A stretch of DNA of 64,000 bases from a bacterium (GTDB lineage Bacteria > Actinomycetota > Acidimicrobiia > Acidimicrobiales > Bin134): the NCBI GenBank assembly GCA_026708015.1, contig JAPOVT010000003.1, forward strand, positions 124,001-188,000, in the 5' to 3' direction. Within the stretch, counting starts at the first letter, position 1, and each line of letters starts with the position of its first letter. The notes under the pieces are model-generated. The model made no database searches and had not been told where the DNA came from. It was given only the letters and a program-made list of their open reading frames with translations. This document shows, one piece after another, positions 1-64,000 of this stretch. Made by a program: the position numbers and the translations under genes.

Positions 1-1231
1 GTTCTGTCAGCTCCCGAAAGACGTACATGGATACTTGGCGGGCCTTCACCAGAGGTCGCTGCCGCCGCGGCCCCACTATGTCCTCAACGTGAAAGCCGAA
101 GAGATCGGCAGTGGCATTCAAGATGACATCGGCAGTGACCGGCTGCGGCTCTCGACGAGCGGTTATGTCTCGGAGGACGTACTTGGCCAGTTCAAGATCC
201 AAATACCTATCGTTGAAGCTGGCGTATGCGGTAACTCGAGTTAGAGCTCCCTCTAGTTCTCTGATGTTGTCCTTGATATTGCTTGCGATAAACGTGAGCA
301 CTTCATCATCAAGTACGAAATTCGATTGTTCAGCCTTTTTTCGCAAGATTGCCAGCCGGGTCTCAATATCTGGAGGTTGGATGTCAGTCAAGAGTCCCAT
401 TTTGAAGCGACTGGTCATGCGATCTTCAAGTGTTGGAATAGCGTCTGGTGGGCGGTCACTGGTTAGGACTATTTGCTTGTTTACTTCATGCAGTGAGTTG
501 AAGGTATGAAAGAATTCCTCCTGTAGACCCTCTTTTCCTTCAAGAAATTGAATGTCGTCAACTAGGAGAACGTCGACCTCCCTATAGATTTTCTTGAAAT
601 CACTGCGGGTATTCGTTCGAATCGCGTCAACAAACTGATTGAGGAAAGTCTCTGTAGATACGTAGACGATACGCTTAATTGGGTGTCTTTGATCATCAAC
701 GTAGTGGCTCTTCACATAGTGGCCGATGGCTTGGAGAAGATGGGTTTTGCCGAGGCCAGCATGGCCATGAATGAACAGGGGATTATACGACTTACCAGGG
801 GTTTCGGCTACGGATAGAGCGGCTGCCAAGGCAAACCGGTTAGAGGGGCCGGTAACGAATTTGTCAAAAACATAGTTGGGATGAAGGGCGTTGTTGGTTC
901 GACTGACTTGCTTGGGGCTATCGACTTCGGGGAGCGCTACCGGTGGAGTGGAGACGGCAACATGCAGATCTTCACTGGTCGTGTCCTGTTCAGTGGAGAT
1001 CTTTAGAGTTATATGTGTGGCGTTTGAACTGGCAAGAGCGTTTCTCAAAACCTCGAAATATTCGCCTTCAAGGCGGTCTTTAATGATTGTATTCGGGACG
1101 GTTAGTTCCAGAACATCTTCTTCGAGGGACGTTGGTTTTGCTGGATTAAACGTCGACTGCCAGACGGCGTCGGGGACTTGAGTACGAATGCTGTTGGCGC
1201 ATGAGGACCAGAGAACAGTTGCTGACACCAT
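1..1231 (-). CDS. dnaA: Chromosomal replication initiator DnaA (3' end off window)
   Basis: About 410 codons are visible, read leftward off the window edge. DnaA is the AAA+ ATPase that binds DnaA boxes and opens the origin. The Walker A motif GHAGLGKTH, the Walker B stretch LLVDDIQFL and the arginine-rich sensor region DRMTSRFKMGLL are present. The start of DNA-binding domain IV (ADLFGFHVEDIVGPRRQRPL) is visible, but the DHTTV-type signature lies beyond the window. Start ATG at 1231 is preceded by GGAG at about 11 nt; a GTG follows as the next codon. The gene is visibly more AT-rich than genes to its right. It is divergent from rpmH across the DnaA-box region, as expected near an origin. Confidence 0.97.
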   Translation of the reverse strand, partial: MVSATVLWSSCANSIRTQVPDAVWQSTFNPAKPTSLEEDVLELTVPNTIIKDRLEGEYFEVLRNALASSNATHITLKISTEQDTTSEDLHVAVSTPPVALPEVDSPKQVSRTNNALHPNYVFDKFVTGPSNRFALAAALSVAETPGKSYNPLFIHGHAGLGKTHLLQAIGHYVKSHYVDDQRHPIKRIVYVSTETFLNQFVDAIRTNTRSDFKKIYREVDVLLVDDIQFLEGKEGLQEEFFHTFNSLHEVNKQIVLTSDRPPDAIPTLEDRMTSRFKMGLLTDIQPPDIETRLAILRKKAEQSNFVLDDEVLTFIASNIKDNIRELEGALTRVTAYASFNDRYLDLELAKYVLRDITARREPQPVTADVILNATADLFGFHVEDIVGPRRQRPLVKARQVSMYVFRELTE

Positions 1232-1588
1232 TTTGGTGGTAACTCCAAAATAATAATGTGTGGTATCCACATATGTGCATAAGTTGTGGATAACCCGCGA
1301 TCTATTTTCTATACCCAACCAAGTTGGCACCGCCTTGACTGGAATTCAGGACTGTAGCACCTCTTCTGCGTTCGTGCACGGGCGAGTCGGGGGATATTCG
1401 CAGGTCAGAGGCTTGTGTTGATGGTGTGGCCATTGTCGTTCAGGTGATAGTTGTGGGACGTGAATCAGCTCCGTGGGCAACTGGTTGTCGTGGTGCTGGA
1501 CCAGGCCGTAGCGTAGAGGGGACGCCGGGAGATGGGAGCCGCTTGTAGGGCGGTCCCGAAGGATGCCACCCCGGCCTTGGAGGAAGTT
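1232..1588. other. Origin-proximal intergenic region between dnaA and rpmH
   Basis: This 357-bp gap lies between divergent dnaA and rpmH. Its left 80 bp is AT-rich and carries clustered DnaA boxes; its right part is GC-rich and must carry the rpmH-operon promoter and 5' UTR. No convincing coding sequence is seen. In actinobacteria the main oriC is usually between dnaA and dnaN, which would lie left of this window, so this stretch may be part of the origin or mainly the dnaA control region. Confidence 0.6.
1263..1293. promoter_or_regulatory. Cluster of three DnaA boxes (oriC and/or dnaA autoregulation)
   Basis: Three 9-mers lie within 31 bp: GTATCCACA at 1263-1271 (plus, one mismatch to TTATCCACA), TGTGCATAA at 1274-1282 (minus-strand TTATGCACA, one mismatch) and TGTGGATAA at 1285-1293 (minus-strand perfect TTATCCACA). 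They sit 32-62 bp upstream of the dnaA start in AT-rich DNA, next to TAATAAT at 1250-1256. Such clusters upstream of dnaA serve DnaA autoregulation, origin function or both. Confidence 0.75.
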
Positions 1589-1723
1589 GTGAAGCGCACG
1601 TATCAGCCGAATGTGCTACGCCGGGCTCGGCGTCACGGATTTCGGCATCGAATGACGACAAGAGGCGGGCGGGCGATCATCAATGCTCGTCGCCGCCGCG
1701 GCCGCAAAAGGCTGTCGGCCTGA
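1589..1723 (+). CDS. rpmH: 50S ribosomal protein bL34
   Basis: A 44-residue, highly basic protein starting [19 protein letters not shown] and ending RRGRKRLSA, the standard bL34 pattern and length. The GTG start at 1589 has GGAGG at 1579-1583 with 5-nt spacing; an upstream ATG at 1532 in the same frame would add an untypical leader. bL34 is a structural component of the large ribosomal subunit. It is the first gene of the rpmH-rnpA-yidD-yidC-jag-rsmG operon, and its stop overlaps the inferred rnpA start. Confidence 0.97.
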
Positions 1724-2064
1724 TCGAGCGGCTTCGGGGACGTTCGAGGTTCGCTCGGCTGCGTGCCGATGGAGATCGCACGGAAGACGGATTGCTCTGG
1801 GTCCGGCATTTGCCCGACCCCTCTGTTGGCGCGGCCCAGGTGGCGTACGCGGTGCCTCGACAGCTGGGTTCTGCGGTGATTCGGAACAAGATCCGCCGGC
1901 GTTTGCGCGTGGCGGTGAGGGAATTGGATCGGGAGACGCCGAGTGGACTTACTCCTGGCTTCTACCTCATCGGCACTCGACGGGGTATTGGGCAGCCCAA
2001 CTTTGCTGACCTGCGGTTTTCTCTGGCGGCATGCCTTTCTAAGCTGGATCGGAAAACTAGATGA
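1720..2064 (+). CDS. rnpA: Ribonuclease P protein component, probable CTG start
   Basis: RnpA is the protein cofactor of the RNase P ribozyme that trims tRNA 5' leaders. The core motif [14 protein letters not shown] is clear. The family's conserved N-terminus is also encoded in this frame as [13 protein letters not shown], directly after a CTG codon at 1720. No ATG, GTG or TTG is available in frame at that point: the first ATG/GTG/TTG-type starts come only after this segment. CTG is preceded by AAAAGG at 1706-1711 (8-nt spacing) and overlaps the rpmH TGA as CTGA. I infer CTG initiation with translational coupling, giving 114 residues, close to family length. Confidence 0.85.
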
Positions 2065-2369
2065 ATTCCGTAAGCCACCAGGGCGATATGCCGACTCGGG
2101 GCATGGCGGCCCGGGTTATGCGAGGTTTGATCATCGGTTATCAGCGGGCTACCGATCATCGCCCGAGTCCCTGTCGGTATGTTCCGAGTTGCTCCTATTA
2201 CGCAGCTGAGGCGGTGGAGGTGCACGGCGCGGCCAAGGGTGTCTGGCTGAGCGTGCGTCGACTGCTGAGGTGCCGCCCCGGGGGCCCGTCCGGTTGGGAT
2301 CCGGTGCCCGACACCAACGGCCACCTGGCCCCAGACCCGACAGCAAGCGAGGCGGTGTCGGGTGTTTGA
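2061..2369 (+). CDS. yidD: Membrane protein insertion efficiency factor YidD
   Basis: Small membrane-associated protein that assists YidC-dependent insertion. The signature [27 protein letters not shown]-type core is present, with conserved cysteines in the [11 protein letters not shown] stretch, followed by [17 protein letters not shown], diagnostic of YidD. The ATG at 2061 overlaps the rnpA stop as ATGA. An internal ATG at about 2103 ([14 protein letters not shown]) would give a length nearer the family norm. The 3' end overlaps the yidC start by 8 nt. Confidence 0.93.
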
Positions 2370-3603
2370 CTCGGTGTTCGACGGTCTGTTCGACGGTCTC
2401 GCTTGGCTGCTGGGCGTCTATTACACGCTGGGCCACAGCTACGGCATCGCCATCATGCTTTTCACGCTCACGGTGATGCTGGTTCTCACCCCTCTCACGT
2501 TTTACACGACGCGGTCCATGCTGCGAATGCAGACCCTTCAGCCCCAGGTCAAGAAAATCCAAGCCAAGTATCAAGGCGACCGCCAGCGGATGAACGAAGA
2601 GATGATGCGCCTGTATCAGGCCAACAACGTGAATCCTCTGGGGAGCTGTCTGCCCATCCTCGCTCAGCTTCCCGTGTTTTTCGTCCTTTTCCGCCTAATC
2701 CAAGGATTGACACGACGAGTCAGTGACTTAGGAGCATACGCAGGTTGGGGCGTACTGCCCCGTAATCGCGGGGTTGCCTCTTCGCCTGACTTTGCTGAGC
2801 GGACTTTCAATCCCCAGTATTTGGCAGCTGATTCTGAACTGCGGATGGCGCTCGAAAAAGACACAGAGATGAACTTTCTGGGGATGGATTTGTCGGCCAG
2901 CCTCACCGATGCCTTTCGAGATTCCTTCTCCACCGCGCTCCCCTTCTTGCTGCTGATCGTGCTGATCGGGGTGTCGAGCTATATCCAGCAGCGCCAGATA
3001 GCAGGGCGCCGCGATCCCGATACTCCGATCAACCCCCAGCAACAGATGATCATGAAGGTCATGCCTTGGTTCTTGCCGATCATCTCCATTGGGTTTCCCG
3101 CCGGTCTGAACCTGTACTTCGTGAGCTCGAACATTGTTCGAGTGGGCCAGCAAGCGGTGATTACCCATCGGATCTACAACCCACACCGGGAACGCCAGGC
3201 CTTGATCGAAAGCGCCGAGGAGGACGAAGAGGAAGAAGAGCCTCCCGAACCAGTCGAGGAAGAGCCTCGTCCACTAGCCCGATCACGGGCCCCGGCAACC
3301 GATCATGGCACGCGCCGGCCCACATCGCGGACGCCGCCGAAGCGGCGCACGGACAGCCGTCGCACCACGACTGCATCTTCTGGGCCGCGAACGTCACCGC
3401 GAACCGCCAAGGAGACAGAGGCGAAGGAAGCGCGGGCCAAAGACACGCGAGCCAAGGAAACCAAGGCTTCGGGGTCGAAGCCGGGCAGCGCTAAATTGTC
3501 AAGTCAATCGCCGGCTCAGCGCCAGTCGAGCAGGACTACCCAAAAGGGTCATCAGTCACATCCCACTGATCGCCGGCGCCGGCGGAAGAAGAGGAGAAGG
3601 TAG
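2362..3603 (+). CDS. yidC: Membrane protein insertase YidC/SpoIIIJ (Oxa1 family)
   Basis: 413-residue Oxa1-family insertase that folds proteins into the cytoplasmic membrane alone or with SecYEG. Hydrophobic segments occur near residues 27-50, 105-125, 190-212 and 235-262. The cytoplasmic hairpin [19 protein letters not shown] and the motif [20 protein letters not shown] are typical. There is no large periplasmic domain, so it is the Gram-positive form; no lipobox is seen. After an acidic stretch ([16 protein letters not shown]), a roughly 120-residue Lys/Arg/Ser/Thr-rich tail ends in RRRRKKRRR, suggesting ribosome or RNA contact. GTG start at 2362 lies inside the yidD end. Confidence 0.96.
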
Positions 3604-3605
3604 CC

Positions 3606-4565
3606 ATGGAGTGGCTAGAAGTCACCGGCAAGACCATTGCCCAAGCCGAAGAGGCGGCTCTCGACCGCCTAGGAGTAGACCGCAGCGAAGCTGAGTTCTC
3701 CGTCGTGGACGAGCCCAAGTCCGGGCTCTTGGGCCTTCGCAAAACCGAAGCCCGGATCAGGGCTCGAGTGCGGCCGGTTATGCCTCGGGAACGGCGAGAC
3801 CGGAATCGGCGCGGCCCCAACAACAGAGATCGGAGCAGAAACCGCAAGCCTGATCGGGGTAATCTGCGGCAAGATAAGAATCGGGCCAGAAACCAGGGTG
3901 CCAGAAACCAGGGTGCCAGAAACCAGGGCGGTAAGGGCCAGAATCGCAGTTCGAAGCCAAAGGGTGGAGAGAGGGCTCCACGCGAGCAGAAAGAGTCTGG
4001 CAATGCCCGGAAGAGCAACGACGGAGCTGGCAAGAATCGTTCACCAAAAACCCCAGAGGGGAAAAAAGCGAGGGAGAGTAAACCAATGGAAGAAGCGATG
4101 AGCTTGCAAGAGCAGAGCACTCTGGTAATTGAGTTTCTTGATGGGCTGTTGGAAGCCTTTGAACTTGATGCCGATGTCTATGCCGAGCGCGTCGACGAAG
4201 AGACAGTGGAAATGCGGGTGGAAAATGTTCAAGGGGTGGGGTTGCTCATTGGGTCCAAGGGCAACACGCTCCGGGCGGTGGAGGACCTTTCTCGGATGCT
4301 GGTGCAACGCAAGTCTGACGGCAACTGTGAAGGTCGCATCCGAGTCGACATCGGCGGGTATCGTGAACGCCGACGAGCCGCATTGGAGTCATTCTGCGAG
4401 AAGATCGCCCTTGAGGTTCGGGACAGTGGTACGGAGCGGCCCCTCGAGCCCATGAATGCAGCGGACCGCAAGGTGGTTCACGACGTTGTCGCTGACATCG
4501 ATGGAGTTAGCACCGTCTCAGAGGGCCAAGAGCCTCGTCGCTGGGTCGTGATCATTCCCGATTGA
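3606..4565 (+). CDS. jag: Jag/KhpB RNA-binding protein (Jag-N, KH, R3H)
   Basis: 319 residues. The N-terminal Jag domain (about 2-52) carries EWLEVTGKTIAQAEEAALDRLGV and KSGLLGLRKTEARIRARV. Residues about 55-165 are a basic, Asn/Arg/Gly-rich linker with a perfect 5-residue repeat. A KH domain (about 175-250, with GLLIGSKGNTLRAVEDLSRM) and an R3H domain (about 255-319, with ADRKVVHDVV and a final EPRRWVVI) follow. KhpB works with KhpA in RNA binding and cell elongation control in Gram-positives. It starts 2 nt after yidC and is translationally linked to rsmG. Confidence 0.94.
   Translation: MEWLEVTGKTIAQAEEAALDRLGVDRSEAEFSVVDEPKSGLLGLRKTEARIRARVRPVMPRERRDRNRRGPNNRDRSRNRKPDRGNLRQDKNRARNQGARNQGARNQGGKGQNRSSKPKGGERAPREQKESGNARKSNDGAGKNRSPKTPEGKKARESKPMEEAMSLQEQSTLVIEFLDGLLEAFELDADVYAERVDEETVEMRVENVQGVGLLIGSKGNTLRAVEDLSRMLVQRKSDGNCEGRIRVDIGGYRERRRAALESFCEKIALEVRDSGTERPLEPMNAADRKVVHDVVADIDGVSTVSEGQEPRRWVVIIPD
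3885..3929 (+). repeat. Three tandem 15-bp units inside jag
   Basis: GCCAGAAACCAGGGT is repeated at 3885-3899 and 3900-3914, with a third copy at 3915-3929 differing in the last base. It encodes the RNQGA units of the disordered linker. The reading frame is kept, so copy number can vary without breaking jag. Confidence 0.95.
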
Positions 4566-4568
4566 TCC

Positions 4569-5150
4569 GTGCCCTTGGATAGCGCCGACCGGACGAGACT
4601 GACCGCGGTTCTCGACCAAGCCCAGGAGCGGGGGTGGGTTGGCCCTCAGGCAATCGACTGGCAAATCGACCACTCCCTGGGCTTTGCCGCGGCTGCCGCG
4701 TCTGTCCCCGACAGGGCTGTGGACTTGGGGAGCGGCGGTGGCCTGCCAGCCCTAGTTCTCGCTGCGGCCTGGCCCCAGTCCAATTGGACACTGGTGGAGT
4801 CCTCGCTCCCCAGAGCTGCTTTCTTGGAGCTGCACTGTGCTCGGTTGGGATGGTCCGAGCGTGTAGCCGTATTTCATGCCAACGCTGAGAACTTCAGCCA
4901 AGACAAGGAGTATCAGGCCCGGGCTGATCTTGTAACAGCCCGCAGTTTCGGAACGCCATTGTCGGTGATTCAAGCGGCTGCTCCCCTGCTCTGCATCGGC
5001 GGCGAACTCATCGTAAGCGCCGCCCCCGACGCCATCCCCTGGCCCTCTGAACTTCTCCCTGACTACGGCCTATCCCCTGACAACCTCACCTCCACATCCC
5101 CAAAATTCCACCGAGTTACTCGAACAGCGATGTTTCATGTGAAACATTGA
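4569..5150 (+). CDS. rsmG: 16S rRNA (guanine-527-N7)-methyltransferase RsmG (GidB)
   Basis: SAM-dependent enzyme making m7G527 in 16S rRNA; its loss is known to give low-level streptomycin resistance. The SAM motif AVDLGSGGGLPALVLA lies at about residues 53-70, followed by WTLVESSLPRAAFLE and the ARSFG region. GTG at 4569 follows the jag stop by 3 nt. The protein ends MFHVKH, a tail created by the embedded parS site, a pattern known from many rsmG genes next to parA. Confidence 0.95.
   Translation: MPLDSADRTRLTAVLDQAQERGWVGPQAIDWQIDHSLGFAAAAASVPDRAVDLGSGGGLPALVLAAAWPQSNWTLVESSLPRAAFLELHCARLGWSERVAVFHANAENFSQDKEYQARADLVTARSFGTPLSVIQAAAPLLCIGGELIVSAAPDAIPWPSELLPDYGLSPDNLTSTSPKFHRVTRTAMFHVKH
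5131..5146. promoter_or_regulatory. parS centromere-like site (ParB binding)
   Basis: TGTTTCATGTGAAACA is a near-perfect 16-bp palindrome matching the chromosomal parS consensus (TGTTTCACGTGAAACA) except one central base. It lies in the last codons of rsmG, about 50 bp before parA. ParB loads here and spreads for origin segregation. No second site of this quality was noticed in the window. Confidence 0.93.
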
Positions 5151-5197
5151 GCGAGGGGTGCTTGATACGAGGTTGAGGGTGAGGGACAATTGCCTGG

Positions 5198-6004
5198 ATG
5201 TCCCTACAGGAATCAACTCAGTCTGGGCCATGCCGCGTGATCGCGGTGGCCAATCAAAAGGGCGGTGTCGGCAAGACCACGACCGCCGTCAATCTCTCGG
5301 CCTGCCTCGCCGAGAACGGCCATCGAGTGCTCGTGGTCGACTTGGACCCGCAGGCCAATGCCACGACCGGATTGGGCATCGATCCATTTTCCGGCGGTGT
5401 ATCCACCTACGACGTCTTGCTGCAAAACGGGAGCATGAGGGACAGCATCGTCGCCACCCAGATCAAGAATCTCTGGGTATCGCCGTCCACACTGGATCTG
5501 GCCGGCGCCGAGATAGAGCTGGTACCGGCTTTCAACCGCGAGCGAAGACTCGACAACGCTATCTCCACGGTGTACGGGGAATTCGATTTCGTATTCGTGG
5601 ACTGCCCTCCTTCACTCGGCTTGCTCACCGTCAACGCCATGGCCGCTGCCCGTGAGGTGATGGTTCCAATCCAGTGCGAGTACTACGCACTGGAAGGCCT
5701 TGGGCAGCTCATGCGGAACATCGAGTTGGTTCGCAGCAGCCTGAACAGCGATCTAGCGATCTCCCTTATCGTGCTGGTTATGTACGACGGCCGCACCAAG
5801 CTTTCGGCCCAGGTGGCCTCGGAGATCCGCAGCTATTTCGGTGACAAGGTCTGCCATCAGATAATTCCCCGGAACATCCGCTTGGCAGAGGCCCCATCGT
5901 ATGGAGCTCCGGTGACCATTACGCATCCCCGGTCTCGGGGAGCACTGGCTTACCGCGAACTGGCCAAGGAGGTGTCTGATGGCGCGCTCGCCCGGGTTGG
6001 GTAG
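5198..6004 (+). CDS. parA: Chromosome-partitioning ATPase ParA (Soj)
   Basis: 268-residue deviant-Walker ATPase. The Walker A KGGVGKTT is at residues 21-28, with switch regions DLDPQANATT and DCPPSLGLLTVNA. ParA forms the ATP-dependent nucleoid gradient that moves the ParB-parS origin complex. The C-terminal EAPSYGAPVT and AYRELAKEV are typical of chromosomal Soj. The N-terminal extension before RVIAVANQ is only about 12 residues. It overlaps parB by 26 nt. Confidence 0.96.
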   Translation: MSLQESTQSGPCRVIAVANQKGGVGKTTTAVNLSACLAENGHRVLVVDLDPQANATTGLGIDPFSGGVSTYDVLLQNGSMRDSIVATQIKNLWVSPSTLDLAGAEIELVPAFNRERRLDNAISTVYGEFDFVFVDCPPSLGLLTVNAMAAAREVMVPIQCEYYALEGLGQLMRNIELVRSSLNSDLAISLIVLVMYDGRTKLSAQVASEIRSYFGDKVCHQIIPRNIRLAEAPSYGAPVTITHPRSRGALAYRELAKEVSDGALARVG

Positions 6005-6857
6005 GGGCCTCAGCGCTCTGATTTCCGACTCCGCGTCCCCGGCCGAAGGGGTGCGCTCGGCGTCGTACTTGGAGCTACCCCTTGATGCGATAGCGGTGAA
6101 TCCCTATCAGCCGCGAGGCAAGTTCGATCAGGCCTCGCTGAACGTGCTGACAGAGTCAATCCGCGAGGTCGGCGTACTACAACCTGTACTGGTTCGACCC
6201 AGTGTTGACGGAAGATATGAGCTGATCGCCGGAGAGCGGCGGTGCCGAGCGGCCCGACAGGCGGGGCTGGACCGGATTCCCGCAGTGGTCCGCACCGCAG
6301 AGGACGCCGATACCCTGGAGCAGGCCCTATTGGAGAACTTGCACCGGGAAGACCTGAATGCCATCGAAGAAGCGGTTGCCTGCCAGCAGTTGATGGATGA
6401 GTTCGGTTTCACTCAGGAGACCGTGGCCAAGCGGCTGGGCCGCAGCCGATCGGCGGTGGCCAACACGGTGCGTCTCTTGCAGCTCCCCGACGAAGTAAAG
6501 GACATGGTCATAAGCGGCTCGCTGTCGGCCGGCCACGCTCGTGCCCTGCTTGGCATCGTCAACGAGAAGCGTTTGATCACGTTGGCCAAGAAGGCAGTGT
6601 CAGACGGACTGACGGTGCGGATGGTGGAAGAAGCAGCCCGGGGCGTCGCACCAGCCGCCCAGAAGGCCAAGCGGCCGGCGCAGCGGGCTAGCGGTGCCGA
6701 CAGGGGAGCAGCGGTGCTGGAGTTGGAGAGCCTGTTGAGTGATCATCTCGATACCAAGGTGGATGTGACGCTCGGCAAGGGTCAGGGAAAACTGGTAATT
6801 CAGTTTGCTGACCTGGATGATTTGGAGCGGATCTACCGGGTAATGCTCCAGGCCTGA
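5979..6857 (+). CDS. parB: Chromosome-partitioning protein ParB (Spo0J)
   Basis: 292-residue parS-binding CTPase. The N-terminal ARSPGLGRGLSALI (ParA-activating type) is followed by NPYQPR at 41-46, the CTP-binding GERRCRAA box at 85-92 and the ALLENLHREDLNAIEEA motif. A helix-turn-helix with ETVAKRLGRSRSAVANTVRLL follows, and a C-terminal dimerisation domain ends the protein. ATG at 5979 has AAGGAGG at 6-nt spacing although it lies inside parA, indicating coupling. The stop abuts the convergent cwlM stop with no intervening base. Confidence 0.96.
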   Translation: MARSPGLGRGLSALISDSASPAEGVRSASYLELPLDAIAVNPYQPRGKFDQASLNVLTESIREVGVLQPVLVRPSVDGRYELIAGERRCRAARQAGLDRIPAVVRTAEDADTLEQALLENLHREDLNAIEEAVACQQLMDEFGFTQETVAKRLGRSRSAVANTVRLLQLPDEVKDMVISGSLSAGHARALLGIVNEKRLITLAKKAVSDGLTVRMVEEAARGVAPAAQKAKRPAQRASGADRGAAVLELESLLSDHLDTKVDVTLGKGQGKLVIQFADLDDLERIYRVMLQA

Positions 6858-7838
6858 TTAGGCCGGTCTGGTTGCCCAAGAGGCCAGGCTGCCTTCGATA
6901 GAGCGGGCGAGAGGCGAGAGGCGGGCTTGAACCAGGCCGGGAGGGCCGACGAGGCACTGGACCGCGGTCATGCGGGTGTGACGCAGTACGGGCAGCCGCA
7001 TCCCCCTTACGTCGGCGCCCTCGATGCCTAATGCCGCCGGCAGTCGTTGGCCCAGAATGCTGGCCAAGCGCTGGCCGCCGGGGGAGACGAACCCCTCGGT
7101 GGCAAAATAGGCCACTCGGCATTCTGCTTCCTCAGATGGGAGCAACCCCAGGTACACGTCCACTTCAAGTCGATTGGCCTCGTCTACTCGTTGGGACTCG
7201 GGCCAGTCGCAAGCCTCGCTGACGGTCGCCCCCGACCGCCGCAGACCGGTGGCCAATTCTCCGGCCACCGCGGCCATTGTGTTCGATGATGCGATCATGA
7301 TGTGCTGTTCGGTCAGCCGGCGAGGGGTTCGCTGGAGCTTGGCCCGCTCCCGAACCGTCGCCACCGTGGCCGGGGTGACTCTGGCTGACATGCGCAGCAA
7401 CGCCGCGGTGGTCTCCGGTCCGCACACCGCATCGGCCACCAATCCGCTGTTGAGCTGGAATTCCTCAACCGCACCGGCGGTATCGGGTCCAAATATCCCG
7501 TCCACCCGGCCCGCATCGAATCCCATCGAACCGAGCCGAAGCTGCAACTCGGCCACGTCGTCGCCCCTCAGCATGGGCTGGCTCGAAAAGAGGTTGCGGT
7601 CGCCCAGTGCCCAGCTGGCTTCTTGCAGTGCAGTCCAGGTGTGCGGTCCGCAGATCCCGTCGACGCTAAGACCGCGGCTGGCTTGGAAGTCGGCGACGGC
7701 GGCTGCGGTAGAGGCGTCGAAGATCCCGTTTGCCGAAAGGGCCAGTGCAAAGCCCGCAGTTGCCAGCTTCTGCTGCAAGGCAACGACGTCGTCGCTCTCG
7801 TCGCCTCGCTTGAGGGTAGGGGGGTGGTAATCGGCCAA
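6858..7838 (-). CDS. cwlM: CwlM-like cytoplasmic pseudo-amidase with two PG-binding domains
   Basis: 326 residues without signal peptide or membrane segment. Two PG_binding_1 domains (about 8-70 and 88-150, each with a DGI-type turn and GP[HE]T motif) precede an Amidase_3-like fold (about 178-320). The zinc ligands expected of N-acetylmuramoyl-L-alanine amidases are not visible: there is no DPGHGG-type motif, VDVYLGLL stands where SIHAN is usual, and CLVGP replaces the VELGF-type Glu. Position between parB and trxA equals mycobacterial cwlM, which is known as a kinase-controlled activator of MurA rather than a hydrolase. A TTG start at 7838 with GGAG about 9 nt upstream is chosen. A regulatory role is inferred. 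Confidence 0.85.
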   Translation of the reverse strand: MADYHPPTLKRGDESDDVVALQQKLATAGFALALSANGIFDASTAAAVADFQASRGLSVDGICGPHTWTALQEASWALGDRNLFSSQPMLRGDDVAELQLRLGSMGFDAGRVDGIFGPDTAGAVEEFQLNSGLVADAVCGPETTAALLRMSARVTPATVATVRERAKLQRTPRRLTEQHIMIASSNTMAAVAGELATGLRRSGATVSEACDWPESQRVDEANRLEVDVYLGLLPSEEAECRVAYFATEGFVSPGGQRLASILGQRLPAALGIEGADVRGMRLPVLRHTRMTAVQCLVGPPGLVQARLSPLARSIEGSLASWATRPA

Positions 7839-7888
7839 TTTGTGCGCTCCTGCTGCGCCCCCCGCAGATTACGAGCGTGGGTGGACAA

Positions 7889-8218
7889 TCAAAAGGCGAC
7901 TTCGCCGATCTCCTGGAGCAGCTGTTGCTTGCCCTTGGCGCCGACGATCCGCTTGGCCGGTTCTCCGTCTTTGAACACGATCAACGTGGGAATGCTCATA
8001 ACTTGATAACGCAGCGCCACGTCTTGGGCGTCATCCACGTTGAGCTTGGCCACGCTGATCACGCCAGCCTTCTCGACCGCGATCTCATCGAGAATCGGGG
8101 CGATCATCTTGCAAGGGCCGCACCACTCAGCCCAGAAATCGACCACGACCGGCAACTCGGCGCTGCCGATGACCTCGTCGAATGTCTCGTTGGTGAGCGT
8201 GGCGATGCTCTCTGCCAT
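7889..8218 (-). CDS. trxA: Thioredoxin
   Basis: 109 residues with the active site WCGPC (Cys33 and Cys36) and the cis-Pro segment SIPTLIVFKDG. It is a cytoplasmic disulfide reductase re-reduced by the adjacent TrxB. It follows trxB in the same direction, separated by a 225-bp spacer that is largely filled by an inverted-repeat element. It lies 50 bp upstream of cwlM. Confidence 0.97.
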   Translation of the reverse strand: MAESIATLTNETFDEVIGSAELPVVVDFWAEWCGPCKMIAPILDEIAVEKAGVISVAKLNVDDAQDVALRYQVMSIPTLIVFKDGEPAKRIVGAKGKQQLLQEIGEVAF

Positions 8219-8283
8219 CTTTGAGCGTCCCTTCGTTCGGTGCGGTCGGGGAACGGTTAGCCTATCAGCGACCCTTCGAGCTT

Positions 8284-8445
8284 AGTGATCCGTCAGCGAA
8301 TTTGCTCGGCGTCCTGCTAGGCATCGACGCCCCTCGCTGCGTTGCTCCTCCTTGCCGTACGCTCCGGGTACGGCTGCGTCGGTGCGCCTTGCGAGGAACG
8401 CGCTGCCGTCGCGATCCGCGCAAGCAAATTCGCTGACGGACCACT
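8284..8445. repeat. Long inverted-repeat element between trxB and trxA
   Basis: A 162-bp segment is bounded by 23-bp inverted arms, 8284-8306 and 8423-8445, with a single mismatch; the inner 17 bp (CCGTCAGCGAATTTGCT and its complement) match perfectly. Inside is a second hairpin, GCCGTAC-7 nt-GTACGGC (8353-8373), and partial complementarity between 8338-8350 and 8391-8401. The outer arm overlaps the trxB stop codon. It could be a REP/MITE-like palindromic element or a folded RNA controlling trxA expression. No clear target duplication is seen. Confidence 0.75.
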
Positions 8446-9430
8446 ATCCGTGTCCGGCGGACTCCAGCCAGCGCTCGGCGTCGATGGCTGCCATACAGCC
8501 TGACCCCGCCGCGGTAACCGCCTGGCGGTAATAGTCATCCTGCACGTCGCCACAGGCGAAAACCCCCTCGATCTCGGTGCAGCTGGAGTCGGGCTCGGTT
8601 ACCAAATACCCGTTCTCTTTGCGCTTCAGATGTCCCTCGAACAAGTCGGTATTGGGGCGGTGGCCGATGGCGATGAACAACCCGGTCACGTCGAGCACGG
8701 AAGTCTCTCCGGTGACGGTGTTCTGCACTTCGACGCCGGCCAGCTTTTGGTCGCCTTGAATATCGGTTACCACGTTGTTCCACAGAAATTCGATGCGGTC
8801 GTTGGCGAACGCCCGGTCTTGCATTATCTTTGAAGCCCGCAATTCGTCTCGTCGGTGTATGACCGTTACTTTCGATGCAAACCGCGTTAAAAAGGTGGCT
8901 TCCTCCATGGCGGAATCGCCCCCGCCCACCACGGCGATGTGCTGATCCCGGAAGAAGAAGCCGTCGCAGGTGGCGCAGGTGGACAAGCCGTGGCCGATCA
9001 GCCTCTCCTCGGCCTCGAGGCCGAGCATGATCGACTGGGCCCCGGTGGACACGATCACCGCCCAGGCCCGGTAAGTAGGCTCGGAGGCAGTCGGGTCACC
9101 GACCCACACGCCGTGGGGTGGGCCCGAAAAATCGACCCGGGTGACCTTGTCGGTGAGCATCTCAGCGCCGAATCGCTGAGCTTGCTCTCGGAACTTGATC
9201 ATCAGCTCCGGGCCCATCACCCCGTCGGGAAACCCGGGGTAGTTCTCCACGTCGGTGGTGAGCATCAATTGGCCACCGGGCTGGTCGCTGGTGGAGGACG
9301 GCTCGCCTTCGATGACCAGGGGAGCAAGGTTGGCTCGGGCCGAGTAGACGGCCGCCGTCAGCCCAGCCGGGCCCGAGCCGACGATGATCACATTGCGGAT
9401 GCCCTGCTCCGATGTTGAGGAGTTGGTCAT
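8444..9430 (-). CDS. trxB: Thioredoxin-disulfide reductase
   Basis: 328-residue FAD/NADPH flavoenzyme reducing thioredoxin. The FAD motif GSGPAG is at 18-23, the redox pair CATC at 152-155 and the NADPH motif GGGDSAMEEA follows. The C-terminal GVFACGDVQDDYYRQAVTAAGSG is typical. The ATG at 9430 (GAGG about 8 nt upstream) is chosen over a longer frame because it overlaps the upstream gene's stop as ATGA and gives family length. The terminal TAG lies inside the arm of the inverted-repeat element. Confidence 0.96.
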   Translation of the reverse strand: MTNSSTSEQGIRNVIIVGSGPAGLTAAVYSARANLAPLVIEGEPSSTSDQPGGQLMLTTDVENYPGFPDGVMGPELMIKFREQAQRFGAEMLTDKVTRVDFSGPPHGVWVGDPTASEPTYRAWAVIVSTGAQSIMLGLEAEERLIGHGLSTCATCDGFFFRDQHIAVVGGGDSAMEEATFLTRFASKVTVIHRRDELRASKIMQDRAFANDRIEFLWNNVVTDIQGDQKLAGVEVQNTVTGETSVLDVTGLFIAIGHRPNTDLFEGHLKRKENGYLVTEPDSSCTEIEGVFACGDVQDDYYRQAVTAAGSGCMAAIDAERWLESAGHG

Positions 9431-9756
9431 GAAGCTCGCCTCGACCAGGCCAAGGCACCAAGTGACACAAACAACAGGCCGAGGATCCCGTGGGCCGCCC
9501 AAGCCCTTCCGGTAGCTACCTCTAGTCCTCGCACCGCGGCAATTATGCCCAGCACCAGCACGATGATCAGGGGAAACACCCCAAAAATGAGATAGGCGAA
9601 CAGTCGGCTGACGTTGATTACCGGCCCGGTGGTCACATCGCGGACCTTGTCCACGGCATTGACGACGGCATCAGCGGCCTGCTCAGGCCAGTCCTCAGAC
9701 AGCCCTAGCATCGAAGCGGTGGTTGGGTCTTCCTTAGGCTCAGAGGCTTTAGCCAT
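9427..9756 (-). CDS. Small two-TM membrane protein upstream of trxB
   Basis: 109 residues. The acidic N-terminus (KASEPKEDPTTASM) is followed by two hydrophobic segments (about 52-73 and 86-102) and a short basic tail WSRRAS. I do not recognise a named family. Its stop overlaps the trxB start by 4 nt, so it is co-translated with trxB; a role at the membrane linked to redox or to the adjacent sigma operon is possible but unproven. Confidence 0.8.
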   Translation of the reverse strand: MAKASEPKEDPTTASMLGLSEDWPEQAADAVVNAVDKVRDVTTGPVINVSRLFAYLIFGVFPLIIVLVLGIIAAVRGLEVATGRAWAAHGILGLLFVSLGALAWSRRAS

Positions 9757-9814
9757 AGAACCTCAGACTACCCCCGAGGTGTGTCATTTCCGATGTTGTG
9801 GATGGGGGGCGGGG

Positions 9815-10630
9815 CTATTCGAGCCAGTCGAAGAAGATGTGCTCATTGTGCAGCGCGCATTCGGGCGGCGGAGTCGACTCTATGAGTTGCAGGTCGCTCT
9901 CGGCGAGGTACAGAGAAACCTGGACTTCGAATTCGTCTACCAATGCATCAAATCTGGTCAGGAGTTCACGGCCCTCTACGGGGAACTGGTGAAACAACGG
10001 ACACCCCATGAGATCGGTATCGGTGGTTTCGTCAAGCCTTTCGGTGTCCTGAGCACCTATGAGTTCTTCGGCGAGTAGCAGCGCGTAGTCGCCAAGTTCG
10101 GCCGCGGTTTCAAACACCAAGAGGGCTTCGCCCGATGTCGGTGCGACTTCTAGCTCATCGGCCATCATCGGCTCGGGTTCGCCTGAGTCTTCCGACGGGG
10201 AGTCAGCGGCGTAACCGTCGTCCATCGCTGGCGCTGAGGCCGAGTCGTCGTCGCCGGCGAATTCGTCACCCTGCCGTTCAAATATGGTCACACCCACCAC
10301 CGCAATGGCCGCAATCACCGCAGCGGCCGCCAGAATCACCCTGGCCTGGGGGGGAATGGCCCGCAGCCGCCGCCGGGCCGTATCCATCGAAACCACTGGG
10401 GCCCGGTGATTCAGCGCCTGGGCAATCATCTGGTCCCGCACTTCGTCGGAAGGCCCTTCCACTGGTGCGGCCATCAGATCCCGCACCGCCCGGAGTTCCT
10501 CCACCAGAGCTTGCATGCGAGCATCGCTCTCCACCAGGGCGGCCTCTTCTGGCGTGGCTTCCCCGTCCAGATAGGCGGAGGCCAACTCGTCCATTTCCTG
10601 TGGGGTCAGATCGCCGCGTTCGTCGCTCAT
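9815..10630 (-). CDS. Membrane-anchored anti-sigma factor (RsmA/SigM partner position)
   Basis: 271 residues from ATG 10630, which overlaps the sigma gene stop as ATGA. The N-terminal cytoplasmic part (DLTPQEMDELASAYLDGEATPEEAALVE) has the anti-sigma-domain pattern. One membrane helix lies at about 94-114 (ARVILAAAAVIAAIAVVGV), followed by an acidic, low-complexity extracytoplasmic region and an ALL-rich C-terminal domain. No HxxxCxxC zinc motif is seen. Its position between the ECF sigma gene and trxB equals the anti-SigM gene of Mycobacterium. It is expected to hold the sigma factor at the membrane until a signal releases it. Confidence 0.87.
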   Translation of the reverse strand: MSDERGDLTPQEMDELASAYLDGEATPEEAALVESDARMQALVEELRAVRDLMAAPVEGPSDEVRDQMIAQALNHRAPVVSMDTARRRLRAIPPQARVILAAAAVIAAIAVVGVTIFERQGDEFAGDDDSASAPAMDDGYAADSPSEDSGEPEPMMADELEVAPTSGEALLVFETAAELGDYALLLAEELIGAQDTERLDETTDTDLMGCPLFHQFPVEGRELLTRFDALVDEFEVQVSLYLAESDLQLIESTPPPECALHNEHIFFDWLE

Positions 10631-11250
10631 GGTTTCTCCCCAGTGTGACGTTGGCCGGGGTCCTCTGGGTTCCCGCTCAGCACTTCGGCCAAGCGTCGGC
10701 GCCCGCGGGAAATACGAGATCTCACCGTTCCGGGAGGAATGTCCATCTCCTGGGCAATCTCCTCGTAGCTCATGCCCAGCTGATCGCACAGCACCAGAGG
10801 CACTCGGAATGACCCGGGAAGTTGAGCCAGGGCTGATTCAATGTCGAGTCGATCGGCCACCGATTCAGCCACCGGCCGCTCGGCAGCAGCCAAGGGCTGT
10901 TCCTCCACCGCGGTCGGCACTGGCCGCCGACCCCGCCGCCGCAATTCGTCCAAACAGGCGTTGACCACCACCCGGTGCATCCAGGTGGTGAACTTGGAGC
11001 GCCCATCGAAGCGGTCGATGCGCCGCACCAGGGTGATGAGCGCCTCCTGGGTGGCGTCCAGGACATCGGCTTCGTTGCCGGCCAGCCGTCGGCAGATGGC
11101 ATAGACCCGGTTGTAGTGCCGACGCAATAGGGCATCGAATGCGGCCTGGTCGCCCTCTTGGGCTTTTTTCACCAGATCTGTGTCGTCAGTCGCGCCCCTG
11201 ATGCCCTGAGGGTACCCAGCCTCCGACCCTGGCTGGTTGCACTTTGACAA
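10627..11250 (-). CDS. sigM: ECF RNA polymerase sigma factor, SigM-like
   Basis: 207 residues with sigma region 2 (AFDALLRRHYNRVYAICRRL, then DVLDATQEALITLVRRIDRF and FTTWMHRVVVNACLDELRRR) and region 4 (ALAQLPGSFRVPLVLCDQLG, then YEEIAQEMDIPPGTVRSRISRGRRRL). The gene order sigM, anti-sigma, (small gene), trxB, trxA, cwlM matches the mycobacterial SigM locus, which supports the symbol. Start ATG at 11250 is the outermost; the real start could be a little inside the non-conserved first 20 residues. Autoregulation through the gap shared with the divergent lipoprotein gene is likely but not shown. Confidence 0.88.
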   Translation of the reverse strand: MSKCNQPGSEAGYPQGIRGATDDTDLVKKAQEGDQAAFDALLRRHYNRVYAICRRLAGNEADVLDATQEALITLVRRIDRFDGRSKFTTWMHRVVVNACLDELRRRGRRPVPTAVEEQPLAAAERPVAESVADRLDIESALAQLPGSFRVPLVLCDQLGMSYEEIAQEMDIPPGTVRSRISRGRRRLAEVLSGNPEDPGQRHTGEKP

Positions 11251-11319
11251 AGACCCGCCGGGAACTAATCCGCCTCGCCTTTCGTCTTAGTTGTCAACGC
11301 TCGAAGGGGGAGGACACCC

Positions 11320-12717
11320 ATGTACCGCGTCAACCGCATTTCAACCAGGCCGAAAAACCACATCCGGACCTTCATTTTTTTAGCGCTGCTCAGCATGATG
11401 TTCGTGCTGCTCGGTGCCTGCAATGCTGGAAACGACGACGACGCCGGCGCAAGCATGGCTGCACCCGCTGATGACATGGCCGCGCCAGCAATGGTGGAAA
11501 GCAGCTCCCCGGATTCGGCGCTCCCAGAATCTCAACCAGCGGAAGAAGCGGCCAGCGAGGAAATCGCGATTGTTCAAACCTCCGGCGACGACGGCGGCTT
11601 GGCCGTGCCCACCGCCCTGACTCCCGCCGATCTGGGCCGCGACATTATCTACACCGCCGCGATCTCGGTACAGGCCGATGATGTGGAAGCAGCCAGCCGG
11701 GAGGCGGTGGCCATCGTGCAGGGGCTGGGCGGCATTGTGTTCTCCCAGAACACGCGAACCGAACCCACTCCCCGCACCGACATCACCTTCAAGGTGCTGC
11801 CCCAAAACTTCTCCACCGCCCTTGAACGGTTATCGGGAGTAGGCAAGCTGGTCGACCAGTCCATCACTTCTGACGACGTGACCGAGATCATCGTCGATCT
11901 GAGAAGCCGCATCATCACCGCCGAGGCCAGCGTGGACCGCCTCCGGAACTTCCTTCAAGAGGCCACCGATCTCGAAGACGTGGCCGAACTCGAGCGAGAG
12001 CTGCTCGACCGGGAGACCACCCTGGAGCGGCTGCGGGGTCAGTTGCGCACCTTGGAGGACCAGGTTGATCTGGCCACCATCACGCTCACCATCACCCAGT
12101 CGCCCACCGTTTTGCCCGACACCGGAATCTTGGTCACCGCCTGGGTGTCCGAAGATGCAGACGACCCGTGCCTGGGCGTGCAGAACATCACCGTGGAGCC
12201 CGAGGCCGAGGTCTATCTATGCCTGGAAGTGGAGAACGCCGGCACCTCGGCGCTCACCGATGTGGAGGTGAGCACGCGAAACCTGCGCCTCAACCTGGAC
12301 AATTTCCGACCCGCCCAGGGCACCTTCAACCGCATCGAGCCCAACGAGCTCATGGCCGCGGTGTTGGAGCTGCCTATCGAAGAGGGCCGACTGGCCGGCC
12401 GGGTGGCAACCCGAGGACTGCCCATCGAGCTGGAAGTCACCGCCACCCCGGTCAACTTCGACGGCACCGCCCTTGACGAGGTGTGGGGCGATTCGGTGGT
12501 GTGGGTTCGTGTGGACACCGACGATGCCCTGCCCGGGTTCGGCGACTCCGTCTCCGACGGCGCCAGCGGCGTGGTGGCCGTGTTCAGCGTGATCCTGATC
12601 GTGGTCGGCGTGCTGCTGCCCTTCCTACCCATCATCGCGGCCATCGCCGCCCTGATCTGGTGGATCCGCCGCCGGCGCAACCGCAAAGCGGAGTCGCCGC
12701 CTCCGCTGGCTATCTGA
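11320..12717 (+). CDS. DUF4349-type lipoprotein with C-terminal membrane anchor
   Basis: 465 residues. The signal peptide ends in lipobox LLGAC with Cys34, followed by an Ala/Asp/Ser-rich linker. A DUF4349-like domain (about 105-260) includes YTAAISVQADDVEAASREAV, ITFKVLPQNFSTALERL and a long coiled coil with DLEDVAELERELLDRETTLERL. A beta-rich region, one membrane helix (about 415-445) and a basic tail RRRRNRK follow. The family is envelope-associated with poorly known function. It is divergent from the sigM pair and could be its target. It overlaps the convergent LysM-BTAD gene by 8 bp. Confidence 0.85.
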   Translation: MYRVNRISTRPKNHIRTFIFLALLSMMFVLLGACNAGNDDDAGASMAAPADDMAAPAMVESSSPDSALPESQPAEEAASEEIAIVQTSGDDGGLAVPTALTPADLGRDIIYTAAISVQADDVEAASREAVAIVQGLGGIVFSQNTRTEPTPRTDITFKVLPQNFSTALERLSGVGKLVDQSITSDDVTEIIVDLRSRIITAEASVDRLRNFLQEATDLEDVAELERELLDRETTLERLRGQLRTLEDQVDLATITLTITQSPTVLPDTGILVTAWVSEDADDPCLGVQNITVEPEAEVYLCLEVENAGTSALTDVEVSTRNLRLNLDNFRPAQGTFNRIEPNELMAAVLELPIEEGRLAGRVATRGLPIELEVTATPVNFDGTALDEVWGDSVVWVRVDTDDALPGFGDSVSDGASGVVAVFSVILIVVGVLLPFLPIIAAIAALIWWIRRRRNRKAESPPPLAI

Positions 12718-15622
12718 ATAACGAACCAGATGACATCAACTGCTCGTAGAGTTCCAGCAGTTCGGGACCGATGAGGTCGTCGGACTCGGGCTGATTGTTT
12801 TCCCGCTTCAGCAAGTGCACTAGCTCCGCCATGATCTGGCGCACCTCAGTGGGGTTTTCGGCGGCAGCCATCAGCCGTAGGCGGTAGCACTGTTCGCAGA
12901 CCCCTATTAGCTGGAGGCTGGTCGAGACCGCCCTCTTGGCGCTGTCGGTATCACCAACCTCCAAGTACCTTTTGGCCAATTCGTGGGCGGCAGTATCCAC
13001 CAAACAATCGATATGGGTACGCAGTCCGAAGTCAGCCCATCGGAACATGTCGCCGGCACCGCCGGTAAAGGGGGTTCCCCGTACCAAGTCAAGAGCAGAT
13101 TGAAGCTGTTCTCGACCGCGCTCGCCAACATCCTTGCGGGCGGCGGATATGAGTGCTTCAAACCTGCCGACGTCAGTCCCCACTCCTGCCCGAAGCTGAT
13201 AAATCCCCTTGGCGCTCACTCTGGGCATATACAAATCACCGTCCTCGTTGGTCCCTAAGGCCTTGCGAGCTCGGCTCACCGTGTTGGCCAGAGTGGACTC
13301 AGATGGAGGTTCGTCGGAGGGCCAAATATGGGTTCGCAATTGGTCTCGATCAGCTCCTTCAGGATGAAAGGCCAGATAGGTAACCAGATCCAGGGCTCGG
13401 CGGGAAGTAAACGGATGTGCAGCTCCCAACACTTCTATGGTTCCCAGCACCCGGACTTCAATGTCGACAGTCAATAGATCGATTGCGGATGTATCGTGCC
13501 TGACTTTGATCGGTTGCGGTTCTGGCGGCACAGTCAGGGCCACTCCCTCAGTGTCTTTGGCTGAAGAGGCCAATTCAGCAAAGGCGGCGATGGCTGCATC
13601 GGGCAAACCGTGGGTTTCAAGTTGAAGTCCGATGGGTTGAAGCAGCAGGCCGTGTTCATCGAGTTGTCCCGTCCATGAAGCGCCGTCGAGTCCGTGGGCT
13701 ACGACGCTGACCGATGAGTCACATGCCTCGAGAAGTTCAATAGCGTCTCCCCGACTCAGTTGGTGGGGGACCAAAGCCACCATTGGATGAGAGAAGTCGC
13801 CATTGCCTCCGATTCTGCTGCGGTCGACGGGAGGATGGCTTCCTAGCAGTGCCTGATTCTGACGTTGGTGGCGCTTGACTCGCTCGGTGGCAGAAGCTAG
13901 ATCGGATACGTGCTCGACCCGTTCCAACACTGTGAGCTCCTGTCCGAACCCCACACACAAGACGGTGAGATCGTCAGCCAAATGGCTGCTGGCCAGCTGC
14001 ATTGCCATGGCCGCGCAAAGTTCGATGATCGCTTGGTGGTTGCCTTCCAGGTTCAGAGTGGCCATGTGTTCAAGGTTCAGCAGGAACTCGTCGCCGTCTT
14101 TCTTGCCCACGGTGGCCAGAGTGGGCAGAGGAGCGGGCACATCATCGGATTCAGCTAGGAGTAGCTCCAGTCCGGGGTCCTTCGGCAGGGTCCAAGTCGT
14201 ACCGTCTTCTTCGATGTGAAATCCGGGTGGAGCCTCTTCTGGAGAGCTGAGGTGAATCGACACACTGCTTGAGTCCATCGTCACTCCGATGATGCTGGGT
14301 GGGGGATTGTCAGCAATTCGAGAAGACATGATCCGCAATGACGCGTCCAAGAAGAGAGCTGCGTCGGGATCGGAAGCAGCCTGCAATTGCTGGTCCAGCT
14401 GAACGGCGCCATCCGACGGCGGCACGGGCATTCGACCAGTTGGCAATCGGCGGCGCTGAGTCCGTCGAAGTCGCGCCAGTACCCATCCGAGGCTGCTGGC
14501 GAAGACGCCGAGACCACCGACTGCAAACATTGCCTCCCTGTTGAGGGCTGACTGGCGGTCTTTGCTTTCGGAGGGGACGACGGCCACCACGGTTGGTCTT
14601 GCCGTGGCGTAGGCCGATACGGGGGCGACATGGTCGACGGTATCCGCCAAGGGCTGGACTTGGAGCGTGGTGTAGCCGATGGTCTCCGGAATGGGTTGGG
14701 CCGGAGGCAAAGCCTCAGTCGGCTTGGAATCAACCGCTGGGATCTCGAGCTGCCATCCAGGCAGGATGACTTCTGGGTCTTGAATGATGTTTTGGTTGGA
14801 GCTGAAGATGTCAACCCACCTTTCGGGACCATCGAGATGCTGAGCCGCCAATCCCCACAAGGTGTCGCCTTCTTGGACTGTGATAAAGGAATGGTCGAGT
14901 TCTGCGGCAGCGACGTCAGCCTTCTGACTCCCCTCGGAATTCTCGGCAATTCTGAATTCGGCGGCACTCGGAGCATGTGAATCAGCGGGCATGACAAGCT
15001 CCCAACCTGCTTGAAGTTGGCTTGGGTCTGAAAGCGACCCTCCGTCTGTCTGGGCTTGCCCCTTGTTCAAGACGAACACCTCAGTCCATCTGTTCGGATC
15101 TCCCAGGTACCGCTCAGCCACCTGGCGCAGGCTGTCGTTTCGCTCCACGGTGTGGGTGAGGGGTCCTGCATCTGCGGGCTCTGCATCTATCTTGAATGTT
15201 GTTGGGGCAAGTAGCTCTTGGTTGTCGGCCGTTGCGATTCCTGGGTGTTGCAATGAGAAGGCGACCAGGAGGGTCGTCCCCATGATTTGGGCTGAAAAGC
15301 GCTGAATGAACGAAGGCAAGAGGGCAACTCGAGGGGCAACTCGGCCTCGAAGGTGAGCCCACGCTTCTACCCCCACCCCGGCAAACAAAAGGGACCAGAG
15401 AACCCACACTACGACCGAGATTGACTTCCAAATGGTAGAAGGGGGAACGGCGCCTGTCTTGATGGTTGTGACGATGTCCGAGCCCGAGGGGATCCCTTGG
15501 GGAAGTGGCCAACCCACTCCAAGGATCAGAAGTATCGGAACGCCAATCAGCAATCCGACCAATAGCACGGCTGACGCCAAACCGCGGACAGTGTCCCCTC
15601 GGGGATTTTCATTCAGGTTCAT
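12710..15622 (-). CDS. Membrane-anchored LysM-BTAD (SARP-type) regulator of the Tad cluster
   Basis: 970 residues. Hydrophobic segments near 15-37, 66-85 and 112-130 come first. Two LysM-like domains follow at about 157-210 and 245-296, with VERNDSLRQVAERYLGD and VQEGDTLWGLAAQHL. Another membrane helix (about 365-385, FAVGGLGVFASSLGWVLA) precedes a cytoplasmic-side region. From about residue 710 there is a winged-helix plus BTAD domain (VRVLGTIEVLGAAHPFTSRRALDLVTYLAF, RAGVGTDVGRFEALI). BTAD/SARP proteins are transcription regulators; LysM binds peptidoglycan, so envelope-to-DNA signalling is inferred. The start overlaps the TadG-like gene's stop as ATGA, making it last in the pilus operon. 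Confidence 0.85.
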   Translation of the reverse strand: MNLNENPRGDTVRGLASAVLLVGLLIGVPILLILGVGWPLPQGIPSGSDIVTTIKTGAVPPSTIWKSISVVVWVLWSLLFAGVGVEAWAHLRGRVAPRVALLPSFIQRFSAQIMGTTLLVAFSLQHPGIATADNQELLAPTTFKIDAEPADAGPLTHTVERNDSLRQVAERYLGDPNRWTEVFVLNKGQAQTDGGSLSDPSQLQAGWELVMPADSHAPSAAEFRIAENSEGSQKADVAAAELDHSFITVQEGDTLWGLAAQHLDGPERWVDIFSSNQNIIQDPEVILPGWQLEIPAVDSKPTEALPPAQPIPETIGYTTLQVQPLADTVDHVAPVSAYATARPTVVAVVPSESKDRQSALNREAMFAVGGLGVFASSLGWVLARLRRTQRRRLPTGRMPVPPSDGAVQLDQQLQAASDPDAALFLDASLRIMSSRIADNPPPSIIGVTMDSSSVSIHLSSPEEAPPGFHIEEDGTTWTLPKDPGLELLLAESDDVPAPLPTLATVGKKDGDEFLLNLEHMATLNLEGNHQAIIELCAAMAMQLASSHLADDLTVLCVGFGQELTVLERVEHVSDLASATERVKRHQRQNQALLGSHPPVDRSRIGGNGDFSHPMVALVPHQLSRGDAIELLEACDSSVSVVAHGLDGASWTGQLDEHGLLLQPIGLQLETHGLPDAAIAAFAELASSAKDTEGVALTVPPEPQPIKVRHDTSAIDLLTVDIEVRVLGTIEVLGAAHPFTSRRALDLVTYLAFHPEGADRDQLRTHIWPSDEPPSESTLANTVSRARKALGTNEDGDLYMPRVSAKGIYQLRAGVGTDVGRFEALISAARKDVGERGREQLQSALDLVRGTPFTGGAGDMFRWADFGLRTHIDCLVDTAAHELAKRYLEVGDTDSAKRAVSTSLQLIGVCEQCYRLRLMAAAENPTEVRQIMAELVHLLKRENNQPESDDLIGPELLELYEQLMSSGSLFR

Positions 15623-16080
15623 TGGTAATCTCCTCTGTCTATTCCCTGTATGGCACGGGCACTGGCGTGGCCAGTCACCCGACGTGACTCAATGCCGAGC
15701 ATTGAGAGCACATGCAGTGGCTGGGTCAGCCACACGGTTACGGAGACCGTGTCCCCCCGCACCGAGATCGACCATTCATCGTGCTGGTCGAGAAATTCCG
15801 CTGCCGCGATTCGCGCTTGAATTGGGTCAACAGTGATGTTCCCGTCCCTTTGGTAAATGGATTCGGTCGAAATCGCCTGAGCGCTGGCTCTGGCTGCCTC
15901 CAGAGCCAAGGAGGAGGCGGCCCGTTTGGCGTCCAAGATTCGGGCGCCGTCGTAAGCCAGTCCTCCCAGCATGACCAACACCGCAGCCAGTACGACAAGA
16001 ACCACTGTCACCTGCCCCCATTCCCGGTCCCTGGGTGGCCGGACAGGGCCAAGAATCCTTCGGAGGGCGCGCCGGTGCAC
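15619..16080 (-). CDS. TadG/TadE-like pilus assembly protein
   Basis: About 153 residues from GTG 16080, 2 nt after the upstream stop; a longer open frame to 16191 would overlap the neighbour by over 100 bp. After a basic N-terminus comes WGQVTVVLVVLAAVLVMLGGLAYDGARILDAKRAASSLALEAARA, the usual TadG-like hydrophobic helix plus amphipathic helix. These pseudopilin-like proteins belong to Tad/Flp pilus machines. It is in the operon just before the LysM-BTAD gene. Confidence 0.8.
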   Translation of the reverse strand: MHRRALRRILGPVRPPRDREWGQVTVVLVVLAAVLVMLGGLAYDGARILDAKRAASSLALEAARASAQAISTESIYQRDGNITVDPIQARIAAAEFLDQHDEWSISVRGDTVSVTVWLTQPLHVLSMLGIESRRVTGHASARAIQGIDRGDYQ

Positions 16081-16082
16081 AG

Positions 16083-16532
16083 CTAGGAGTCCCCGCTTCG
16101 AAACCGGTCCACCACTGAAACGGAGTCGGCGGACACTATTCGGCTGCCGGGCATACCGGGCACGGTCAGATCTGACAGCCTCACCACACACGAGACCTGG
16201 ATGTGAACTTGCCCTCCTGGTCGAAGGTCAAGCTCTAGGACACGAACCTGGGGCCCGCTATGGCAACCCATTTTCGAGTAATCCAGATTGGCTTCCGCAG
16301 TCGTCGTTGCCGCTGCCTGTGCAGTTGAGACTGTCTGGGTTTGTGAGGCAGCTCGAGCCGCGCTGCGAGCCGCGGAAGTCAGCTTGCTCTCTATTACCCC
16401 GAGTCGGCCGGCGGCCACGACGAAGAACAGAAGCATGGCCATCATTGGGGTCAGAATCACCAGACCCACCACACTGCTGCCTCGTTCAGCGGCTTCATTT
16501 CGCCGCCGACACCACCACAAATCGGTCATCAT
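16083..16532 (-). CDS. TadE-like pseudopilin
   Basis: 149 residues. An RGSSVVGLVILTPMMAMLLFFVVAAGRLG segment forms the TadE-type N-terminal helix, followed by KLTSAARSAARAASQ. The C-terminal part is beta-rich with two Cys (GCHSG and VSCVVRL). It overlaps the preceding TadE-like gene by 4 bp. It is probably a minor pilin of the Tad pilus. Confidence 0.82.
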   Translation of the reverse strand: MMTDLWWCRRRNEAAERGSSVVGLVILTPMMAMLLFFVVAAGRLGVIESKLTSAARSAARAASQTQTVSTAQAAATTTAEANLDYSKMGCHSGPQVRVLELDLRPGGQVHIQVSCVVRLSDLTVPGMPGSRIVSADSVSVVDRFRSGDS

Positions 16533-16906
16533 CTTCGATACTCAGGGACGAAGACCTCTCGGGGTCCCGCTGAAGTGGAAAAAACGGTGGGGCTATAGCC
16601 AGGGATCAGCGACTTCACAGTGGCCTGCACGGTCACCGACATCCGCCATGGATTTGCTTGCACAGAGACGTCCACATTGGACAGCAGATTCCCCGCGCTA
16701 TTTCCAATGACCGAATGCACGGCCGAGTGAACTGCCTCCTCGGTGCCCAATACGCCTTGACCGGCTAGGGCGCCGTCTTGGGCAGCGGCATCAACTAGGG
16801 CCTGGGCATGAAACACCAAAGCCGCTTGGACGACTACAAAGATCAAGAGCATGGCAATGGGCACGACCAAGACGGTGGTCGTCACTTCCCCGCGCTCGCA
16901 TCGCAT
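16529..16906 (-). CDS. TadE-like pseudopilin
   Basis: 125 residues from ATG 16906. It begins MRCERGEVTTTVLVVPIAM then LLIFVVVQAALVFHAQALVDAAAQDGALAG, a classic TadE helix with a Glu shortly before the hydrophobic stretch. The open frame extends upstream to 17149, but that part overlaps the Flp pilin gene and has no family similarity. It is 26 bp downstream of the pilin gene. Confidence 0.82.
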   Translation of the reverse strand: MRCERGEVTTTVLVVPIAMLLIFVVVQAALVFHAQALVDAAAQDGALAGQGVLGTEEAVHSAVHSVIGNSAGNLLSNVDVSVQANPWRMSVTVQATVKSLIPGYSPTVFSTSAGPREVFVPEYRR

Positions 16907-16932
16907 TCGTAGGTCTGCCCCACCGTTGTTGA

Positions 16933-17139
16933 TCAGCTGATTTTGCTGGTCTGGCCGGAGATGAAGGTGGTGATGACTACTCCAGCAGCCACCGCCGCGG
17001 CGACCAAAACCGCGATGATGATTACCGTTGAGGTCACATCTCCTCGTTCGGCCTGCCACGCGTGGCGGACTCGATCCTCGAATTTTGCCGCCGCCGCGTT
17101 CAACAGTTCGTAGAGCTTGGTAGTTGCTCTCATCGTCAT
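16933..17139 (-). CDS. Flp-type pilin candidate (type IVb, Tad)
   Basis: 68 residues. The N-terminal cytoplasmic part (LYELLNAAAAKFEDRVRHAWQAERGDVTST) is followed by a hydrophobic helix (VIIIAVLVAAAVAAGVVITTF) and the short tail ISGQTSKIS. Size, single helix and position between tadC and tadE genes fit the major Flp pilin. A canonical G-x4-EY processing site is not present; ERGDVTS may be the divergent equivalent. A start at the second ATG (17133) is equally possible. Confidence 0.78.
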   Translation of the reverse strand: MTMRATTKLYELLNAAAAKFEDRVRHAWQAERGDVTSTVIIIAVLVAAAVAAGVVITTFISGQTSKIS

Positions 17140-17214
17140 CTCCTGCCAAGTGTCAGTTGGGGCGAATCAATACGCCGATAGATCCAGGTCTCGCGGCGTG
17201 ATTCCCAGAGACAT

Positions 17215-18093
17215 TCATGAGCTGAGAATGGCTGCGATTGCCGGATACCCGATAAGTCCCAGAAAACCCGAGAACATGAGAACCACTGGTAGTGACATGT
17301 GCTCAGTAGCCTGCTGAGCTTCAGTTTCTGCTTCGCTCAGCGCTCGTTCTCGCAATCCCCGGGCCTTGACGTGCAAGGACGACCGCACTCGGGACCCAGA
17401 AGTGCCGGCCAGCATCAGCCATGCCGCCAACTCCTCTAGCTCTGGCGATCCAAGATCTCCACCGAGCCTCGCTAGAGCAGTCCATGGCGGTTCATTCGCC
17501 AACTGAGTTTGCCGCAAGGTCTTTTGGATTTCAGCAAATCCCCAAGCAGTGCCCTGATCTGCCGCGTCAGCCAAAGCCCGTTCGATGCCCGAGCCTCCCG
17601 ACAAGTGGAGACCCACTAAGTCCAAATAGGTGCTGAGGTGATTCCGCAGTTCTCTTCGCCGCTTTCGGGCTCTCTCTCGCAGCGACAAGTCTGGAACGAA
17701 AAAGAAGAGACCTCCGGTTGCAACCGATGCCAGGACCACGAGCCCCGGAGAAACCCACGCTCGGGCCAACCAAGTGACGATCCAGACTCCCACGGGCAAT
17801 CCCATCCCCAGGACCAGCATCCCGAGTTTTGCCAGCGCCAGTGCTTCCGGGCTCTGCCCAACTGCTCGGAGGTCGCGCTCAAGTCGTTGCCCTCGAAATG
17901 CCAAACGGCCGAATGCCTGCGCAGCAGCACGGCCTATTCGCTCCCGGCGCGTTTTCGACCGGTTGGTGAGGTCACTTGGTTGACCTAGATCGCTCAGTCG
18001 AATGTGCAAGGGCTCACGCGGGGGAAACAGCCCCCACAGGGCGACAGCAAGACCAAGTCCAATCATTGCGCCCATAGCCAGGCCAACGGTCAT
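17215..18093 (-). CDS. tadC: Tad pilus inner-membrane platform protein TadC (T2SS-F family)
   Basis: 292 residues with a T2SSF domain. LRNHLSTYLDLVGLHLSGGSGIERALADAA is the characteristic motif, with hydrophobic helices near the N-terminus, at about 88-108, 115-135 and at the C-terminus (SLPVVLMFSGFLGLIGYPAIAAIL). TadC pairs with TadB as the membrane platform on which the TadA ATPase acts. Its start overlaps tadB's end by 4 nt. Confidence 0.88.
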   Translation of the reverse strand: MTVGLAMGAMIGLGLAVALWGLFPPREPLHIRLSDLGQPSDLTNRSKTRRERIGRAAAQAFGRLAFRGQRLERDLRAVGQSPEALALAKLGMLVLGMGLPVGVWIVTWLARAWVSPGLVVLASVATGGLFFFVPDLSLRERARKRRRELRNHLSTYLDLVGLHLSGGSGIERALADAADQGTAWGFAEIQKTLRQTQLANEPPWTALARLGGDLGSPELEELAAWLMLAGTSGSRVRSSLHVKARGLRERALSEAETEAQQATEHMSLPVVLMFSGFLGLIGYPAIAAILSS

Positions 18094-18977
18094 TGGGAGA
18101 ATTCGCTGGTTGGGCTTGGGACAACAGGAACTCGATGCACCTCCAGAATTCGGGGCGGGCTGTTGAACCGGCTCATTCTCTCTAGGGCAAACCCTGAGCC
18201 GATGAATAGCCCACCGATTACGGCAAGCGCCAACTGCCCTGAGGCGGTATCAAAGGGTGCTAGGTAGGTTCTGCTGAAGCCCACCATGCAAATGCAGAAC
18301 ACAGCCACCACTCCGGCAATCAAGCGGGCGGAAGCAAGTTGGCGAGCTCGGGAGGCTTCGATCCGCAAACGCATTGACACTTCTTGACGAGTGTTCTCAG
18401 CGAGTTCGGCCAGCGAATCCTGCAATGAACCCACTTGGTTGGTTGCCGCCAGCCCAAGCGATACCGCAACTGTGTCGGCAACCGCGTGATCCACCTCATC
18501 GGCAAATCTTCCCAGGGCAACAGGAAGGGGTTCCCGTTCAGCCCGGGCAGCCAACTGCCTTACAGGAGTCCGTAGTACGGATGGCGCGGATTCTGCGGTG
18601 GCCTTCACAGTCTCGATCAATCCCGATGCCGCGCTGATTGTGTCCCTCAGCATCTCCACCCAGGTAGCCAGGGCATTCATACGGTCAATTTCTCGGCTTC
18701 GCCTTGCTTTGGCCCGCAGCAGCGTTGGCGAGAGGAAGGCAGCAATGCCCACGACGAAACCGGCGACCAACCATTCGGTTACCACGAATGCTGCTACAAA
18801 CCCGGCAGTGGCGATGACCAAGCGGGCCGCTAGCGGCATCAGGGATCCTTGAAACCAAGTTCCCAGGCCTCCTCGGCGTGTACTCGGGCTAGACCAGAAG
18901 CCGCGCACCCCCATGGTTGCAGTGAATACCCCAGCGCCCAATGCCGCCCCCAGCAGCGCTCCGATCAGCGAGGACAT
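18090..18977 (-). CDS. tadB: Tad pilus inner-membrane platform protein TadB (T2SS-F family)
   Basis: 295 residues with two N-terminal membrane segments. The T2SSF motif reads NALATWVEMLRDTISAASGLIETVKATA, with a second half LAELAENTRQEVSMRLRIEASRARQLASA before C-terminal helices. It partners TadC in the platform. It overlaps the tadA end by 13 nt and tadC's start by 4 nt, showing tight operon structure. Confidence 0.88.
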   Translation of the reverse strand: MSSLIGALLGAALGAGVFTATMGVRGFWSSPSTRRGGLGTWFQGSLMPLAARLVIATAGFVAAFVVTEWLVAGFVVGIAAFLSPTLLRAKARRSREIDRMNALATWVEMLRDTISAASGLIETVKATAESAPSVLRTPVRQLAARAEREPLPVALGRFADEVDHAVADTVAVSLGLAATNQVGSLQDSLAELAENTRQEVSMRLRIEASRARQLASARLIAGVVAVFCICMVGFSRTYLAPFDTASGQLALAVIGGLFIGSGFALERMSRFNSPPRILEVHRVPVVPSPTSEFSQ

Positions 18978-20269
18978 TTGAAATCCTCATGGGCCAACTC
19001 CCAATCCGGAGAAGAAAGATCAAGCCCAGCGTTGGCCAATCGGTGCTGGGTGGAGGCTTGCAAGCCGGCGCACGGCCGGGCCATATCCGATCCCTTGGCT
19101 GCGAATACCTCGACACTGGTCACATCACCTGACGAAGCACCAGTGACCTCCCGCACTGAATTCACCCGACGCTGGCCGTTGCATGCTCTACTCAGATGGA
19201 CCACAAAGTCGATGCTCTCCGCGATCATGCGGTTGCTTGCTTCTACCGGGATGTGCTCGGTGGACCGCAGAGCGTAGGTGGCAATTTTGCTGAAAGCCGC
19301 TTGGGAGGAGTTGGCGTGAATCGTACACATGGATCCATCGTTTCCCGCCGACAGGGCCGAGAGCATGTCCACCACTTCGGGACCCCTAACCTCGCCCACG
19401 ATCAACCGATCGGGCGACATGGCCAACGCGTTGCGCACAAGCTGCTGCATGGTGATCTCTCCAGATCCCTCGATGTTGGCCGTGCGGGTTTCCAATTCAA
19501 TTACGTCACGATGCCGGTCGGGATGGGCGGATAGGCCCAACTCCAATCGATCTTCAATAGTGACCAGTCGCTCATCGGGATCACAGGCATTCAAGAGGGC
19601 GCGCAACATCGTCGTCTTGCCTGCGTTGGTACCACCGCACACGATGATGCTCATTCGTGCCCTTACCGCAGCATTCAGGAAGCCCATCAGCGTTTCGTTG
19701 AATGTTCCCAGTGCGCAGAGGTCGGCCAACGTGACTTGCTCGTGGCGATGTCGACGAATCGAAACCGACGGACGCTCCGATACCGCCATTACTGCGTTAA
19801 GGCGGGATCCGTCGGGCAGTCTCAAGTCCAGAAACGGGTTGGCAATATCGAACCGCCGTTCGTTGCGGCCCAGCCGGGCGGCTGCCCTGCGTATGAGAGC
19901 GATCAGCTCATTGTCCGATTCGGCAACCGCTCCAAAGCGACGCTTCTTGCCCCCTGCATAGTGGACCCAAACTGTGTCACAGCCGTTCACGCTCACGTTC
20001 TCGACCGATTCGTCAGCTAGCAATCGATCGATGGGCCCGAGTCCGAACAACGTGGACAGAACCTCGTCGGTGATTTGAGACTCTTCAGCTTTGTCGAGTG
20101 GAGGCAAGAATGCCCTGGCTCGGTCCGCGGCGATGACGTCAAGCGCCTCAGCGATGAATTGCCTGGCCAGGGCCTTTTGCTCTACCCGATTTCCGAGCCG
20201 GCTTGACTCGGCTTGCTCTAGTTCGTGGGTGACCAGGGCAAGCACGCGATCGAGGAGAGCAGATGCCAC
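18965..20269 (-). CDS. tadA: Tad/Flp pilus secretion ATPase TadA (CpaF)
   Basis: 434-residue secretion ATPase that powers pilus polymerisation. It contains the N-terminal domain (EVLSTLFGLGPIDRLLADESVENVSVNG), Walker A CGGTNAGKTTMLRAL, Asp box (VTIEDRLELG), Walker B (RLIVGEVRGPEVVDML) and the His box (GSMCTIHANSS). GTG at 20269 shares one base with the tadZ-like stop (TAGTG) and is preferred to a longer frame that would run through the neighbouring gene. It reads ASALLDRVLALVTHELEQ at the N-terminus. Confidence 0.93.
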   Translation of the reverse strand: MASALLDRVLALVTHELEQAESSRLGNRVEQKALARQFIAEALDVIAADRARAFLPPLDKAEESQITDEVLSTLFGLGPIDRLLADESVENVSVNGCDTVWVHYAGGKKRRFGAVAESDNELIALIRRAAARLGRNERRFDIANPFLDLRLPDGSRLNAVMAVSERPSVSIRRHRHEQVTLADLCALGTFNETLMGFLNAAVRARMSIIVCGGTNAGKTTMLRALLNACDPDERLVTIEDRLELGLSAHPDRHRDVIELETRTANIEGSGEITMQQLVRNALAMSPDRLIVGEVRGPEVVDMLSALSAGNDGSMCTIHANSSQAAFSKIATYALRSTEHIPVEASNRMIAESIDFVVHLSRACNGQRRVNSVREVTGASSGDVTSVEVFAAKGSDMARPCAGLQASTQHRLANAGLDLSSPDWELAHEDFKCPR

Positions 20270-21015
20270 TATGCCGCTTCTCGACTGCCCGCCGAGGCTT
20301 GTAGGCGGAATTGGATTCGGTGTACGAGTTCGGTGAGCGTTCTCCACAACAACAGGCGACGATGGCGCTGGTTGAATGGAAATCCGCCGACAAGTGCCTG
20401 AGTAACTCTCGGCTCGTGAGCCATGACACCTAACAGGTCGAGTTGAGATGCCTTTGCCATCTCCGTAGGCGGGTAGGGCCGGTCGCCAATGCAAACCAAA
20501 GCGGTTGGGATGTCCTGGGAGAGCACGCTTCGGGCCTGATGGACCAGGGGGACAAGCTGGTCGAATCTCGGTTGAGCGACCAGCACGAGGAGATCGCAGC
20601 GTTTGATGAGCTCGGTAGTGGGGGAGTGAAGCCGCACGCGACCCACGTCGACAACCGCGTCGATGTCGTCAAGATGGCCAAGGCCGTCTGCCAATCGCTT
20701 TGCTAGATGGGAGAGGACCCGGGTGGTTGTTTCGCCGCATCCCGGAGCAACGAGAGCGGGCAAGTGCCCGGCTAGCGGTTGGCAACTGGCTTGCAGCCGA
20801 TTGATCGTCAATTCATGTCGAGCGGTTCCCGAAAGCTCCACCAATGAGGGCGCGGAAGCCAACCCGAATCGAGCGGCCAGTACCCCGCCGTCGCCATCAG
20901 CTTCCACCAAGACAGCTCGTCGCCCGGTGGTCGGTTCCCATGACTGTCCGAGTCCGACCGACAAGTTGGTCACGCCTGGACTGGCCTTGGCGCTGCCCAC
21001 CGCGATGATGCTCAT
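20269..21015 (-). CDS. TadZ/CpaE-like MinD-family ATPase with altered P-loop
   Basis: 248 residues of SIMIBI/ParA-MinD fold. The N-terminus MSIIAVGSAKASPGVTNLSVGL aligns with deviant Walker A loops, but the invariant GKT is replaced by GVT. AVLVEADGDGGVLAARFGL and the switch-like VVDVGRV are recognisable. In Tad systems TadZ/CpaE localises the machine to the pole. Related actinobacterial loops of the KGSPGVTT type are known. ATP binding is therefore plausible but uncertain. It lies between the SAF-domain gene (4-nt overlap) and tadA. Confidence 0.8.
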   Translation of the reverse strand: MSIIAVGSAKASPGVTNLSVGLGQSWEPTTGRRAVLVEADGDGGVLAARFGLASAPSLVELSGTARHELTINRLQASCQPLAGHLPALVAPGCGETTTRVLSHLAKRLADGLGHLDDIDAVVDVGRVRLHSPTTELIKRCDLLVLVAQPRFDQLVPLVHQARSVLSQDIPTALVCIGDRPYPPTEMAKASQLDLLGVMAHEPRVTQALVGGFPFNQRHRRLLLWRTLTELVHRIQFRLQASAGSREAA

Positions 21016-21722
21016 GGAACTGCTCCGGCGACCGTTAGCTCTCGGATTGGAGGATTGGCTGCTGTCGAGGATTCCTCGGGCATGAGAATGAGTCGCAGTT
21101 CGCGGTTGGCTGCTGAATTGCTGATCCGCACAGCGTCGTCAGCTGGGACCGATAGCGACACAAACAAGGCGTCTTGGCCCGAATCCAGCACTTCGCTTAC
21201 CTCGGCCACTGTGGCCCGGACTGTTGCAACTGCCGCTCCGGACAAGGGGGACAGATTCGTATGGTTGCGATCTGGTGCCACGTATTGATCGCGTTGTCCG
21301 CTGACGGTCACCACTCCGACCGGTTGGCCGGGACCAAGTTGGGCGATCGGGTATTCGCCCGGGTGGAGAACCGCACCGACTATCGCCATATTTCCATCGA
21401 TTGGCGAACTCGAGGACAAGAGCCCAGGGTGGAGGATTGTCCCTTCGGGAATGGCGGCCCGCACAGTGCGTCCCACCACGGAATGCAAGTCGGCCATTGG
21501 CACGAAATCCGCGCCTTGTCCACTGGCCATTTCCACCGCCCGCAGGTCGTCGACCTCAACCGTCGATCCGGTGGGTATGTCTCGACCGGCCACTGCGACC
21601 GCGGTGCGATTGCTGAGCGAGGATGCCCACAGGGCAAAGACGATTGCCGCGGTGAGGGTGACGGTCAGCCCGAGTATCACCCAGGGAAGTTGACGCTGAC
21701 GATCCTCGCTTGCCATCCGCAT
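21012..21722 (-). CDS. SAF-domain Flp pilus assembly protein, CpaB/RcpC-like
   Basis: 236 residues. One membrane helix (about 14-35) is followed by a SAF domain, TAVAVAGRDIPTGSTVEVDDLRAVEM, and VVGRTVRAAIPEGTILHPGLL. CpaB/RcpC is the periplasmic Tad component. This is the first gene of the leftward Tad cluster; the 100-bp gap before it (21723-21822) must hold the operon promoter, unless it is read from hpt. Confidence 0.83.
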   Translation of the reverse strand: MRMASEDRQRQLPWVILGLTVTLTAAIVFALWASSLSNRTAVAVAGRDIPTGSTVEVDDLRAVEMASGQGADFVPMADLHSVVGRTVRAAIPEGTILHPGLLSSSSPIDGNMAIVGAVLHPGEYPIAQLGPGQPVGVVTVSGQRDQYVAPDRNHTNLSPLSGAAVATVRATVAEVSEVLDSGQDALFVSLSVPADDAVRISNSAANRELRLILMPEESSTAANPPIRELTVAGAVP

Positions 21723-21822
21723 GGGCTGTTACCGATAAGTCGGGAGGGGAGCCGTCGAGTCGCTCCGATGGCTTCAATCTGCCACACCTCGTTCAGTAAA
21801 GCAAGGTGTATTTCAACTAATT

Positions 21823-22380
21823 CTATGAATTGCTGTTCGGCTGATATTGGCAGATGTGGGGAAGTTGGCGGTAGCGCTCGCCAACATCGAGGCCGTATCC
21901 CACGACGAAGTCGGGCGGGATCTCGAAACCCACGTAGCGCAGGTCGAGGTCTTCGTACTGGCGGCCCTTGCGCACCAACAGGGCGCACACTTCCATGCTG
22001 GCCGGGTTGCGGGCGGCCAGATTCTTGCGGAGGTAGTTGAGGGTCAGACCGCTGTCAATGATGTCCTCCACCAGAATCACGTCGCGCCCGGCCAGATCGA
22101 GGTCGAGGTCTTTGACAATTCGCACCACTCCGCTGGTGCGGGTGGAGCTGCCGTACGACGACACCGCCATGAAGTCGAATTCCACCGGCAGTTCGATGGC
22201 CCGGGCCAGATCGGCCATAAACATGAAGGCGCCCTTGAGCACCCCCACCAGCAGGGGAGCACGGCCCTGGTAGTCAGCGGTGATGCGGGTGCCGAGGTCG
22301 GCGATGCAGGCGGTCAGCTCATCGTTGGAGATGAGGATTGGGCCGGGATCGCCGTTGCCGCTGTCTGGCGCGGTGGACAC
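21823..22380 (-). CDS. hpt: Hypoxanthine-guanine phosphoribosyltransferase
   Basis: 185 residues. It converts hypoxanthine or guanine plus PRPP to IMP or GMP in purine salvage. The PRPP loop VILVEDIIDSGLTL, the PPi loop region LLVGVLKGAFMFMADLARAI, SSYGSSTRTSG and the C-terminal PPDFVVGYGLDVGERYRQLP are all present. It is in an operon with tilS and a zincin, the same set found in Mycobacterium. Confidence 0.96.
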   Translation of the reverse strand: MSTAPDSGNGDPGPILISNDELTACIADLGTRITADYQGRAPLLVGVLKGAFMFMADLARAIELPVEFDFMAVSSYGSSTRTSGVVRIVKDLDLDLAGRDVILVEDIIDSGLTLNYLRKNLAARNPASMEVCALLVRKGRQYEDLDLRYVGFEIPPDFVVGYGLDVGERYRQLPHICQYQPNSNS

Positions 22381-22399
22381 GGGGTCAACATAGTGTCGT

Positions 22400-23308
22400 C
22401 TACTTGTTCAGGCCGAGCCGTTGGGAAGATCGGGTGACCCGCCAGCCTCCGCCAATTTCGGTGGATCGAGCTTCATTTCGAACCACGGCCATGACTCGCT
22501 TGACGGCGGCGGCGTCAGGCGGGTGGTCGCAGTCGGTCTCGCGCTGGATCCACCGGCGCAATGCCATCTGGGCCAGAGGCTCGGGGGCCTCGGCCAGCGC
22601 CTTGGCGTCGGTAGGGTCGATGGGGGAGGCCAACTCGTCGAGCAAGTCGCGCACCCCGCCCGTCAAGCTGGCGCCCCGGGCGATGATGGGCACCACATCG
22701 CGTTCGGCGATGTCGCAAAGCAAGGGCAGCAGCTCATGGCGGATGCGGTTGCGGCGATGGGCAGGGTCGAGGTTGGAGGGGTCTTGCACCGGCTCCAGCC
22801 CTTGGGCCTCACACAGCGCCTGAGTCTCGCGTCGGCGCAGCCCCAGCAGCGGGCGGCGGGCCGGGTCGATGCCGGCCAAGCCGTCCAATCCTGCTCCCCG
22901 CATGAGGTTCAACAGCACCGTCTCGGCCTGGTCGTCGGCGGTGTGGCCGGTGAGCACGCCGGCAGGCAGCACGCCGTAGCGGGCGGCCCGGGCCCGGGCC
23001 TCCAGATTGGGTCCGGGGTCGCAGTGGGCGGTGCGGGCCTCGAAGGCCGCCCCCCAGCGGTTTGCGGCCTGGGCCACCACCTCGGCTTCGGTGGCCGAGC
23101 CCGGTCGCAGCCCGTGGTCCACATGCCAGGCGGTCACCCCACAGCCCGCTTCTGAGGCCAGCACCAGCAATGCCAGTGAGTCCGGCCCGCCCGACACCGC
23201 GCAATCCACCACGGTGCCCGCGGGAGGGAAAGTGCAGCGCGACAGCAGTTCGGGGATTTCGACCGCCGCATGCTCAGGGGCCGGTTCGGAAAAGATCTCC
23301 TCGCTCAA
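22400..23308 (-). CDS. tilS: tRNA(Ile)-lysidine synthetase TilS
   Basis: 302 residues. It modifies C34 of tRNA-Ile(CAU) to lysidine. The PP-loop motif CAVSGGPDSLALL, HVDHGLRPGS, GHTADDQAETVLLNLMRGAGLDGLAG and the NRIRHELLPLL motif are diagnostic. A TTG at 23308 is chosen because it overlaps the zincin stop as TTGA; the open frame to 23404 lies inside the zincin gene. The C-terminal domain is short, as in other actinobacterial TilS. Confidence 0.93.
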   Translation of the reverse strand: MSEEIFSEPAPEHAAVEIPELLSRCTFPPAGTVVDCAVSGGPDSLALLVLASEAGCGVTAWHVDHGLRPGSATEAEVVAQAANRWGAAFEARTAHCDPGPNLEARARAARYGVLPAGVLTGHTADDQAETVLLNLMRGAGLDGLAGIDPARRPLLGLRRRETQALCEAQGLEPVQDPSNLDPAHRRNRIRHELLPLLCDIAERDVVPIIARGASLTGGVRDLLDELASPIDPTDAKALAEAPEPLAQMALRRWIQRETDCDHPPDAAAVKRVMAVVRNEARSTEIGGGWRVTRSSQRLGLNK

Positions 23309-24390
23309 ACGGCCGCTTCGGCGGGGGTGCCGTTGACCCGATCGATCCATTGTTGGGGGTTGCGGATCTCGGTCATGGTGGGCAGCCGGTCGGACGACTC
23401 CCACACCCGGTTCAAGAGCTCGGGCCCGCCCCGGGCCTCCACCGTCTCGATGAACGCCTCGCCGGCGGCGTACTGGTTCAGCTTGGCCTCGATGCCGACG
23501 ATGCGCTGCACCATCTTGGACACCCCCTTGGCGGAGTTGCGGCGGTGGCGCAGCACGCGGGCGAACCGGCTGGCATCAGGAATGCGGTTGGCGCCGGCCC
23601 GGTCCATGGTGATGTCGCCATGGCCCTCGAGCAGGCTCATCATGCCGCCGATTCGATCCAGAACCGCCTTCTGCTCGGGGGTAGCCAGAAGTGCCGGCAG
23701 GCCTCCGTCGGCCAGCGGGTCCTCGCCCCGCCGACGGGCGTCCAGCACCTGCTTGGCCACCTGCTTGAAGTGCTCCAAGTCGGGCTCGGCCGCGTCGAGA
23801 GCCTCTTGCACCAGGCCCAGGAAATAGGGGCGGAGCCACTCGATGCCGGTGAACTGGGCCCGGTGGGTGGTCTCGTGCAGTGCCAGCCACAGCCGGAACT
23901 GGTGGGGGTCGAAGCCGTGCTTGTGCTCGAGGGCCATCACGTTGGGCCCCACGTAGTACACCATGTCCTGGTCTTCGGGCCGGTCGTCCTCGATGATGAG
24001 CAGGTCGTACTGGCCCAGTACCCGGGTGGACATCCACCCCAGCACCGCCCCCATCTCGGTGCCGCTTACCCGCTGGGCCACGGGGGCGAACCACGATTGC
24101 GACACCCGTTCGGCCATCTTGTCGGTCACCGGGCGCAGCAGCCGCTGGAAGGAGGCCACATTGGCGGCCACCCAACCGGCCCTGGTGGTGACCTGGGCCC
24201 GGGCCGCCCCGGACATCGATTTCAAGCCCGTTTCCGCGGCCACCAGTTCCTCGGCCTGGGCGGTCAGCTCGGTCAGCTCGGGGGAGAGGCCGCGGTAGTG
24301 GTAGGAGTCGAGAAACGGTTCGTGGCCGCCGACCCTTTTGGCTACCCGTTCAGCCAGACGCCAGTCGACCGGATCGGCTGTAACAACCAC
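23305..24390 (-). CDS. Zinc-dependent metallopeptidase-like protein (zincin_2 family)
   Basis: 361 residues containing LWLALHETTHRAQFTG, an HExxH-type zinc motif, plus the surrounding VYYVGPNVMALEHKHGF pattern of the actinobacterial zincin family next to tilS (an Rv3626c-type gene). Some databases call it F420-biosynthesis-associated, but function is not established. It probably acts in the cytoplasm, since no signal peptide is seen. Further downstream acidic and His residues (LEGHGDITMDRAG) may complete the site. Confidence 0.87.
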   Translation of the reverse strand: MVVTADPVDWRLAERVAKRVGGHEPFLDSYHYRGLSPELTELTAQAEELVAAETGLKSMSGAARAQVTTRAGWVAANVASFQRLLRPVTDKMAERVSQSWFAPVAQRVSGTEMGAVLGWMSTRVLGQYDLLIIEDDRPEDQDMVYYVGPNVMALEHKHGFDPHQFRLWLALHETTHRAQFTGIEWLRPYFLGLVQEALDAAEPDLEHFKQVAKQVLDARRRGEDPLADGGLPALLATPEQKAVLDRIGGMMSLLEGHGDITMDRAGANRIPDASRFARVLRHRRNSAKGVSKMVQRIVGIEAKLNQYAAGEAFIETVEARGGPELLNRVWESSDRLPTMTEIRNPQQWIDRVNGTPAEAAV

Positions 24391-24408
24391 CGGCGATTTC
24401 CGCCGCTT

Positions 24409-24585
24409 CTAGTCGGTGTCGTCGGCACTCTGAGATCTGGTTTCCCGCTGGTGCCGACTGTTGTAGCGGGGGGCGACCACCTTGGTGAAGTAGCCGACAA
24501 TGGTGGCGATCACCAAGGGGACTGTCCCGATTACTAGCAGAAGGGCGATCCACCAGTGCCACACGACGGCGGCGATCAAATCCAT
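24409..24585 (-). CDS. Small single-pass membrane protein
   Basis: 58 residues, MDLIAAVVWHWWIALLLVIG and onward, one long hydrophobic helix (about 5-35) and a hydrophilic tail RYNSRHQRETRSQSADDTD. It is clear from start, stop and a membrane-protein-like composition, but no family is recognised. It lies 18 bp upstream of the zincin gene in the same direction, so it is probably in that operon. Confidence 0.7.
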   Translation of the reverse strand: MDLIAAVVWHWWIALLLVIGTVPLVIATIVGYFTKVVAPRYNSRHQRETRSQSADDTD

Positions 24586-24645
24586 GCGCTCACCCTAGTG
24601 GTCTGCTTGGGGAGACTCCATGCCGGGCAGCCCGGCCGTGACTGC

Positions 24646-24930
24646 TCAAAAATCCTGGATGTCCAGGTCGTCGAGCACCACCCGTTGGAGGCTCTCGGTG
24701 ATGCGGATTTGCAAGGAGGCGGGGGCCGATTCCCGGCAGGCCTGGCTCATGGCCAGCTTGAACTGCACCTCCACATCGAGGATCTGAACGCAGGGAAGGC
24801 AGTTGGCCAGTTCGATGCGTACTCGGCTGACGTCCTCCACGCTGGGCTGGCCGTCCAGGGCCTGGGCGATGAGCTGGCGCGAGAGGTCGCATTGATTGGG
24901 AACCCCCAAGCAAGGCTCATCCCTCGTCAT
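24646..24930 (-). CDS. RsrA-like mycothiol-system anti-sigma factor, variant zinc motif
   Basis: 94 residues. CDLSRQLIAQALDGQPSVEDVSRVRIELANCLPC then VQILDVEVQFKLAMSQACRES follow the RsrA/RshA pattern, including CxxC and the later conserved Cys. At the position of the usual His four residues before the first CxxC cysteine there is a Glu. RsrA family proteins bind SigR and release it on thiol oxidation. It is 17 bp downstream of sigR. Confidence 0.82.
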   Translation of the reverse strand: MTRDEPCLGVPNQCDLSRQLIAQALDGQPSVEDVSRVRIELANCLPCVQILDVEVQFKLAMSQACRESAPASLQIRITESLQRVVLDDLDIQDF

Positions 24931-24947
24931 CGCAGTGCCTCCGATAA

Positions 24948-25547
24948 TCAGATGCCAGCCGGAGCCGGCGCCCGGTCGGGGTCGGGTGGATCCACCCAGC
25001 CCCTTGTTCTTCCGAACTCTAACAACCGCTTTTGCAGCGTTTTTCTTCCCCGATGCAGCCTGCTCATGACCGTGCCCATGGGCACGTCCAAGATTTCGGC
25101 GATCTCCTTGTAGGCGAAGCCCTCTACATCGGCCAACAGCACGGCGACCCGGTACTCCTCGGGCAACGACTCCAGGGCGTCGATGATCTCCGATTCGGTG
25201 ATCGTCTCCATCAGCACGTCCTCGGCGCTGGCCCCTAGCGCCGCCTTGGTGTCGCCCCCTAGACGCTGGTGCAGGTAAAGGTCCTCGACTCCGGCCAGGT
25301 CCACCGATTGCGGTTTGCGCTGCTTGCTCCGGTAGGAGTTGATGAATGCATTGGTGAGGATTCGGAACAGCCAAGCCCGCAGGTTGGTACCCTGCTGGAA
25401 GTTGCCGAATCCCCGGTAGGCCCGCAAGTAGGTCTCCTGCACCAAGTCTTCGGCGTCGGCCGCATTGCGAGTCATCCGCCGGGCCGCCGAATAGAGCTGG
25501 TCCATGTAGACCATGGCCTGGTCGGCGAAAGTGGCTTGGTCAGCCAT
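24948..25547 (-). CDS. sigR: ECF sigma factor SigR/SigH-like (thiol-oxidative stress)
   Basis: 199 residues. Region 2 reads [59 protein letters not shown] and region 4 [42 protein letters not shown], almost the standard SigR/SigH sequence. The downstream RsrA-like gene supports this. Known regulons include thioredoxin and mycothiol genes. The start overlaps the acyl-CoA dehydrogenase end by 8 nt. Confidence 0.92.
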
Positions 25548-26814
25548 GTTGGGTTCCGCCCACCTGTTCCCGCCACGGGACGTGCTTGTCCACCCGGGGC
25601 TCGGGGGGCAAACCGAGCACCCGCTCGGCCATGTTGTTGCGGTGTACCTCGTCGGTGCCGCCGCCGATCGATCCCCAAAACCGGTTCAGCGCCTCGTTGG
25701 CCCACACTCCCGTATCGGCATGATCACCAGCCACCCCGTATCCCCCGAGCATCCCCACACCGAGGTTGCCCCGGTCCCGGCGGCTCTCCGACCAGTACAC
25801 CTTCAGCACCGAGCCGTCGAAGGTGGGTTGACGGCCCTGGCGCACGTCCTCTTGCAGCCGCCGCCCCATCCAGTCCAACAGCTTCTCCTTGGTGTAGGCC
25901 TGGGCCAGCTCTTGGCGGACCATTGGGTCTTGGGCCGTGCCCCACCGCCGGGCCAGGGCGATCAGGTTGGCTGTGCTGTCGGCCCGGTCCATTCCGCCAC
26001 CGATCATGGTGGACTCGTTGGCCAGCACTAACCGGGCCACCGCCCATCCGCTGTTCACCTCGCCGACCACGTTGTCGGCTGGGATCCGCACCTCGCTCAA
26101 AAACACCTCGTTGAAGTGGGCCGAACCGTTGATGGTGCGGATGGGACGGGGATCCACGCCGGGGGTGGCCATGTCCAGCAGGAAGAACGTGATCCCCTTG
26201 TGCTTGGGGGCGTCGGGATCGGTTCGGGCCAGCAGGATTCCCCAGTCCGACAGGTGGGCTGAGGAATTCCACACCTTCTGTCCGTTCACCACAAACTCGT
26301 CTCCGTCCCGTTCGGCCCTGGTCGCCAAGTTGGCCAGATCCGACCCGGCACCGGGCTCGCTGAATAGCTGGCACCACACCTCATCGCCCCGCAGCATGGG
26401 CTTCAGATGGCGGGCTTTCTGCTCATCGGTGCCGAAGTGGCCGATGGCCGGCCCGGCCAGGGCAATGCCCGCGGCGAGAAAGCCGCTGGTGACGTCGAAC
26501 TGGGCGGCCTCTTGCTGGAAGATCTGCCGCTGCCACCGCTCGCCGCCTTGGCCGCCGTGGTCGACGGGCCAGTCGATGGCCGCCCAGCCGCTCTCGTACA
26601 GCTCTCGCTGCCACGCCCGGCAGCGGTCCATGTGGGTCCTCTCCGCTTCGGCGTCGGGATGGGTGGTACGAGTCGACCAGCCATCGCCGTCTTCCCGCAG
26701 TGGAGCACGGGCTTCCAGCCAGGCCCGCACCTCCGCCCGGAATGCCGCTTGCCTCGGGGAGTCCTGCGAGTGCTCGACCACAATGCGACGATACGGTATT
26801 GCGCCACCGGACAT
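25540..26814 (-). CDS. Acyl-CoA dehydrogenase family protein
   Basis: 424-residue FAD enzyme of the FadE type. EQAAFRAEV-like N-terminus ([20 protein letters not shown]), [21 protein letters not shown] (FAD/substrate loop), [20 protein letters not shown], and the C-terminal [24 protein letters not shown] are typical. The ATG at 26814 lies only 15 bp from the divergent methyltransferase; a GTG at 26781 would leave more promoter room, and neither has a clear ribosome site. The substrate is unknown; the neighbouring P450s and flavin monooxygenase suggest terpenoid, steroid or other acyl chains. Confidence 0.92.
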
Positions 26815-26829
26815 AGAGGGGAAGCGCCA

Positions 26830-27615
26830 ATGGCCGATGATCGATACGGGGTTCGCGACGAAGAGGTGGAGATCGAGCGCAACCGCCTCGAGATGCTGTC
26901 TGAAGCCCGCGACCCCCGCACTCGGCGAATCTTGGACAGCACAGGGCTGAGTCCCGGGTGGAGGTGTTGGGAGGTGGGCGCCGGCGCTGGCTCGGTATCG
27001 GCCTGGCTGGGCAAGCGAGTCGGACCCGACGGCACGGTGTGGTCAACCGATGTCGACCTCCAATTCCACCGCCCAGTGCTGCCCAACGTGGTGGTGGAAC
27101 AGCACGACGTGACTAGCGACCCGGTTCCCGAATCGGCCTTCGACCTCGTGCACGCCCGGGCCGTTCTCCAGCATCTGCCTGAGCGCGACCAGGTGATCGA
27201 GAAACTCTGGGGCGCCCTTGTTCCCGGCGGTTGGCTGATGGCAGAGGACGGCGCCTTCGCCTCCTTTGCCGAGCAGACGCTGCCCGAGCCCTACGCGACT
27301 ATCCACCGCTATGTGTCCTCGGGGGTTACCACCGAGTGGCGCGACGCCGACTATGGCGTGCGGCTGACCGGTCGCTTCCGCGACCTGGGAGCAGCAGACA
27401 TCGACATCGTCGGCGATGTGTGGGCCATGCGCCCCGGCGAGCCGGGAGGGGAATGGTGGTTCATGGCCCTGGAGCGGGCCATGCCCCGGCTGGTGGAGGC
27501 CGGCCTGGTGAGCGCCGAAGACGGCGAAACGGCCTTGGCTCAGGTTCGAGCGCCGGGATTTGTCATGATGAGCACTGTCTCAATCGCAGTAGTCGGGCGA
27601 AAGCCCTCGGCTTAG
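26830..27615 (+). CDS. SAM-dependent class I methyltransferase
   Basis: 261 residues starting MADDRYGVRDEEVEIERNRL. Motif I is WEVGAGAGSVSAWLGKRVG, followed by an acidic post-I strand (VWSTDVDL) and DLVHARAVLQHLPERDQVI. AGAGGGG-type purine methylase motifs are absent, so a small-molecule substrate is more likely. ATG at 26830 has GAGGGG about 9 nt upstream. It is 18 bp upstream of the first P450 gene and likely co-transcribed. Confidence 0.87.
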   Translation: MADDRYGVRDEEVEIERNRLEMLSEARDPRTRRILDSTGLSPGWRCWEVGAGAGSVSAWLGKRVGPDGTVWSTDVDLQFHRPVLPNVVVEQHDVTSDPVPESAFDLVHARAVLQHLPERDQVIEKLWGALVPGGWLMAEDGAFASFAEQTLPEPYATIHRYVSSGVTTEWRDADYGVRLTGRFRDLGAADIDIVGDVWAMRPGEPGGEWWFMALERAMPRLVEAGLVSAEDGETALAQVRAPGFVMMSTVSIAVVGRKPSA

Positions 27616-27633
27616 ACACCACAGGAGGCAGAG

Positions 27634-28854
27634 ATGGAACCACTAGAACTCTGGAGTCCAACCACCTTCGAGAACGGATTTCCTCACGACTATTTCCGCC
27701 ACAAGCGCGACAACGATCCGGTGTTCTGGTGCGAGCACCCACGCTGGCAAGGGTTCTGGAACGTCACTCGCCACGCCGATGTGCAGCGGGTATCCCGCGA
27801 CTCGGAATGCTTCAGCAACCAGCCCAATCCCTTCTTGCCCGGTGATCGGGGGCCCGCGGTTGACGACGGGTCCAACCAGGAGATGCTCATCAGCCTCGAC
27901 CCACCCGATCACACCAAGATGCGCAAGCTGGTCAACCGGGGGTTCACGCCTCGCCGGGTGCGCGACTTGGAGGAGAATATCCAGGCCCAAGTCGACCGGC
28001 TGATCGATCAGGTATCAGGCAAGACCAGCTGTGAGATGGTGAACGAGATCGCAGTGGAGCTGCCCTTGCAGGTGATCGCCGACTTGGTAGGCGTACCCGA
28101 AGAAGACCGCCACCAGATCTTCCACTGGACCGAGATCACCTTCGGGTTTGACGAGAAATACAGCATGGAGGAGCAGATAGAGGCTGGAGCGCAGATGTTC
28201 GCTTATGCCGATCAGATGTGCGAGATCCGCAAGAAGGAGCCCCATGACGACCTCATAGGTGTGCTCTTGGAGGCCGATATCGACGGGGAATCGCTTACCC
28301 AGTTGCAAATCGACGTGTTCTTCATGCTCCTCCAGAACGCGGGCTCCGAGACCACCCGCAATCTCATCACCACTGGCACCTTGGAGCTGCTCCGCCATCC
28401 CGATCAGCTTCAGATGCTCCGCGACGACCCGTCGCTCATCCCCAATGCCGTGGAGGAGCTGTTGCGCTACACCACCCCGGTGATGCAGTTTGTGCGCCGG
28501 CCCCGCTATGACACCATGGTGGGGGACCAGGAGATCAAGGCCGGAGACCCGGTTGTGATTTGGTATCCCTCGGCCAATCGAGACAAGCGGGAATTTGAGA
28601 ATTCCGACACACTCGACGTGACCCGCGACGCCAGCCAGCACGTGGCCTTCGGCGCTGGCGGACCCCATTTCTGCCTGGGGGCGTCACTGGCCCGCCTTGA
28701 AGCAAAAATGATGTTTGAGGCCATAATCGGCCGCTTCGAGGGCTTGGAGCTGGGAGTGGACGATCCCCAGACCCTGCCCCGCCTGCACTCCAGCCTCATC
28801 GACGGATACGTCGAGATGCCGCTGAGCTGGAAGGCGGTCAAACCGGCTGCCTAG
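27634..28854 (+). CDS. Cytochrome P450 (actinobacterial CYP124/125/142-like)
   Basis: 406 residues. The I-helix AGSETTRN, K-helix EELLR (ExxR) and heme loop FGAGGPHFCLGASLARLEAKM with the thiolate Cys are present. Many actinobacterial relatives oxidise sterol side chains or terpenoids, using ferredoxin partners; none is seen nearby. ATG at 27634 follows AGGAGG-like CAGGAGGCAGAG. Substrate is inference. Confidence 0.93.
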   Translation: MEPLELWSPTTFENGFPHDYFRHKRDNDPVFWCEHPRWQGFWNVTRHADVQRVSRDSECFSNQPNPFLPGDRGPAVDDGSNQEMLISLDPPDHTKMRKLVNRGFTPRRVRDLEENIQAQVDRLIDQVSGKTSCEMVNEIAVELPLQVIADLVGVPEEDRHQIFHWTEITFGFDEKYSMEEQIEAGAQMFAYADQMCEIRKKEPHDDLIGVLLEADIDGESLTQLQIDVFFMLLQNAGSETTRNLITTGTLELLRHPDQLQMLRDDPSLIPNAVEELLRYTTPVMQFVRRPRYDTMVGDQEIKAGDPVVIWYPSANRDKREFENSDTLDVTRDASQHVAFGAGGPHFCLGASLARLEAKMMFEAIIGRFEGLELGVDDPQTLPRLHSSLIDGYVEMPLSWKAVKPAA

Positions 28855-28931
28855 AAGCTATTTTGTTGCCTATACAATTTTTGTTAGGGGAACTTGACGA
28901 ACAGACGCAGCCACCCTAGGGTTCTGTACCC

Positions 28932-30020
28932 ATGAACAAGATTTCCCGTACTGGGCTGGCTGGCGTGCTGATCGCGTTGGCCCTTTTGGCTGTGGCCTGC
29001 GCCGGCGATAGCGGCACGAAACTCGAAGGCGTTGCCACCACCGTCTACGACGGCAAGTGCGCCGACGACACCGGCACCTCGGTCACCGTCTACTCGGGCC
29101 GAAGCGAGAACCTGATGAAGCCCGTCTATGACGCATTCGCCTGCGAAACCGGGACGACAGTGCGGGTTCGCTGGGGTTCGTCCACCGACTTGGCCCTCTT
29201 GATCGACACCGAGGGCGACCGCACCGAAGCCGACGTCTTCATCTCCCGCTCTCCCGGGCCGGTGGGCTTCCTGGAGGCGAATGGCCATCTCACCGCAATG
29301 GACAGCAGTGTGCTCGACCTGGTTGACGATGATCATCGAGGAGACAACGGCACCTGGATCGGCTTCTCCGGACGCAAGCGGGTGCTGGTACACAACGTCG
29401 AAATCGTGCCCCCCACCGAGCTACCAACCTCGGTGTTCGAGCTCACCGATCCAAAGTGGAGGGGACGGGTGGCCATCCCGGCTACCAACGGGTCGTTTGA
29501 GGACTGGTTCACCGTTTTCCGTTTCAGCTACGGCGACGACGTGGCTACCCAGTGGTTGAGCGACATGGTGGACAACGACGCTCGCTACTACCCCAACAAC
29601 GTCGCCATTGTGGAGGCCGCCGCCCGGGGCGAGATCGACGTGGGCCTGGTGAACCACTACTACAACTACCGACTGGCCGCTGATGCCGAAGCCGCCGGTC
29701 AGGAGCATCTAGCTGCCAACTACGACCTCTCCGATGAGGACATCGGCTCGCTGCTCATCATCACCGCCGCCACCATGACCACCAACGTGTCGGACCGAGA
29801 AGCAGCCCAAAGCCTTATCTCCTACCTGCTTTCGCCCTCCGTGCAGCGCTTCTTCACGAGGAACACATTTGAATACCCCCTCGCTGGCGATGTCGAGCCC
29901 AACCCGGTGCTGCCCCCGCTCTCAGCCCTGTCGATCGGCTCGGTCAACTTCGATGCCCTTGGCGGAGGCTTCGATGCCACCGAAGAGATCATCCAAAGCA
30001 GCGGAATATTGAGTCAGTAA
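28932..30020 (+). CDS. Iron(III)-type ABC transporter substrate-binding lipoprotein (orphan)
   Basis: 362 residues with signal peptide and lipobox LAVACAG (Cys about 24). The fold is that of FbpA/FutA ferric-binding proteins: VTVYSGRSENLMKPVYDAFACETGTTVRVRWG, then ADVFISRSPGPVGFLEANG, and VGLVNHYYNYRL with the tyrosine pair that binds iron. No permease or ATPase is adjacent; the flanking genes are P450s. It could feed a transporter encoded elsewhere, perhaps for heme-enzyme iron supply. Confidence 0.88.
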   Translation: MNKISRTGLAGVLIALALLAVACAGDSGTKLEGVATTVYDGKCADDTGTSVTVYSGRSENLMKPVYDAFACETGTTVRVRWGSSTDLALLIDTEGDRTEADVFISRSPGPVGFLEANGHLTAMDSSVLDLVDDDHRGDNGTWIGFSGRKRVLVHNVEIVPPTELPTSVFELTDPKWRGRVAIPATNGSFEDWFTVFRFSYGDDVATQWLSDMVDNDARYYPNNVAIVEAAARGEIDVGLVNHYYNYRLAADAEAAGQEHLAANYDLSDEDIGSLLIITAATMTTNVSDREAAQSLISYLLSPSVQRFFTRNTFEYPLAGDVEPNPVLPPLSALSIGSVNFDALGGGFDATEEIIQSSGILSQ

Positions 30021-30043
30021 GGGGTTGCACTAACGTTTCATAC

Positions 30044-31297
30044 GTGGACGTCGACCCCCTAGATCTCATCTCCCCCAAGCGCTACGGCGCCAACGGGCAT
30101 CCCCACGAATTGATGGCCTGGATGCGCCAGAACTCTCCGGTGCATTGGTGCGAGCCCGACGGCTTTCAGAACTTCTGGGCCGTAACCCGCCATGCCGACA
30201 TCATCGAAGTCTCTATGCAGCCCGAGTTGTTCAGCAACGAGGCTGACAGCATCGCGGTACGCAACGACCAACAGGTCGCCGACTTGGAGAAGCACGGCAG
30301 CATCATCAGCCAAATGCGGACCATCATTAGCATGGATCCTCCTGAGCATCGGCTCTACCGCAAGGTGGCCAGCGGGTTCTTCACCCCCCGGGGTATCAGC
30401 GAGCTCGACCAGATCGTCCACGACAGCGCTAAAGCCCTGCTCGACAGCCTGGGCGACGAGGGGGAGTGCGATTTCGTGGATGTCATCGCCCAGCGCCACC
30501 CGCTGCGGGTGTTGTCCACCATCCTGGGCATCGACCAAACCGATGAGGAGCGCCTGTTGGTTCTGACCCAGCAGCTGCTGTCGGGCGACGATCCCGACTA
30601 CCAGCGGAAGGCCGACAGCCGCTACGAGGCCAGCCTGGAAGTGGGCTTGGAGTTCTACGCCATGTTCGACCGCATCATCAAAGACCGCCAGGCCAATCCC
30701 CAAGAGGATTTGGCCACCATGTTGGCCAATGCCCATCTGCCCACCGGCGAGGCCCTGCCCGAGATCGAGACCTTTGGCTACTACCTCATCGTGTTCACTG
30801 CCGGGCACGACACCACTCGCAATGGACTGTCGGGCGCGCTAGAGGCGTTCTTGGCCAATCCCGACCAGCTTCAGCGGCTGAGGGAAAACCCGGAACTAAT
30901 CAAAGATGCGGTGGAAGAAGTGGTTCGGTGGTCCACCCCGGTCAACTACATGAAGCGCACCGCCATGGCTGATGCCACCGTGGCTGGTCAGCCGGTGAAA
31001 GAGGGCGAATTCGTGGTGATGTTCTACGCCTCGGGCAATCGGGATGAGACGGTGTTCGACCGCCCCAACGACTTCGACATCGGCCGCCATCCCAACCGCC
31101 ATCTGGGGTTCGGCTGGGCCGAGCACTACTGCTTGGGGGCGCACCTGGCCCGGGCCAGCACCCAGGCCCTCATCAAGCAGATGGCGGAGCGGGTGATCGA
31201 AATCGAGCCGGCTGGGCCGATCGTTCGCACCGAGTCCAACCTCATCGTCGGCGCCAAGAAGCTGCCGGTTCGCTACAAACTGCGTCCCGCGGCCTGA
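30044..31297 (+). CDS. Cytochrome P450 (second copy, distinct subfamily)
   Basis: 417 residues from GTG 30044. The I-helix TAGHDTTRN, K-helix EEVVRW (ExxR) and heme loop FGWAEHYCLGAHLARAS are present. The second Gly of the FGxGxHxC consensus is Ala. It shares the PWCEPxxF/WAVTRHAD-type N-terminus with the other P450 but is clearly a different family. It lies between the iron-binding protein and the flavin monooxygenase. Confidence 0.93.
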   Translation: MDVDPLDLISPKRYGANGHPHELMAWMRQNSPVHWCEPDGFQNFWAVTRHADIIEVSMQPELFSNEADSIAVRNDQQVADLEKHGSIISQMRTIISMDPPEHRLYRKVASGFFTPRGISELDQIVHDSAKALLDSLGDEGECDFVDVIAQRHPLRVLSTILGIDQTDEERLLVLTQQLLSGDDPDYQRKADSRYEASLEVGLEFYAMFDRIIKDRQANPQEDLATMLANAHLPTGEALPEIETFGYYLIVFTAGHDTTRNGLSGALEAFLANPDQLQRLRENPELIKDAVEEVVRWSTPVNYMKRTAMADATVAGQPVKEGEFVVMFYASGNRDETVFDRPNDFDIGRHPNRHLGFGWAEHYCLGAHLARASTQALIKQMAERVIEIEPAGPIVRTESNLIVGAKKLPVRYKLRPAA

Positions 31298-31327
31298 TTC
31301 CGGTCCTCAGTCCCCACCAACACCATC

Positions 31328-32989
31328 ATGAGCTCCAACGACCAAAATCCAGTCCACTACGACGCCGTAGTCATCGGTGCCGGGTTCGCCGGCATCTACA
31401 TGCTCTACAAGCTGCGGCAAATGGGGCTCACTGCCAAGGCTTATGAGACCGGCGACGATGTGGGCGGCACCTGGTACTGGAACCGCTATCCCGGCGCCCG
31501 CTGCGATGTGGAGAGCCTGGAGTACTGCTACAGCTTTGACCCCGAACTGGAGCAGGAGTGGGAGTGGACCGAGCGCTACCCAGGACAGCCAGAGATTCTC
31601 CGCTACGCCCAGCACGTGGCCGAGCGCTACGACTTGTATCGGGACATCCAGTTCAACACCAAGGTCACCAAGGCGGCCTTCGACGACGACAGCGGCCGCT
31701 GGCTCATCAGCAGCGCTCCCGCAGTGGACCACATCGACCACAACCACGCCCTCGCTGGCCCCGACCGCGATTTGGTGACCGCCGAGTACCTCATTACCGC
31801 GGTGGGCTGTCTGTCGTCCTCCAACGTTCCCGATATTGAGGGCACCGACACCTTCGACGGCAAGATATGCCACACCGGCCGCTACCCCAAAGAGGGCATC
31901 GACTTCACCGGCAAGCGGGTCGGCATAATCGGTACCGGTTCCTCGGGGATTCAGGCCATTCCGGTAATCGCTGAGACCGCCGAGCACCTCACCGTGTTCC
32001 AGCGCACGCCGCAATACGCCATACCGGCCCGCAACCACCCTCTCGATCCTGTCGAGCAAGCCGAGGTCAAGGCCGACTACCGCAGGCTTCGGGAGAAGAA
32101 CAAGTCCCAGCAGGGTGCGCTCGGCGCCCGGTTCGACTGGAATGAGGGCTCGGTACTCGACGTCGAGGTTGACGAGGCGTTCAAGGAGTTCGATACCCGC
32201 TGGGAGACAGGCGGCTTCGCCTTCCTCGGCGCTTACTCCGATATCGCCCGCACCCCCGAGGCCAACCACGTGGCCGCCGACTTCGTCAAGGCCAAGATCC
32301 GCGAGACGGTGAAGGATCCCGAGATAGCGGAACGACTCATCCCCACCACCTACATCGGCTGCAAGCGGCTGGTGCTCGACACCGACTACTTCGTGACGTT
32401 CAACCGCGACAACGTCACGCTGGTGGACATAAGCGAGAACACCATCTCCGAAATCACTCCCGGCGGCCTGCGCACTGCCGACGGCGCCGACTACGACCTG
32501 GATGTGATCGTGTTTGCCACCGGTTACGACGCCATGACCGGCTCGCTGCTCCGCATCGACATCTGTGGCCGCGGCGGGCTCCCCTTGGCCGAGCAGTGGT
32601 ACGCCGGGCCCCGCACCTATCTGGGCCTGGGCGTGCCCGGCTTCCCCAACATGTTCACCATCACCGGCCCGGGCAGCCCTTCAGTGCTGGCCAACATGAT
32701 CGTGTGCATCGAGCAGCACGTGGACTGGATCGGCAACTGCATCAGCTACATGCGGGCCAACGGACACCGCCACATCGAAGCCACCGAGCAGGCCACCGAA
32801 GCCTGGGTGGACCACGTGAACCTGGTGGCCAGCTACACGCTGTACCCCACCTGCAATTCCTGGTACCTGGGGGCCAACATCCCCGGCAAGACCCGAGTGT
32901 TCATGCCCCTGCCCGGCTTCCCCGATTACGCCGAGAAGTGCGATCAAGTAGCCGCCGCCAGCTACGAGGGCTTCGACCTCACCAGTTAG
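31328..32989 (+). CDS. FAD-dependent Baeyer-Villiger-type monooxygenase
   Basis: 553 residues. The FAD motif VVIGAGFAGIYMLYKL, the signature DDVGGTWYWNRYPGARCDVES and NADPH motif VGIIGTGSSGIQAIPVI are diagnostic of class B flavin monooxygenases. The fingerprint region reads FDGKICHTGRYP, where Tyr replaces the usual Trp of FxGxxxHxxxW. It would insert oxygen next to a ketone, for example in a ring or side chain made by the adjacent P450s. It is 30 bp after the P450 gene. Confidence 0.92.
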   Translation: MSSNDQNPVHYDAVVIGAGFAGIYMLYKLRQMGLTAKAYETGDDVGGTWYWNRYPGARCDVESLEYCYSFDPELEQEWEWTERYPGQPEILRYAQHVAERYDLYRDIQFNTKVTKAAFDDDSGRWLISSAPAVDHIDHNHALAGPDRDLVTAEYLITAVGCLSSSNVPDIEGTDTFDGKICHTGRYPKEGIDFTGKRVGIIGTGSSGIQAIPVIAETAEHLTVFQRTPQYAIPARNHPLDPVEQAEVKADYRRLREKNKSQQGALGARFDWNEGSVLDVEVDEAFKEFDTRWETGGFAFLGAYSDIARTPEANHVAADFVKAKIRETVKDPEIAERLIPTTYIGCKRLVLDTDYFVTFNRDNVTLVDISENTISEITPGGLRTADGADYDLDVIVFATGYDAMTGSLLRIDICGRGGLPLAEQWYAGPRTYLGLGVPGFPNMFTITGPGSPSVLANMIVCIEQHVDWIGNCISYMRANGHRHIEATEQATEAWVDHVNLVASYTLYPTCNSWYLGANIPGKTRVFMPLPGFPDYAEKCDQVAAASYEGFDLTS

Positions 32990-33033
32990 CGGCGTCCGCC
33001 TTGGAGGAATACAGCGGCATCATCGGCGTCCGC

Positions 33034-33297
33034 TCATCGGTATACCCTGTCGCGCTTTCCCACTCGCACCACGAGCACGCGTACTGCATCGTCTTGGATG
33101 TCGCAGACAACACGGAAATCACCTACCCGATAGCGCCACAGTTTTCCCAGCGGCCCGGTCAGAGCCTGACCGACCCGGCGTGGGTCCGCACCAGCAATTC
33201 GCTCATCCATGTAATCCATGATGCGGCGCGCCGAGTTCTTGTCGAGCTTCCTCAGTTGAGTTTTGGCTGTGTCGGTGTAGTCAATCGTCCAAGCCAA
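33034..33297 (-). CDS. RelE/ParE-type toxin
   Basis: 87 residues. The fold pattern TIDYTDTAKTQLRKLDKNSARRIMDYMDERI, then LGKLWRYRVGDFRVVCDIQDDAVRVLVVRVGKRDRVYR is typical of RelE toxins, which are ribosome-dependent mRNA interferases. Its start overlaps the antitoxin end by 17 bp. It is antisense to the flanking catabolic genes. Confidence 0.92.
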   Translation of the reverse strand: MAWTIDYTDTAKTQLRKLDKNSARRIMDYMDERIAGADPRRVGQALTGPLGKLWRYRVGDFRVVCDIQDDAVRVLVVRVGKRDRVYR

Positions 33298-33508
33298 GCT
33301 CTTTCCTCACATCAGCCGCAGCATGAGTCTGTTCTTGGTTCTTGCGGATGCGTTCGAGGACGTCCGCGGCCAAGTAGTAGTCCTCGACATCTTCGAGTCC
33401 GCGCTCGATGATCTCGCGCAAATAGAAGGCCTTTGTCCGCCCCGTCAGCAAGGCAAGCTGGCTGAGCCGCTCCTCTGTCTTGGATTCCAACCGAATCGAC
33501 GTCGGCAT
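33281..33508 (-). CDS. RelB-like ribbon-helix-helix antitoxin
   Basis: 75 residues. MPTSIRLESKTEERLSQLALLTGRTKAFYLREIIERGLEDVEDYYLA is the short RHH DNA-binding pattern of the RelB/DUF6290 group, with a toxin-neutralising C-terminus. An AAGGGG ribosome site precedes its start. The region 33509-33599 carries its promoter and that of the divergent sulfatase. Confidence 0.88.
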   Translation of the reverse strand: MPTSIRLESKTEERLSQLALLTGRTKAFYLREIIERGLEDVEDYYLAADVLERIRKNQEQTHAAADVRKELGLDD

Positions 33509-33599
33509 TGGGCCCCTTCTCTCATTTAGGACTACTTGTATTCACTATATCGCGCCTTGTTGCGGCACCAAGTGGCGTACTGGCTATCCTCACCGTTTG

Positions 33600-35870
33600 A
33601 TGACCGAACACCGCATCGGGCTCACCCTGGCCGAGTCGACATCGCCGCCGGTACCGCGGCCCTACGATCTCGATGCCCCCAATGTGCTGGTGATCGTGCT
33701 GGACGATCTCGGCTTTGCCCAATTGGGGTGCTACGGCTCCGACATCGACACCCCCAACCTGGATCGCCTGGCCGGTCGGGGGTTGCGGTTCACCAACTTC
33801 CACACCACCGCGGTGTGTTCGCCCACCCGAGCGTGCCTGCTCACCGGTCGGAATCACCACCGGGTGGGGGTGGGGATGCTCACCGACATGCCCGTCAACT
33901 TCCCCGGCTACAACGGCCAGATCCCCGACTCGGCCGGCACCCTGGCTCAATACCTGGGCGCAGAGGGCTGGGCCACCTACGCGGTGGGGAAGTGGCACCT
34001 CACTCCCCGCGACCAACGAGCCGCCGGGCCGTACCACACCTGGCCCACGGGGGTCGGGTTCGACCACTACTACGGGTTCCTCAACGGGGAGACCAACCAG
34101 TGGACGCCCCAGCTCATCCGCGACCAGACCTATATCGAGCCGCCCGCCACCCCCGAAGAGGGTTACCACCTCGACGCCGATCTGGCCGACCAGGCCATCG
34201 ACTACCTTCGGAGCCTGCGGCTGGCCGACCCAAATCGGCCATTCATGATGTGGTACGCCACCGGCACCCCGCATGCCCCCCATCAGGCGCCCCCGGAGTG
34301 GATCGACCGCTACGCCGGGCAGTTCGACCGGGGCTGGGACGTGTGGCGAGAAGAGGTGCTGGCCCGCCAGAAGGAAATGGGAATTGTCGCCAGCGACGTC
34401 GCCTTGTCGGAACGACCCGAATGGGTCGAGCCCTGGGATGAGATAGACCCCGACCGCCAACGGTTGTATGCCCGCATGATGGAGGTGTACGCCGGATTCT
34501 TGAGCCATGCCGACCACCACATCGGTCGAGTGCTCGACTACCTGGAGTCGTCCGGTGAGACCGACAACACCGTGGTGGCGTTGATCTCCGACAACGGCTC
34601 TTCAGCCGAAGGGGGGCCCAACGGCAGTTGGAACCAGATCCGCCACTACATCAGCGACGAAGAAGACGATTTGGAACTGGAGCTGGCCCACTACGACGAC
34701 CTCGGCGGGTTCCGCTCCTCCGGGCACTATCCCTGGGGGTGGGCCCTGGCCGGTAATACGCCATTCCGGCGGTGGAAGCGATACACCTTTGAAGGGGGAG
34801 TGCGCGATCCCTTGATCCTGTCGTGGCCGGCTGGTCTCGCCGCTCGGGGCGAGCTCCGCCATCAGTACAGCCACGTGACCGACGTGATGCCCACCATTTT
34901 GGACCTGGCCGGGGTGCAGCCCCCGGCCGAATTCGGCGGGGTGGAGCAGATGTCGTTCGACGGCGTCAGCATGCGGCCGATAATCGGCGATGATGATCCC
35001 GACGCCGCCCGAACCAGCCAGTACTACGAGTGCTGGGGCAGCCGTGCCATGTATCACGACGGTTGGAAGGCGGTCACCAACCACGTCAACCAGCTCACCG
35101 CCGCCGAGCGAGACGCCATCATCGGCAGCCACGATTTCGCCGACGACGAGTGGGAGTTGTTCGACACCTCGGCCGATCCCACCGAGTCTCACAATCTGGC
35201 CGAACAGCACCCCGAAAAGCTGGCCGAACTTGTGGAGTTGTGGAACGCCGAGGCCGATCGCAATGGGGTGCTGCCTCTCGACGACACCGCCATGAACCGC
35301 ATTGCCCACATGTACGCCCCTTGGATGTCGCTGCGGTCCCGCTACGAACTGGTCCCCGGCGACAAGTTGCACGAGGCCGCGGGGCCGTTGCAGTTCGGCG
35401 GCTACCGGGCGCTGGCCGCCTTTCCCGATGGTCTCCCCGAAGGCGCCGCCGGAGTTATCTGCGAGCAAGGGGATTGGATTGCAGGTTGGGCACTCTTCTT
35501 GGCTGACGGCGAGCTCCGCTGGGTGGCGGTGGTACACGGGCGGGAGCACCGGGCCACCGCTGCCGTCCCGACCGGAGCGCGCTTTGTGGGTGCGGTGTTG
35601 GACCCGACCGACGACGGGCTGTTCACCGTCACGCTCACTGCCGACGAGGCCGAGATCGGCCATGGTGCCGAGCCGGTGCCCCTGCCCACCAACTGGGCGC
35701 CTGACGGAGCCTTCCTTACCGTGGGCTATGGCCGCCCCTTCCCGGTGTGCGACGACTATGAACCGCCGTTCGAAGCCCCTGAGGCTCTGGCCTCATTGGT
35801 CATCGAGACGGGTCCGCTTCCCCCATTCGATTTCGACACCGAGATGGCCCACGCCATGCGCCACCAATAG
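33600..35870 (+). CDS. Arylsulfatase-type sulfatase (formylglycine enzyme)
   Basis: 756 residues from ATG 33600; a further upstream start would enter the antitoxin gene. NVLVIVLDDLGFAQLGCYG is the metal-binding N-terminus and CSPTRACLLTGRNHHR is the sulfatase signature whose Cys becomes formylglycine. VGKWHLTP, the GTPHAPHQAP region, and SDNGSSAEGG add metal and sulfate ligands. The C-terminal 180 residues form the common sulfatase C-domain with a beta-rich extension. No signal peptide is seen. It needs a formylglycine-generating enzyme not found in this window. Substrate unknown. Confidence 0.93.
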   Translation: MTEHRIGLTLAESTSPPVPRPYDLDAPNVLVIVLDDLGFAQLGCYGSDIDTPNLDRLAGRGLRFTNFHTTAVCSPTRACLLTGRNHHRVGVGMLTDMPVNFPGYNGQIPDSAGTLAQYLGAEGWATYAVGKWHLTPRDQRAAGPYHTWPTGVGFDHYYGFLNGETNQWTPQLIRDQTYIEPPATPEEGYHLDADLADQAIDYLRSLRLADPNRPFMMWYATGTPHAPHQAPPEWIDRYAGQFDRGWDVWREEVLARQKEMGIVASDVALSERPEWVEPWDEIDPDRQRLYARMMEVYAGFLSHADHHIGRVLDYLESSGETDNTVVALISDNGSSAEGGPNGSWNQIRHYISDEEDDLELELAHYDDLGGFRSSGHYPWGWALAGNTPFRRWKRYTFEGGVRDPLILSWPAGLAARGELRHQYSHVTDVMPTILDLAGVQPPAEFGGVEQMSFDGVSMRPIIGDDDPDAARTSQYYECWGSRAMYHDGWKAVTNHVNQLTAAERDAIIGSHDFADDEWELFDTSADPTESHNLAEQHPEKLAELVELWNAEADRNGVLPLDDTAMNRIAHMYAPWMSLRSRYELVPGDKLHEAAGPLQFGGYRALAAFPDGLPEGAAGVICEQGDWIAGWALFLADGELRWVAVVHGREHRATAAVPTGARFVGAVLDPTDDGLFTVTLTADEAEIGHGAEPVPLPTNWAPDGAFLTVGYGRPFPVCDDYEPPFEAPEALASLVIETGPLPPFDFDTEMAHAMRHQ

Positions 35871-35872
35871 CC

Positions 35873-36757
35873 ATGTATCCCTCACGGCGCTTCGGCTACA
35901 GCGACGACCCCTGGTTCCGCATCGGGGGTTTTCCGGTGTCCACAACCGCGTTTGTAGTCGGCCTTGGCGTGGTCTCGATGATCATCTGGGGGATTGAAGG
36001 CCGCTTTGGTCCCATTTTTCGCGAGTTGGTGTTGGTTTCGGAGAACTACCAGCTCGGAAGCGTGGTGGAAGGGGACATTTGGCGGCTGGTCACCTGGCCG
36101 ATCCCCAACGAACCCCACTTCTGGACGATCATCCTGTTCGCCATCTTTTACATGCTGGGCTCCCAGATCGAATCCCTCCTTGGACGCTGGCGATTCGCGT
36201 TCTTCCTCGTTGCCCTCACGCTTATTCCAGCGGTGATTGTGACTGCGGTGGAGGCGGCGGCCGGCTTCACCGGCTATGTGGCTGGCCTTCGCATGGTGGA
36301 AGTAGGGGTACTGGTGGCCTTTGCCGCCCAGTATGCCCACGCCCGGTTCTGGCCCGGCATTCCCGGGTGGGTCATCGCCGTGGTCATCGTCGGACTCGAC
36401 GCCATCCAAGCCCTCGGTAACCGCAACTGGTTCGCGCTGATCGTGCTGGCCTGCACGGTGGCTGTGGCCCTGCTCGGCATCCGGGCGTTCGGCTACGCCA
36501 CCAATCTGGCTTGGATTCCGAAGCTGTCGCTTGCATCGGGCTTAAGCCAGACTGTAATCGAACCTCGGCATTCAAGGTCTCGTCGACGGTCCCGGAGTCG
36601 AGACCATTTGCGGGCGGTTCCGACCCGTGACGAGTCGGTCACCCCCGAGATGGATGCTCTGCTTGACCAGGTAGCCAGCCAAGGTCTGGAAAGCCTGACC
36701 CGCAAGCAGCGCAAGCAACTCGAAGCCCACGCCCGCCGCCTGCGCCGCCGCCGCTAA
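35873..36757 (+). CDS. Rhomboid-like membrane protein lacking the catalytic Ser
   Basis: 294 residues with about six hydrophobic segments (30-50, 85-105, 110-135, 140-160, 170-190, 195-215). The WRLVTWPIPNE, then LFAIFYMLGSQIESLLGRWRF pattern resembles rhomboid family proteins, but no GxSG is seen (GYVAGLRMVEVGV instead). The C-terminus MDALLDQVASQGLESLTRKQRKQLEAHARRL is the helical tail often seen in rhomboid-like proteins. It starts 2 nt after the sulfatase stop, so it is co-transcribed. A pseudoprotease or chaperone-like role is inferred. Confidence 0.8.
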   Translation: MYPSRRFGYSDDPWFRIGGFPVSTTAFVVGLGVVSMIIWGIEGRFGPIFRELVLVSENYQLGSVVEGDIWRLVTWPIPNEPHFWTIILFAIFYMLGSQIESLLGRWRFAFFLVALTLIPAVIVTAVEAAAGFTGYVAGLRMVEVGVLVAFAAQYAHARFWPGIPGWVIAVVIVGLDAIQALGNRNWFALIVLACTVAVALLGIRAFGYATNLAWIPKLSLASGLSQTVIEPRHSRSRRRSRSRDHLRAVPTRDESVTPEMDALLDQVASQGLESLTRKQRKQLEAHARRLRRRR

Positions 36758-36800
36758 CAGGTTGATACCCAAGCGACATGGTTCTCTAGCATTCGCATTC

Positions 36801-36879
36801 GCTGGTACGAATGTGCCGCACTACGTGGCACGCAAAACTTTCATTTGCTGATATATAAGCTGCTCATTAGCTGGTACGA
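36801..36879. repeat. Direct repeats in the promoter region of the DUF4143 ATPase
   Basis: GCTGGTACGA occurs at 36801-36810 and 36870-36879, each followed by an ATGTG sequence; between them GTGCC-9 nt-GGCAC forms an inverted repeat (36813-36831). The stretch is more AT-rich than the flanking genes. It may be an operator region for the next gene. Confidence 0.6.
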
Positions 36880-36895
36880 TAAATGTGTGTCCTAC

Positions 36896-38185
36896 ATGCC
36901 GCGGCTGATGGAAAAACGGTTGGCCAGAGCGCTGGCCACCTCGCCGGCCGTGTTGTTGCAGGGAGCGCGGTATGTGGGCAAGACAACTCTGGCTCAGAGG
37001 TTCGCCGCGTCCGACCTTGATCTATCCAACGAGATGGACGCGGACTCCTTGGAGTTGGATCCCCTGGGTTGGCTCCGCCAGTCGGCGAAGCCAGTGCTGG
37101 TTGACGAGTGGCAGATGCGCCCGCAGACCCTCTGGACGATCAAGAACTTGGTGGACAAGGAGAAGGCATCGGGATTCATCATCGCGGGCTCAGCCGGATA
37201 CTCAGCGGCGAGCGGTTTCAAGCAGTTCCCCTTGACCGGGCGCTGCGACATCTTCCGGTTGCGGCCCATGTCGCATGCCGAACGGCTGGGGGTTACCCCC
37301 AAACCGCTTGCAGACACCCTCTTCAACTGCTCAGGGGAATGGGGCAACCCCGAGTCCATGGAACACAGGGCCTACATGGATATCGCCCTCCGCTCTGGCT
37401 ACCCCAGCCATGCGGGCCTAGACGAGCATGAGGCTGGTCTTGCCCTGCGTCGCATCACCCGAGACATCATCGAAACCGACATCGTCCGGTATCAGACGAG
37501 GAGGGATTCGGCGGGCACGCGTAGCGGATTGGCTCGGTTCATAGCTGCCTATGCCGGGTACAGCGGCCGCATAGTCGATCTGCTGAGCATCGCGAAGGCC
37601 GCAGGCCTCAACTACAAGACTGCGTCCAAGTATCGCGACATGTACGACAACTCGTTCCTGCTCGATGAATTGCCCATCTGGAGGCCGACCGCAGACTCGC
37701 AGGGGTTTCGCCATCCGAAGCGGTTGCTCAGCGATCCTGGCCTCATGGCCCCGCTCATTGGGGTAAGCAGACAGCAGATGCTGGCTTCGCCGCAACTGCT
37801 CGGGGGGCTCGTTGAAACATTCGTTCACGCCCAGCTGTGCGCTCAGCAGGCAGTGGCCGAGAAGCGGTACGAGATCGAGTGCTACGACCTGCGGCGGTCC
37901 AGCCGCGCTAGTAGCGCCATAAGGGAATACCCGCTCGGGGAGATCGATTTCGTGTTGAAGTCCACTAGCCGGTCAGCCATCGCGGTTGTCGAGGTGAAGG
38001 CGAGGAACCGGGTGAAGAGAGAAGACGCCGACCGGATCATCGCGCTGCGCGATGCCATGGATTCCGACAGTCATGCACACTGCGAGTTCACCTCGGGCGT
38101 TGTGCTCTGCTGTGGCGACATCCAGCCCGTACTCATCAGCGACAGAATCTGGGCAGCACCGATGTCAGTCCTTTGGACACCGTAA
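36896..38185 (+). CDS. AAA-type ATPase with DUF4143 C-terminal domain
   Basis: About 429 residues from ATG 36896; a GTG at 36887 or an ATG at 36845 are alternatives. The P-loop is LLQGARYVGKTTLAQRFA (commonly GARQVGKTT), Walker B is PVLVDEWQMRPQ, and the C-terminal half has the DUF4143 pattern YAGYSGRIVDLLSIAKAAGLNYKTASKYRDMYDNSFLLDELP, then GEIDFVLKSTSRSAIAVVEVKA, a nuclease-like DxExK-type motif. The family is widespread and often horizontally acquired; its function is poorly known. It stands alone between the rhomboid-like gene and a transporter operon. Confidence 0.88.
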   Translation: MPRLMEKRLARALATSPAVLLQGARYVGKTTLAQRFAASDLDLSNEMDADSLELDPLGWLRQSAKPVLVDEWQMRPQTLWTIKNLVDKEKASGFIIAGSAGYSAASGFKQFPLTGRCDIFRLRPMSHAERLGVTPKPLADTLFNCSGEWGNPESMEHRAYMDIALRSGYPSHAGLDEHEAGLALRRITRDIIETDIVRYQTRRDSAGTRSGLARFIAAYAGYSGRIVDLLSIAKAAGLNYKTASKYRDMYDNSFLLDELPIWRPTADSQGFRHPKRLLSDPGLMAPLIGVSRQQMLASPQLLGGLVETFVHAQLCAQQAVAEKRYEIECYDLRRSSRASSAIREYPLGEIDFVLKSTSRSAIAVVEVKARNRVKREDADRIIALRDAMDSDSHAHCEFTSGVVLCCGDIQPVLISDRIWAAPMSVLWTP

Positions 38186-38269
38186 CGTTGACTGAGGTTC
38201 CCCCTTCCAAGGCACTGCCCAACTAGACGTACTACGGTTACATAGCATCATCTGGCGGGAGGAGTCCTG

Positions 38270-39493
38270 ATGGCACAGGTGGGCGATGACATCATCGTCC
38301 TGGACGGCGTTTACAAGATTTTCGGTCCTCAGCCCGGCGGCCGAGCTTTTGAACTGGCCAGCTCAGGGATGGGCAAAGACGAAGTTCAGGCCGAGACCGG
38401 TCACGTGGTGGGCCTGCACGATGTGTCTTTCTCGGTGCCCAGGGGAGAGATTTTCGTCGTAATGGGCTTGTCTGGATCGGGCAAGTCCACCGCTATTCGC
38501 ACCGTCAACAAGCTCCACGACATCACTGCTGGCACCGTCACAGTCGAGGGCATCGACGTGCAGTCTCTCGAAGGTTCAGAACTTCAGGCTTTCCGCAGGA
38601 GCCAGATGGGGATGGTGTTCCAGCACTTCGCACTGTTCCCCCACCGCAACGTCATCGACAATGTGAGCTACGGCCTCAAGGTGCAGGGCGTGGACAAGGC
38701 CGCCCGCAACGAATCGGCCATGCGGGCTTTGGCGTTGGTTGGCCTCGACGCCTATTCGCAGAACATGCCGGCCGAGCTCTCAGGCGGGATGCAGCAGCGG
38801 GTCGGTCTGGCCCGAGCACTGGCATCGGATCCCGAAATACTGCTGATGGATGAGGCCTTCAGTGCCCTCGACCCGCTGATCCGCCGCCAGATGCAGGACG
38901 AGCTGCTGGAAATACAGAGCGAGCTTCACAAAACCATCCTGTTCATCACCCACGACCTCAATGAAGCGCTGCGCATCGGCGACCGGGTCTGCATCATGAA
39001 AGACGGCACCGTCGTGCAGATCGGCACGCCCGAGGAGATTCTCACCGAGCCAGCCACCGGATACGTGGCTGAGTTCGTGCAAGACGTCGATCAGGGCCGA
39101 GTCATCCAGGTACACGAGGTGATGCAAAAGCCGGCACCCGTTGTCCCCACCGCTACCATCGCTGCGGCCCTCGGTGCGATGGGCGACCGCATTGGCGCTT
39201 TCGTGTTAGATGCCGCGGGCGCGCCCACGCACTTGCTGACCGTTGAAGACGCGGCTCGGGCCGCCAGCATGGGCACCACCGATTTGGGACCTGCTTTGCG
39301 CACCGACTTTGAGCGCTGCGGCCCCGACGACCGGCTCAACGAGGTTTACGCCGCCGCTGGCCGCGGCCTTTCCATCGCAGTGTGCGACGAATCAGGGGCG
39401 CTGGTCGGGAATCTTGATCCCCGTCACATCATGGAAGAAATGGGCCGGGTCGAGAACCTGATCGATGGTTTCGAGAGAGAGGTATTCCTGTGA
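38270..39493 (+). CDS. proV: Glycine betaine/proline-type ABC importer ATPase (ProV/OpuAA)
   Basis: 407 residues. Walker A GLSGSGKSTAIRTVNKL, Q-loop QHFALFPHRNVIDNV, signature LSGGMQQRVGLARALA, Walker B ILLMDEAFSALDP and H-loop FITHDLNEAL are intact. A long C-terminal extension from about 275 resembles the tandem CBS domains that sense ionic strength in OpuA. The start of the domain has a short insertion (FELASSGMGKDEVQAETG) before Walker A. It overlaps the permease start by 4 nt (GTGA). Confidence 0.92.
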   Translation: MAQVGDDIIVLDGVYKIFGPQPGGRAFELASSGMGKDEVQAETGHVVGLHDVSFSVPRGEIFVVMGLSGSGKSTAIRTVNKLHDITAGTVTVEGIDVQSLEGSELQAFRRSQMGMVFQHFALFPHRNVIDNVSYGLKVQGVDKAARNESAMRALALVGLDAYSQNMPAELSGGMQQRVGLARALASDPEILLMDEAFSALDPLIRRQMQDELLEIQSELHKTILFITHDLNEALRIGDRVCIMKDGTVVQIGTPEEILTEPATGYVAEFVQDVDQGRVIQVHEVMQKPAPVVPTATIAAALGAMGDRIGAFVLDAAGAPTHLLTVEDAARAASMGTTDLGPALRTDFERCGPDDRLNEVYAAAGRGLSIAVCDESGALVGNLDPRHIMEEMGRVENLIDGFEREVFL

Positions 39494-41811
39494 GCCTGCT
39501 GGCCCAGTCGGAGTCCCCCGGTATTGCCGACAACGAGGTCCTCGACCAGTGGACGATTCCGTTCGGCGAATGGGTCAAGCAGATGGTCAATTGGACCGAT
39601 CTCAACCTGGACTGGTTCCTCGATATCGTCGAGTGGCCCTTCACCTTCCTGTTCCGCAACTTTGTTGATGGTCCCAACCACCATCCCTGGTGGGAGATCA
39701 CCGATATGCCGTGGATCGCAGTTTGCCTCATCTTTTTTGTGATCGGCACGCTGACCCGCAACGTGAAGGTTGGCGGGTTTGTCGCGTTGGCGCTAGCTGG
39801 CTGCGGGCTGCTCGGCATTGAATACTGGGATGACACAGCGTTGACATTGGGCATGATCATTGTCGCCGTCGCACTCTGCGCCCTTATCGGCATTCCCCTC
39901 GGTGTCCTTTGTGGCCGGTTCGATGGAGTGTGGAATGCCGTGCGCCCTGTGCTCGACGCGATGCAAGTTGTCCATGCGTTTGTGTACATGCTGCCGATCG
40001 TCTTCTTCTTCGGCATCGGCACCGAACCGGCCACGATGGTCACCATGGTGTTTGCCCTCCCGCCGCTAATTCGTCTCACCAACCTTGGAGTCAGACAGGT
40101 GCCCGCGGATGTCGTAGAGGCCAGTCGGGCCTACGGGGCACCCGAGTGGCGCGTACTGCTAGATGTCCAGCTTCCACTGGCGCGTCCCGCAATCATGACC
40201 GGACTCAACCAGACGTTGCTGTTGTCTATCTCCATGCTGGGCATCGCCGCAATCATGGGTGCGGGCGGATTGGGCTTCCAGGTTTATAGGGGGGTCCAGG
40301 CGCTAGACGTTGCTCTATCCGCTTCGAGCGGTCTGGCTCTGTTCATCGTCGCAGTGGTGCTCGACCGCATCTCTCAGACTGAGGAGAGTGATGGCCAGAA
40401 CCTCTTTACACGCATCCGCCGGGCCTGGGCCCATCGTCGCGACCCCGAAGCACTGCTTCCTCAGGCATCGTCGATCAGCGCCGTGGCCAAGACGAGAAGC
40501 CACCCGGCTCCGCTGTCGGCAGCCGAGCACCGCTTCTTGGCAATCGTCGCCGCCGGCGCCCTCGTTGCTGTTGTTGCCGTGTTCTTACCATGGGGGAGTG
40601 ACTCGGGAAGGATTTCCGGTTATGCCAGGTTGGTTGACACCGGACGATACGAGTACGTCGAGGTTGATCCCGAGAGGTTCCCTGGGATGGTCGAGCTTCA
40701 GGAAGCGAGTGTCGACCCGCCCGCCGAACATGCCCAAGAGATTGCCGTGCTCGATGCCCAGATAAGTGCCGTGATCGTCGCGGCGGGGGCTGAGGGGGTG
40801 ACAGACGAAGAGACCATCTCGGCCATTGCCGATATTGGGGATGAGATCGCGCTGCTTTCTAATCCTTTAGCAGGCCGTAGCTACCGTGGTTTAGATGCAA
40901 CCGGTGGATCCTTCTACGGCATCATGGTGTTCGGTTTCGCCTTGTTGATCCTTGCTGCGGTTGTGACCAATCTGAGACGACCAGGTGGAGATATTCGCCT
41001 GTTTGGGTCAAATGGTGTCGTGGTGCTTGCCGTTGGGTCCCTGGCTGCGGCGATCGCCTATGTCTGGGCGCCGGCAGCATCGGCCAACGTCACACATAAC
41101 ATGGGAGTCGGTCCGTGGGTCGCCGTTGTGGGTGGGGTGGTAGCGACCCTGGGCGCACTGGCCTGGCTTAGGGAGGCACCCTATGCAGCCCGCACCCCAC
41201 TGAGAGCCGGTGTTTCGTACCGCCAAATCAGTGTGGTTGCCCTTGTTGCGGCGCTAATTGTCATAGCTGGGTTCTCGGGATGGTCCTTCGATCAGCGCGT
41301 CGAGTCCGTTGTCTCACCAGAGCTTCAGGCACAAGTTTCGGCTCTGGAGCAGCAAGCAGAGAATACTGACGATCCAGCAGTCGAAGCTCGTATAGCTCAA
41401 GAGATCATCGCACTGTACAGCGAGGCTCAACGGACCGAGAAGATCGTCATTGACGGCTTTGCAGATGGTGGCAGCAAGTACGGCTATCTCGCTATCGCCT
41501 TCAGCATCGTCGGCATCGCCTGTGTGCTACCTGCTGCCGGGGTCTTCGGCAGCAATGAGCAAAGGCGACGGCGCTGGAACGCAGTGGTTGCAGGCGTCGG
41601 CGTCAGTCTGATGGTTGTGGCGTCGGCGTGGATTGCGTCGCTGCTCAGGGTGGCCGATCTCAAGTTCGCTAGCGGCGCAGGAGCGTTCATTTGCCTGGTC
41701 GCGGGGTTCCTTCTCATGGCGAGCACAGCCGGTGTGCTGACGAAATTCGGTCGATCACAGGTGTATGTCTCTGTCGATGAGCCGGAAGGAGCAACGGCCG
41801 ACATCGGGTAA
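39490..41811 (+). CDS. proW: Betaine-type ABC importer permease with long C-terminal membrane extension
   Basis: 773 residues from GTG 39490. The first about 310 residues are the ProW/OpuAB-like permease with the EAA-type loop VVEASRAYGAPEWRVLLDVQLPLARPAIMTGL. After residue about 340 comes a roughly 430-residue extension with several membrane helices and two polar domains (one with DPPAEHAQEIAVLDAQISAV). No similarity for the extension is recognised. Typical ProW is 300-350 residues, so this is a fusion with an unknown envelope domain. Confidence 0.85.
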   Translation: MSLLAQSESPGIADNEVLDQWTIPFGEWVKQMVNWTDLNLDWFLDIVEWPFTFLFRNFVDGPNHHPWWEITDMPWIAVCLIFFVIGTLTRNVKVGGFVALALAGCGLLGIEYWDDTALTLGMIIVAVALCALIGIPLGVLCGRFDGVWNAVRPVLDAMQVVHAFVYMLPIVFFFGIGTEPATMVTMVFALPPLIRLTNLGVRQVPADVVEASRAYGAPEWRVLLDVQLPLARPAIMTGLNQTLLLSISMLGIAAIMGAGGLGFQVYRGVQALDVALSASSGLALFIVAVVLDRISQTEESDGQNLFTRIRRAWAHRRDPEALLPQASSISAVAKTRSHPAPLSAAEHRFLAIVAAGALVAVVAVFLPWGSDSGRISGYARLVDTGRYEYVEVDPERFPGMVELQEASVDPPAEHAQEIAVLDAQISAVIVAAGAEGVTDEETISAIADIGDEIALLSNPLAGRSYRGLDATGGSFYGIMVFGFALLILAAVVTNLRRPGGDIRLFGSNGVVVLAVGSLAAAIAYVWAPAASANVTHNMGVGPWVAVVGGVVATLGALAWLREAPYAARTPLRAGVSYRQISVVALVAALIVIAGFSGWSFDQRVESVVSPELQAQVSALEQQAENTDDPAVEARIAQEIIALYSEAQRTEKIVIDGFADGGSKYGYLAIAFSIVGIACVLPAAGVFGSNEQRRRRWNAVVAGVGVSLMVVASAWIASLLRVADLKFASGAGAFICLVAGFLLMASTAGVLTKFGRSQVYVSVDEPEGATADIG

Positions 41812-41913
41812 ACCGGGGCGGCTCTTGTGACCTTGGGACCATTCAACTAGCGTTCTGATTGCCAGCTTCAGGCATTTCTCCGTTGGCGGGAGAAAACAAC
41901 TATGGAGGGAAAA

Positions 41914-43080
41914 ATGCTGATGAAGAAGCATTGGAAGGTTTGGTTTGCACTGTTTGCAGCAATTGCTTTGGTTGTTGCTGCTTGTGGCAATGATGGCGGC
42001 GTCTCGCCCCGCGGGCCAGCCGGTGATGCGCCGGCGGAGGATGCTCCGGCGGCTGATGACGCGCCGGCGGCTGATGACGCTCCGGCGGAGGATGCTCCGG
42101 CGGCTGTCGAGGTGAATATGACGCCTGGTGAGGGTGTCAGTGTGACGATGGCTCGGGCGAACTGGAGCACTGGCTATTTCCAGGCGGCTATCTATCACCA
42201 CCTGCTGGAGGAGCTGGGCTATGGCGTGAGCGAGCCTGCGGATATTGAGCTTGCGCCTTCGAACGCGTACGTGGCTATGGCTGAGCGCGAGTTCGATTTC
42301 TGGGCCAATTCTTGGTATCCGAACCACGATCCGTTCATTGCGGGCGAGATGCCCGATGGCTCTTTGGTGAGCGATCACGTGTCGAAGGTGGGCCTTGAGG
42401 CTGAGCGCGGCGGCATCGAGGGCTTGTTGACCAACAAGTCGCTGGTGGAAGAGCACGGCATCAGAACTCTTGATCAGCTCGTGGGAGACGAGGATCTGTT
42501 CGAGCTGTACGAGGCGGCCGACATTGAGCCCGGTGATGGGGTGCTCCAGATTTATGGGTGCCCCGACGGTTGGGGATGCAATCTGTTCATTGCCGGCCTG
42601 ATTGAAGACAAGGGTTGGACCGGCAGGGTCCAGCAGGTTGAGGTGGGCGGCTACGACGCCACTTTCGCCGACGCAGTCGACCGCGCTGGCAGCGGCACCC
42701 CGTTCATCGCGTACACGTGGAGCCCGAGCTTCTATACGAACCACATCGGGCCTGGTGACCAGGCCATGTGGCTGTCGATAGACGGGGGTGCGCCCACCCT
42801 GCTCGGCACCGATGTCTGCACAGATGATCCGTGCAACCTCCTCATCACCGCTGACATCCAGGTGACGGCCAACAACGACTTCCTTGTCGAGAACCCGGCG
42901 GCGGCGACGCTGCTGGAGCAGGTGAAGATCAGCGTGGTTGACATCGCACTGCAGAACGCGCGCTACGACACCGGCGGCGAGAACACCACCGCTGATGTCA
43001 ACCGCCACGCCGCCGAGTGGATCGCCGACAACCGCGACACCGTCGACGCCTGGCTCGCCGCAGCCCGAACCGCAGGCTGA
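41914..43080 (+). CDS. proX: Glycine betaine-type ABC binding lipoprotein (ProX/OpuAC)
   Basis: 388 residues from ATG 41914 (GGAGGG at 41904-41909; ATG 41920 is an alternative). Signal peptide with lipobox VVAACGN, then an Ala/Glu/Asp/Pro-rich linker of repeated PAEDA/PAADDA units. The mature domain begins VTMARANWSTGYFQAAIYHHLLEELGYGVSEP, the OpuAC/ProX pattern, with aromatic residues FWANSWYPNHDPF and FIAYTWSPSFYT suited to quaternary-amine binding. It follows the permease gene by 102 bp. Most of its DNA is duplicated 2.5 kb downstream. Confidence 0.9.
   Translation: MLMKKHWKVWFALFAAIALVVAACGNDGGVSPRGPAGDAPAEDAPAADDAPAADDAPAEDAPAAVEVNMTPGEGVSVTMARANWSTGYFQAAIYHHLLEELGYGVSEPADIELAPSNAYVAMAEREFDFWANSWYPNHDPFIAGEMPDGSLVSDHVSKVGLEAERGGIEGLLTNKSLVEEHGIRTLDQLVGDEDLFELYEAADIEPGDGVLQIYGCPDGWGCNLFIAGLIEDKGWTGRVQQVEVGGYDATFADAVDRAGSGTPFIAYTWSPSFYTNHIGPGDQAMWLSIDGGAPTLLGTDVCTDDPCNLLITADIQVTANNDFLVENPAAATLLEQVKISVVDIALQNARYDTGGENTTADVNRHAAEWIADNRDTVDAWLAAARTAG
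42027..43073 (+). repeat. 1,047-bp direct repeat, copy 1
   Basis: This stretch, from the linker repeats to the final codons of proX, appears identical base for base to 44548-45594 at an offset of 2,521 bp. Divergence starts at both ends at once: at 42026/44547 and 43074/45595. All lines I compared matched. A shared 27-bp patch in the signal peptide just before copy 1 suggests the match is older and longer. Confidence 0.95.
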
Positions 43081-43125
43081 CGTTTCAAGCGCTCGAAATC
43101 AGGCCTTAGGGCTTGAAGGACGAAT

Positions 43126-43153
43126 GAGGGGCGGGGCTTTGGCCCCGCCCCTC
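43126..43153. terminator. Strong GC hairpin after proX
   Basis: GAGGGGCGGGGC-TTTG-GCCCCGCCCCTC is a perfect 12-bp stem with a 4-nt loop 45 bp after the proX stop, before the convergent ureohydrolase. No T-tract follows, so it may act as an intrinsic-like terminator in both directions or as an mRNA stabiliser. Confidence 0.8.
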
Positions 43154-43209
43154 ACCGCGTGCGGAAGCGTGGGATTGGTAGGCACGCCTGCGGGAGTGAA
43201 TGCGGAAAC

Positions 43210-44238
43210 TTAAGGACGGTTGAAGTTTCGGTCGGCAATCAGGCTGAGGATCTCAAACATCACCGACATCGAGCGGTAGCTGGTGATCTGGTTGGGTAAG
43301 TCCACCGTCGGCATCAGGCAGACCACGTCGCCGCCGATCACGTTGCGGCCCCGCATCGAACGGATGAGCTCCATGGCCTGGTCCATCCCGAAGCCGTCGA
43401 TGCCGGCCTCGATATTGGCCACGCCCGGTGCCACCGTCGGGTCGAGGCAGTCGAGATCGAATGTGATGTACACCGGCCGGTCGCCGATGCATTCGTGGAT
43501 GGTCTCGATCACCCTCTCGGCGCCCATTTGGTCGTAGTCGGACTTCTTGATCACCTCGTAACCGAGCGCGTAGCTGGGCTCGAGCCAGTCGAGGCTGCGA
43601 GTGTTGCCCCGAATGCCGACCTGCACGCTGTGCTCGGCGTCGACGTGGCCGTCGGTAACCAGATAGCTGGCCCAGTGGGCGGCCGACTTGATGGCTCCCA
43701 TGAAGTGGGGGATGTTGTGAAAGGCGTCGGTGTGGGCGTCGAAGTGCAGCAGGCAGGCCCGCTCGCCTCCGGTGAGGTTGGCCTCATGGCCACCGATGGC
43801 CTGCAGGATGCCCCCGGTGATGGAATGGTCGCCGCCGATGGACACCGGCCGCGCCCCGGCTTCGTCGATCGACTGGTAGAAATCGGTGATCATCTCGATG
43901 GAGCGCTCGTTGTTGTTGCCCTCCGACAACGGCACATCGCCCAGATCGTTGATGCGGCACATCTCCCACGGATCGATGCCGAACTGGCCGTGGACCCGCC
44001 TGCCGATGGCTGAGACGTCCCGCACGGCCCGGGGGCCAAGATGTTGGTCGCGCTGGGTCGTGCCGTTACCGGTGCTATGGGGCACGCCCACAAGGGCGAT
44101 GTCGGCGTTTTGGGGGTCGGGGTCGTACTCGCAGCGGAACAGCGTCGGAATGCCATACCAGTAGATCCCGTCCATGAGCCGCTGCTCGTCTGACCGGGAG
44201 GAGGTGCGGGCGGCAGCTTGTTCGGAAGCGATCGTCAT
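43210..44238 (-). CDS. Ureohydrolase (agmatinase/guanidino-acid hydrolase family)
   Basis: 342 residues. Metal-binding motifs GGDHSITGG, HFDAHTDAF and TFDLDCLDPTVAPG are intact, as expected of binuclear Mn enzymes that release urea from agmatine, guanidinobutyrate or related compounds. An N-terminal MARTS-like arm (SEQAAARTSSRSDEQRLMDGIYWYGIPTLF) resembles guanidinobutyrase-type enzymes. It is convergent with proX and divergent from the chimeric binding-protein gene. Confidence 0.9.
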   Translation of the reverse strand: MTIASEQAAARTSSRSDEQRLMDGIYWYGIPTLFRCEYDPDPQNADIALVGVPHSTGNGTTQRDQHLGPRAVRDVSAIGRRVHGQFGIDPWEMCRINDLGDVPLSEGNNNERSIEMITDFYQSIDEAGARPVSIGGDHSITGGILQAIGGHEANLTGGERACLLHFDAHTDAFHNIPHFMGAIKSAAHWASYLVTDGHVDAEHSVQVGIRGNTRSLDWLEPSYALGYEVIKKSDYDQMGAERVIETIHECIGDRPVYITFDLDCLDPTVAPGVANIEAGIDGFGMDQAMELIRSMRGRNVIGGDVVCLMPTVDLPNQITSYRSMSVMFEILSLIADRNFNRP

Positions 44239-44446
44239 GAACGACTTCTACCACAAAAGGCCCAGTCGGCCGTTCAGGAATTGGTCGCGCTCCCCTAACG
44301 AGGAGCAGGAACGGACCCCGTATCAGTCTGGAACGTTCTTCTTGGAGTCTCTAGCGTTCAAGCCTGGTTTGGTTTAGGGTGTGGCCCCTAGGCGGATTGG
44401 CGCGCGCTGAGGCGGGCCAATCTTGACTTCAATTGGAGGGTTACCA

Positions 44447-46525
44447 ATGAGAGAGCGAAACCTTTGGAGAGTTTTGCTAGCTATTTTTCTGGTCTTCGGG
44501 CTGGTTGTTGCTGCTTGTGGCAATGATGACGATGACGAGCCGGGGGCTGCGCCGGCGGAGGATGCTCCGGCGGCTGATGACGCGCCGGCGGCTGATGACG
44601 CTCCGGCGGAGGATGCTCCGGCGGCTGTCGAGGTGAATATGACGCCTGGTGAGGGTGTCAGTGTGACGATGGCTCGGGCGAACTGGAGCACTGGCTATTT
44701 CCAGGCGGCTATCTATCACCACCTGCTGGAGGAGCTGGGCTATGGCGTGAGCGAGCCTGCGGATATTGAGCTTGCGCCTTCGAACGCGTACGTGGCTATG
44801 GCTGAGCGCGAGTTCGATTTCTGGGCCAATTCTTGGTATCCGAACCACGATCCGTTCATTGCGGGCGAGATGCCCGATGGCTCTTTGGTGAGCGATCACG
44901 TGTCGAAGGTGGGCCTTGAGGCTGAGCGCGGCGGCATCGAGGGCTTGTTGACCAACAAGTCGCTGGTGGAAGAGCACGGCATCAGAACTCTTGATCAGCT
45001 CGTGGGAGACGAGGATCTGTTCGAGCTGTACGAGGCGGCCGACATTGAGCCCGGTGATGGGGTGCTCCAGATTTATGGGTGCCCCGACGGTTGGGGATGC
45101 AATCTGTTCATTGCCGGCCTGATTGAAGACAAGGGTTGGACCGGCAGGGTCCAGCAGGTTGAGGTGGGCGGCTACGACGCCACTTTCGCCGACGCAGTCG
45201 ACCGCGCTGGCAGCGGCACCCCGTTCATCGCGTACACGTGGAGCCCGAGCTTCTATACGAACCACATCGGGCCTGGTGACCAGGCCATGTGGCTGTCGAT
45301 AGACGGGGGTGCGCCCACCCTGCTCGGCACCGATGTCTGCACAGATGATCCGTGCAACCTCCTCATCACCGCTGACATCCAGGTGACGGCCAACAACGAC
45401 TTCCTTGTCGAGAACCCGGCGGCGGCGACGCTGCTGGAGCAGGTGAAGATCAGCGTGGTTGACATCGCACTGCAGAACGCGCGCTACGACACCGGCGGCG
45501 AGAACACCACCGCTGATGTCAACCGCCACGCCGCCGAGTGGATCGCCGACAACCGCGACACCGTCGACGCCTGGCTCGCCGCAGCCCGAACCGCTACCGA
45601 GTACACACCGCCGCCCCCGCCGCCGCCTCCGGCACCCTTCCGTGTCGCGGTGGTGGCACCTAGCGCTAGCAATGACTTGGCGTTCACTCAGAGCATGTTC
45701 GATGCGGTGACCGCCCTTGTTGATTCCGGGGAGATCTCGGAGTTTGCCATCACCGACGGCACCTTCATCGTGGAAGATGCCGCCGCAGCCATTCGGGGCT
45801 ATGCCGAGGATGGCTACGACCTGGTCATCGCTCACGGTTCCCAGTACGGCGGCCCGCTCCAGGAGATCGCCCCGGACTTCCCGGATGTATCGTTTGCTTG
45901 GGGGACCGCGGTCGACACCTTCGGACTTCCCAACGTGAACTCCTACTCGGTGCGCTCCGATCTCGGCGGCTATGTCAACGGCGTAGTGGCCGCTCAACTC
46001 ACGGAGAGCAACGTGATCGGCGTGGTCGGCCCGATCGAGGTGGGCGACGCCAAGCTCTATGTCGACGGGTTCGCCGCCGGAGCCACGGCGCAGAATCCCG
46101 ACGTCGAGGTCAACATCGTCTACACCGGTTCGTTCGCCGATGTGGCATTGGCCGCAGAAGCCGCCCAGTCGCACATCTCCGCCGGTGCCGACGTGCTGAC
46201 TGGTTCGGCCCAGATGGTGGTGGGCGCCACCGGCGTTGCCCAGGAGAACGACGTGTTGTGGTTCGGCACCCAAGCCAACCAGACCGCCCTCGGTGAAGAC
46301 ATCGTGGTTGCCTCACAGGTATATCGCTGGGAGGTCATCCTCTCTGAGGTGGTCGATCAGGTCAAGGGCGGCACCTTGGGTGGCACGACCTTCATCATGA
46401 CCTTCGATGGTGGAGGACTGGACATTCAGTTCAACGACGCCATGGACATCCCCGCCGATGTGCTTGCCTCAGCCGAGGCGACCATCGCTGGCCTGTCCGA
46501 CGGGTCAATCTCCACTGGGCAGTAA
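44447..46525 (+). CDS. Chimeric double substrate-binding lipoprotein (OpuAC-type + BMP/PnrA-type)
   Basis: 692 residues from ATG 44447 (GGAGGG 6 nt upstream). Signal peptide with lipobox VVAACGN, the same acidic Pro/Ala linker as proX, then an OpuAC-type domain that is the same protein sequence as proX (DNA identical). After RTATEYTPPPPPPPPAP comes a BMP/PnrA-type domain: FRVAVVAPSASNDLAFTQSMFDAV, GYAEDGYDLVIAHGSQYG, NSYSVRSDLGGYVNGVVAAQL and VYTGSFADVALAAEAAQSHISAGADVLTGS. Two different ligand-binding domains on one lipid anchor is unusual. The next gene is a BMP-type ATPase. Confidence 0.9.
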   Translation: MRERNLWRVLLAIFLVFGLVVAACGNDDDDEPGAAPAEDAPAADDAPAADDAPAEDAPAAVEVNMTPGEGVSVTMARANWSTGYFQAAIYHHLLEELGYGVSEPADIELAPSNAYVAMAEREFDFWANSWYPNHDPFIAGEMPDGSLVSDHVSKVGLEAERGGIEGLLTNKSLVEEHGIRTLDQLVGDEDLFELYEAADIEPGDGVLQIYGCPDGWGCNLFIAGLIEDKGWTGRVQQVEVGGYDATFADAVDRAGSGTPFIAYTWSPSFYTNHIGPGDQAMWLSIDGGAPTLLGTDVCTDDPCNLLITADIQVTANNDFLVENPAAATLLEQVKISVVDIALQNARYDTGGENTTADVNRHAAEWIADNRDTVDAWLAAARTATEYTPPPPPPPPAPFRVAVVAPSASNDLAFTQSMFDAVTALVDSGEISEFAITDGTFIVEDAAAAIRGYAEDGYDLVIAHGSQYGGPLQEIAPDFPDVSFAWGTAVDTFGLPNVNSYSVRSDLGGYVNGVVAAQLTESNVIGVVGPIEVGDAKLYVDGFAAGATAQNPDVEVNIVYTGSFADVALAAEAAQSHISAGADVLTGSAQMVVGATGVAQENDVLWFGTQANQTALGEDIVVASQVYRWEVILSEVVDQVKGGTLGGTTFIMTFDGGGLDIQFNDAMDIPADVLASAEATIAGLSDGSISTGQ
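44548..45594 (+). repeat. 1,047-bp direct repeat, copy 2
   Basis: Second copy of the OpuAC-type domain DNA, offset 2,521 bp from copy 1. It ends at GAACCGC, where the first copy continues to a stop codon and this one to the polyproline linker. The lack of any observed synonymous change points to very recent duplication or gene conversion. Confidence 0.95.
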
Positions 46526-46546
46526 CGCTCAGCCGAATAGCAAAGT

Positions 46547-48103
46547 ATGAATACTGACTCGGCGGCGCCGAGGCCAGCACCGATGCTGGAGATGCGCGGT
46601 ATTACCAAGCGCTTCCCCGGCGTGGTGGCCAACGAAGACGTTGACTTCACGGTGCTGCCGGGTCAGGTTCATACTCTCTTGGGAGAGAACGGGGCCGGCA
46701 AGAGCACCCTGGTGAAGATCCTCTACGGGCTCTACCAGCCCGACGAGGGGTCGATCACCTTCGACGGCACACCGGTGAGCATCGACTCGCCCTCGGTGGC
46801 GATTGAGACCGGCATCGGAATGATCCACCAGCACTTCATGCTGGTGGACACCCTGACCGTGGCCGAGAACGTGGCCCTGGGGCTGGGCACACCGCTCAGT
46901 CTGACCAACCTCCAGCCGATTCGTGGGCGAATCCGGGAGGTGTCTGAGGAGTTCGGCCTGCACGTCGATCCCGATGCCTATATCTGGCAAATGGCGGTCG
47001 GAGAGCGGCAGCGGGCCGAGATCGTCAAGGCGCTGTACCGAAACGTGAGGCTGTTGGTGCTGGACGAGCCCACCGCGGTGCTCACCCCTCCCGAGGTTTC
47101 CGACTTGTTCGTCACCCTCCGCCAGCTCAGCTCTGATGGAAGAGGACTGGTGTTCATCTCCCACAAGCTGAACGAGGTGATGGAGATCTCCGACGAGATC
47201 ACGGTTCTGCGCGACGGCAAAGTCTCGGGGCGCACCACCCCTGCGGAGTCCAGCAGGGAGTCGCTGGCCATGATGATGGTGGGTCGCCCGGTGGAGTTCA
47301 CCCGCACCCTTGCCGAACAGGAGCCGGGCGATCCCAAACTGGAGGTAAAAAACCTCCGGGTCCGGGGCGACCGGGAGGAACTTGCGGTGCGCGATGTGAA
47401 CATCGACGTGCGAGCCGGCGAGATCGTCGGGATCGTGGGGGTGTCGGGCAACGGGCAGCGAGAATTGGCCGAGGCTATCGTCGGGTTGCGGGAGATTGAG
47501 TCGGGCGAGGTGTTCATCAACGGCCAACCGGTGAAGACCCCGACCCCCAAGCAGGTGCGGTCGATGGGCTTGGCTTACGTGCCCGAGGAGCGCATGAAGT
47601 ACGGCAGTATCGGCGACTTCACCGTGGCCGAGAACCTTGTTCTGGTGAACTACGACCAGTCGCCCTACGCGCGGAGCGGGTTGCTGAGCCTTCGCACTAT
47701 CGAGAGCCACAGCGAGCAGCTCGTCAGCGACTACTCCATACGCACGCCGAGCACTGAAACCCTCACCCGCAAGCTGTCGGGAGGCAACATCCAGAAAGTT
47801 GTGATTGCCCGTGAGTTCAGCGGCAATGCTGAGATGCTGCTGGTGGCCCAGCCCACCCGGGGAATCGACATCGGCGCAGCCGAGTACATCCACGAGCAGC
47901 TGCTCACCCAGCGTACGCAGGGCAGGGCCATCTTGTTGATCAGCGAGGATTTGGACGAGGTAATGGCGTTGTCCGACCGGCTGGTGGTGATGTACGAGGG
48001 GTCGGTGATGGGTCGGGTAAGCCGAGAAGAGGCCACCGTCGAGCAGGTGGGCCTATTGATGAGCGGCGTAGGCGAGCCGGAGGGTGCTGCGGTAACGGGG
48101 TAG
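46547..48103 (+). CDS. BMP-type (nucleoside/simple sugar) ABC importer double ATPase
   Basis: 518 residues with two ATPase domains, as in MglA/YufO. Domain 1 has Walker A LLGENGAGKSTLVKILYG, signature MAVGERQRAEIVKALY and Walker B LLVLDEPTAVLTPPEV; domain 2 has GVSGNGQRELAEAIVG and signature LSGGNIQKVVIAREFS. Such ATPases serve BMP/PnrA lipoproteins with two permeases. No permease genes follow; a tRNA and a sigma gene lie downstream. It starts 22 bp after the chimeric binding protein, consistent with a partner role. Confidence 0.93.
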   Translation: MNTDSAAPRPAPMLEMRGITKRFPGVVANEDVDFTVLPGQVHTLLGENGAGKSTLVKILYGLYQPDEGSITFDGTPVSIDSPSVAIETGIGMIHQHFMLVDTLTVAENVALGLGTPLSLTNLQPIRGRIREVSEEFGLHVDPDAYIWQMAVGERQRAEIVKALYRNVRLLVLDEPTAVLTPPEVSDLFVTLRQLSSDGRGLVFISHKLNEVMEISDEITVLRDGKVSGRTTPAESSRESLAMMMVGRPVEFTRTLAEQEPGDPKLEVKNLRVRGDREELAVRDVNIDVRAGEIVGIVGVSGNGQRELAEAIVGLREIESGEVFINGQPVKTPTPKQVRSMGLAYVPEERMKYGSIGDFTVAENLVLVNYDQSPYARSGLLSLRTIESHSEQLVSDYSIRTPSTETLTRKLSGGNIQKVVIAREFSGNAEMLLVAQPTRGIDIGAAEYIHEQLLTQRTQGRAILLISEDLDEVMALSDRLVVMYEGSVMGRVSREEATVEQVGLLMSGVGEPEGAAVTG

Positions 48104-48152
48104 GCAAGCCTGGGCCGCTCAAGTCGAACGGCAGTAGGCTGACCACTTCCTG

Positions 48153-48245
48153 GGAGGTGTCTGAGTACCTGGTGGGCTCCCCCGCCTTCAAAGCGGGTGG
48201 GACGGGCGATCCCCGTCCGGCGGGTTCGATTCCCGTCCACCTCCG
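48153..48245 (+). tRNA. selC: tRNA-Sec (anticodon TCA)
   Basis: 93-nt tRNA of selenocysteine type. The acceptor arms GGAGGTGT and CCACCTCC pair over 7 bp, the anticodon stem CCCGC/GCGGG (48181-48185 and 48193-48197) encloses CTTCAAA with anticodon TCA at 48188-48190, a long variable arm (GGACGGGCGATCCCCGTCC region) follows, and the T arm is GCGGGTTCGATTCCCGT. CCA is not encoded. selA at the right end of this window makes the function consistent. Confidence 0.95.
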
Positions 48246-48271
48246 CGCGATCAACCGGTGTGCGGCGGGTC

Positions 48272-49231
48272 TTAGACAGCTAGGAGGTCGCGGGCGCCGG
48301 TGTCGCTGCTGGGGTGGCGGAGTTTTGACATGGCCCTAGCTTCGATCTGGCGGATGCGCTCGCGGGTGAGGTTGAAGTGCTCGCCGACTTCTTCGAGGGT
48401 GCGGGGCTCGCCGCGGTCAAGGCCGAAGCGGAGCTTGAGGATCTCGCGCTCGCGCTCGTCGAGAGGGCCAAGCAGGCGGGTGATTTCCTCGGGTAAAAGC
48501 GCAGTGGCGGCCACTTCGAAAGGCGACTCGGCGGAGCGGTCCTCCACCACATCGCCCAACTCGGCGTCGCCGTCCTCACGCAGTGGCTCGCTCAGCGACA
48601 AGGGCTCGGCCGCAAAGCGCAAGGCCTCTGTGACCTTCTCTTCGGAGAGGTCCACCTCGACGGCCAACTCGGCCAAGGTGGCCGGGCGGCCCAGCTTTTT
48701 CTCCAGGTTGGCCCGGGCCTTCTGGAGACGGGCCAGGGTGTCGCCGGCGTGAACCGGCAGGCGGATGGTGCGCCCGGTGTTGGCGATGCCCCGGGTAATG
48801 GCTTGGCGGATCCACCAGGTGGCATAGGTGGAGAACTTGAATCCCTTTCGCCAATCGAACTTCTCCACCGCGTGCATCAGGCCCAGGTTGCCTTCCTGGA
48901 TCAGGTCGAGCAGAGGAAGACCGGATGCCTGGTATTTCTTGGCGATGGATACCACCAGGCGGAGGTTGGACTGGACGAAGCGGCGTTCGGCCTGCTCGCC
49001 AACTTTTACCTGACGGCGCAGCAGCCTTCGACGGGCAGGCGAGAGCCGCTCTGTGCTGCCGGGATCGCTCTCTTTGTCCTGATCAAGGAGGGCTTGCGCT
49101 TCGTTGCCCTCCTCGATTTTCTGGGCTAGCTCAACCTCGTCGTCTTTGGTGAGCAGCGGGTATTGGCCGATATCGGTCAGATAGAGGCGAACGAGATCCT
49201 CGTCGTCTCGCTCAACACGCTCTTTCGGCAC
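48272..49231 (-). CDS. Principal-type (group 1/2) RNA polymerase sigma factor
   Basis: 319 residues from GTG 49231, which has AAGGGG at 5-nt spacing; a GTG at 49279 would add 16 residues. Region 1.2 (DLVRLYLTDIGQYPLLTKDDEVELAQKIEEGNEA), region 2 (NLRLVVSIAKKYQASGLPLLDLIQEGNLGLMHAVEKFDWRKGFKFSTYATWWIRQAI), region 3 and region 4 (ILKLRFGLDRGEPRTLEEVGEHFNLTRERIRQIEARAMSKLRHP) are complete. Length is like SigB or HrdB-like proteins, shorter than typical SigA. It is convergent with the tRNA-Sec gene. Confidence 0.93.
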   Translation of the reverse strand: MPKERVERDDEDLVRLYLTDIGQYPLLTKDDEVELAQKIEEGNEAQALLDQDKESDPGSTERLSPARRRLLRRQVKVGEQAERRFVQSNLRLVVSIAKKYQASGLPLLDLIQEGNLGLMHAVEKFDWRKGFKFSTYATWWIRQAITRGIANTGRTIRLPVHAGDTLARLQKARANLEKKLGRPATLAELAVEVDLSEEKVTEALRFAAEPLSLSEPLREDGDAELGDVVEDRSAESPFEVAATALLPEEITRLLGPLDEREREILKLRFGLDRGEPRTLEEVGEHFNLTRERIRQIEARAMSKLRHPSSDTGARDLLAV

Positions 49232-49354
49232 AGCCACCCCTTCCCGATAGTCCTTGGGCCCGATAATCCGTGGAGACACCGGTGCCGCTGTCGAACCGGT
49301 CGACGCTGACCGAGCAGAGACACGGACAATGCTTAGCCGATAAGGATACCCGCT

Positions 49355-49912
49355 TCATCGCGGAAGCGTCACCAGCGGAGGCCATCTTTTTTCGCGATAG
49401 TCGTTGGCAAAGGCGGTCGCCAGCTCCTCTAGACCTTCATCAGAGGGGCTACTGGGGGGATTCCACACTTCCTTCGAGTCATACCGCTCCTCGGCCAAAT
49501 CAGCGGCCACTATGCGGGCTGTGCGGATGACTGCTCCATCGCTCACCGGCGACAGTTCTTGGCCCAAGTGCTCGATCACCAAGGCCAACTGGGGCAGAGC
49601 CACCTCGTAGATCGCGGCAACGGCCGCGGTGGGCGCCGCCCCCTCCATATGGGCCAGCAGGCTCTCCCAGGCGTCAGTGGGGGGACGAATCCGCTCGGCC
49701 CCGCCCAAGGCTGGTGAATCGGGCAGTGCGGCTCGCCACCACTGGGCGTGTTGTCCATGGCGGCGGCTGGATCGGGCCAATAGAAGCCGCGCTCGGTCGT
49801 CGAGCGGTTCTCCGTGGTCCAGATCGGTCGCCAAGCGACCCTTGACTTCGAAGAGCCGCTCAGAGATCCAGGCCAGGCCGCCACAAGCGTCCGCCGACTG
49901 CTCGATGTCCAT
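49355..49912 (-). CDS. Hypothetical protein downstream of nadE
   Basis: 185 residues beginning MDIEQSADACGGLAWISERL. No family is recognised. Composition is alpha-helical: LDHGEPLDDRARLLLARSSRRHGQHAQWWRAALPDSPALGG, then AAVAAIYEVALPQLALVIEHLGQEL. It resembles helical-bundle proteins, with RHGQHAQWW suggestive of ferritin-like or tRNA-processing-type folds, but this is speculation. Its start lies 41 bp after the nadE stop in the same direction. Confidence 0.75.
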   Translation of the reverse strand: MDIEQSADACGGLAWISERLFEVKGRLATDLDHGEPLDDRARLLLARSSRRHGQHAQWWRAALPDSPALGGAERIRPPTDAWESLLAHMEGAAPTAAVAAIYEVALPQLALVIEHLGQELSPVSDGAVIRTARIVAADLAEERYDSKEVWNPPSSPSDEGLEELATAFANDYREKRWPPLVTLPR

Positions 49913-49973
49913 GCTCAGTCGCCGCCTCGATAGCGAATAGCGATGTCCATGCTCAGTCGCCGCCTCGATAGCG
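49903..49973. repeat. 33-bp direct repeat at the nadE 3' end
   Basis: A 33-bp unit at 49903-49935 recurs exactly at 49941-49973 (period 38 bp). Each copy contains the nadE-terminal codons RYRGGD, a TGA and the ATGGACATC of the next gene, so the intervening copy encodes an 11-codon mini-frame MDIAIRYRGGD. It is a tandem duplication of the gene junction. Confidence 0.95.
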
Positions 49974-51608
49974 GTTGGTTATGGGCAGGCGGCGGTCTCG
50001 ACCGAAGGCCTTGGCGGTGATGCGCACGCCGGGTGGGTTCTGGCGCCGCTTGTACTCGGCACGGTCCACCAGACCGGTGATTCGGCTGACCAACTCGGGA
50101 TCGTAACCCTGCCCGCACAGGTCGGCGGGGGTGAGGTCGCCCTCCACATAGGCTTCCAGCAGGGGATCGAGTTCGTCGTAGGGGGGCAGGCTCTGGTCGT
50201 CCCGCTGGTCGGGGCGAAGCTCGGCCGAAGGAGGTTTGACCAGCACGTTTTCGGGGATCAGGTCGCAGCCGGCGCGCTGGTTGCGGTGGGAGGCGAAGGC
50301 GTACACCTGAAGTTTCCAGAGATCTTTGATCACCGCGTAGGCCCCGGCGGTATCTCCGTACAAGGTGGAGTAGCCCACCGCGCTCTCACTCTTGTTGCCG
50401 GTGGTCAGGATCAGCCATCCGAACTTGTTGGACAATGCCATCAGCAGCGTTCCCCGAATGCGGGACTGCACATTCTCCTCGGCCAAATCTGGGCTCATCC
50501 CATCGAATGACGGGGCCAGCATGTCGAGAAAGGCCTGATGGCCGGGCTCCACCGGGATGACCCGGTGGCCGATACCCAGGTTCTGGCAGAGGGCCTCGGC
50601 GTCGGCCAGCGAATGATCACTGGAATACCGAGAAGGCATCAACACGCCGTGGACATGATCGGCGCCCAGAGCATCGGCGGCAATAACCGCCACCAGCGAG
50701 GAATCGATCCCCCCAGATAACCCGATGCCCACATCGGTGAAGCCGTTCTTGTGTACATAGTCCCGGGTGGCCAACACAAGGGCTTCGTATTGCTCATCCA
50801 CCTCGTTCATCCCCGGATCAACTCGGTTGATCCCTTGAGGGATGGGCGGCGGGTTCGGAAATTCGGGTCGATCGGCCACCTCGATCTCGGCAATGAGCAG
50901 ATGCTCTTGGAACGCAGGGGCTTGGGCAATGACGCGGCCGTCGGGATCGAGCACCAGCGAAGCGCCGTCGAACACCAACTCGTCTTGACCTCCCACCAGA
51001 TTGACATAGACGATGGAGCACCCGGTCTCAGAGACCCGTTGGCGGAGCACACCCAACCGCTGGTCCAGCTTGCCGACGTGATAGGGCGAGGCGTTCAGGT
51101 TGAAGATGACCTCGGCTCCGGCCGCGGCCATCTGGTTCATCGGGCCGCCCGGAATCCAGGCGTCCTCGCAGACGGAGACGCCAAAGGCCACTCCGGCTAC
51201 GTGGTGTAGAACCGTTTTGCTCGTACCGGGTTGGAAGTAGCGGCGCTCATCGAACACTCCATAATTGGGCAATTCCCGCTTGTGGTAGACCCCCGCCAGC
51301 CGGCCATGGGCCGCGACCCCCGCGGCGTTCCAGCAGCCCTCAGCATCGTCCACAAACCCCACTACCGCAGTACACGATCCCGACCGGGCGGCGATCTCCT
51401 CCATCGCTTGGCGGCTGTCCTGCACAAATCTCCGCTTGAGCACCAGATCCTCCGGGGGATACCCGGTGACGGCCAGCTCAGGGAAAACTGCGGCATGGCA
51501 CCCGGCCTCTTCCGCGGCCGCCAGAGCGGTGAGAATCCGCTTGGTGTTGGCGCCGATGTCGCCCACCACCGAGTTGATCTGGCCCAGGGCTACCCGAAGC
51601 TTGGCCAC
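49953..51608 (-). CDS. nadE: Glutamine-dependent NAD+ synthetase
   Basis: 551 residues from GTG 51608. The N-terminal nitrilase-type glutaminase domain contains the Glu (VFPELAVTGYPPEDL), Lys (YHKRELPNYGVFDE) and Cys (GVSVCEDAW) triad. The C-terminal synthetase domain has the PP-loop GLSGGIDSSLVAVIAADALG, TTGNKSESAVGYSTLYGD and FASHRNQRAG. It converts deamido-NAD to NAD using glutamine. It is the first of two genes read leftward from the glnA1 end. Confidence 0.96.
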   Translation of the reverse strand: MAKLRVALGQINSVVGDIGANTKRILTALAAAEEAGCHAAVFPELAVTGYPPEDLVLKRRFVQDSRQAMEEIAARSGSCTAVVGFVDDAEGCWNAAGVAAHGRLAGVYHKRELPNYGVFDERRYFQPGTSKTVLHHVAGVAFGVSVCEDAWIPGGPMNQMAAAGAEVIFNLNASPYHVGKLDQRLGVLRQRVSETGCSIVYVNLVGGQDELVFDGASLVLDPDGRVIAQAPAFQEHLLIAEIEVADRPEFPNPPPIPQGINRVDPGMNEVDEQYEALVLATRDYVHKNGFTDVGIGLSGGIDSSLVAVIAADALGADHVHGVLMPSRYSSDHSLADAEALCQNLGIGHRVIPVEPGHQAFLDMLAPSFDGMSPDLAEENVQSRIRGTLLMALSNKFGWLILTTGNKSESAVGYSTLYGDTAGAYAVIKDLWKLQVYAFASHRNQRAGCDLIPENVLVKPPSAELRPDQRDDQSLPPYDELDPLLEAYVEGDLTPADLCGQGYDPELVSRITGLVDRAEYKRRQNPPGVRITAKAFGRDRRLPITNRYRGGD

Positions 51609-51668
51609 GAATACAGGCTAGAGGGGTTGTGTGCCCCCGACACTGCCGGGGGTTTCTAGGGCGCCGTC

Positions 51669-53093
51669 TTAGACGGAGTAGTACATCTCGTACTCGAGGG
51701 GATGGGGCCGCAAGTTGACCGCGTCCACCTCCTCTTGCTTGACCTCGAGATACGACTCGATCAGCGAGGTGTTGAACACATCGCCGGCCAACAGGAAGTC
51801 GTGATCGGCCTCGAGGGCACTCAGTGCCTCGGCCAGAGAGCCGGGCACCGTCTCGATGCCGGCGGCCTCTTCGGGCGGCAGGTCGTAGATATTCTTGTCC
51901 AGCGGCTCGCCCGGATCCATCTGGTTCTGAATGCCGTCGATGCCGGCCATCAGCATGGCGGCGAACGCCAAGTAGGGATTGGCGCTGGGGTCGGGGCAGC
52001 GGAACTCCAGGCGCTTTGCCTTGGGGTTGTCGGAGATCAGCGGGATGCGGATGGCAGCCGAGCGGTTCCGCTGGGAGTAGGCCAGGTTCACCGGAGCCTC
52101 GTAGCCGGGCACCAGACGCTTGTAGGAGTTGGTGGTGGGGGCGGCAAAGGCCAGGATCGCCGGGGCGTGGGTCAGCAGGCCGCCGATGTACCAACGGGAG
52201 ATGTCGGACAGGCTGGCATAGCCACGCTCGTCGTACATAAGCGTGTCGCCGTCCTTCCACAGCGACTGGTGGGTGTGCATCCCCGAGCCGTTGTCGCCGT
52301 AGATCGGCTTGGGCATGAACGTGACGGTGCGACCGTGCTCGCGGGCCACGTTCTTCACCACGTACTTGTAGAGCTGGACCTTGTCGGCCATGGCCAGCAT
52401 CTCGTCGAACACCATGTCGATCTCGGCCTGGCCGGCAGTGCCCACCTCGTGGTGCTGGACCTCGATGGGAATCCCCACCGACTCCAGTGCCACCACCATC
52501 TCCGAGCGCAAGTCTTGGAATGTGTCCAAGGGCGACAGCGGGAAGTATCCCCCCTTGTAGGGGATGCGGTGGCCGGGGCTGGGAGCGCCGTTCACCGATG
52601 GTCGGCCACTCTCGAAGATGCCTTCGGCCGAGCGGACCTGGTAGCCGGCCACATCGGGCTGATTCTGGTAGGCCACGCTGTCGAAAATGAAGAACTCGGC
52701 TTCCGGGCCGAAGTAAGCGGAATCGGCAATGCCGGTGCTGGCCAGATAGGAGAGGGAGCGGCGCACCACGCCACGGGGATCTTTGCCGTACATCTCGCCA
52801 GTGACGGGATCCTTGACATCGCACAGCAGCACCAGGGTCTTGCGCTTCATGAACGGATCGAAGATCGCGGTGTCGGGATCGGGGATGAGGAGCATGTCCG
52901 AAGCGTCGATGGTCTGAAAGCCGCTCACCGACGAGCCGTCGAATCCGAGGCCCTCCTCGAATACCGCTTCGGTCAGCTCGCGGATAGGAAGTGAGAAGTG
53001 GTGCTGCACACCGGGGACATCGGTGAAGCGCATATCCACGAATTCGGCACCCTCGGATGCCGCCAGCGCAATGACTTCTTGGGGAGTTGACAC
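51669..53093 (-). CDS. glnA: Glutamine synthetase type I (GlnA1)
   Basis: 474 residues from GTG 53093 with GGAGGA 8 nt upstream. GFDGSSVSGF, FGPEAEFFIF, KGGYFP, the NGSGMHTHQSLW and SANPYLAF motifs are those of GSI-beta. The adenylylation loop DKNIYDLPPEE contains the target Tyr, matching the presence of glnE in the same island. It makes glutamine from glutamate and ammonia. It is divergent from glnA2 across 210 bp (53094-53303), which must hold both promoters; I see no clear GlnR box there. Confidence 0.96.
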   Translation of the reverse strand: MSTPQEVIALAASEGAEFVDMRFTDVPGVQHHFSLPIRELTEAVFEEGLGFDGSSVSGFQTIDASDMLLIPDPDTAIFDPFMKRKTLVLLCDVKDPVTGEMYGKDPRGVVRRSLSYLASTGIADSAYFGPEAEFFIFDSVAYQNQPDVAGYQVRSAEGIFESGRPSVNGAPSPGHRIPYKGGYFPLSPLDTFQDLRSEMVVALESVGIPIEVQHHEVGTAGQAEIDMVFDEMLAMADKVQLYKYVVKNVAREHGRTVTFMPKPIYGDNGSGMHTHQSLWKDGDTLMYDERGYASLSDISRWYIGGLLTHAPAILAFAAPTTNSYKRLVPGYEAPVNLAYSQRNRSAAIRIPLISDNPKAKRLEFRCPDPSANPYLAFAAMLMAGIDGIQNQMDPGEPLDKNIYDLPPEEAAGIETVPGSLAEALSALEADHDFLLAGDVFNTSLIESYLEVKQEEVDAVNLRPHPLEYEMYYSV

Positions 53094-53303
53094 AGTGAGT
53101 TCCTCCTTTTTCGGCCCTTACTCTCCCACAGGGGGAGCGGGCGCGGCGCATTGTGCCTCTGTGGATTTGCCGCCTGCTGGCAAGCGGAATGCTCATCCTT
53201 GCATGGGTGCGTTTCCAGAGATTTTCCCGATTGCGAAGGCTCTGTGAACGCTGCCAATGGGCTGGCGTAGGCGACTCCTGGCAGGGCACTCTGGTGGTCT
53301 CCT

Positions 53304-54638
53304 ATGGAACCGCAAAAGGACTACGTGCTTCGCACTGTGGAGGAGCGGGGGGTGCGCCTCATCCGGCTCTGGTTCACCGATGTGCTGGGCCAGCTCAAGT
53401 CGGTGGCCATCTCTCCGGCGGAGTTAGCCGACGCCTTCGATGAGGGACTGCAGTTCGACGGCTCGGCCATCGATGGCTTCTCCCGTGTGCAGGAGAGCGA
53501 TGTGCTGGCCGTACCCGACGCGTCCACATTCGAGTTGCTGCCGTGGGCCGACCCCGAAGAGCCCTCCGGACGTGTGTTCTGCGACATCCGCAATCCCGAC
53601 GGCACCCCGTTCGAGGGCGATCCCCGCTGGGTGATGCGCCGCAGCCTGGCCAAGGCGGCCGAGATGGGCTACACGTTCTACACCGCTCCCGAAGTGGAGT
53701 TCTTCTATTTCCGGCACGGCGATCCCGACCAGCCGCTGACGCCGCTGGACAACGCCTCCTACTTCGATTTGACCACCGCGGATGTGGCCAGCCCGTTGCG
53801 CAAACGCACCATCACCATGTTGGAGGCCATGGGCATCCCGGTGGAGTACTCCTTCCACGAGGACAGCCCCAGCCAGCATGAGATCGACCTGCGCTACACC
53901 GAAGCGCTGAGCATGGCCGACAACGTGATGACGTTGAGACTGGTGGTGCGCAAGCTGGCCCTCGACCGGGATCTGCACGCCACGTTCATGCCCAAGCCGC
54001 TCAACGGCGTACAGGGATCGGGCATGCACACCCACATGTCGCTGTTCGAGAACGACGTCAACGCCTTCCACGACGCCGGAGACGACTACGGCCTGTCGAA
54101 AACGGCCAAGGCCTTTATCGCCGGCCTGCTGCACCACGCCCGGGAGATCACCGCGGTCACCAACCAGCTGGTGAACAGCTACAAGCGGCTGGTGGCCGGC
54201 GATGAGGCGCCCACCTTCGTGTCGTGGGCCCGCAACAACCGCTCGGCGCTGGTGCGGGTGCCGGTGGTGAAGCCGGGCAAGGAATCGTCCACTCGAATCG
54301 AATACCGGGCGCTCGACTCGGCGGCTAACCCCTATTTGGCGTTCTCCGCGGTGTTGGCCGCCGGCTTGAAGGGAGTGCAGGAGGGCTATGAGCTGCCGCC
54401 TGAGGCAGCCGCCGACCTCTACACCATGACCAGGGGCCAAGCTCGGTCCAAGGGTTTCGAGGAGCTGCCCATGTCGCTGTCAGAGGCCCTGGACGTGCTG
54501 GAGGAATCGCCGCTGATGGTTGACGTGTTGGGCGAGCACATCCACGAGTGGTTCTTGCGCAACAAGCGGGCCGAGTTCGCCGAGTACCGCCGGGAGGTCA
54601 CGCCCTTCGAGCTCCGCCGTTACTTGAACACCTGGTAG
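53304..54638 (+). CDS. glnA2: Glutamine synthetase GlnA2-type (GSI-alpha-like)
   Basis: 444 residues. FTDVLGQLKSVAISPAEL, LQFDGSAIDGF, TAPEVEFFYF, GVQGSGMHTHMSLF and NPYLAFSAVLAAGLKGVQEGYELPPEA are conserved. The adenylylation Tyr loop of GlnA1 is not seen; DLYTMTRGQARSKGFEELPMSL replaces it. Length and position (near glnE and glnA1) match mycobacterial GlnA2. Some members act on polyamines or D-forms, so the substrate is not certain. Confidence 0.92.
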   Translation: MEPQKDYVLRTVEERGVRLIRLWFTDVLGQLKSVAISPAELADAFDEGLQFDGSAIDGFSRVQESDVLAVPDASTFELLPWADPEEPSGRVFCDIRNPDGTPFEGDPRWVMRRSLAKAAEMGYTFYTAPEVEFFYFRHGDPDQPLTPLDNASYFDLTTADVASPLRKRTITMLEAMGIPVEYSFHEDSPSQHEIDLRYTEALSMADNVMTLRLVVRKLALDRDLHATFMPKPLNGVQGSGMHTHMSLFENDVNAFHDAGDDYGLSKTAKAFIAGLLHHAREITAVTNQLVNSYKRLVAGDEAPTFVSWARNNRSALVRVPVVKPGKESSTRIEYRALDSAANPYLAFSAVLAAGLKGVQEGYELPPEAAADLYTMTRGQARSKGFEELPMSLSEALDVLEESPLMVDVLGEHIHEWFLRNKRAEFAEYRREVTPFELRRYLNTW

Positions 54639-54643
54639 TTGCT

Positions 54644-55309
54644 GTGACTGAGCCGCTGCTCGTTTTTCCCGATCCGCCGCCGCCGGAACTGGTGCGCACG
54701 CTGGACTTGGGGGGCTACAGCTGGAAGGCGGTGGGCAGCGCCCAAGAGCCGGAGGGCCGGTGGCTGGGCGCGGTGGTGGCGGTGGATGAGAACCCCGAAG
54801 ACGCGTTCGGATTCTGTCGTTCACTGAACCGAAGGGGCTTGGACATCCCGGTGCTGCTGCTTATCTCCGGTGCTCGTCTAGACGAACTGGAGATGCGCGA
54901 CGACCTCTATACCGACTTCTGCCTCACCCCATTCCACCAGCGGGAATTGGAAGCCCGGCTGGCCCACCTGGTGTGGCGATCGGGCACCGCGCTGCGCCCG
55001 GAGCTCATCGAATACGGACCGCTGGTGCTGAACGTGGAGACCTATCAGGCCACCATCACCGGCCGGCCGCTCGACCTCACCTACATGGAGTACGAATTGC
55101 TGAAGTTCTTGGCCAGTTCGCCCGGCAAAGTGTTCACCCGAGAGACGCTGCTCAGCCGGGTGTGGGGCTACGACTACTTCGGCGGCGCCCGCACCGTGGA
55201 CGTCCACGTCCGCCGTCTGCGGGCCAAGCTGGGCGAAGAGCACGCCAGCCTCATCACCACCGTCCGCTCCGTTGGCTACCGCTTCGGCCTCTCCCGCTGG
55301 GAGCGGTAA
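54644..55309 (+). CDS. glnR: GlnR-like OmpR-family nitrogen regulator
   Basis: 221 residues from GTG 54644, 6 nt after the glnA2 stop. The C-terminal winged helix has LTYMEYELLKFLASSPGKVFTRETLLSRVWGYDYFGGARTVDVHVRRLRAKLGEEHASLITTVRSVGYRF, nearly the GlnR sequence. The receiver domain is atypical: the acidic pocket is missing and no Lys is seen, though VAVDEN keeps an Asp at the phospho-acceptor position. Actinobacterial GlnR works without a dedicated kinase. A GAGCGG-TAA-CCGCTC hairpin overlaps its stop. Confidence 0.88.
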   Translation: MTEPLLVFPDPPPPELVRTLDLGGYSWKAVGSAQEPEGRWLGAVVAVDENPEDAFGFCRSLNRRGLDIPVLLLISGARLDELEMRDDLYTDFCLTPFHQRELEARLAHLVWRSGTALRPELIEYGPLVLNVETYQATITGRPLDLTYMEYELLKFLASSPGKVFTRETLLSRVWGYDYFGGARTVDVHVRRLRAKLGEEHASLITTVRSVGYRFGLSRWER

Positions 55310-55346
55310 CCGCTCAGCCGGAGTAGGCCCAGAGTTCGATTTCTAC
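55248..55346. repeat. 99-bp glnR/ridA junction repeat, left copy
   Basis: The last 62 bp of glnR plus an 11-codon tail of ridA (minus-strand VEIELWAYSG and stop) recur at 56109-56207 with 7 mismatches, all in the glnR part. This copy has functional glnR and an orphan ridA tail. Confidence 0.93.
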
Positions 55347-55391
55347 CGCTGGGGGGACCACCAAGTTGCCCCAGGGCATTATCTGGGTTAC

Positions 55392-55823
55392 CTAACGGGA
55401 AATGGTGCGGTAGTCGCCGTTCAGGTCGGTCAGGGCAGACCGAATGTTCGGACCGTCGTCTCCCGTCCAAACACAGAGGGGTCCATCAAGATGTTCAGCG
55501 GCAGCTACCGCCTCAGCACCGAGGACGGAGAGCCGAAATGCGTCTGCTAATTCGGCGATCCGAAAGGCGAGGGTGCGAAGGGGTACGACCTCAATGTCAT
55601 CGGGAAGAGAGACAAGCTGTCGTCCCAGTGCTTGGCGTGCCTTAGTCGGCCATGATCCGGTTAGCTTTCCCCCAGCAGATGACACCACACTTCGGCAAAG
55701 TCGCAATAGATACAGATTGGTGGTGGCTGGTTCGTAATCAGTGAGGACCTGAGCGAGCCCATTGCCTGCTTCGCCAGACAACAGATCGCGAAGCAGGTGG
55801 TCATCTAGAACCGCTCTGGTCAT
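55392..55823 (-). CDS. PIN-domain toxin-like protein
   Basis: 143 residues. VLDDHLLRDLLSGEAGN resembles the N-terminal Asp strand of PIN ribonucleases, and LADAFRLSVLGAEAVAAAEHLDGPLCVWTGDDGPNIRSAL the C-terminal acidic cluster. The DD/ED quartet is not fully canonical. It overlaps the AbrB-like gene stop as ATGA, the usual antitoxin-toxin order. It lies in a segment flanked by 99-bp duplications. Confidence 0.78.
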   Translation of the reverse strand: MTRAVLDDHLLRDLLSGEAGNGLAQVLTDYEPATTNLYLLRLCRSVVSSAGGKLTGSWPTKARQALGRQLVSLPDDIEVVPLRTLAFRIAELADAFRLSVLGAEAVAAAEHLDGPLCVWTGDDGPNIRSALTDLNGDYRTISR

Positions 55824-56068
55824 GTGGTGGCGAGATCGGGGTCACCTGCCAGTGAATCCACAAATGCTGCATGTTCGTCGCGGCTGAGAAGGTCGCTAAG
55901 CAGACTTCGCCCTTCTCCCCGGGGCACCGTAAGCACCCCGAACCCCAGGTCGAGAACGTCGACTGGGCCGCCATCGCCAAGGTTCCAGCGATGCCTAGCC
56001 TGAGCAGGCAGCGACATCTGCCCCGATGACGACACGAGAAACTCCAGCACTGTAGCCATGGTGGACAT
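55820..56068 (-). CDS. AbrB/MazE-like antitoxin
   Basis: 82 residues from ATG 56068 (ATG 56059 is an alternative). SSSGQMSLPAQARHRWNLGDGGPVDVLDLGFGVLTVPRG has the swapped-hairpin AbrB pattern (usual consensus GQVVIPAELR..LGI..GD). It is the DNA-binding antitoxin partner of the following PIN-type gene. Confidence 0.8.
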   Translation of the reverse strand: MSTMATVLEFLVSSSGQMSLPAQARHRWNLGDGGPVDVLDLGFGVLTVPRGEGRSLLSDLLSRDEHAAFVDSLAGDPDLATT

Positions 56069-56108
56069 CTTATTTGGTAAAAGAGTGCTTATCACCAAGT
56101 GATTGTCG

Positions 56109-56207
56109 GCCTCATCACCACCGTAAGAACCGTCGGCTACCGCTTCGGCCTCTCCCACTGGGACCGGTAACCGCTCAGCCGGAGTAGGCCCAGAGTTCGA
56201 TTTCTAC
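56109..56207. repeat. 99-bp glnR/ridA junction repeat, right copy
   Basis: Right copy of the junction: it carries the functional ridA end plus a non-functional glnR tail (LITTVRTVGYRFGLSHWDR and stop in place of LITTVRSVGYRFGLSRWER). The ridA part is identical to the left copy. Confidence 0.93.
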
Positions 56208-56522
56208 TAGGGCGCCCAGGGGTAGGGCGGCGACGCCGACGGCGGAGCGGGCAGGGCGATTGTCGCCGAAACACTCGATGTAGGCCTGGTTCATGGTGCC
56301 GAAATCATCCATGTGCAACAGGAAGACGGTGGCCTTCACCACGTCGTCCAGAGTGGCCCCCTCGGTGGCCAGCGCCGACTCGGCGTTGGCCACTGCTCGG
56401 CGGAACTGGGCGATGAGCCCGCCGGGCACCAGCGAGCCGTCGACGATCCCGATTTGACCCGAGCAGATGAGGAGGTTTCCCGCCCGGACGATGGGAGAAT
56501 AGGGTCCAACCGGAGTACTCAT
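56175..56522 (-). CDS. RidA-family (YjgF/Rid) enamine/imine deaminase
   Basis: 115 residues. STPVGPYSPIVRAGNLLICSGQIGIVDG, ATVFLLHMDDFGTMNQAYIECFGDNRPARSAVGVAALPLGALVEIELWAY follow the RidA pattern, including Arg of the RPARS segment and the final Glu. RidA removes reactive 2-aminoacrylate. It is divergent from glnE with only 13 bp between starts. Confidence 0.94.
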   Translation of the reverse strand: MSTPVGPYSPIVRAGNLLICSGQIGIVDGSLVPGGLIAQFRRAVANAESALATEGATLDDVVKATVFLLHMDDFGTMNQAYIECFGDNRPARSAVGVAALPLGALVEIELWAYSG

Positions 56523-56535
56523 ATTTGAGGATCAT

Positions 56536-59241
56536 ATGGAAGCCAGCAGCCAGGGTCACCAAAACCAGGACATCGAGTCTCTGATTGCCACCAGTCCATG
56601 GCCGGAGGACGCCCGTTCCCTCATCGACGCTCTCGGTATCACCGACGAGCGCCGGGCCCGGGCGGCGGCCATGCTGGCCGGAGCTTCTCGCAGCATGAGC
56701 AAGGCGGTGCGGCGCGATCCCAGTCTGCTCGGAGTGCTCGACCCGCCCGCCGACTTTGCCACCGAGAAAATCTCGCTGACCGCCCCCGACGACGATGATG
56801 CCCTCGACGGCCTGCGGCGGTGGAAGCGGCGCCAGCTTCTGCGTATCGCGCTGCGCGATCTGCTGGGCGAGGCCGACCTGGCCACCGTGGGCCGGGAACT
56901 GTCGCTGTTGGCCGACGCTTGTTTCGTCCGCGCCTTGGAGATCGCCGACGAAGGACCGCCGTTGGCCATCATCGGGATGGGCAAGCTGGGCGGCAACGAG
57001 CTGAACTACGCCAGCGATGTCGACATCGTCTTCGCCCACGAGGGCGACTCCACCGCAGCCGCCCGTCGAGCCCGGAAAGTGCTGGACATCCTCACCGCGT
57101 TCACCCCCGAGGGGCAGGTGTACCGGGTGGACATCGAGTTGCGGCCCGAAGGAGGCGCTGGAGCGCTGAGCCGCACTCCGGAAGCGTTCGGAACCTACTT
57201 CGATCGCTGGGCGGTGTCCTGGGAGCGCCAAGCCTACATAAAAACCCGGTTGTCAGCCGGTGACCCCGAGTTGGGCAACGCCTTCTTTGATGCCATCAAG
57301 CCCGGGGTTTGGGGTGAGAACTTGGAAGCCGACACCGTGCCCCACCTTCGCGCCCTGAAGCTGCGGGTGGAGGAGTCGGCCAAGCTGAAGGGCGACCGGG
57401 AGCTCAAGAAGGGCCCCGGTGGGCTCCGGGACATCGAGTTCACCGTGCAGCTCTTGCAGCTGGTCCACGGCCGCACCGACCCCACCATCCGCTCCCCCAA
57501 CACCCTCACTGCTCTCCGCCAGCTCAGCTGGGGGGAGTACATCGACCATGCCGATGCGGTTCATTTCACCACCGCCTACATTCACCTGCGCACCGTGGAG
57601 CACCGGGTGCAGCTCCGCGACGAGCGCCAGACCCACGAGCTGCCCACCGCCGACGCCGACCGGGAGTGGGCGGCCCGAGCATCCGGCTTCGAAAGCCTGG
57701 ACGCATTCCAGGAATCCCACACCCGCCATCAGACCTCGGTCCGGGAGATCCACCAGCGGATCTTCTACCGTCAAACCCTCGACCGGATGCACGAGACCGG
57801 ACTGGTGAGCGAGCTGCTTCCCGATCACCTCGGACAATTGGGCTTCGCCGATCCCGATCGGGCCGCCGCCACCATCGAGCGCCTCACCGAGAACCTCGGC
57901 CGTCGGGCCAACGTGATGCAGCAGGTTCTGGTCATCATGGTGGAGGCCCTGGCCACCACCCCCGATCCCGACCTGGGGTTGGTCCGCCTGGCATGGCTTT
58001 TGGACGGCTCCTTCCGGGTCGGCACCATCCTCCCGGTGCTGCGCGACTCCCCCATTGCCATCAGCGACATCGCCCGGCTGTTGGGATCGAGCCGAGTGGC
58101 CGCGGGATGGATGCGCAACCACCCGGAGTTCGCCCGCTCGCTGATGAACCCCGAGGAGCTGGCCCATGCCCGCACTGCGGAAGCCCTGGTTGCCGAGGCC
58201 ACCGAGGCCATGCAGTCAGCCGCTGGCGATCACGACCTCCAGATGGCCGAGCTGCGGCGGTTCGTGCGGCGCGAGCAGCTTCGGGTGGCGGCCCGAGACA
58301 TCCTGGGGCTGGCCTCGATCATCGAGATTCCCCAGGAGCTGACCCTTATCGCCGACGCCGCGGTGGCGGCCGCCGTCGACTCGCTGGCCCCAGAGGTGCC
58401 CTTCGCCGTGATCGGAATGGGGCGCTATGGGGGCCTCGACCTTTCCTATGCCTCTGATCTGGATGTGATCTTCGTGTACGAGGGGGCAGGCTCTGATGAC
58501 GCCAGGGCGGCAAACCGCGCCGCCCGGGGCCTGCTCAAAGAGATCGGGGCTCAAACCGCCGAAGGCCGAGCCTGGGAGATTGACGCGCGGTTGCGCCCTG
58601 AAGGCGAGAACGGACAGCTCGCCCGATCGCTGGAGGGGTACCAACGGTATTACGAGGAACGGGGTCAGCTATGGGAGCGCCAGTCTCTGCTCAAACGCCG
58701 CTTCGTGGCGGGAGACGACGATCTGGGAAACCGATTTCTCCAGTTGGCCGACAAGTGGTGCTACCAGCCCGACTTCAGCGATACCGAGGCTGATGAGATC
58801 CGCGCCATGAAGCGCCGCATCGAAGCTGAGCGGCTGGGCACCGGCAGCAAGGCCCGGGACGTGAAGCTCGGCGCGGGCGGGCTCAGCGACATCGAGTTCA
58901 CCGTGCAGCTCATGCAGCTTCAGCACGGATTCGGAAGGACTTCGATCCGCGACAACCGCACGCTGCCCGCGCTGGCCGGTCTGTCGGAGCACAACCTGCT
59001 GGACATCGGCGACCGGGCCACCCTGGATGTGGGCTATCGCTTCTGCCAGCGGTTCCGCAACGCCCGCTACCACCTCTCAGGACTCTCTTCAGACGTGTTC
59101 CCCGATGACGACCATGAAGAACTGTTGCTGGCCCGACGACTCGGCTATCCCAGCAACCGGGACTTAGAAGCCGACTACCAGGAGATCACCGACGCCGTTC
59201 GAGAAGTAACCGACCGGCTGCTCTACGGAGAGTCTGACTGA
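56536..59241 (+). CDS. glnE: Glutamine synthetase adenylyltransferase/deadenylase
   Basis: 901 residues with two nucleotidyltransferase halves. The first has IIGMGKLGGNELNYASDVDIVFAHEG, the second VIGMGRYGGLDLSYASDLDVIFVYEG; each half also has the LRPEG and GGLRDIEF or GGLSDIEF motif. It modifies the Tyr in GlnA1. It is slightly shorter at the N-terminus than many homologues (about 950-1000). GAGG precedes the ATG at 56536. The 3' end overlaps the convergent Mo-protein gene by 19 bp. Confidence 0.95.
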   Translation: MEASSQGHQNQDIESLIATSPWPEDARSLIDALGITDERRARAAAMLAGASRSMSKAVRRDPSLLGVLDPPADFATEKISLTAPDDDDALDGLRRWKRRQLLRIALRDLLGEADLATVGRELSLLADACFVRALEIADEGPPLAIIGMGKLGGNELNYASDVDIVFAHEGDSTAAARRARKVLDILTAFTPEGQVYRVDIELRPEGGAGALSRTPEAFGTYFDRWAVSWERQAYIKTRLSAGDPELGNAFFDAIKPGVWGENLEADTVPHLRALKLRVEESAKLKGDRELKKGPGGLRDIEFTVQLLQLVHGRTDPTIRSPNTLTALRQLSWGEYIDHADAVHFTTAYIHLRTVEHRVQLRDERQTHELPTADADREWAARASGFESLDAFQESHTRHQTSVREIHQRIFYRQTLDRMHETGLVSELLPDHLGQLGFADPDRAAATIERLTENLGRRANVMQQVLVIMVEALATTPDPDLGLVRLAWLLDGSFRVGTILPVLRDSPIAISDIARLLGSSRVAAGWMRNHPEFARSLMNPEELAHARTAEALVAEATEAMQSAAGDHDLQMAELRRFVRREQLRVAARDILGLASIIEIPQELTLIADAAVAAAVDSLAPEVPFAVIGMGRYGGLDLSYASDLDVIFVYEGAGSDDARAANRAARGLLKEIGAQTAEGRAWEIDARLRPEGENGQLARSLEGYQRYYEERGQLWERQSLLKRRFVAGDDDLGNRFLQLADKWCYQPDFSDTEADEIRAMKRRIEAERLGTGSKARDVKLGAGGLSDIEFTVQLMQLQHGFGRTSIRDNRTLPALAGLSEHNLLDIGDRATLDVGYRFCQRFRNARYHLSGLSSDVFPDDDHEELLLARRLGYPSNRDLEADYQEITDAVREVTDRLLYGESD

Positions 59242-60779
59242 GCATCCAGCCGACCTGTTGGCCAGTCGGGGGGATGGCCGGCGGCCTGCCAGGTGGCTGC
59301 GGCCACGGCGGCGAACACGGCGTCGGAGCAGTTGACGGGCGGGCCGTCGGACGGCTCGATCTCCACCTCGACCGGGGGCATCCGAGATGCGGGCACGACG
59401 CCGAAAGAGCGGATAGTGAGGTCGTGGACCTCGCCGTCGGGGCCGACGGTGAGCGCCTCGGAGGCCACCCAGCTATAGGCCATATGCGCGGCGCCGATGC
59501 AATAGGAGCGCAACACGATCTCATCCAGCGGTTCGCCGCCGTACGCCTGAATCCGCAGGCTGCCTCCATTCCACTCGGCTCGGGCCGAGCCCCCGCCCGG
59601 AGAGGTGATCGGCTGAAAGCCATCGCCCAACGCGCTCAGCGCTACGGCGGCCTCAACCCATCCTGCACCCCGAATGGCGACCGAGGTGGGAGGTCCGGCG
59701 ATGTCTGCTTCTTCTACCGTCAGGGCAGAGGAAACCGACGCGACGGCATCGGCCACCCCCGGCGTGCGCACTACCCGAACCACCCCTTGGCCATCGGCGT
59801 TGATCCCAATGGCCACCGGCGGGCGTTTGGGACCGTGCCGAACACAGTCCTCACGCGACCACAGCACCCGAACCGGACGGCCGTGCTCATCGGCCAGCTG
59901 GCGGGCGATTGCCGGAAGCGGTGACACCACCTTGGCCCCGAACGCACCGCCGTTGGCCAGGGGACTGGCTGGCTCACCGCCGGGTGCGCACCACGAGGCG
60001 TCGGTCTCCAGATAGGCGGGCTCCACCCAGGAGGTGCGAAGTCGAACCGCCCAGTCACCGTCGGGGAATTCCAGGGGCATGGGCCGATCATCGGGGGTGC
60101 GGCGGCCTTGCACTTTGCCGGCCACCGCTCGGGCCTCGGCCACCGTCTCCCCCAGTGCCCAACCACCCTTGCCGTCGGACAACGCCACCAGCGCCCCCTC
60201 GGGCACGGTGTCGTCGGCAAAGCCGCCTTCCCCCAACGACACAGCAGTCCCAACCTCCTGAGGCACTCCGCCCTCCAATTCGGCTCGTTGGGCAGCGGCG
60301 GCCCAATCCCGATCGGAAACGGCCATGCCAAAGCCTTCCCAGGCTTCCAGGATGGTCTGCCAACCGGTGCAGCGGCACAGATGGGCGGCCAACGCCGTGG
60401 CCGCGGATGAGCGGAGGCGTTCCGGGTCGGCGCGGGCATCCAGGCCGGCCAGACGCATGACGATGCCGGGGGTGCAAAAGCCGCACTGGCTGGCCCCGGC
60501 GGCGCAGAAGGCCTCGCCCCAGCAGGCCCGAGTCTCTTCCGGCAGGCCGGCCAAGGTGGTGATCGCCCGTCCCGCCACCCGGCGAGCGGGCGTAACACAC
60601 GACACCCGGGGCTTCCCGTTCACCCAGACCGTGCAGCAGCCGCATTGCCCTTGGGGGCTGCATCCGTCTTTCACCGAGCTGATGCCGAGTCGATCGCGCA
60701 ACACCTCCATGAGCGAGGCGCCATCGTCGGGAACCTCCACAGGGTGGCCGTCTACGGTGAACTCCAATGCGGCCGCCAT
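59223..60779 (-). CDS. [2Fe-2S]-molybdopterin fusion protein with shrunken Mo domain
   Basis: 518 residues. The N-terminal 150 residues are a xanthine-dehydrogenase-type small subunit with both clusters: C40, C46, C48-C49 and C61 in a CSPQGQCGCC region, then C99, C102, C135 and C137 (CGFCTPGIVMRLAG, LCRCTGW). The remaining 360 residues look like a compressed Mo-subunit: ANGGAFGAKVVSPLPAIARQLADEHGRPVRVLWSREDCVRHGP and a C-terminal IRSFGVVPASRMPPVEVEIEPSDGPPVNCSDAVFAAVAAATW. The usual Mo subunit is about 750 residues and the GxGE catalytic Glu motif is absent here. An electron-transfer or regulatory role is inferred. Confidence 0.82.
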   Translation of the reverse strand: MAAALEFTVDGHPVEVPDDGASLMEVLRDRLGISSVKDGCSPQGQCGCCTVWVNGKPRVSCVTPARRVAGRAITTLAGLPEETRACWGEAFCAAGASQCGFCTPGIVMRLAGLDARADPERLRSSAATALAAHLCRCTGWQTILEAWEGFGMAVSDRDWAAAAQRAELEGGVPQEVGTAVSLGEGGFADDTVPEGALVALSDGKGGWALGETVAEARAVAGKVQGRRTPDDRPMPLEFPDGDWAVRLRTSWVEPAYLETDASWCAPGGEPASPLANGGAFGAKVVSPLPAIARQLADEHGRPVRVLWSREDCVRHGPKRPPVAIGINADGQGVVRVVRTPGVADAVASVSSALTVEEADIAGPPTSVAIRGAGWVEAAVALSALGDGFQPITSPGGGSARAEWNGGSLRIQAYGGEPLDEIVLRSYCIGAAHMAYSWVASEALTVGPDGEVHDLTIRSFGVVPASRMPPVEVEIEPSDGPPVNCSDAVFAAVAAATWQAAGHPPDWPTGRLDAQSDSP

Positions 60780-60792
60780 TCGCGGCGTTGAA

Positions 60793-61119
60793 TTAGCTGA
60801 AGCTCTGGCCGCAGCCGCAGGTGCGCTGAGCGTTGGGGTTGGTGATGGAAAACCCCGCGTCGGTCAGACCGTCTTTGTAGTCGAGAACCGCGCCTTCCAG
60901 CAGGGCCGCGCTGGAGGAGTCGACCACTACCTTGACATCGCCGAACAGAACTTCGTTGTCTTCGGCGCCGATATCAGCGTCGAAGTACATCTCGTAGTTG
61001 AAGCCTGAGCAACCGCCAGGGCGAACCGCCACCCGCAGGGCCAGCTCTTCATCGTCGGTCTGCTCCTGGCGGACCAGGTCTCCGACTTTGCTGGTTGCTG
61101 CGTTTGTGAGTGTGATCAC
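60793..61119 (-). CDS. erpA: IscA/ErpA-type iron-sulfur cluster carrier
   Basis: 108 residues from GTG 61119. RPGGCSGFNYEMYFD, and the C-terminal RTCGCGQSF give the three conserved Cys (C-x~63-CGC) of A-type carriers. It delivers Fe-S clusters to target enzymes. It lies next to the divergent Mrp gene and downstream of nothing on its strand but the Fe-S/Mo protein, so it may serve that protein's clusters. Confidence 0.93.
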   Translation of the reverse strand: MITLTNAATSKVGDLVRQEQTDDEELALRVAVRPGGCSGFNYEMYFDADIGAEDNEVLFGDVKVVVDSSSAALLEGAVLDYKDGLTDAGFSITNPNAQRTCGCGQSFS

Positions 61120-61194
61120 ACGCTTCTCCCTATCCGGTTCTGCGAACGAGTGTAAGTCTACCCGCAGGCTTGGCCCGTATACATACCCGATAGC

Positions 61195-62394
61195 ATGACC
61201 ACCGTGAGCGTTGGAACCGCCGCGGACTTGCCGACGGTTGACGATGTGATGGCCGTGCTACGCGGGGTGATCGACCCCGAGCTGGGCACCGACATCGTTG
61301 ATTTGGGCATGGCCCGGCGCGCGGTGGTCAATCCCGACGGCTTGGTCGAGGTAACGGTGGCCCTCACCACCTCGGGATGTCCGCTGCGGGCCCAGATCCA
61401 GCGAGACGTTCGCAGCCGGGTGGGCGGGCTACCCGGTGTGGAGAAGGTAAAGATCCACTGGAGAGAGTTGACCCAAGATGAGAAGGCGGCGGCCATGGCC
61501 AAGGCCCGGTTCAACGTCTCCCAGAACGCTCCTGTCACCGCAGTGCCCCCGACTGCCAAGGTCGTGATGGTGGCGTCGGGCAAAGGCGGGGTGGGCAAGT
61601 CGACCATCACGGTGAACCTGGCCGCCGAATTGGCCCGCCGGGGCATGCGGGTCGGGGTGATGGACGCCGACATCTGGGGCTATTCGGTACCCCGGATGCT
61701 GGGGGTTGAAGGCCGTCTGTCCGGCGCCGAAGACGAGAAGAAGATCGTCCCCAACGAGAAGCAGGTGGGCGAGGGTGTACTCGAAGTGGTGTCGATGGGG
61801 TTCCTGGTCGATCGGGAGGAGACCGCGCTGATGTGGCGAGGGCTCATTTTGAACCGGGCCGTCCAGCACTTTCTTGAAGATGTGCGCTGGGGACCGGTGG
61901 ATTACCTGCTGATCGACATGCCCCCGGGCACCGGCGACGTGCAGATGGGCATCGCCAAGATGCTCCCCCAAGCTGAGATGATGGTGGTGACCACTCCGGC
62001 TCGCAGTGCCCAGAAAGTGGCCACTCGTGTGGCCTCGATGGGGCGGTCCAACTATCTCCGGATCGTCGGGGTGATTGAGAACATGAGCGCGTTCGTGGCC
62101 CCCGACGGGGAGTGTTACGAGATATTCGGCCAGGGAGGCGGTCAAGAGTTGGCTGATGAGCTGGGTGTGCCGCTGCTGGGCCAGGTGCCCATCGACGGCT
62201 CGGTGGCCTCCGGTGGCGACGACGGGGCCCCCGTTGTGCTGGAGGAAATCCCCGGTGCGGCCGGTAATGCATTGCGAGCGGTGGCCGACCGCCTGCTGGA
62301 AGAGGTCCCTCCGGTGGACATGGCCAGCTGCACGGCGCGGATTTTTGAAGCCGCCGAGCAGGCTCTAGCCAATCTCGACATCGTCTCTTCATAG
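61195..62394 (+). CDS. mrp: Mrp/ApbC Fe-S carrier P-loop ATPase
   Basis: 399 residues. An N-terminal MIP18/DUF59 domain (about 13-90, VMAVLRGVIDPELGTDIVDLGM and TTSGCPLRAQIQRDV) precedes the ATPase with GKGGVGKSTITVNLAAELA, DADIWGYSVPRMLG and DMPPGTGDVQ. The CxxC that binds clusters in many homologues is not present (NMSAFVAPDGECYEIFG). It acts in cluster assembly or transfer. It is 75 bp from divergent erpA. Confidence 0.93.
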   Translation: MTTVSVGTAADLPTVDDVMAVLRGVIDPELGTDIVDLGMARRAVVNPDGLVEVTVALTTSGCPLRAQIQRDVRSRVGGLPGVEKVKIHWRELTQDEKAAAMAKARFNVSQNAPVTAVPPTAKVVMVASGKGGVGKSTITVNLAAELARRGMRVGVMDADIWGYSVPRMLGVEGRLSGAEDEKKIVPNEKQVGEGVLEVVSMGFLVDREETALMWRGLILNRAVQHFLEDVRWGPVDYLLIDMPPGTGDVQMGIAKMLPQAEMMVVTTPARSAQKVATRVASMGRSNYLRIVGVIENMSAFVAPDGECYEIFGQGGGQELADELGVPLLGQVPIDGSVASGGDDGAPVVLEEIPGAAGNALRAVADRLLEEVPPVDMASCTARIFEAAEQALANLDIVSS

Positions 62395-62403
62395 GATTCC
62401 ACC

Positions 62404-62832
62404 GTGCTGGTATGGCTGGTCCTACTGTTCATCGCGGTGCCGCTGGTCGAGCTGTACGTGATTGTGGAGACGGCCAGAAGCATCGGGACGCTGGAAACCA
62501 TCGGCTTGTTAATCTTGGTCAGCGTTGTCGGCGCGTGGATGGTGAAGGCTCAGGGGCTGGCGGTGCTCTGGCGGGTCCGGAGCAAGCTGGCTGAGGGCCT
62601 GATGCCGGGCCGGGAATTGGTGGATGGGGCCTTGGTGCTGCTGGCCGGGGCGCTCATGCTCACGCCCGGGTTCGTGACCGACGCCATCGGATTGTTGCTG
62701 TTGTTCCCGCCCACTCGGATGGCAATCCGCCCGTTCATCATTCGCCGCTTCCGCCACCGCGTCACCTACTACGGTCCCGGAGACAGCGGTCCGGGCACCA
62801 TTCACGACACCGATCTGGCCGACGGCGATTAA
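62404..62832 (+). CDS. fxsA: FxsA-family membrane protein
   Basis: 142 residues from GTG 62404, 9 nt after the mrp stop. Three to four hydrophobic segments (VWLVLLFIAVPLVELYVIVETA, IGLLILVSVVGAWMVKAQG, DGALVLLAGALMLTPGFVTDAIGLLLLFPPTR) match FxsA/UPF0716, known for suppressing phage T7 exclusion in E. coli but of unclear normal role. The tail is polar and acidic. Confidence 0.92.
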   Translation: MLVWLVLLFIAVPLVELYVIVETARSIGTLETIGLLILVSVVGAWMVKAQGLAVLWRVRSKLAEGLMPGRELVDGALVLLAGALMLTPGFVTDAIGLLLLFPPTRMAIRPFIIRRFRHRVTYYGPGDSGPGTIHDTDLADGD

Positions 62833-62862
62833 TCGGCTACAGATGACGGCCGATTAGCAGAG

Positions 62863-62970
62863 CCATACGCTGAGGGCCGTGAAACCTCCCCCGGTGGATG
62901 TGGGGGCCTTGCCCTCGCTCACGATCCAGGAGACCATACGCTGAAGCCCGTGAGACCTCCCTCGGTGGAC
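62863..62970 (+). repeat. Duplicated selA leader (about 40 bp, period 71 bp)
   Basis: CCATACGCTGAGGGCCGTGA at 62863-62882 recurs as CCATACGCTGAAGCCCGTGA at 62934-62953, and the similarity continues through ACCTCCC[C/T]CGGTGGA. The first copy reads as a mini-frame from GTG 62879 (VKPPPVDVGALPSLTIQETIR, then TGA ending at 62944), so its stop is 5 nt before the selA GTG. Confidence 0.88.
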
Positions 62971-64000
62971 GCTTTGGCCCGGTCGTTGGCAGACACCGGG
63001 CTGCCCCACCCCCTGTTGGTGGACGCTGCCCGGGCGGCAATCGCCGACGGCGACCCTGAAGGGGTGGAGGAGCGAGCCCGGCGCCACGCCCAGGCCGCGG
63101 CACGGGCATTGCTTCAGCCGGTGGTGAACGCCACCGGGGTTTTGCTGCACACCAACCTGGGGAGGGCGCCGCTGGCGGTGGCGGTCGAAGCGGCGTATGC
63201 CAATCTCGAATTGGATCTGTCCTCGGGGCGGCGAGGTTCTCGTCACGCCCATGCCGCCGCCTTGCTGGCCCGACTGTGCGAAGCAGAGGACGCCATCGTC
63301 GTGAACAACGGGGCGTCGGCCGTGCTGTTGGTATTGGCTGCCTTGTCCACTGGCCGGGGCGCGGCAGTGTCTCGGGGCGAGCTGGTGGAGATCGGCGGAG
63401 GATTCCGAGTGCCGGACGTCATGGAGCAGTCCGGAGCCCGGCTGGTTGAGGTGGGCACCACCAACCGCACTCGACTGGCTGATTTTGCATCGGCAGTGGA
63501 AAACCCGGCCAACGACACCGCCCTCGCCCTGAAGGTACACCAATCCAACTACCGCATCGTGGGGTTCACCGAACACGTAACCGTGGCCGAGATGTCCACC
63601 CTCAACGTCCCGGTGGTGGCCGATATCGGGTCGGGGCTGGTGGATGCCGCTTGCCCTTGGTTAGACGACGGCCCGCCGTCGTGGCTAGCGGGCGAGCCCG
63701 CGGCCCGGCAGACTTTGGGCGACGGGGCGGCGCTGGTCACGTTCTCGGGCGACAAGCTGTTCGGAGGTCCCCAGGCCGGGATCATCGCCGGGCGAGCCGA
63801 CTTGGTGAGGCGATGCGCCCAGCACCCCCTGGCTCGGGCGCTGAGACCGGGCAGCCTGGTGTTGAGTGCCCTCCAACAGGTGGCCTTGGCCTATTTGCGG
63901 CGAGATGGGCAGGCCATCGACTTCTGGCGGATGGCGTCGCTAGCCACCGCCGACCTGAAAATCCGGGTTCAAGCGGTGGTGTCGGAGTCAGGCGCCGGGG
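62950..64000 (+). CDS. selA: L-seryl-tRNA(Sec) selenium transferase SelA (3' end off window)
   Basis: About 350 codons, running off the right edge. SelA is the PLP enzyme turning Ser-tRNA-Sec into Sec-tRNA-Sec with selenophosphate. VVNATGVLLHTNLGRAPL, the SSGRRGSRHAHAAALLARLCEAEDAIVVNNGASAVLLVLAAL segment and FSGDKLFGGPQAGII (PLP Lys) are diagnostic. GTG 62950 is chosen on similarity; a CTG at 62941 has a better-spaced GGAG (8 nt), giving MKPVRPPSV. A tRNA-Sec gene lies 14 kb upstream. Confidence 0.95.
   Translation, partial: MRPPSVDALARSLADTGLPHPLLVDAARAAIADGDPEGVEERARRHAQAAARALLQPVVNATGVLLHTNLGRAPLAVAVEAAYANLELDLSSGRRGSRHAHAAALLARLCEAEDAIVVNNGASAVLLVLAALSTGRGAAVSRGELVEIGGGFRVPDVMEQSGARLVEVGTTNRTRLADFASAVENPANDTALALKVHQSNYRIVGFTEHVTVAEMSTLNVPVVADIGSGLVDAACPWLDDGPPSWLAGEPAARQTLGDGAALVTFSGDKLFGGPQAGIIAGRADLVRRCAQHPLARALRPGSLVLSALQQVALAYLRRDGQAIDFWRMASLATADLKIRVQAVVSESGAG

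Follow-up and report, generated by a model that had tools for sequence, protein, structure and literature searches.

One-component regulators of the ToxR, CadC and TcpP type have a single transmembrane (TM) helix and carry their winged helix–turn–helix (wHTH) at the N-terminus. The polar organizers FimV, HubP and TspA, which are tied to type IV pili, place LysM outside the membrane, joined through a TM segment to a cytoplasmic TPR-like part; to our knowledge FimV has neither a wHTH nor an EccC-like domain. In Gram-positive bacteria, we know of no worked-out route by which Tad pili would signal contact or assembly to gene expression.

What has been described of a protein that unites LysM with BTAD? 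The Cutibacterium acnes plasmid pIMPLE-HL096PA1 encodes PAGK_2369, which is tabulated as ‘LysM, BTAD’ and named TadB (Kasimatis et al. 2013, PMC3666418, Table 2). The excerpts of that paper used here credit a sigma/anti-sigma pair upstream with control of the locus and suggest no function for PAGK_2369. From its place in the locus we infer that this protein is WP_015588743.1. A full-text literature search, whose coverage leaves out most subscription papers, returned no functional study of a LysM–BTAD protein, PMC3666418 being the only relevant item. PMC5696575 mentions neither LysM nor regulators, and a ‘BTAD’ hit in PMC12075869, a paper on Kil/Tad predation, proved to be a journal reference code. 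The databases call the family ‘LysM peptidoglycan-binding domain-containing protein’, after its LysM domain only.

The window analysed here is a stretch of 64,000 nucleotides from an Acidimicrobiia bacterium (GenBank assembly GCA_026708015.1, contig JAPOVT010000003.1, positions 124,001 to 188,000). On its minus strand an open reading frame (ORF) at 12710–15622 begins with ATG and runs stop-free for 970 codons. The order of the encoded parts is three TM helices, two LysM modules, a fourth TM helix, an EccC/FtsK-like domain and a SARP module, as follows.

12710..15622, minus: LysM–TM–EccC/FtsK-like putative pseudo-ATPase–SARP (wHTH plus BTAD) protein, 970 aa (ORF and translation, Pfam, AlphaFold2 model, Foldseek)
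15245..15604, minus: three predicted N-terminal TM helices, residues 7–126; model helices 7–36, 61–91 and 104–125 (hydropathy for TM1 and TM2, AlphaFold2, K+R distribution in 43 relatives)
14735..15160, minus: two LysM modules, predicted extracellular, residues 155–296 (about 155–212 and 245–296; Pfam, profile match, AlphaFold2)
14450..14533, minus: predicted fourth TM helix, residues 364–391, followed by an Arg-rich stretch (hydropathy 364–382, AlphaFold2 helix 372–391, high K+R density after the helix)
13523..14413, minus: EccC-DUF/FtsK-like alpha/beta domain without Walker A, residues 404–700 (profiles, model, VIA-align)
13175..13468, minus: wHTH, residues 719–816, with the recognition helix at about 775–789 bearing S783, R784, R786 and K787 (profiles, AlphaFold2, contact-residue alignments)
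12716..13174, minus: BTAD helical (TPR-like) domain, residues 817–969 (family profile, Pfam on members, AlphaFold2, Foldseek)

The AlphaFold2 model of the full-length protein, built on a 50-row alignment, has a mean pLDDT of 80.5 and a pTM of 0.62; residues 299–364 form a low-confidence, presumably extracellular linker. Foldseek with the whole model places AfsR on top (8k60 and 8hvr, E 5e-7 to 9e-7, TM-score on target approximately 0.7) and also finds EmbR, FtsK motor domains, EccC of ESX-3 and ESX-5 and the coupling protein TcpA. The LysM modules match Kbp and other LysM structures in a profile search. The family profile A4 (residues 716–969, 40 rows) finds EmbR (2fez) at E 2.2e-14 and AfsR (8hvr) at E 1.5e-10 over about 245 of 255 positions, and Pfam calls BTAD on 23 of the 40 family members. 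By this profile and by Foldseek (AfsR, E 5e-7), an OmpR-type wHTH is followed directly by BTAD. On these comparisons we take the SARP/BTAD assignment of the C-terminal region to be correct. ORF, Pfam, family profiles and model together bear out the sequence-only reading, which had put LysM-like domains, membrane helices and a SARP-type wHTH/BTAD on one chain; Pfam and NCBIfam scans found no kinase or receiver family in it. The SARP part has no match in a phage collection.

Could such a protein be a chance gene fusion, or an annotation artefact, beside a pilus operon? By Pfam alone one sees a single LysM, the second module (residues 247–295, E 1.3e-7, above the cut-off), and a Trans_reg_C match below it (residues 741–794, E 3.4e-4), with no BTAD call on the window protein's own sequence. 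Against this, full-length relatives at 22–78% identity have the same architecture and the same operon end. This conservation refutes chance fusion, to which we give next to no credence. The nearest relatives, in Acidimicrobiia metagenome-assembled genomes (MAGs), match over the full length at 77–78% identity, and one fragmentary MAG matches the last third at 92%. The genome has a single copy of the protein; on another contig, its first LysM is weakly matched twice. Contig C28 of the same genome (L002/L003) bears a 1104-aa open frame that contains two or more LysM-like repeats.

On which side of the membrane do the domains lie? Over 43 relatives the density of lysine plus arginine is 0.173 at the N-terminus, 0.051 in loop 1, 0.160 in loop 2, 0.041 after TM3, 0.060 before TM4 and 0.415 after TM4. 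Because of this distribution the positive-inside rule predicts a cytoplasmic place for the N-terminus, for loop 2 and for everything in the C-terminal half, with LysM outside. The SARP module is thus predicted to lie inside the membrane, as the sequence-only reading required, the 0.415 after TM4 comparing with 0.04–0.06 in the outside loops. An AxA motif (PGIATA-DN) after TM3, at residues 126–133 (approximately 15224–15247), resembles a signal-peptidase site. AxA is found in the equivalent, Ala-rich stretch of 38 of the 43 relatives; if the site were cut, the chain from LysM to SARP would hang on TM4 alone.

The sequence-only reading overlooked the domain at about residues 404–700. Folded alone, this region reaches a pLDDT of 90.9. 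Its profile finds EccC (4nh0, E 4.4e-6) and EccC5 (8rin, E 2e-4). VIA-align, which covered the middle domain only and compared it with its own family list, ranks the EccC5 DUF domain (8rin_B) best, at Z 13.0, rmsd 3.8 and 14% identity over 197 aligned residues, with FtsK at Z 12.9. Profile and structure comparison agree on a fold of the EccC/FtsK/HerA P-loop type. The Walker A motif (G-x4-GK[ST]), however, is present in none of the 50 rows, one of which (L077) is a fragment largely missing the region. Because of this absence we consider the middle domain a probable pseudo-ATPase and no active motor.

How much of the DNA-contact surface of a SARP survives? The contacts of AfsR with DNA, including the base-contacting R92 and the phosphate-contacting R94, are taken from excerpts of PMC10936776. 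For the contacts given there, W767, S783, R784, R786 and K787 of the window protein align with AfsR W74, S91, R92, R94 and K95. Counting P79 as well, W74, P79, S91, R92, R94 and K95 are identical, 6 of those 12 contacts as against 20 of 87 positions in the whole wHTH. In the region of the recognition helix R786 is kept in 48 of 50 rows and R784, S783 and W767 in 39 of 50 each. Over the 40 family members the equivalents of S91, R92 and R94 are kept in 75%, 75% and 95%, those of Q48, R87, T88 and K95 in 3%, 7%, 12% (5/40) and 20% (8/40). Among 34 distant rows R786 persists in 32 and R784 in 23; R786 is retained in all eight plasmid proteins, and R784 is replaced by H, N or K in C. acnes and others. 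The claim that the module has DNA-binding residues therefore stands in part: the basic contacts of the helix are largely there (R786, R784), but taken together the contact positions are not significantly more often identical than the remaining positions of the wHTH (permutation p = 0.09). As to RNA polymerase (RNAP), AfsR R59, D71 and R173 are replaced in the window protein's family (40 members), and the position of E76 is acidic in 23 of 40 (D in 18, E in 5), with D in the window protein. These four residues are the contacts that AfsR requires for activation via RNAP; they do not define the SARP family. From the alignments, a basic recognition helix appears to be retained, and AfsR-like activation lacks residue support.

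The gene is the last of ten Tad/Flp genes on the minus strand, confirming its proposed position at the end of a pilus operon, and 4 bp are shared between its start and the stop of the TadE/G-like gene that precedes it. The remainder of the operon and its promoter region read as follows.

15619..16191, minus: TadE/TadG-like minor pilin gene (PF13400 E 4.5e-4, just below cut-off)
16083..16532, minus: TadE-like minor pilin gene (PF07811 E 4.7e-6)
16529..17149, minus: TadE-like gene, ORF limits, coding start probably near 16906 (PF07811 E 2.7e-6, residues 93–127)
16933..17139, minus: 68-aa Flp-pilin-like ORF (size, single hydrophobic stretch and place; no significant Pfam family)
17215..18093, minus: TadC, T2SSF (PF00482 E 2.2e-9)
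18090..18977, minus: TadB, T2SSF (PF00482 E 5.6e-5, just below cut-off)
18965..20494, minus: TadA/CpaF ATPase, ORF limits, the TTG start probably upstream of the true start (PF00437 E 5.4e-41)
20269..21015, minus: gene at the TadZ position (position, and homologues at the same place in relatives; no Pfam family)
21012..21722, minus: SAF-domain CpaB/RcpC-like gene, first of the operon (PF08666 E 4.1e-8; CpaB TIGR03177 E 3.2e-7)
21723..21822, minus: operon promoter/leader with -35-like CTTGCTT, -10-like GGCAGATT and conserved GGAGC...GGCTCC (non-coding alignment of 14 sequences)

One operon thus holds TadA, TadB, TadC, TadE and pilin-like genes together, the pilin being recognized by size and place only. 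A phosphoribosyltransferase (hpt-like) gene, 21823–22380, stands 100 bp upstream of the operon start. At the other end a DUF4349 gene (11320–12717, plus strand) converges on the operon and overlaps the last codons of the LysM–BTAD gene by 8 bp. Further downstream, at 6858–11250 on the minus strand, are an ECF sigma factor, a zf-HC2 anti-sigma factor, a pyridine-nucleotide oxidoreductase and a PG_binding_1 protein. This order resembles what we take to be the sigM-trxB-cwlM order of other actinobacteria, so the cluster is probably not Tad-specific.

Does the promoter region contain a site for the SARP module? Conservation across 14 sequences marks the 100 bp that precede the operon: a -35-like CTTGMTT is followed about 17 bp on by the -10-like GGCAGATT, and the leader carries GGAGC...GCTCC. 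A consensus promoter scan found no sigma-70 site in this gap. We compared 6- and 7-mer direct and inverted repeats with column shuffles of the 14-sequence alignment. Direct repeats of the SARP type, 11 or 22 bp apart, are absent from these 14 promoters (best score 0.58, null mean 0.59), and a SARP box in the operon's own promoter was accordingly rejected. The inverted repeats CGGAGC/GCTCCC (0.81) and ACACCT/AGGTGT (0.77) fall within the shuffled range (maximum 0.85), and the leader hairpin is unexceptional (z -0.87). The composite promoter pattern has one exact occurrence and no second copy in the genome, and hence no regulon is visible.

How widely is the gene linked to Tad pili? We gathered 70 loci, 47 of them with a family ORF of at least 800 aa; of these, 38 have at least 6 kb of upstream sequence. 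Left out were 23 loci: fragments, short soluble wHTH–BTAD proteins, other matches that were weak or of reduced length, and L056, a broken copy beside which all six Tad families are present. At 35 of the 38 loci all six families are found on the same strand, and TadE at 37. The order is SAF-TadZ-TadA-TadB-TadC-TadE, the best hits for SAF and TadZ being swapped in two loci. The exceptions are L073 and L098, with four families each, and L090, with none. Where less than 6 kb lies upstream, some Tad gene was seen at five of nine loci.

Several relatives stand apart from Tad operons. The short wHTH–BTAD proteins of L066, L067, L069, L070, L075, L076, L083, L087 and L088 are near the family, have no predicted TM helix and lie away from Tad genes. 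Nucleotide-sugar-type genes, judged by eye, are close to several of those inspected, and perhaps these proteins form a group of soluble paralogues connected with surface polysaccharides. Two membrane BTAD proteins outside Tad operons, L090 9950–12433 (with LysM) and L094 3901–6594, each adjoin a D-Ala-D-Ala ligase-like gene (by eye, from protein starts); this hints at a branch of the family with a link to peptidoglycan.

On plasmids the gene occupies the same operon end in nine of nine loci examined: those of Brachybacterium, Xylanimonas, Streptomyces pFRL5, Rhodococcus pREL1, C. acnes, Streptomyces alboflavus, Glutamicibacter (with two extra genes in between), S. cellulosae and Streptomyces sp. 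NBC_01456. The S. alboflavus copy (L109 8512–12275) is split into a LysM and a BTAD gene. We rejected this split as proof of an autonomous SARP half, since it is a frameshift with an out-of-frame tail; the break falls inside the pseudo-ATPase domain, and type I-E cas genes adjoin.

Relatives of the LysM–BTAD protein occur in 198 plasmid records, and genes annotated ‘conjugal transfer protein’ lie near the Brachybacterium, Xylanimonas and C. acnes plasmid loci. Might the protein be a degenerate FtsK-like relative that docks DNA, its wHTH holding DNA at the Tad base for uptake or plasmid transfer? The fold of the middle domain, which it shares with FtsK, EccC and the conjugation coupling protein TcpA, would suit such a subunit, as would the requirement for Flp pili in transformation of Micrococcus luteus, according to the excerpt of PMC4322843 used here. 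The lack of Walker A in every row, and hence of a motor, argues against it. So does the window copy, which is chromosomal, between the hpt-like gene and the sigma/anti-sigma/oxidoreductase region, with no transfer genes in the parts examined. Moreover, we know of no coupling protein with a promoter-type wHTH. We regard DNA docking as unlikely.

Is the gene then a general companion of Tad pili? TadA-like ATPases were detected in 241 of 246 genomes of the phylum, and a match to the LysM–BTAD protein (P0001) in 51, some by LysM only. A P0001 match counted as a partner if it shared contig and strand with TadA and lay within 15 kb of it. When the TadA hits of the 246 genomes are ranked, all of the top 15, the window included, have such a partner, as against one of the next 25. 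It is for this reason that we conclude that the LysM–BTAD gene marks one Tad subtype in Actinomycetota. The window's own genome gave three matches to the TadA query, so it probably contains further TadA-like ATPases that lack a LysM–BTAD partner.

What role might the protein play in this subtype? Sequence and model predict four TM helices, an extracellular LysM pair, a cytoplasmic Walker-A-less domain, a complete C-terminal SARP module and a fixed last-gene place. With confidence evenly divided, we favour the reading that it may regulate its own Tad pilus system as a one-component protein tethered to the membrane and anchored in the wall. The LysM pair would bind it to peptidoglycan. Located just beneath the membrane, like the DUF domain in EccC, the pseudo-ATPase domain would dock on the Tad base, at either the TadA ring or the TadB/C platform, and could read there whether the machine is assembled or working. 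The state of the pilus might then alter the exposure or oligomerization of the wHTH–BTAD module, which would bind DNA at the membrane and adjust transcription, kinase-free as in proteins of the ToxR/CadC type; the operon's own promoter would be the first candidate target. More tentatively, this would make the subtype a Tad system with a built-in state reporter, in which a type VII-like pseudo-ATPase reads the pilus base and a SARP module on the same chain passes that state to DNA. If so, pilus and promoter would be linked without kinase, second messenger or sigma factor, phylum-wide, on chromosomes and on plasmids.

The regulator reading is supported by the SARP assignment, the predicted cytoplasmic C-terminus, the arginines of the recognition helix, the linkage to the pilus and the conserved promoter region of the operon. 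It is weakened by the replacement of the RNAP contacts and of several DNA contacts, and by the want of SARP repeats and of a visible regulon. It is weakened, too, by the fixed last-gene place, which in every operon copy would be expected of a part of the machine and is not required of a regulator.

A serious rival is a scaffold that works like FimV or HubP. LysM would anchor the Tad base to the wall, the pseudo-ATPase and the TPR-like BTAD would offer docking surfaces for TadA or TadZ, and the wHTH would be a retained fold with no promoter-specific job. Scaffold and regulator explain the fixed place at the end of this Tad subtype equally well. Over 39 loci the pairwise distances of the LysM–BTAD protein correlate with those of SAF, TadZ, TadB and TadC (Spearman 0.68–0.74) as strongly as these correlate among themselves (0.68–0.76), with only 0.47 for TadA/CpaF; such covariation favours a scaffold. 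The EccC-DUF domain is elsewhere part of a membrane complex, no SARP box was seen, and loss of the RNAP contacts is better explained by a scaffold than by a regulator. LysM matches the pilus protein TsaP at E 0.01, and there is a weak, below-cut-off match to FimV_Cterm (E 0.059), which at 17 residues is no evidence of homology. The arginines R784 and R786, on the other hand, are kept in distant members, which would be unexpected if DNA binding were gone. We hold the scaffold to be a possible, somewhat doubtful explanation.

Under either role the LysM–BTAD gene is co-inherited with a Tad machine on chromosomes and plasmids, the Flp plasmid of C. acnes among them. A scaffold would add to the Tad machines of Gram-positive bacteria a core component not described before, one that reuses folds of type VII secretion and of SARPs. 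A regulator, the reading we put forward, would be a single polypeptide that joins a promoter directly to the cell wall and the pilus base. It is still by inference, as in the sequence-only reading, that we see in the protein a sensor of envelope or pilus with a transcriptional output.

How does the protein compare with known systems? By sequence and fold its closest solved relatives are the SARPs AfsR and EmbR, which likewise have a wHTH followed by BTAD. In AfsR, however, the regulatory domains are C-terminal to the SARP module, whereas here TM helices, LysM and pseudo-ATPase are N-terminal to it, and the RNAP contacts of AfsR are not preserved. The EccC DUF and the FtsK motor domain share the fold of residues 404–700, but the LysM–BTAD protein is without Walker A and without further ATPase modules. 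Like ToxR, CadC and TcpP, it is predicted to tether a cytoplasmic wHTH to an extracytoplasmic domain on one chain with no kinase; CadC is also a weak sequence match (E 0.26, and E 0.016 by the A4 profile). It differs from these in its four TM helices, its wHTH towards the C-terminal end, its BTAD, its LysM and its EccC-like domain. With FimV, HubP and TspA it shares, by prediction, the external LysM, the TM segment and the cytoplasmic TPR-like part; homology with them is unsupported. PAGK_2369/WP_015588743.1 belongs to the same family (profile alignment of 917 columns, probability 100%), in the same operon order and in the same last place. The excerpted text of PMC3666418 mentions neither an EccC-like domain nor the membrane topology of the C. 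acnes protein. The combination of LysM with BTAD was thus already tabulated in 2013; what is new here is the predicted topology, the recognition of an EccC-like pseudo-ATPase, and the findings that the gene is tied to the operon across the phylum and to one group of TadA.

Follow-up and report, generated by a model that had tools for sequence, protein, structure and literature searches.

In importers of the GlnPQ type, tandem substrate-binding domains are fused to the one translocator that they serve (available part of PMC8025302). The lipoprotein discussed here shares with this arrangement the presence of two substrate-binding domains on one chain, and those of GlnPQ differ in specificity. 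Unlike in GlnPQ, as described in that part of the source, each domain belongs to a different, unrelated importer, and both are carried by a free lipoprotein composed of a leader, OpuAC and Bmp only; no transmembrane domain of a transporter is fused, which places the protein outside the GlnPQ-like tandem group. With ProU/OpuA (ProX, 1r9l; OpuA, PMC11065425) the locus has in common an OpuAC domain, a tryptophan (Trp) cage and proV-proW neighbours, but in contrast to those systems (PMC11065425) its OpuAC domain is fused to a BMP domain, duplicated, and swapped between species together with proW. Importers of the BMP/PnrA type (3s99; AtzT, 6pi5; the NCBIfam “putative B6 ABC transporter”) are matched in the BMP domain, the double ATPase, the two BPD_transp_2 permeases and the ancestral gene order; here, however, the operon is split by an inversion, the receptor is fused to OpuAC and the NCBIfam scores fall below the cut-offs. 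A parallel of another kind is offered by tufA and tufB, which undergo concerted evolution, for which conversion and, in part, the fit to common partners are given as causes (PMC6053082, in its available part). Here too, paralogues are closer within a genome than orthologues are across species, but unlike in the tuf case, as presented in that part of the source, a single domain is common to a stand-alone and a chimeric protein, and its homogenization is coupled to cassette exchange (PMC6053082).

The window (the whole stretch of DNA analysed, 64,000 nucleotides) lies inside a 221-kb contig of a 3.51-Mb genome in 67 contigs, referred to as G000 (features in Table 1). As the original prediction had stated, the OpuAC-type domain occurs twice: a base-by-base comparison at an offset of 2,521 gives 0 mismatches over 1,047 bp, a value that may be slightly overstated because short-read assemblers can merge near-identical copies differing by a few per cent. 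The two-copy state itself is backed by related genomes, single-contig ones among them. The first differences flanking the repeat are at positions 42026 and 43074. Its left edge is within Ala/Pro/Asp linker repeats and its right edge in the final proX codons (GCA GGC TGA versus GCT ACC GAG), i.e., where the breakpoints had been placed. Pfam finds OpuAC in both proteins (6.6e-28 in the fusion) together with Bmp in the second, so that the claimed pairing of OpuAC and BMP/PnrA domains, from different importer classes, is borne out. A search of the G000 genome gave no further copy of the OpuAC repeat beyond these two.

Table 1. Features of the locus (positions in the window unless a contig is named)
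Feature	Position	Strand	Evidence and remarks
proV-like ATPase (ABC + CBS), class II	38270..39493	+	Pfam; NCBIfam TIGR01186 (proV) 348.6 bits, above cut-off
proW-like permease, long C-terminal membrane extension	39490..41811	+	PF00528; belongs to exchanged cassette
Stand-alone proX lipoprotein, type A leader + OpuAC	41902..43080	+	PF04069 2e-28; behind proV and proW
Repeat copy 1 (interpreted as conversion tract), bulk of proX gene	42027..43073	+	Exact 1,047-bp match
Agmatinase-like gene, between both copies	43210..44238	-	PF00491; NCBIfam agmatinase below cut-off
OpuAC-linker-BMP fusion lipoprotein, 692 residues, type B leader, lipobox VAAC	44447..46525	+	
Repeat copy 2, OpuAC half of fusion	44548..45594	+	Exact 1,047-bp match
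Fusion joint, proline-rich linker ATEYTPPPPPPPPAPF, inversion junction	45595..45637	+	
BMP/PnrA-type domain	45638..46522	+	PF02608 1.6e-37
Double-ABC ATPase of BMP importer, just after fusion gene	46547..48103	+	Profile match
Two permeases of BMP importer, beyond window	G000:C3:197417-199476	-	

The genus is actinobacterial and associated with sponges; among its relatives with names, most are Acidimicrobiia genomes from sponge and marine metagenomes, Candidatus Poriferisocius being one of them. Most of the genomes compared are draft metagenome bins, while G007 and G014 are single-contig. A further 15 genomes of the genus have orthologues of the BMP domain, at 82-95% (about 90%) identity. The domain is fused to OpuAC in G000, G001, G010, G011, G012, G013, G015, G019, G020 and G021 and, as judged from contig ends, in G003 and G005, i.e., in 12 genomes; the G018 contig begins within the same linker. 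The original prediction had also proposed looking in relatives for a BMP protein that lacks OpuAC, and such a protein, with its own leader, is present in G004, G007, G009 and G014. BMP was not found in G002, G006, G008, G016 and G017, and only as a fragment in G020, some of these bins being incomplete. The fusion is thus old and occurs across the genus. Outside the genus there was none among the matches listed from 395 genomes of the class; all 20 of 20 candidates (matches reaching the linker or in long frames) proved to be BMP alone, BMP-BMP or OmpA-BMP. A search of openly accessible literature found neither an OpuAC-BMP fusion nor a binding-protein fusion born by inversion.

Near-identity of OpuAC copies is a recurring property of these genomes. 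Within one genome the copies are 99.9% (G000), 99.6% (G021), 99.5% (G007), 98.0% (G018) and 97.4% (G014) identical, compared with 82-95% for the nearest copies in other species. Paralogues of one species resemble each other more than those of different species do, third codon positions included, which is the pattern of concerted evolution. When the G000 pair is compared with the G021 pair, 45 of 45 informative sites group the copies by genome and 0 by position. In the single-contig genomes, exact cores of 901 and 809 nt (the latter in G014) lie between diverged edges, as does a core of 846 nt in G018, and the edges in G014 and G018 are diverged yet homologous (0/5,000 shuffles). Exact cores between diverged edges are the mark of conversion and not of a fresh copy, and strong support therefore exists for a scenario where gene conversion has removed the differences between copies of one genome, with the 1,047-bp repeat as such a tract, recently converted between older copies. 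Not all pairs are homogenized: in G015, where up to five copies are inferred (one of them not assembled), and in G017 the OpuAC copies are 84-92% alike.

The history of the G000 copies can be followed along the locus. In a tree of ten genes outside OpuAC, the sister of G000 is G018, but both G000 OpuAC copies are 95% identical to the more distant G021 and 76% to G018. Against G018, proV is 84-91% identical, proW and most of the first OpuAC 60-79%, the agmatinase-like gene 93-95%, most of the second OpuAC 68-79% and BMP about 89-93%; against G021, the figures are 85-95% for proW, 96-97% for the two OpuACs and 86-89% for BMP. For the proW-like permease, the values are 92% to G021 and about 67% to G018. 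In this mosaic, two G021-like OpuAC tracts, separated by older sequence, are set into a G018-like frame. The agmatinase-like gene is found at the same place in G018 (96% at the amino acid level) and was not replaced; since both sister species have the two-copy layout around it, this layout predates the sequence identity of the copies. The simplest account of these sequences is that a proW-OpuAC cassette was imported and the second copy then converted, but two separate OpuAC imports from one donor type may also have taken place.

An alternative to gene conversion, which we consider unlikely, is that each lineage freshly re-duplicated OpuAC by duplication and loss. The exact repeat of G021 (1,206 bp) spans the leader and upstream DNA, a fresh duplication would likewise explain the identical copies there, and the OpuAC copy number is highly variable. 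However, the G000 copies have different leaders and tails and flank the older agmatinase-like gene shared with G018, and fresh duplication does not account for the exact cores between diverged, homologous edges in G014 and G018. Considerably less probable still is an assembly artefact, where the second copy or the copy identity would have been produced by repeat collapse, bubble merging or a chimeric contig. The draft state of G000 and the known merging of near-identical variants would be in line with such an error, as would the breaks inside OpuAC in other genomes of the genus. Contigs of G003, G005, G012, G013, G015, G018 and G019 stop in or near OpuAC, so that the copy numbers in these genomes are lower bounds, but such breaks are expected as a consequence of true repeats. 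Furthermore, near-identical OpuAC pairs are also found in the single-contig G007 and G014, the separately assembled G021 has an exact pair of its own, and merging is unable to make a 95% copy from a 76% one.

Pairwise protein distances of ProW and OpuAC covary (r = 0.94; 0.85 within class II), while those of BMP and the flanks do not (OpuAC versus BMP, r = 0.13, below zero within class II). There are two proVW-OpuAC classes, whose identity to each other is about 42-47% for OpuAC and 60% for ProV (the proV-like ATPase is 89-97% identical among class II genomes and about 60% to class I); close relatives that differ in class (G003 and G005 versus G012 and G019) have them in front of BMP genes that are almost the same. 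Thus, species have swapped proW and OpuAC as one cassette, and the number of OpuAC domains in the locus has grown. Conversion would be favoured if both OpuAC copies must dock on the single ProW; replacement of proW and its OpuAC would then oblige the second copy to follow.

The fusion itself has a different origin. In outgroup families and in the unfused members of the genus the order is permease 1-permease 2-BMP-ATPase, and because the outgroups have it, this unfused order is ancestral. In fused genomes with both parts on one contig, the permeases are found 25-40 kb from BMP in opposite orientation and are 93-95% identical. From BMP to an amidohydrolase gene, G000 (169.6-197.2 kb) is collinear with single-contig G007 (1,096.0-1,127.3 kb). 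The flanks of this stretch have traded places, the permeases at one end with the proV, rhomboid-like, sulfatase and monooxygenase genes at the other. One inverted block is also seen against single-contig G014; G001, G012, G015, G019 and G021 agree, and the fused reading frame is the junction of this block. The fusion was thus born at the junction of a 28-37-kb inversion, which split the BMP operon and joined BMP in frame to OpuAC. At the start, the BMP-type importer and a ProU-type importer (OpuAC with proV-proW) were located 31-37 kb apart, facing each other. Inversion of the intervening stretch placed the BMP frame, minus its own leader, in frame after the OpuAC frame. The outcome was one OpuAC-linker-BMP lipoprotein followed by the BMP ATPase, with the BMP permeases left behind at their present distance. 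In G000 the fusion gene, being divergent to the agmatinase-like gene, must have a promoter of its own; in G010 and G011 it comes directly after proW.

Breakpoints differ in G003 and G005, where permease 2 is followed by proV-proW and, in G003, OpuAC (fused to BMP by contig ends) comes after the rhomboid-like gene. In both, about 70 bp that are found upstream of BMP in unfused genomes are kept behind permease 2, before proV (0/300 shuffles as good). The two arrangements may go back to a single inversion followed by further changes, or to several inversions. Fusion state, arrangement and OpuAC class switch repeatedly on trees, which requires interspecies recombination or repeated origin. The joint linker, ASGFTPAPAPEP or ATEYT..., also connects OpuAC-OpuAC tandems in G007 and G018, so that, from the linker alone, the fusion may have had a single or a repeated origin. 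Recombination between inverted repeats in the linker DNA was considered as the cause of the inversion, but only 11-12 bp are shared (G007, G014), and no homologous repeat is therefore proposed.

With respect to function, OpuAC scores 100.1 and 98.4 bits in PF04069 (gathering score 21.2). In the ProX family NF008334 it reaches 201 and 199.8 bits, below the cut-off of 215, and the domain is described here as ProX-like and not filed as ProX. The closest solved structure of proX is E. coli ProX, 1r9l (E 2.3e-31), where the chain residues W65, W140 and W188 align with W138, W224 and W273. These three Trp, which we take to be the ligand cage of ProX from the 1r9l work, are kept in every OpuAC copy except G015_soloB. 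Closeness to ProX and the three cage residues suggest, from sequence, a betaine-like ligand. The BMP domain scores 129.5 bits in PF02608 (gathering score 24.1), and its closest solved structures are 3s99, whose ligand is presumably adenine, and 6pi5, an atrazine-type binding protein. Scores for the putative B6 ABC transporter (NF047927/28/29/30; G007 permeases used) are 84/400, 185/465, 160/400 and 516/670 bits relative to the cut-offs, i.e., all below. A structure prediction of the fusion (seven sequences) had a mean pLDDT of 44.6 and was set aside. The OpuAC half would hand a betaine-like solute to ProVW, and the BMP half would hand a nucleobase-, nucleoside- or B6-like solute to its own permeases and ATPase; the fused protein is likely a membrane-anchored putative double receptor that serves two importers.

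For the pairs compared, dN/dS is 0.00-0.13 for BMP and the permeases (0.05-0.13 for BMP between members of the genus), up to 0.19 for the ATPase and 0.07-0.45 for OpuAC. The low values of BMP, permeases and ATPase indicate that the fused protein is maintained, with the OpuAC half as the variable, exchangeable part. These data make it improbable that the fusion is a neutral by-product whose BMP half lost its importer when the permeases were left behind. The distance and inversion of the permeases, and the genomes without BMP or with a fragment of it (some of these bins being incomplete), could be read in that way, but BMP, ATPase and permeases are at dN/dS of about 0.02-0.2 after the inversion and the permeases are at least 90% conserved in fused genomes. 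Being under purifying selection, the fusion is also not the fresh, non-adaptive accident that had originally been suggested as one of two options. The weakest explanation is the one originally proposed, in which the chimera arose when 1,047 bp of proX were recently duplicated into the linker of a BMP lipoprotein. It would account for the exact identity and the sharp edges, one of them within the linker, but is refuted as the origin of the fusion because many species across the genus have the fusion, with OpuAC halves only 42-96% identical to that of G000, because the junction coincides with an inversion breakpoint, and because sister species G018 has the two copies arranged in the same way around the agmatinase-like gene.

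From the above discussion, we consider it probable that this locus combines an OpuAC-BMP fusion born by inversion, exchange of a proW-OpuAC cassette, gene conversion that keeps the copies identical, and a double receptor. The mechanism of the fusion is still readable, from the ancestral order in single-contig relatives and the inverted order in fused genomes, and two species (G003 and G005) retain the old BMP-upstream sequence at the vacated site. Since ProW and OpuAC are swapped jointly, with additional copies rewritten to match, the locus is a natural experiment on whether binding proteins have to suit their permease. More tentatively, the double receptor may be genus-wide, with OpuAC as an exchangeable specificity module that travels with the matching ProW and with conversion aligning all other copies, the BMP-fused one included, which would couple the two importers both physically and evolutionarily. 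If so, two importers would stay coupled through one lipoprotein.

In G021, a genome of the same genus, the first OpuAC copy and that genome's own BMP fusion (the OpuAC-linker-BMP lipoprotein) share an exact repeat of 1,206 bp, within which the leader and upstream DNA are found. This first copy ends in a different C-terminal tail of ~250 residues, which is without any Pfam match. OpuAC is multiplied in G015, also within the genus (stretches L034 and L084), where a single locus encodes, alongside OpuAC-BMP, two OpuAC-OpuAC proteins, the second of them only partly assembled.

Near the ProU-type importer genes, a DUF4143/AAA_14 ATPase gene is inserted between a rhomboid-like gene and proV; in the compared relatives the gap between these two genes is too small for such a gene. 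ProW carries an extension of ~470 residues, located C-terminally of the permease domain, and it is in this extension that divergence from the sister species is greatest. In the small genome of G016, a sigma factor gene directly adjoins proV-proW-OpuAC, and BMP and its ATPase are missing at this locus (L096).

Coordinates of the features discussed
Feature	Sequence	Positions
DUF4143/AAA_14 ATPase gene	window	36845-38185
ProW	window	39490-41811
BMP fusion	window	44447-46525 (+)
First OpuAC copy	L037 (G021)	6269-8221

Other BMP domain fusions are found elsewhere in Acidimicrobiia, i.e., BMP-BMP tandem proteins of ~690-760 residues (L231, L232, L233 and L050, from G438, G266, G275 and G076, respectively) and proteins of 860-990 residues in which an OmpA-family domain is N-terminal to BMP (L235-L237, from G424, G374 and G315; OmpA match tested in L237).
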